In this document: positions 1-15,305 of the stretch, in pieces | Numbering within the stretch: position 1 is the stretch's first letter | Layout: the number at the start of each line of letters is the position of its first letter | NCBI GenBank assembly: GCA_013360535.1 | Contig: JABWBL010000022.1 | Location: forward strand, 1-15,305 | Length of the DNA: 15,305 nucleotides | Direction of reading: 5' to 3' | Source of the DNA: Planctomycetaceae bacterium | GTDB taxonomy: Bacteria; Planctomycetota; UBA1135; GCA-002686595 | Notes under the pieces: model-generated | Seen by the model: the letters and a program-made list of their open reading frames with translations, nothing else | Told to the model about the DNA's origin: nothing | The model's database searches: none | Made by a program: the position numbers and the translations under genes

Positions 1-2
1 TC

Positions 3-161
3 GCGCTGCTGCACCTGCGCCGGGCGCCCGAGGCCGAGCGCGAGCTGCGCGAGTCGGTGGCGATCCTCGAGGCGTCGCTGGGCGCGCGCCATGCGCGCAC
101 CGAAGCCGTGCGCAGGCTGATCACGCAGATCGAGGCCATCCGGGCCGAGAGCGGCAACTAG
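3..161 (+). CDS. C-terminal end of a TPR protein, probably a Ser/Thr kinase with TPRs (partial)
   Basis: The window opens inside this gene. The last 52 codons and a TAG stop at 159-161 are present, in a frame starting at base 3. The visible peptide includes EAERELRESVAILEASLG followed by an H-x-x-T spacing and a second helix. This is the pattern of a TPR_12-type repeat. In Planctomycetota such tails usually belong to long proteins with an N-terminal Ser/Thr kinase domain followed by many TPRs. No kinase sequence lies in the window, so that part is family knowledge rather than observation. The nearest downstream gene on the same strand begins 278 bp later, so this gene is probably the last of its unit. 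Another TPR protein, without a kinase domain, is equally compatible. Confidence 0.6.
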   Translation, partial: ALLHLRRAPEAERELRESVAILEASLGARHARTEAVRRLITQIEAIRAESGN

Positions 162-439
162 CAGCCCGTTCGAGAGGACGTGCGGCCGGGTTCCGCGCCC
201 CGAAAGGCCAGGGCGGCGTCGGCCGATCGCGAGCCGACCCCACTGGGATTCGCCTCCGGTCGGCCTCCTCGCCCTGACCCTTCCGGGTCGGAACCCGGCA
301 CGCAGCGCTTCTTCAACGGCCTGCCGGGCCGTCCGGCGGAAATTCGAGGATTTCTCCGGCCAGTTCGGGGGCCTTTTGCGCAGGAGCGGGTCGTGGGGCC
401 ACGTCGGCCCCGTCCCCAGACCCATCCTGAGCCCCTGCC
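162..439. other. Intergenic region with short hairpins; no gene seen
   Basis: This is 278 bp between the TPR protein stop and the beta-helix protein start. The open frames crossing it are low-complexity Arg/Pro/Ala shadows. Two short perfect inverted repeats stand out: CCGGGT/ACCCGG at 283-298 with a CGGA loop, and GGGGCC/GGCCCC at 395-411. The left arm of the first can pair alternatively as GACCC (276-280) with GGGTC (285-289). I could not identify a convincing promoter. The region should hold the terminator of the left gene and the promoter of the right one. Confidence 0.5.
395..411 (+). other. GC-rich hairpin upstream of the beta-helix gene
   Basis: GGGGCC and GGCCCC flank a 5-base loop, giving a perfect 6-bp stem that ends 28 bases before the ATG at 440. 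It could shape the 5' leader of that mRNA or be an operator half-site pair. Such stems also arise by chance in DNA of this composition. No U tract follows, so it does not look like an intrinsic terminator. Confidence 0.25.
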
Positions 440-2950
440 ATGCTCGCCCGCCCCCGACTCGCCCTCCTGCTCGTTTCCGCCTTCCTCTCGGCGCCCGCGG
501 CCCTCGCGCAGACGGCCCTCAGCGGCAACGTCTTCGACGGCGCCGGAGGCCCGCTGCTCGCCGGCCAGACTTACACGATCGCCGCGAGCATCGCCGTCCC
601 CGCCGGCCAGACGCTGACGATCCAGCCGGGCGCGATCTTGCGCTTCTTCTCCGGCACGAGCACGTTCACGATCCTCGGCACGCTCGATGCGCGCGGCAGC
701 GCGAGCCAGAAGATCGTCTTCACCGAGGACAACGACACCACCGTCCTCGGCGGCTCGACGCCGGGCAATCCCGGTGCGTGGCGTGGCCTCGCGTTCGGCG
801 CCGACTCGGACGCCAGCGTGCTCGAGCACTGCCAGATCCGCTTCGGCGGCAGCGGCACCGGCTCCAACATCGTCCTCGACGCGGCGGACATCGTGCTGCG
901 CGAGTGCGACGTCACCGGCAGCGCCTACCGCGGCATCGACCTCTCGGGCACCTCGTCGCCCACGCTGGAGGATTGCACGATCACCAGCTGCGCGAGCGAT
1001 GCGCTCGCCCTCGTGCCCTTCACGGCCCTCGGCGGCTTCAGCAACTGCACGGTCAGCGGGAACGGCGGCAATTTCGCGCGCATCTCGAACGGAACGCTCG
1101 CCACGAGCCTCACGCTCGCGCCCACGAACTTGCCCGGCGGCGTGATCGTCGGCGCCGTCGCGTTCGTCGTTCCTGCGGGTCTCACGCTCACGCTCGAGCC
1201 CGGCGTCGTCTTCAAGGCCACATCCGGGACTACAGCCTTCAACGTGAGTGGCACCCTGCTCGCGCAAGGCACTGCGGCAGAGCCGATCGTCTTCACGAGC
1301 GTCGCCGACGACTCGGTCGCGGGCGACACGAACAACAACGGCCCCTCGAGTGGTGCACCCGGCCACTGGCGCGGCCTGCGCTTCGACGCCACCTCGGGCG
1401 CGAGCGTGCTCGAGAACACGGAGGTGCGTTTCGCCGGCAGCGGCACGAGCGGCTCGATCATCCTCGACGGAGCCGACATCGTCATGACGGACTGCTCGAT
1501 CGACAGCGGCGGCTACCGCGGGCTCGACCTGAGCGGCACCGCGCGCCCGACGGCGGTGCGGCTCTCGGTCACCAACTGCAACTCGGTCGCGATCCAGAAC
1601 GCCGAGATCGACGCGGTGCCGGGCTTCTCGTCCTGCACGCTCGCGGGCAACGCCGGCAACTACCTGAGCGTCATCGACGGCCTGCTGGAGACGGACGTTT
1701 CGCTCGAGGAAGCGAACATTCCCGGCGGCGCGCTCGTGCACCAGACGATCACGATTCCGGCCGGGCGCACGCTCACGCTGGGGCGCGGCGTCGTGTTCAA
1801 GGCGGCTTCGGGAACGACGTCGGTCGCTTCGGCCGGACGCCTGGTGACGCGCGGCACGCTCGCGCGGCCCGTCGTGTTCACCAGCACCACGGATGACGCG
1901 CACGGCGGCGACACCAACAACAACGGGCCCTCGACGGGTGGGCCCGGCGGCTGGCGCGGCGTGGCCTTCACCGCGACCGACGAAGGCAGCAACCTGCGCG
2001 GCGCGCTCGTGCGCTTCGCGGGAAGCGGCACCGGACCGGCCATCAACTGCGATGGCCCGCTCGTCACGCTCGAGCATGTCCGTGTCGACCGCTCGGGGTA
2101 CCTCGGATTCGACCTGTCGGCGCTCGCCAGCGCACGCTTCCTCACGGCCTGGGATTGCAACTCGGACGGTTTCCTGCTGCGCGCGGGCTCGTTCACGCTC
2201 GAGCACGCGACTTCGGTCGGCAATGGCGACGATGGCTTCGACAGCGAGAGCGGCTCGAGCGCGACGGTGACGAGCTCGATCGCGTGGGGCAACACGACCA
2301 ACTACGAGGGCTTCGTCGCTGCCGAGCTCGCGTGGTCGAACGGCAACGCCGCGCTCGCGGGCTCTTCGGGCAACATCGACCTCGACCCGCTGTTCGTCGA
2401 CGAGGTGGCTGGCGACCTGCGCCTGCTCCCCGGCTCGCCCTGCATCGACACGGGTGATCCGCTGCTCGCGCTCGACGCCGACGGCACGCGCACCGACATG
2501 GGCTCGCACCCTTTCAACTCCGGCGGCGCGCCGACCACGTACTGCACCGCGAAGCTCAACAGCCTCGGCTGCCTGCCCGCGATCGACTCCTGGGGCTTCG
2601 CGAGCCTCTCCAGCCCGCACGCCTTCGACATCCAGTTGCACTACGTGCGCAACAACGAGCTGGGCATCTTCTACTACGGCTACCTGCCCGGCTCCGCGCC
2701 GTTCCAGGGCGGCACGCGCTGCGTCTCCTCGCCCAAGCTGCGCACGCCCGTGCTCAACTCCGGCGGCGCCGCGACCGGCATCGACTGCAGCGGTGTCTTC
2801 CACTTCGACATGAACGCGCGCATCCAGTCCGGCGTCGATGGCAACCTCGCCGTCGGCACCGTGGTGTACGGCCAGTTCTGGATGCGCGACTCGGGCTCGC
2901 CCTCGGGCACCGGCCTGAGCGACGGCATCCAGTTCACCGTGCAGCCCTGA
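440..2950 (+). CDS. Secreted parallel beta-helix repeat protein with four-Cys C-terminal domain
   Basis: This 836-residue protein has a clear Sec signal peptide (residues 1-24, hydrophobic core LALLLVSAFLSAPAALAQ, likely cleaved after ALAQ). Residues 43 to about 600 form three long repeats. Each opens with [VI]PAG-x-TLT (residues 53, 244, 439) and continues through a VFKA-SGTT-type strand and a W-R-G turn near 114, 310 and 505. This resembles right-handed beta-helix (pectate-lyase-like) proteins. Copies 2 and 3 carry GDTNNNGPS (295-303, 490-498), a possible Ca-binding loop. Residues 658-691 have the closing motif LLPGSPCIDTGDP...DMGSH, common at the end of bacterial beta-helix proteins. Residues 701-836 form a separate domain with cysteines at 702, 711, 761 and 783. 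No catalytic residues are recognisable, so enzyme activity on polysaccharide is unproven; an adhesive or structural role is equally possible. Probably exported to the cell surface or medium. Confidence 0.88.
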   Translation: MLARPRLALLLVSAFLSAPAALAQTALSGNVFDGAGGPLLAGQTYTIAASIAVPAGQTLTIQPGAILRFFSGTSTFTILGTLDARGSASQKIVFTEDNDTTVLGGSTPGNPGAWRGLAFGADSDASVLEHCQIRFGGSGTGSNIVLDAADIVLRECDVTGSAYRGIDLSGTSSPTLEDCTITSCASDALALVPFTALGGFSNCTVSGNGGNFARISNGTLATSLTLAPTNLPGGVIVGAVAFVVPAGLTLTLEPGVVFKATSGTTAFNVSGTLLAQGTAAEPIVFTSVADDSVAGDTNNNGPSSGAPGHWRGLRFDATSGASVLENTEVRFAGSGTSGSIILDGADIVMTDCSIDSGGYRGLDLSGTARPTAVRLSVTNCNSVAIQNAEIDAVPGFSSCTLAGNAGNYLSVIDGLLETDVSLEEANIPGGALVHQTITIPAGRTLTLGRGVVFKAASGTTSVASAGRLVTRGTLARPVVFTSTTDDAHGGDTNNNGPSTGGPGGWRGVAFTATDEGSNLRGALVRFAGSGTGPAINCDGPLVTLEHVRVDRSGYLGFDLSALASARFLTAWDCNSDGFLLRAGSFTLEHATSVGNGDDGFDSESGSSATVTSSIAWGNTTNYEGFVAAELAWSNGNAALAGSSGNIDLDPLFVDEVAGDLRLLPGSPCIDTGDPLLALDADGTRTDMGSHPFNSGGAPTTYCTAKLNSLGCLPAIDSWGFASLSSPHAFDIQLHYVRNNELGIFYYGYLPGSAPFQGGTRCVSSPKLRTPVLNSGGAATGIDCSGVFHFDMNARIQSGVDGNLAVGTVVYGQFWMRDSGSPSGTGLSDGIQFTVQP
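596..2300 (+). repeat. Three imperfect coding repeats of about 573-585 bp
   Basis: The units begin at 596, 1169 and 1754, each with codons for [VI]-P-A-G followed by T-L-T. Spacing is 573 and 585 bp (191 and 195 residues). Copies 2 and 3 are more alike: both encode GDTNNNGPS and a following PG-x-W-R-G, whereas copy 1 has a shorter, degenerate loop (GGSTPGNPGAWRG). This points to duplication of a whole beta-helix block, with the second and third copies separating most recently. The end of the third unit is approximate. Confidence 0.75.
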
Positions 2951-2974
2951 CGCACTCCAAGTTCTCGCCTCCCC

Positions 2975-2987
2975 GACGCGCGGCGTC
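2975..2987 (+). terminator. Possible weak terminator hairpin after the beta-helix gene
   Basis: GACGC and GCGTC flank a 3-base loop (5-bp stem), 24 bases past the TGA. Only a short mixed T/C stretch follows rather than a U run, so the terminator call is tentative. Position is the main argument for it. Confidence 0.2.
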
Positions 2988-3180
2988 CGTTCCTCTTGGG
3001 AGCGGGCGCCGCGACCTCCATTTGCGGGACTTCAACAGACGGACGAGCAGCGCGGTCGCATCATGGCGACGTCGAGGCAGTGGGGGAGTTCGATCGCGTG
3101 AAGTGGCGGACGGCATGGGGCGCCCAGACCGTCTCGCGCTCGACCGGATCGAAGTCCCGAAGGTCGGCACACCCCGGACC

Positions 3181-3187
3181 AGGAGGT
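3181..3187 (+). promoter_or_regulatory. Strong Shine-Dalgarno sequence that fixes a GTG start
   Basis: AGGAGGT lies 8 bases before the GTG at 3196. It is the best ribosome binding site I see in the window; most other starts here have weak or no SD. It decides the start against the ATG at 3022 in the same frame and places a canonical membrane anchor at the extreme N-terminus. Confidence 0.8.
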
Positions 3188-3195
3188 CACCTGTC

Positions 3196-5076
3196 GTGAA
3201 GAAGCTCGTCGTCGCGCTTGTCGCGCTGGTGATCTTGCTGCTGCTCTTGTGGCGTTCGCGTGAGGCCGAGCGGCCCGAGCTCGTTGCGAGCGCGCCGCAA
3301 GAAGGGCTCGCTCGTGACGCCGCCGAGGCTCCGCTCGAGCTCGAGACGCCGCGCGCCGTGGTGGAGGCGACTCCGGCGAACGCTGCGGGCTCGACGGTGC
3401 GGACGGTCGCGCGAGTCCGGTTGGTCGACGGGCGCACGCGCGAACCGGCGGCGCACTTCGAGGCGCGCGTCGAGCGGGAAGCGGACTCGTGGGAGCCCGT
3501 CGCGACGAACTCCGAAGGTTGGCTCGAAGTCGAGCTCTCGGCCGAGCGGCGAGCGCGCGGCAACGTGCGGATCCTGCTCGCCGAGAACGAAGCCGGGCAG
3601 GACCTGATCCAGACACGTTCCGGCGCGAGTCAGGAGTTCCCCCGCTTCGTGGAGTTCGACGGAGCGGCGGCAGCGGAGGCGCCTGTGGAGCTCGCGATTC
3701 CGCTCGGTCCGACGTACTCCCTTGCCTTGAGCCTGCCCGCGGGTGTCGAGGCCGAGTCGCTCATGCCCGTGCTGAAAAGCGCCAATCCGAAGCAGGCCTT
3801 CGACAGCGCACACTCGACAGTGAGGTGGACACCGCAGCCGTGGGTGCGCTTCCGGCCGACGGCGAGTGGCATCGCCGGCGCCCCGCCTTACGCGCTCTCG
3901 CTCTCGACTCGCGATGGACTCTGGTTCGGCAGCGCCGAGGTCCCGACGATCGTCGGCATCCATCCCGAGCCGGTCAGGATCGAGCTCGAGGCGCGCGCTC
4001 GGGTCACCGGCGTCCTGCGCGACGACTCGGGGCGCGCGCTCGCGGGGGAGTGGGCGCGACTCGATGCCCCCGGCGCATCGTTCACGAGTTCCACCAACCG
4101 GCCGCGTCGCGTGCCGACGGACGAGGGCGGCAGGTTCAGCTTCAATGCGGTTCCCGCGGGGAGCTACACGCTCGGTGCGGAGGTCGACGGGCACGCGCCG
4201 ACGACGCTGGAGGTCACCCTCGTCGCCGGGGAAGTGACCGAGCGCGAGCTCGTGCTCCGCAAGCTCGCCGAGCCGGAGATCGTGCGCCTCACTTGCACGG
4301 CTGAGAGCGGGACGGGCACGTACGACGGCCCGCTGTACATCCGCGCCTTGCCCACCGAAGGCAAGCCGGTCGGCCACCACGTGCGCATCGAGTGGAGCGA
4401 GGAGGACGGTCGTCGCGCGGGGCGAGGCAGTGTCGAGCTGCCCGCGAGGGCCTTCCAACTCGAAGCGCAGGCCACCGGCCTGATCGAGGTCGAGCCGCGC
4501 GCGCTCGTCTGGAATCCCGGCGACGCGCCGCCGCACTTTCGCGTGCGCGACGACGCTCCGCACGGCAGCGCCACGTTCGAGGCGCTCGACCCTGCCACGG
4601 GCGAGCGGATCCGGAGCATCGCCGTCTGGATCGACCTTGTCGACGCCGAGCGGACCGCCAGCTGCAACGTGTTCGTCGACGACGGGATCGGACGGCTCGA
4701 CTGGGCTCCGCTCGGGCGCAGCGTGCGCTTTCGGATTCAATCCGAGGGCAGGCAGACTGCTTGGGGCGAGGTCGTGCCGACACTCGATGGAGTGCACGTG
4801 GTGCGCGAGCTCGCGCCGGGCTGGAGCATCGAAGTGCTCGTCCACGCCGCCGATCTCAGCCCGCTCGCCGGAGTGCGGCTCCTGTTCGACGACACGCTCG
4901 TCGGCGTGACCGACCCGACCGGAGTCCTGCGCGCATCGTTCCCGCGGACGCCGACCTCGATCCGCGCCGAGCTCGATGGCTGGCGCACGCGCACCTCGAG
5001 CACCTACGACGCCGACACCGGCCGCTTCCGCGACGGCATCCCTTGGTTGCGCCTCACGCTCGAGCCGGTGAAGTAG
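3196..5076 (+). CDS. Membrane-anchored carboxypeptidase-regulatory-like (CnaB-type) repeat protein
   Basis: This is a 626-residue protein starting at GTG, with KK followed by a hydrophobic span at residues 4-19 (LVVALVALVILLLLLW). That is an N-terminal anchor or uncleaved signal; the rest is then outside the cytoplasmic membrane. The clearest domain is a carboxypeptidase regulatory-like fold at about 265-355: VTGVLRDDSGRALAG, then a DEGGRFSFNAVPAGSYTL turn and a final Glu/Val-rich strand. Residues 69-170 and 540-626 look like diverged copies (the latter with PLAGVRLLFDD and TDPTGVLRASF). No peptidase or other catalytic motif is visible, and no sortase or lipobox motif. Family knowledge: such domains are non-enzymatic beta-sandwiches common in surface proteins. 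It is similar in plan to the two genes it converges with and to the extracytoplasmic part of the sigma fusion. Function unknown; envelope structure, adhesion or ligand sensing are possible. Confidence 0.85.
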   Translation: MKKLVVALVALVILLLLLWRSREAERPELVASAPQEGLARDAAEAPLELETPRAVVEATPANAAGSTVRTVARVRLVDGRTREPAAHFEARVEREADSWEPVATNSEGWLEVELSAERRARGNVRILLAENEAGQDLIQTRSGASQEFPRFVEFDGAAAAEAPVELAIPLGPTYSLALSLPAGVEAESLMPVLKSANPKQAFDSAHSTVRWTPQPWVRFRPTASGIAGAPPYALSLSTRDGLWFGSAEVPTIVGIHPEPVRIELEARARVTGVLRDDSGRALAGEWARLDAPGASFTSSTNRPRRVPTDEGGRFSFNAVPAGSYTLGAEVDGHAPTTLEVTLVAGEVTERELVLRKLAEPEIVRLTCTAESGTGTYDGPLYIRALPTEGKPVGHHVRIEWSEEDGRRAGRGSVELPARAFQLEAQATGLIEVEPRALVWNPGDAPPHFRVRDDAPHGSATFEALDPATGERIRSIAVWIDLVDAERTASCNVFVDDGIGRLDWAPLGRSVRFRIQSEGRQTAWGEVVPTLDGVHVVRELAPGWSIEVLVHAADLSPLAGVRLLFDDTLVGVTDPTGVLRASFPRTPTSIRAELDGWRTRTSSTYDADTGRFRDGIPWLRLTLEPVK

Positions 5077-5079
5077 CGC

Positions 5080-6579
5080 TCAGCGAGATTGCCAGCCCGG
5101 CGGCGCTCGACGGAACGTCACCGTGCCGAAATCGAGCCAGCGCAAGCGGGAAACACTCGCGTGACAGCTCCAAGGCGGCGTGCGCACGGTGGCGACGTAG
5201 AGAACGCCATTGCAGAGCCCTTCGAACTCGAACGAGGAGCCGGGCTCCCAGTCGGGGAGGCGACCGTGATCGTCCCAGAATTCGAGCAGGTCGAACTCGC
5301 CAGCGTCGTTCGCGGCGCCACCGTCCAGAGCGAGATAGTTCGGCCGCAGCTCGCCGTTCACCACTGCGTCGGTCTCCGCGTTGACCCAAGCCTTGGCCAG
5401 CGGCGAGCCACTTTCGTCGACGGCAATTCCGCGGAAGCGCACCAGGCCGCGCTGCACCGGGATCTCGCGCACGGTGACGGCGCGGCCGGGCTCGGTGCTG
5501 TCGAGCTGCACCCGCTGGAAAATCAGGTCGGGGAACGGGACATTTTCGACGATCCAGCAGCCAAGCCTGCGACCCGGCGAGACGTGAGGAAACCGGACCG
5601 AGCCCGAAAGAGCCGTCTGCCAGTGGTCCAGCGTCCTCCCGGACTCCTCGCCCTCGCGCGAATGGATCCGGACCCGGAACTCAAGGTCGAACCCTTCGAT
5701 GCGCGCTCCGTCGGATGTCGCGACGAGCTCGAGCGTGCCGCAATCGCCGAGCACGAAGCGCAGCGGCGCATTCGGCGATTCGCCGGAACCAATCACGTGC
5801 CGCGGCGGCTGCGTATCCGCCAGGGGCAACAGGAAATCGAGCTTCTCGGCCGCATCGCCGCGCCGCGTGGCGATCACCGGTACCCTCACCCGGCCGGTGC
5901 GATCCGTGAACTCCATGCGGGAGTGCTGGAGCTCCACGACCAGCGCTCCCTCCGCCGGGCGACCCGAGGCGTCGACGACCTCGATCTCGAGCTGTTCGAG
6001 CGGTCCGAGCAGGATCGTGACGCTGTCGGAGCGCGCTGGACAACGACTCATGCCAAAACGCCCGCCCTTGCGCACGCGGATCCACGGCAGCGGCGCCTCC
6101 AGCTCCACGATGGCCACGCCGTCGGAATCCGTGATGCCGTCGCCGAGGCAGCGAAACTCCTCGTCCGCGTCCACGAAATACGGCTCTCTCCGCGCGAAGT
6201 CCTCCGCTGTCTCGCCGTAACCGATGCTCCCGAGCCCACGCAGCCCGCGTGGCTGCATTCGAGGGGACTCCGGCTCCAAGTACACGCCGGCTTCGTGCAC
6301 CGGCTCGCCCGTGTCCCCGTCGAGCACGCGAACGCGCAGCTGCCGGATCTGGCTCGATTCCTCCTCCGCAGGCAAAGACGTTTCCGCTGCCGGAGTTGGT
6401 TCCGGCTCGACGGCCACTGCGACGCGCGCTCCGCCGTCTTCGAAATCTCGCTCCTCCACGCCTCGCGCCACGGGTGCGACAGCGACGGGATCTCTCGTCA
6501 CTCGCTCCTTTGCAACGAACCACCCCAACGCCGCAACCAGCGCGAGCACGACGCACAAGAGCAGTGCCGCGCGCTGCAT
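5080..6579 (-). CDS. Membrane-anchored CnaB-like protein, paralogue of the upstream gene
   Basis: This is a 499-residue protein. Residues 4-23 are hydrophobic (ALLLCVVLALVAALGWFVA) and followed by KER, consistent with an N-in signal anchor. After an acidic, Pro/Ala-rich linker (about 45-78), a regulatory-like beta-sandwich starts (RQLRVRVLDGDTGEPVHEAG, 79-98, with a TDSDGVAIVEL turn at 150-160). A second follows at about 195-235 (LEIEVVDASGRPAEGALV, TDRTGRVRVPV) and a third at about 376-470 (RFRGIAVDESGSPLAKAWV, NDAGEFDLLEF). No catalytic motif is visible. The start lies 2 bp after the stop of the 526-residue gene, so the two are almost certainly co-transcribed. Its stop is 3 bp from the stop of the convergent gene at 3196-5076. 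The anchor matches its neighbour except that Lys replaces Cys at residue 24. Specific function not recognised. Confidence 0.85.
   Translation of the reverse strand: MQRAALLLCVVLALVAALGWFVAKERVTRDPVAVAPVARGVEERDFEDGGARVAVAVEPEPTPAAETSLPAEEESSQIRQLRVRVLDGDTGEPVHEAGVYLEPESPRMQPRGLRGLGSIGYGETAEDFARREPYFVDADEEFRCLGDGITDSDGVAIVELEAPLPWIRVRKGGRFGMSRCPARSDSVTILLGPLEQLEIEVVDASGRPAEGALVVELQHSRMEFTDRTGRVRVPVIATRRGDAAEKLDFLLPLADTQPPRHVIGSGESPNAPLRFVLGDCGTLELVATSDGARIEGFDLEFRVRIHSREGEESGRTLDHWQTALSGSVRFPHVSPGRRLGCWIVENVPFPDLIFQRVQLDSTEPGRAVTVREIPVQRGLVRFRGIAVDESGSPLAKAWVNAETDAVVNGELRPNYLALDGGAANDAGEFDLLEFWDDHGRLPDWEPGSSFEFEGLCNGVLYVATVRTPPWSCHASVSRLRWLDFGTVTFRRAPPGWQSR
6515..6547 (-). repeat. Conserved leader segment, copy 1 (pairs with 8098-8130)
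   Basis: This 33-bp stretch encodes the VAALGWFV part of the anchor. It matches 29 of 33 bases with 8098-8130 in the neighbouring gene, whereas the remaining coding sequences have diverged strongly. It marks the two genes as paralogues and suggests that the anchor is constrained or was exchanged. Confidence 0.75.
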
Positions 6580-6581
6580 CG

Positions 6582-8162
6582 TCAGCGTCTCGACAGCTCC
6601 TCAAAGGCCTCGGCGAGCAAGTCCTCGGGCCACTCGATCTTCAGGCGGTCGCCGTCCCGGGTGCCCTCGATGTAGCTGGACCAGACTCCTGCAGACTCCG
6701 CCCCACGTCGGCATTCATGCAGATGAATGTCGCAGCTCTGCTGGAAAGGGAGCCCAAGTTCGTTCACTTGGCCAACCTTGAGCGAAAGCTCGAACTCGAG
6801 GCCCTCAGTCGCGGGTTCATCGCCAGGTCGGGGCGGGGAGGCGAACGTCAGGCACGCATCGATCCGTCCTCCGACGCCGTGCTCGATGGAGGGCACACGG
6901 ATGCGAGTGATTGGCGCGCGTTCGAGGAAGACGGTGCCGTCGGGCTGCAATTCGACGAGCCGCGCGGAGTGATCCAGCGCAAGGACCCACGCCTCGTGCT
7001 TCACGCCGCCGGAGATGAAGCTCGCGACGCCAGCACCGTCCGTCTTCGCGATCCGCCGTCCGCTTGCGGGATCGTGGACCTGCGCGCCGAGGATCGGATT
7101 GCCATCGCGGCTGAGCACGCGCACGCGCACGGAACGCAGGAGCGGAAGAAGGTCGAGCGGAGCACTGACAACTCGCGCTCCCGGCGTGACGTTCAGCCAC
7201 TCGGTGCTCGCAAGCTCGTGCCCATGGAGGCCGACGGTCACGCGGTACTGCCCCTCGACAACCCCCGACCAACGCAGGACCGATTCCGAACGCTCTGGAT
7301 CCCACAGATAGCGGGTCGAGCCGAGGATTTCCTCGCGGCAATCGAGGTCCGCCAGCTCCACGATCCCCCCGGTCAGGACGGGAACCTCGAACCCCGCAGT
7401 GCGTTGGTCGATCGGCAGGGTCACCTGCAGGTTCTTCGTCCCTCGGCGCACTCGCTGTTCATGGACCACCTTGCCGAGGTACGCAAAGCGCAGCGTGAGC
7501 TCGTCGGCCGATTCGTCGCAGGCGAGCGAGAATTCTCCTGAATGCTCAACGAGACCCTCCGTGACGCACGCGATCTCGTCATGAAGGGTCGGCAGAGCTG
7601 CGTTCGCCGGTACGCCGAGCAGATCGATCGCCCGGCCGGTCACGTACTCGCGAAGTTCCCGCGGACGCAACACGATCGTGCCCACCTGAATCAACCCACC
7701 GTCGCGGTGCAAAGGATCGTGCTCCCACGAGATCGGCGGCGTGCTCCCCGAAAGTGGACGTCGGTCCCGCCAGCATTCGAACTCGAGTCGATATCCCGGT
7801 CGCCACTTGCCCAGCGGTTCGCGGCACCACGTCTCGCCCGCGAGTTCGGCGTTGCCGTCGGCATCGGTCGTCCCCATGAATCGGAACTGCCAGTGGTAGC
7901 GACGATCGGGGACGATCTCGAGGCTCATTCCTGCCACTTGCTCGAACGCGAAGGGTTCCCCGCGCTCGTCGACGAAGCGTCCGATCACTCGCGCCTGCTC
8001 CGCCGAGAACACGTGCTCGAGCGGCTTGCTCAGGTCCTGCTGCGGAATCCGGAGTTCCCACCGGGAAACCTCTGTTTCGGACTCTTGCTGGCACGCGACG
8101 AACCACCCCAGCGCGGCAACAAACGCGAGCGGGGCCAGCAGGAGTTTTGACGCCGGGCGCAT
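6582..8162 (-). CDS. Putative CnaB-like lipoprotein, paralogue of the downstream gene
   Basis: This 526-residue protein starts MRPASKLLLAPLAFVAALGW and then FVAC. Cys24 after F-V-A is a plausible but non-ideal lipobox (Phe at -3), so it could be a lipoprotein. Otherwise the hydrophobic segment acts as an anchor. Regulatory-like beta-sandwich units are seen at about 57-110 (ARVIGRFVDERGEPFAFEQV, TTDADGNAELAG), 170-250 (REYVTGRAIDLLGVPANAAL) and 343-400 (RSVRVRVLSRDGNPILGAQV, KTDGAGVASFISGG). No enzymatic motif is present. It begins 55 bp after the agmatinase-family gene's stop and ends 2 bp before the 499-residue gene, consistent with one transcript. The SD is weak. Product function unknown; it is probably an envelope or surface protein working with its paralogue. 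Confidence 0.85.
   Translation of the reverse strand: MRPASKLLLAPLAFVAALGWFVACQQESETEVSRWELRIPQQDLSKPLEHVFSAEQARVIGRFVDERGEPFAFEQVAGMSLEIVPDRRYHWQFRFMGTTDADGNAELAGETWCREPLGKWRPGYRLEFECWRDRRPLSGSTPPISWEHDPLHRDGGLIQVGTIVLRPRELREYVTGRAIDLLGVPANAALPTLHDEIACVTEGLVEHSGEFSLACDESADELTLRFAYLGKVVHEQRVRRGTKNLQVTLPIDQRTAGFEVPVLTGGIVELADLDCREEILGSTRYLWDPERSESVLRWSGVVEGQYRVTVGLHGHELASTEWLNVTPGARVVSAPLDLLPLLRSVRVRVLSRDGNPILGAQVHDPASGRRIAKTDGAGVASFISGGVKHEAWVLALDHSARLVELQPDGTVFLERAPITRIRVPSIEHGVGGRIDACLTFASPPRPGDEPATEGLEFELSLKVGQVNELGLPFQQSCDIHLHECRRGAESAGVWSSYIEGTRDGDRLKIEWPEDLLAEAFEELSRR
8098..8130 (-). repeat. Conserved leader segment, copy 2 (pairs with 6515-6547)
   Basis: This segment encodes FVAALGWFV in the 526-residue protein and shares 29 of 33 bases with 6515-6547. 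The codon just after the repeat differs in kind: TGC (Cys24) here and AAG (Lys24) in the other copy. The change falls exactly at the possible lipidation site. Confidence 0.75.
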
Positions 8163-8217
8163 CTTCGCTGCCCAGAGTAGTCCGGCTGCCCGACGGTGGC
8201 TACCGATGGCGCGGGCG

Positions 8218-9276
8218 TCAGCTGCGCCGCGTCATCAGCGCGACGCCGATCAGCTTGTAGAGCAGGCGCGCGCCGACCATCGCGTCCCAGCTGTCCTCGT
8301 CGTCGGCGGCGGAGCCGGGGTTGACCTCGTTGAGGTCGAGGCCGACGACGCGCTTGCCCGAGCGCGCGAGCTCCTCGAGCCACAGGTTGACCTCGTCCCA
8401 GCGCAGGCCGCCGGGCACGGGCGTGCCGGTGTTGGGGCACAGCGCCGGGTCGAGGCCGTCGATGTCGAAGGAGACGTAGACGTTGTGGGGGAGTTCGGCG
8501 AGCTTGAGGCGCACGAAGTCGACGAGGCCGGAGCCCGCGAGGCGCGCGCGCGACCACTCGCGGTCGTAGACGGTGACGATGCGACCGCGCGAGTTGCTGA
8601 TGCGCTCGCTCTCTTCCTCGCAGAAGTCGCGGATGCCGACTTGCACGAGCCGCGTCACGCCGCGCAGCTTGCGCTCGACGTTGTCCATGATCGACGCGTG
8701 GCTCCACTCGAAGCCCTCGTAGGCGACGCGCAGGTCCGCGTGCGCATCGAAGTGCAGCACGCCGAAGTCCGAAAAAGCCTCGGAACAGGCCCGAATCGCG
8801 CCAAACGGCGTCGAGTGGTCGCCGCCGACGAGCGCGGGGAGCTTCTTCGCCGCGAGGATCTGCTTCGTCGCCTCGTAGACGCGTGTGTTGATTTCCTCGG
8901 AGATCTCGTTGACTTGCGCGACCGCTTCCTCGAGCTCCGGATCGCCGTGGTGCGCGCCCCCAGCCGCGATCACTTGATCCGCGAGCACCGACGCGTTGCG
9001 GTTGAGCGTCGCGATGCGCACGTCCGGCTCGAGCATCGTCATGCCCTGCTCGTAAGGCCGCCCCGTGAACGCATCGAACAGGTCCACCTGCCGGCTCGCG
9101 CGCAAGATCGCGTCCGGCCCCTTCCACGCGCCCTTGCGATACGACGCCGTCGCATCAAACGGCACCGGCAACACGTGCACCGCCGCCTCCTCGAGACTCG
9201 CATTGAGCCCAAAGATGCCGCTGTCGGGAAGCGCCGCTGCGTTCGGATCAAAATGCTCCATGGGGGCGAAGATCAT
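8218..9276 (-). CDS. speB: Agmatinase-family ureohydrolase (arginase superfamily)
   Basis: This 352-residue cytosolic enzyme should hydrolyse a guanidino compound to urea and an amine, most likely agmatine to putrescine. All Mn-ligand motifs are intact: GGDHS (151-155, His154), DAHAD (177-181), and SFDIDGLDP (269-277, Asp271 and Asp273). The PNTGTPVPGG loop (281-290) and GLDLNEVNP (312-320, Glu317) are also typical. The N-terminal VPFDATASYRKGAWKGP segment matches agmatinases better than arginases. The ATG at 9276 was chosen because earlier in-frame starts lie inside the preceding gene; the ATG at 9261 is an alternative. It sits 35 bp after the sigma-fusion stop and 55 bp before a CnaB-like gene, an odd place for a polyamine enzyme. 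No arginine decarboxylase is seen nearby. Arginase, guanidinobutyrase, formimidoylglutamase or guanidinase activity cannot be excluded, so the gene symbol is provisional. Confidence 0.85.
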   Translation of the reverse strand: MIFAPMEHFDPNAAALPDSGIFGLNASLEEAAVHVLPVPFDATASYRKGAWKGPDAILRASRQVDLFDAFTGRPYEQGMTMLEPDVRIATLNRNASVLADQVIAAGGAHHGDPELEEAVAQVNEISEEINTRVYEATKQILAAKKLPALVGGDHSTPFGAIRACSEAFSDFGVLHFDAHADLRVAYEGFEWSHASIMDNVERKLRGVTRLVQVGIRDFCEEESERISNSRGRIVTVYDREWSRARLAGSGLVDFVRLKLAELPHNVYVSFDIDGLDPALCPNTGTPVPGGLRWDEVNLWLEELARSGKRVVGLDLNEVNPGSAADDEDSWDAMVGARLLYKLIGVALMTRRS

Positions 9277-9311
9277 GGGCTCGCCCCGCGCTTCCCGCAA
9301 CCGCTCGCGGA

Positions 9312-12300
9312 TCAGCGGGGCTGCACCTTGAAGTCGAGCGCGAGGCCGTTCGTGCCTCCGGCGCCGAGCTCGAACTCGATCGGAACGGAGCGCGCCGGGC
9401 CGGAGGACCCGAGTGAAGCGCTGTAGCGGCCTGCGCGCAGCCCCGACAGCGTGAACTTGCCGTGACCCTGCGCGTCGGCCGGCACTCGGACATGGCGCGA
9501 GCGTTCGGAGGGAGCGTCGACGCGGCGCAGGTACAGACTGAGCCAACGCCCTCCGCGCGTATCGACAGCGAGGAGCTCCTCCGGCGCGCTGAGCGTTCCC
9601 GAGCAGGCGACGCCGGGATCGAGCTTCAGCTCGAGCGTGAGCTGCTTCTCAGCCGGGTTCACCGTGAACGTGCTCTCCGCGAAGCCGCGCGTCGGATGCT
9701 CCGCAAACGCGCTGTAGTCGCCGGGCTGGTACAGCGAGAACGCACCGCGCCCGTCCCCATCGGACGAAAGCAGCATGTCGCCGAGCCTCCGCCCGGTTCG
9801 GTCGAGGATCTCGAAGTGCGCGTCCGGCACGGACTTGCCCCGACCCTCGACGACCCGCACCTCCACTCGGATGCGCGCGAGTTGCAGGTCGAGCTTGCGG
9901 ACTTCACCGGGAGCGAGTTCGAGAACATCCCGCCACGGCGTCGAGAAGTCCTCGTCGGTCATGCGCTGGAAGCTCAGCCACGCGACGTACTTGCCGGGCT
10001 TGAGGAGCCCCGAGTCGAAGTCACCAGAACGGTCGAGCACAAGTTCGCGCTCGAACTTCGACAACTCACCCATGCCGCTGAGGTGCACGCGGAGATCTTT
10101 CGTCGCTCCTTCGAGGTGCACGCGGCCCAGCACGCGCGCCGTCGCGCCCTCCGGAGCCTCGAAGCCCGGCACGAGCTCGAGCACCAGGTCCGTACGTTCG
10201 TTCCCGCGCACTCCGACGCGTCCCGTGAGCTGGACACCTCGTTCGGGATCCGCCGCGCGCTCGAGCGCCGGAGGCATCTCGGAGGGTTCGAGCAGGTCGT
10301 AGGTCCACGTGCGCGGCGCGACGCGCTCGAAAATCGCCACGCCTGCGGCATCGGTCGTCGCCTGCAGGGGAGCGAGCTCGCGGGCAAAGGTCTCGAGGCG
10401 AAGGGTCTTCGGAGTCGCGGCAGGTCGGCCGCGTTCGAGCACCTGGACACGCAGGCTTCCCCCGAGCCCAAGCTCGATGCGCTGCGGCTGCTCCTGCAAA
10501 CTCAGCGGAATGCTGAGCGCCACCGCGAACTCGGGGTGCCACACGCGGAGCGTCGGCTCGCGTGGCTCAGAGATCGCCGGCATCGTCAAGCTCGCGAGGC
10601 CGTCGACGCCCGTGGTCGAATCCGTCAAGGTCGAGCCGCCCCCGGACACCAGCAGGACCTTCGCGCCGGAAACCGGACTTCCGTCGCCGCCGTCGACGAT
10701 GAGGACACGATGTTCGTGAGCCGCACCGAGGCGGAGCGTGACTTCCGCCGGCGCTGAACCAAGCTCCACGGATTCCGAGCCCGTGGCGAAACCCGGTTTG
10801 CTCGCCCACAGGAAGTAACTGCCCGGCGCGAGCGCGTCGAACAGGACGTCGCCGCTTCCGCGGCGCACGTCGCGATCGCAACGCGCGAGCACGTTGGGCC
10901 GTTGCTTGGGCATCGAGAGCGGGACGAGCTGCACTTCGACGTCGTCGAGCGGCGAACCCGCCGCATCGTGCACGTGCACGACCAAGGTCGACGTCGCCGC
11001 GAGGCGCAGATCGAGCTGCGCGCTGCTCTCGAAGCGTTCCAGCTGCCATGCGTGCGTCGGCTTCCGTCGCGCAGCGACGAACACGGGCCCGATTGCCGCG
11101 AGCGCCGAGCGCTCGAAACGCCCCTCGGCCTCCGTGGTGGCGGCAAACATCGTCGCCGGCTGTCCTTCCGCTTCCTGCACGCCAATCCGGACCTCGACGC
11201 CTTCGAGCGGCTTGCCTTCGCTGTCGCGCACATGCCCTTGCACCGAGCGTCCGCGCTCCATGCGCACATCGCCGAGCTCCACGGCGCCCGAAGCGAGCTG
11301 CAGTCCCTCCGCATGGCTCTCCACGAATCCTGCGCGATCGAAATGCAGCGCGGTCGTGCTCGCGGGCAACTCCACACGGAAACGGCCGTCCGTTCCACTC
11401 CCCACGGTCGGCACGGGGAACCGCTCGAACCACTCCCACGCCCAGGCGGCGGTTTCCTGCATCGAGAGCCGTCCGCGGAGTTCGTTGGCCAGGGCCTCCA
11501 CCGAGGTCAGCGACCCGATCCCCTTGGCTTCAAGTCCCGGTCGCACGCGCACGCCCGCGAGCGGTGCTCCATCCGCATCGACCACACGGCCTGTCACGAC
11601 GACACGCGCACCGATCGAGACGTCGCCGAGCTCGAGCTCCCCCTCGGGCGTCGGCGAGTCCTCGATCCAGTGCAGGTGCCCCCGCGGCCCGCCGCAGTCG
11701 ATGCCGAGCACGTGCATGTCGCCGCGACGCGCGCCAGCGAGCACGAAACGACCTTCCGAGTCCGTGACGCAGCGCGAGCGCTCGACATCCGGTGTCGACG
11801 CCACCCGATCGATGGGCTTGTTCAGCCATTCGCTCGAGATCACGCCGAGCCGGATCTCGATGCCAGGGAGCGGAACGCCGTTCCCATCGACGAGCCGACC
11901 GCGCAAGCCGCGCTGCGCGAGGCTTGATCCTGCCGCCCGCTCCGGTTCGACGCGGGCTTCGAGGCTCGAGCTCGGCGCTGTCGCGCTGTACGAAGGCACC
12001 GCCGACGTGGCCGACGAATCGAACGTCGCGGCGGTGCCGAGCTCGTACGCCGCGGACTCCGCCGACGCTCCGAACCAGCGCACTCCGCCGAGTACGAGCA
12101 GCGCGAGCACGGCGAACAGCGCCACCATCGGCGCAAACGCGACCTTCGTCGCCGGCACTGCCAGCCCGCGGGCGCGGCAGGCGCTCTCGAGCAGCTCGGA
12201 GCGCATTCTCCGCAACTGCGGCGGTTCCACGAACCACGCGAGGAACGTCTTGCCGAGCGCGCGCCGCAGCAGCTCGAGCCCACGATGGACCTGCATGCGC

Positions 12301-12767
12301 ACGGTGCCGGGAGCGCGGCCCGTCAGCGCTCCGATCTCGTCTGAGCTGAACTCACCGGCGAGATAGGGGACGAGCACCGCCGAATAGCGTCGAGGGAGCT
12401 CCTCCAACGCCGCGGCGACCTTCGCACGCAGTTCCGCGCGCTCCAGTGCCTCATCCGGAGGTTCGTGGCGTGCCAGATCTTGAAGTTCCGTCGTGCGCCC
12501 GCGCTTGCGCCGCAAGTTGCGCGCGTGCAGCACCAGGATGCCGACCAGCCACGGCATGGGATCGCGGCCGCGCTCGAGCGTGTGCGCCTTCTCGATCGCC
12601 GTCAGGAACGTCGCCTGCACGAGGTCTTCCGCGTCCGCTCGCGATGCCCCGAGATGCCGCGCGACACGCAGCAGCTCCGCTCCGCAGTCGTCAAACGCTC
12701 GCCCCAGCGCCTCCGTGTCCCCGGCCTCGCGAAAGCGCCCGAACAGCGTGACCAAGTCGTGTCTCAT
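9312..12767 (-). CDS. ECF sigma factor fused to a membrane span and extracytoplasmic CnaB-like repeats
   Basis: This is one uninterrupted 1151-residue frame. Residues 24-92 are sigma-70 region 2, with the hallmark DAEDLVQATFLTAIEK (45-60) and a PMPWLVGILVLHARNLRRK helix (70-88). Residues 113-172 are region 4 with a complete helix-turn-helix (LPRRYSAVLVPYLAGEFSSD, then IGALTGRAPGTVRMQVHRGL). A basic stretch (186-208) precedes one transmembrane segment at about 209-228 (VAFAPMVALFAVLALLVLGG). A Ser/Thr/Ala linker (233-270) leads to about nine carboxypeptidase-regulatory-like units starting near 287, 389, 506, 592, 685, 770, 876, 963 and 1053, with cues such as GRVVDADGAPLAGVRV and TDSEGRFVLAG. 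Expected topology is sigma inside and repeats outside. Planctomycetes are known for ECF sigma factors with long C-terminal extensions; this makes a sensor-regulator plausible, without a separate anti-sigma factor. The ATG at 12767 has only a weak SD. Four same-strand genes flank it closely. The signal and target promoters are unknown. Confidence 0.9.
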   Translation of the reverse strand: MRHDLVTLFGRFREAGDTEALGRAFDDCGAELLRVARHLGASRADAEDLVQATFLTAIEKAHTLERGRDPMPWLVGILVLHARNLRRKRGRTTELQDLARHEPPDEALERAELRAKVAAALEELPRRYSAVLVPYLAGEFSSDEIGALTGRAPGTVRMQVHRGLELLRRALGKTFLAWFVEPPQLRRMRSELLESACRARGLAVPATKVAFAPMVALFAVLALLVLGGVRWFGASAESAAYELGTAATFDSSATSAVPSYSATAPSSSLEARVEPERAAGSSLAQRGLRGRLVDGNGVPLPGIEIRLGVISSEWLNKPIDRVASTPDVERSRCVTDSEGRFVLAGARRGDMHVLGIDCGGPRGHLHWIEDSPTPEGELELGDVSIGARVVVTGRVVDADGAPLAGVRVRPGLEAKGIGSLTSVEALANELRGRLSMQETAAWAWEWFERFPVPTVGSGTDGRFRVELPASTTALHFDRAGFVESHAEGLQLASGAVELGDVRMERGRSVQGHVRDSEGKPLEGVEVRIGVQEAEGQPATMFAATTEAEGRFERSALAAIGPVFVAARRKPTHAWQLERFESSAQLDLRLAATSTLVVHVHDAAGSPLDDVEVQLVPLSMPKQRPNVLARCDRDVRRGSGDVLFDALAPGSYFLWASKPGFATGSESVELGSAPAEVTLRLGAAHEHRVLIVDGGDGSPVSGAKVLLVSGGGSTLTDSTTGVDGLASLTMPAISEPREPTLRVWHPEFAVALSIPLSLQEQPQRIELGLGGSLRVQVLERGRPAATPKTLRLETFARELAPLQATTDAAGVAIFERVAPRTWTYDLLEPSEMPPALERAADPERGVQLTGRVGVRGNERTDLVLELVPGFEAPEGATARVLGRVHLEGATKDLRVHLSGMGELSKFERELVLDRSGDFDSGLLKPGKYVAWLSFQRMTDEDFSTPWRDVLELAPGEVRKLDLQLARIRVEVRVVEGRGKSVPDAHFEILDRTGRRLGDMLLSSDGDGRGAFSLYQPGDYSAFAEHPTRGFAESTFTVNPAEKQLTLELKLDPGVACSGTLSAPEELLAVDTRGGRWLSLYLRRVDAPSERSRHVRVPADAQGHGKFTLSGLRAGRYSASLGSSGPARSVPIEFELGAGGTNGLALDFKVQPR

Positions 12768-12809
12768 GACCGTACTCGTCGCGAGCGACCGCCTTGCAAC
12801 GCTGCGCGC

Positions 12810-13169
12810 TCAGAAATCTCGGCGCCGCGGGCCGGTCGCGCGCGGGGAACGTCGGTCGAGAACGAGCAGGGTGACGAGGACGAGGGCGTGGGTGAGGCCG
12901 AAGATGCTCCAGGTGAGCACGACATCGAGGCCGGCGAATTGCGAGTGCTGCGTCGGTGGGCCCGGCTCCTGGAGCGCGAGGAAGCCGAGGCTGAGGAGCA
13001 GGCAGCTCGCGAGGGCGGCGAGCACGAGCGCGAGCGCACGCAGGCCACGTTTCCATCCGAGGCGACGCGCCACGAAGTACACGAGGCACGGCAGCGGCAG
13101 GCTCGCGGCCAGCGCAAGCACGAGGCTGAAGAGCGGACCCGCGAGGCTCACGCTCGCCGAGGCTAGCAC
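12810..13169 (-). CDS. Small three-helix membrane protein, function unknown
   Basis: From a GTG at 13169 this gives 119 residues; the GTG at 13151 would give 113, and an ATG at 13250 would give 146 with an unlikely non-hydrophobic N-terminus. Three hydrophobic helices are visible: about 8-33 (GPLFSLVLALAASLPLPCLV), 44-67 (ALALVLAALASCLLLSLGFL), and 80-105 (DVVLTWSIFGLTHALVLVTL). Arg/Lys-rich segments lie between helices 1 and 2 and at the C-terminus (DRRSPRATGPRRRDF), which predicts a cytoplasmic tail. Third-position GC is very high, as in its neighbours, supporting real coding. No family is recognised. It ends 42 bp before the sigma fusion and on the same strand, so it is probably the first gene of that operon. 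A role in controlling the fusion sigma factor is possible, but nothing in the sequence shows it. Confidence 0.6.
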   Translation of the reverse strand: MLASASVSLAGPLFSLVLALAASLPLPCLVYFVARRLGWKRGLRALALVLAALASCLLLSLGFLALQEPGPPTQHSQFAGLDVVLTWSIFGLTHALVLVTLLVLDRRSPRATGPRRRDF

Positions 13170-13248
13170 CCCCGAGCCTGAGTGGGACGGAGTTCCAGCG
13201 GAGGCCGAAGTCGTGGGGCGGCGAGCGTGCGCTATCGTTCGGGCGAGC
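13170..13248. promoter_or_regulatory. Divergent intergenic region, expected promoters for both directions
   Basis: This is about 79 bp between the leftward small membrane protein and the rightward DUF3667 gene. It must carry the promoter of the leftward five-gene cluster unless that lies inside the DUF3667 gene, and probably that of the rightward gene. I found no convincing -35/-10 pair. A GGAACT on the - strand (13196-13191) recalls the ECF -35 element, but no matching -10 is clear. Confidence 0.35.
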
Positions 13249-14085
13249 ATGCAAGGAAGCGAGACGAGGACCTGCGCGACGTGCGGGGCGGTCGTGACGG
13301 GCGCGTATTGCGCGAGTTGCGGCGAAAAGAGCCTCGTGCGCGAGGAGCTGACGCTCGCGGAGCAGGCGCGGCAAGTTTGGAGCGGGCTCGTTCGGTACGA
13401 CGCGAAAACGCTGCGATCGCTGGTGCTGCTCGGGCTCCGGCCCGGATTCCTGGCGTTCGAGTACTGCCGCGGCGCGCGCATCCGCTACCTGAAGCCCGTG
13501 CAGCTGTTCCTGCTCGCGAACGTGCTGTACTTCCTCGCGGCGCCGTACTTGGAAGTGCCGTCGCTGCGCTCGGCGCTCGAGGCGCGCTTCGAGGGGAAGT
13601 TGTACGACCTGCATTTCGACGCGGCCTTCCGCCAGCAAGTCGAGGCGAGTGGAGGGGCGGTGGGGGAGCTCGCGCAGCAGTTTCGCGAGGTCCACGAGCG
13701 CTGGGCGCGCGCGTTGCTCGCGCTGCTGGTGCCGCCGGTGACGCTCGTTCTCGCGCTGTTCGACACGCGGCGCAAGCGCACGCTGATCGAGCAGGCGGTG
13801 CTCGCGCTCAACTTCGTCGCCTTCGCCGTGCTGTACGCGCAGGTCGGCGTCGGGTTCGCCGTGGGCAAGCTCACGAACTCCGCGGACCCCGCGACGGCGG
13901 AAGTGGCCGTGACGGCGGCGACCGAGGCCGTGCTGATCCTGTGGTGGACGCTCGCGTTCCAGCGCTTCTACGGGTGGCACTGGCGCCGCGGCCTGCTGCA
14001 GGCCTTGGCGATGGCGCACCTCGTGTTCCCGCTCGTGATCGGCTACCGCTACCTGCTCGGCTGGCTCACGCTCTGGACGCTGTGA
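13249..14085 (+). CDS. DUF3667-type membrane protein with N-terminal zinc ribbon
   Basis: This 278-residue protein begins with a zinc-binding ribbon of four cysteines, CATC (9-12) and CASC (21-24). The segment LRPGFLAFEYCRGARIRYLK (63-82) followed by a hydrophobic stretch is the signature of DUF3667 proteins. About five membrane helices follow: 84-100, 154-171, 183-205, 222-240 and 250-272. A soluble loop (101-150) lies between the first two. DUF3667 proteins are widespread in bacteria and have no established function; the ribbon is expected in the cytoplasm. The ATG at 13249 is chosen because it directly precedes the ribbon; its SD is weak (GGGCGAG). The gene is divergent from the small membrane protein and converges with the lipoprotein gene, with 6 bp between the stops. 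There is no visible link to the sigma fusion beyond position. Confidence 0.85.
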   Translation: MQGSETRTCATCGAVVTGAYCASCGEKSLVREELTLAEQARQVWSGLVRYDAKTLRSLVLLGLRPGFLAFEYCRGARIRYLKPVQLFLLANVLYFLAAPYLEVPSLRSALEARFEGKLYDLHFDAAFRQQVEASGGAVGELAQQFREVHERWARALLALLVPPVTLVLALFDTRRKRTLIEQAVLALNFVAFAVLYAQVGVGFAVGKLTNSADPATAEVAVTAATEAVLILWWTLAFQRFYGWHWRRGLLQALAMAHLVFPLVIGYRYLLGWLTLWTL

Positions 14086-14091
14086 CGCGCG

Positions 14092-14913
14092 TCAGTCGCG
14101 CAGTTCCTTGAGCAGCGCGCGCACGGAGCTCTCGAGCGCGTGGTCGCGCGGGTGTTGCGGCGCTGCGGCGAGCGCGGCCTCGAGCTCGGCGCGCGCTTCG
14201 GCCTTGCGCTCGGCCGCGACGAGCACCTTGGCGAGGATCAGGCGGTTTTCCCGCGAAGGAACGGCCTTCACGGCGCTGCGCGCGCTCGCTTCGGCCTTCG
14301 CGAGGCTCGACTCCGGCAAGCCCGAGGCCATCAGCGACGCGATCCACGGCAGCGTCTCGAGGCGCAGGTTGACGAGCGCGACGGTCGCGAGCGCCGTGGC
14401 GTTGTCGGGTTCCACGGTCAGTGCACGATCCGCGCACTCCAGTGTCTCGCGCGCGTGGGCGGCGCGCTCGCCCATCGGCTGCAGGTGCGTCGTCGTGCCG
14501 AGCGTCCACGCGAGCTGGGCATCGACGGAAGGAGCCAGATGAGCCGAGAGTACGGCGCGGCGTGCGAACCAGAGCGCGCTCGATGCGGCGAGGTTGCGCG
14601 ACTCCTTGTCGTCCTCGGGGAGCAGGAAGACCTGATCGGATTCCGCGATCGACGCCGCGAGCAGCGCCTCGAAGTCGACCGGGTGTTCCGCAGCGAGCGC
14701 GAGCGCAAGTTGGCGCGCCCGCGCCAGCTCGTCGGCTGCACGCAGCGTCCGCACCTCGTCGAGCTCGGTCTTGCGCGCGCCCCGGCTTGCCTCGGGCCGC
14801 GCGACGCTCTCGCGCTCCTGCCACTCGAGCACGTCCTCATGCAGCACGCGCGGACCAGCGCAGGCGGAAACGAGCAGGGCGAGCGAGAGGGCGATGAGGC
14901 GCAGCGTGGGCAT
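14092..14913 (-). CDS. TPR-containing lipoprotein
   Basis: This 273-residue protein starts MPTLRLIALSLALLVSAC, a classic lipoprotein signal with lipobox V-S-A-C (Cys18). A longer frame starting at 14958 would overlap the preceding sigma gene and bury the signal peptide, so the ATG at 14913 was chosen. The mature part is almost all helical, with Ala/Leu-rich paired helices typical of TPRs. Units are visible near 57-90, 110-140, 148-185 (ARETLECADRALTVEPDNAT) and 203-253 (ARSAVKAVPSRENRLILAKV, then KAEARAELEAALAAAPQHP). It begins 11 bp after the stop of the sigma gene, so the two are probably one transcript. TPR lipoproteins often scaffold envelope complexes. A similarity to TRAP-associated TatT proteins is conceivable but weak. 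Specific function is not recognised; linkage to the sigma factor suggests an envelope sensing or response role. Confidence 0.85.
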   Translation of the reverse strand: MPTLRLIALSLALLVSACAGPRVLHEDVLEWQERESVARPEASRGARKTELDEVRTLRAADELARARQLALALAAEHPVDFEALLAASIAESDQVFLLPEDDKESRNLAASSALWFARRAVLSAHLAPSVDAQLAWTLGTTTHLQPMGERAAHARETLECADRALTVEPDNATALATVALVNLRLETLPWIASLMASGLPESSLAKAEASARSAVKAVPSRENRLILAKVLVAAERKAEARAELEAALAAAPQHPRDHALESSVRALLKELRD

Positions 14914-14924
14914 GAAACTCGAAT

Positions 14925-15305
14925 TCACTTGGTCGGTCCCAGCTCGCGCGCGAGCCACAGCCGCGCGACCTTCCAGGACCGGGTGAGCGTGGCGGTGGAG
15001 ATGCCGAGCACGCGCGCGGTCTCCTCGGTCGAGAGCCCGCCGAAGAAGCGCAGCTCGACGATGCGCGCCTGCCGCTCGTCCAGGCCCGCGAGCACCTGTA
15101 GCGCGTCCTCCAGCGCGACGAAGTCGATCTGCTCCTCCGGCGCGAGGTGCGCCGCCACGCTGAGCGAGACGCGCTGCCAGTCGCCGCCGCGCTTCGCCGC
15201 CTCTCCCCGCCGGTGGTGATCGACGAGGATCTGGCGCATCACGTTCGCGGCGAGCGCGAGGAAGTGGCTCTTCCCCATGTCGCGCAGCGCGGTGATGCGG
15301 CCTGC
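14925..15305 (-). CDS. ECF-like sigma factor, Sigma70_ECF (TIGR02999-like), N-terminus outside the window
   Basis: The frame is open to the right edge, so about the first third is missing. The 126 visible residues run from AGRITALRD through MGKSHFLALAANVMRQILVD, matching the '(G)HFfa.AA.aMRrILvd.aR' part of region 2 in the planctomycete ECF-like family. A region 4 helix-turn-helix then follows: LDERQARIVELRFFGGLSTE, then ETARVLGISTATLTRSWKVA, and a WLARELG end. This family is abundant in Planctomycetota and often adjacent to TPR kinases; here it precedes a TPR lipoprotein. It belongs to a different lineage from the sigma module in the fusion gene. An internal ATG at 15278 is not the true start because conserved sequence continues upstream. 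Expected role: directs RNA polymerase to a stress or envelope regulon; the signal is unknown. Confidence 0.88.
   Translation of the reverse strand, partial: AGRITALRDMGKSHFLALAANVMRQILVDHHRRGEAAKRGGDWQRVSLSVAAHLAPEEQIDFVALEDALQVLAGLDERQARIVELRFFGGLSTEETARVLGISTATLTRSWKVARLWLARELGPTK

What the first reader, a model, noticed from the sequence alone, without database searches (positions are those of the whole stretch)
9312..12767. One-piece trans-envelope sigma factor: ECF sigma, membrane span and about nine CnaB-like repeats in one polypeptide
A single 1151-residue frame joins intact sigma regions 2 and 4 to one membrane helix (about 209-228) and about 920 residues of repeated carboxypeptidase-regulatory-like domains. 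The topology places the DNA-binding part inside and the repeats outside. ECF sigma factors are normally held by a separate membrane anti-sigma factor; here the sensor seems to be covalently attached. Planctomycete ECFs with long C-terminal extensions are known, but this combination of a clean anchor with a long adhesin-like ectodomain could be a little-described class. Release might need intramembrane proteolysis, or the membrane-tethered form may be active. Mechanism is inference.
Basis: partly seen in the sequence, partly recalled or inferred. Interest (0 to 1): 0.78.

Follow-up and report, generated by a model that had tools for sequence, protein, structure and literature searches.

The report
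Membrane-anchored, self-transcribing sigma factor
A planctomycete gene encodes one protein that joins a gene-switching sigma factor to a membrane anchor and a long outward-facing chain of immunoglobulin-like domains, and DNA comparisons indicate that proteins of this large family switch on their own genes.

Summary
Confirmed. On the minus strand (12767 to 9312) a 1151-aa frame joins sigma regions 2 and 4, one membrane helix (209-228) and about nine CarboxypepD_reg/CnaB-like domains. It is no assembly join: full-length relatives occur on other contigs. The architecture is expanded: in a single-contig genome of the same family, 67 of 120 sigma-region-2 matches lie in frames with a membrane helix and at least 445 residues beyond it.

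Unexpected: 81 of 118 related fusion starts carry an ECF-like -35 box, mostly 34-35 nt before the start codon (other genes: 36 of 326 starts), implying leaderless mRNA. The box co-varies with one residue of the same protein's sigma4 recognition helix (M158 here, equivalent to base-contacting S172 of E. coli sigmaE): top of 5220 base/residue pairs, 12 of 12 testable new loci, box differs in 15 of 16 independent pairs differing in residue against 5 of 33 with the same residue. So the sigma part is probably functional and reads its own promoter.

Membrane-fused ECFs are known (IutY, ECF52); this one lacks an anti-sigma domain. Release by proteolysis remains inference.

The parts
9312..12767 (-). 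whole fusion gene, 1151 aa (ECF sigma, membrane helix, CarboxypepD_reg/CnaB-like ectodomain)
   Evidence: full-length relatives
12796..12800 (-). -35-like box GTTGC, starting 33 nt before the ATG
   Evidence: same box at the same place in 4 of 4 orthologues compared (window, G004, G010, G049); related boxes in further fusion genes
12776..12782 (-). -10-like element GCGACGA, 8 nt before the ATG (leaderless start expected)
   Evidence: CGWCNA at offset 19-20 from the box start in 16 of 19 occurrences
12492..12683 (-). sigma region 2 (residues 29-92)
   Evidence: PDB sequence matches to ECF sigma factors; fold matches
12270..12422 (-). sigma region 4 (residues 116-166), with the recognition helix
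12294..12296 (-). codon of M158, the residue that co-varies with the -35 box
12144..12254 (-). juxtamembrane segment (residues 172-208), 37 residues, no anti-sigma domain found
   Evidence: 16% identity in distant members; no family match there; helix 183-200 at modest confidence
12084..12143 (-). membrane helix (residues 209-228)
   Evidence: hydropathy; helix 215-232, low pLDDT
9315..11909 (-). ectodomain: about nine beta-sandwich domains of CarboxypepD_reg/CnaB type (residues 287-1151)
   Evidence: (7 stretches)

Best explanation
The gene encodes a functional one-piece trans-envelope ECF sigma factor. The N-terminal sigma domain faces the cytoplasm, one signal-anchor helix crosses the membrane, and a stack of CnaB-like domains faces outward and acts as the sensory or surface part. 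The sigma domain recognises the promoter of its own gene (and of any other gene with a matching promoter), so the gene drives itself from a promoter whose start site should coincide with the ATG. Shown by tools: architecture, conservation, family expansion, promoter box, co-variation of the box with the recognition helix. Inferred: topology (positive-inside rule), leaderless start (spacing), autoregulation in the cell. Least certain: the switch itself. I think it most likely (about 55%) that cleavage in or next to the membrane frees the sigma domain when the ectodomain is altered; the alternative is that the tethered form is active at the membrane.
For: Domains, membrane helix and model. Conserved in full length. 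In 19 distant relatives of similar length the sigma regions keep 52% and 47% identity while the membrane helix keeps 18% and the ectodomain 26%, as expected if the sigma part works and the helix is only an anchor. Residues invariant in 35 of 35 aligned members include D48, L49, Q51, W73, R86, R87, R157, R162. Promoter box: with a consensus taken from 24 sequences, 31 of 58 further fusion genes have it 27-40 nt before the start, against a shuffle mean of 2.6 and maximum of 9 in 200; with a broader box 81 of 118 fusion starts against 36 of 326 starts (32 of 113 genes, up to three starts each) of other genes in the same loci. Box and residue 158: first of 168 columns, z 13.2 against 5.7 for the next (49 sequences), and 12.2 against 4.7 among 39 sequences under 60% identity; first two of 5220 base/residue pairs, z 15.1 and 12.6 against 7.0 (71 representatives of the 80 sequences with a box); 12 of 12 testable new loci agree with the rule fixed beforehand, permutation mean 5.2, 0 of 10000 reach it; on a tree of 80 sequences built without column 158, the box differs in 15 of 16 edge-disjoint pairs that differ in residue class (in 12 of these 15 both boxes are the ones the rule names) and in 5 of 33 pairs with the same class. 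By spacing the residue corresponds to S172 of E. coli sigmaE and T171 of SigW, which bond to base -34 (passages of PMC6713349). GTTGC-N13/14-GCGACGA-N8-ATG occurs only at the fusion gene in G000, G004, G010 and G049.
Against: No experiment. 37 of 118 fusion starts have no recognised box, and in G071 only 16 of 67 fusions do, so autoregulation is indicated for this clade and not for all fusions. Exceptions to the rule among the 81 with a box: T with GTGAC in 2, V with GTCAC in 1 and GCAGC in 1, A with GTCAC in 2, S with GTCGC in 1. Few -35 classes serve many paralogues, so cross-talk within a class is likely. Site-2 proteases are not obviously expanded. By hydropathy 64 of 121 listed proteins (query included) have exactly one segment, 53 have more and 4 none at the 1.6 threshold; K/R before the helix exceed those after it in 34 of the 64, with 16 tied, so orientation and a single span are not proven family-wide. 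The membrane helix of the model has low pLDDT.
Confidence: 0.74

Rival explanations
1. Tethered-active model: the sigma domain is never released; it recruits polymerase to its own promoter at the membrane, so that transcription, translation and insertion of the surface protein are coupled, and the ectodomain gates it by conformation or clustering.
For: No anti-sigma domain found between region 4 and the helix (37 residues); self-matched promoter at the start codon; 2-8 site-2 protease family matches per genome although one of these genomes has 67 such fusions.
Against: Known membrane-fused ECFs are thought or shown to be activated by proteolysis (passages of PMC8999054). How a tethered sigma would behave during promoter escape is not testable here.
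Confidence: 0.3
2. The sigma region is a decayed or repurposed domain, used only as a cytoplasmic anchor of a surface protein.
For: Relatives exist whose match begins only at residue 195-219 (helix and ectodomain) in frames with little room for a sigma region, for example L020 with a frame of 962 aa, so the ectodomain does not need it.
Against: The sigma regions are the best conserved part, many of their positions are invariant, and the recognition residue co-varies with the gene's own promoter.
Confidence: 0.05
3. All fusion genes are transcribed by one separate ECF sigma factor, and the boxes only look matched because of shared ancestry.
For: The boxes share a common GTNRC/GCARC frame at about the same distance.
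Against: The box follows the residue in the adjacent protein across 22 inferred residue changes, also within one genome (G022: V with GTAACG in L331 and L410, S with GCAACG in L395, L411, L419), and column 158 far exceeds the other columns, which share the same ancestry.
Confidence: 0.06
4. Ordinary ECF with a separate anti-sigma factor; the C-terminal extension is irrelevant to regulation.
For: A small membrane protein may be encoded just upstream (12810-13481, minus strand).
Against: That ORF has no Pfam match at 0.1 and no relative at 1e-6 in 20 loci around fusion genes of other genomes.
Confidence: 0.07

Closest known systems
IutY of Pseudomonas putida (ECF243)
   Same: ECF sigma and membrane segment in one chain; activity controlled by the attached membrane part
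   Different: IutY carries a fused anti-sigma factor and is cleaved by Prc and RseP (PMC8999054 passages); here no anti-sigma domain was found and the ectodomain is a CnaB-like stack; a TonB-type receptor was not looked for
SCO4117 and group ECF52 (also ECF48, ECF53) of Actinobacteria
   Same: sigma, membrane span and extracytoplasmic part in one protein; SCO4117 regulates its own gene (PMC5826349, abstract and outline)
   Different: [quoted passage not shown] none of these domains was found here
ECF41 (C-terminal SnoaL_2 extension)
   Same: fused regulatory extension, single detected target transcript, -35 TGTCACA with -10 CGTC (passages of PMC3426412), close in type to GTGACG and CGTCGA here
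   Different: no membrane span in the extension (recalled); spacer 16 +/- 1 and a 22/23-nt leader at the mapped promoters, against 13-14 and apparently none here
Planctomycete ECF-WD40 and kinase-repeat fusions (ECF57; Gemmataceae)
   Same: lineage-specific expansion of signalling proteins with long repeat extensions (passages of PMC8999054 and PMC11032199)
   Different: WD40/TPR arrays rather than a CnaB-like stack; promoter co-variation is not mentioned in the passages I saw

Membership tests
ECF (group 4) sigma factor | sigma regions 2 and 4 and little else in the sigma part | tested here: met
   PDB ECF matches within residues 2-171; fold matches
ECF (group 4) sigma factor | recognises an ECF-type bipartite promoter, usually including its own | tested here: met
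   by sequence co-variation only, no experiment:
Membrane-fused ECF activated by proteolysis (IutY, ECF52 type) | sigma and membrane helix in one polypeptide | tested here: met
Membrane-fused ECF activated by proteolysis (IutY, ECF52 type) | fused anti-sigma or zinc-finger domain between sigma and helix | tested here: not met
   only 37 residues between region 4 and the helix, no Pfam match there
Membrane-fused ECF activated by proteolysis (IutY, ECF52 type) | activated by cleavage | not testable with these tools
   site-2 protease family present in 6 of 6 genomes, which decides nothing
CarboxypepD_reg / CnaB-like domain proteins | repeated CarboxypepD_reg domains above the curated cut-off | tested here: met
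   131.3 bits against a cut-off of 32.3, 7 stretches; fold matches to CnaB and carboxypeptidase regulatory domains
Canonical ECF with separate anti-sigma factor | adjacent anti-sigma gene | tested here: inconclusive
   upstream ORF 12810-13481 has no Pfam match at 0.1; downstream gene is a ureohydrolase

The most novel reading that the evidence does not exclude
A planctomycete order has turned the ECF sigma factor into a self-driving surface-protein module: each gene carries its own sigma factor, its own leaderless promoter and its own outward-facing domain stack, so that each locus is a positive-feedback ON/OFF switch for one surface protein, read out at the membrane with or without cleavage. 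Tens of such modules per genome, sorted into promoter-specificity classes by one recognition-helix residue, would form a repertoire of self-maintaining surface states.
Probability: 0.25. Interest if true: 0.9.

Novelty: new variant of a known kind. Interest (0 to 1): 0.74.

Why it matters
It would put sensing, membrane passage and promoter choice in a single protein, and it is the most common sigma architecture in at least one genome (67 of 120 sigma-region-2 matches). The promoter is legible: one recognition-helix residue goes with the -35 box in front of the same gene, so targets of uncultured planctomycete sigma factors can be predicted and tested in a standard host. It also gives natural data on how ECF promoter specificity shifts by paired changes in protein and DNA, and it makes a direct test possible of whether a sigma factor can work while tied to the membrane.

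Tried and rejected
Synteny: of the window's other genes only the C-terminal domain of the beta-helix protein had relatives (1e-6, ORFs of 100 aa or more) in 20 loci around fusion genes of other genomes, so context gave no partner or target. Genome-wide promoter enrichment: the loose pattern is at or below the reversed-pattern control in the genomes searched (one search used a spacer of 15-18, wrong for this gene, and is no evidence either way); with RTG added it is 9 against 4 in G000, 10 against 7 in G004, 12 against 7 in G001, 17 against 15 in G010 and 7 against 8 in G049, so no wide regulon can be claimed. G071: 0 of 77 long frames matched this gene's own box and -10 (starts uncertain) and 16 of 67 the broad box. 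Co-variation of the -10 with region 2: weak only (position 84 with offsets 21 and 22, z 4.5, ranks 23-24 of 5220); I do not claim it. Expansion of site-2 proteases as support for cleavage: not seen. Viral contigs: no match. Foldseek against the PDB could not be run; the VIA-align second look was used instead. Families absent from that list are not excluded.

Weak points in method: membrane helices are by hydropathy, not by a trained predictor. Start codons of relatives were chosen by distance to the homologous start, without looking at the box. The rule that S/A goes with GCARC was noticed in the listing, so 76 of 80 (permutation mean 52.1, maximum 64) is descriptive, not a blind test. In one search the association was tested on the same sequences in which I had seen it; one search is the independent test. 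Of 27 rows, 24 were used; L012 (much like L009), L064 and L002 (upstream cut) were left out. Of 60 loci fetched, two (L324, L370) were dropped as duplicates of discovery loci; of 40 fetched, four had no sigma match and were dropped. Ten of the 118 lie in frames of under 597 aa in the listing (contig ends or free sigma factors); for the four (L059, L061-L063) I did not measure the frame. Searches use only the 80 of 118 sequences with a box and residue V, M, T, S or A.
Full report

IT IS NOT AN ASSEMBLY JOIN. The protein search lists five further proteins at 78-99% identity over 100% of the query and ten at 38-44% over 99-100% (251 proteins at E up to 0.001 among 8000 scored candidates, 120 listed). 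In whole genomes, 118 of 199 relatives match at 1e-10 (this counts matches to parts as well), with full-length copies in G010, G049, G172, G156 and others. A second match, to residues 71-404, lies in the window's own genome, which is a 728-contig assembly, 78% complete.

EXPANSION. In the window's genome 27 places match Sigma70_r2. It is fragmented; a membrane segment in the long frame shows in 5 of these (L039, L041, L042, L050, L052, where three of the frames are cut by the stretch fetched, and L034, L036 and L038 were not resolved). In G071, same family and a single 7.72-Mb contig, 120 places match. I fetched 77 of them, all those with frames of 436 aa or more. 67 of these 77, so 67 of 120, have a helix (mean at least 1.6) 169-215 residues after the start of region 2 and at least 445 residues beyond it. 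Of 72 of the 77 scanned with Pfam (the 67 and five with a weaker helix), 71 match Sigma70_r2, 70 Sigma70_r4_2 and 60 CarboxypepD_reg. Relatives whose match covers only the helix and ectodomain also exist (beginning at residue 195-219), in one genome directly beside a fusion (G056:C108).

THE SIGMA PART IS THE CONSERVED PART. Against 19 distant relatives of similar length the window protein keeps 52% (region 2), 47% (region 4), 16% (juxtamembrane), 18% (helix) and 26% (ectodomain) identity. Positions D48, L49, Q51, W73, R86, R87, R157 and R162 are among those invariant in 35 of 35; that such positions touch polymerase or DNA in ECF sigma factors is recalled.

THE PROMOTER. Just upstream of the window gene and three orthologues (G004, G010, G049) stand GTTGC, then 13 or 14 bases, GCGACGA, 8 bases and ATG, in sequence that is otherwise little alike. 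In other fusion genes the box varies (GTGACG, GTAACG, GTAGCA and others) but sits at about the same distance. With a consensus fixed on 24 sequences (16 of which fit it) I fetched 60 further fusion starts (two dropped as duplicates): 31 of 58 have it 27-40 nt before the start, mostly at 34-35, against 2.6 on average and at most 9 in 200 dinucleotide shuffles. With a broader box, 81 of 118 fusion starts have it, against 36 of 326 starts (32 of 113 genes) of other genes in the same loci. CGWCNA, close to the usual ECF -10, lies 19 or 20 bases from the box start in 16 of 19 occurrences. A -35 box that begins about 34 bases before the ATG means that transcription should start at the ATG itself, so the mRNA should be leaderless (inference from spacing).

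THE BOX FOLLOWS THE PROTEIN. Listing boxes beside recognition helices showed a pattern: V at P0001 position 158 with GTAACG, M with GTGACG or GTTGCG, T with GTAGCA. Among 168 sigma columns, 158 is first by far (z 13.2, next 5.7, 49 sequences; 12.2 and 4.7 among 39 sequences under 60% identity). Since all columns share the same ancestry, this is a control for relatedness. In 40 newly fetched loci (4 without a sigma match dropped) 13 of 36 have the GT box; of 12 testable, 12 agree with the rule set beforehand (permutation mean 5.2; 0 of 10000). Over all 118: M has a GT box in 36 of 37 (GTGAC 22, GTTGC 10, GTGGC 3, GTTAC 1); V has GTAAC in 13 of 25, 9 without a box, 3 with others; T has GTAGC in 6 of 20, GTCGC in 1, 11 without and 2 with GTGAC against the rule; S and A together have GCARC in 16 of 30, 11 without a box, 3 with a GT box. 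In a scan of 5220 base/residue pairs the first two are position 158 with box bases 2 and 3. On a tree built without that column there are 22 changes of residue class; in edge-disjoint pairs that differ in class the box differs in 15 of 16 (in 12 of the 15 both boxes are those the rule names), in those with the same class in 5 of 33. By the spacing T-x-R-X it corresponds to S172 of E. coli sigmaE and T171 of B. subtilis SigW, which bond to the base at -34 (PMC6713349, passages). If GTNRC is laid in register on GGAAC of sigmaE and GAAAC of SigW, box bases 2 and 3 are -34 and -33 (inference), so the base next to which this residue sits in the solved complexes is the one that ranks first here. So the sigma domains of this clade read a box of the kind found before their own genes. 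This is the strongest result here; it argues for function of the sigma domain, without an experiment.

REGULON. In G000, G004, G010 and G049 GTTGC-N13/14-GCGACGA-N8-ATG is found only at the fusion gene; G001, searched alongside, has one such match at another place. The looser pattern exceeds the reversed one in G000 (9 against 4) and is closer to it in the others (10/7, 12/7, 17/15, 7/8). The regulon may thus be very small, as for ECF41, which appears to control a single transcript (PMC3426412, passages). Promoters with other -10 forms would be missed.

MECHANISM. Shown: architecture, conservation, expansion, promoter, co-variation. Inferred: orientation, leaderless start, positive autoregulation, control by the ectodomain. 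Only 37 residues separate region 4 and the helix and no family matches there, so the attached anti-sigma domain of IutY and the zinc finger of ECF52 seem to be missing. Holding the sigma domain at the membrane, or the helix 183-200, would have to do that work. Site-2 protease family matches are few (2-8 per genome in 6 genomes, several being two pieces of one protein), which permits cleavage but does not argue for it.

LITERATURE. Seen: passages of PMC8999054, PMC8103513, PMC11032199, PMC6713349 and PMC3426412; abstract and outline of PMC5826349. Not held: four papers looked up by id, which I take from citations or recall to be the 2021 ECF reclassification, the 2012 planctomycete survey, the 2020 Gemmataceae paper and the 2020 ECF specificity paper; so an ECF group number could not be assigned, and earlier mention there cannot be excluded. 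In the listings of searches I saw no paper on this architecture by title or start of abstract; one search found no paper that holds all of its three terms.

VERDICT. A real, widespread and probably functional variant of the membrane-fused ECF sigma factor, with a self-matched, apparently leaderless promoter. New variant of a known kind; interest 0.74.

Noticed in passing
window 440-2950 (+): Beta-helix protein whose last 140 residues (697-836) recur in several proteins near fusion genes in other genomes (L246, L248, L256); looks like a shared C-terminal export or anchoring domain.
   Followed up: partly
window 3022-5076 (+), 5080-6579 (-), 6582-8162 (-): Three neighbouring proteins with a hydrophobic segment near the N-terminus and weak to clear CarboxypepD_reg matches but no sigma match; the first 33 residues of the last two are 48% identical.
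   Followed up: partly
window 8218-9276 (-): Ureohydrolase (arginase/agmatinase family) whose likely ATG is 35 nt downstream of the fusion gene's stop; possible co-transcription.
   Followed up: no
window 12810-13481 (-): Possible small multi-span membrane protein ending 42 nt before the fusion start; no Pfam match at 0.1.
   Followed up: partly
window 14925-15305 (-): C-terminal part of a PF07638-type ECF sigma factor cut by the contig end, overlapping a frame with weak TPR matches (14092-14958).
   Followed up: no
window 12493-14085 (+): Frame with DUF3667 and a weak zinc-ribbon match.
   Followed up: no
G022:C1 about 4807000-4816800 (L411, L419, L410, L395): Four fusion-type sigma genes within 10 kb, with residue S, S, V, S and boxes GCAACG, GCAACG, GTAACG, GCAACG respectively: matched within one cluster.
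   Followed up: partly
G071, L180, L197, L236 (K) and L214, L221 (Q): K or Q at the recognition position goes with GTCACG/GTCACA in these five, a further possible class; but other K members show GTGACC, GTGACT, GTTACC or GCAGCC (L191, L209, L210, L224).
   Followed up: no
fusion promoters L003, L005, L029, L061: These have AGAATC or AGAATG just upstream of the -35 box, perhaps an extended element.
   Followed up: no
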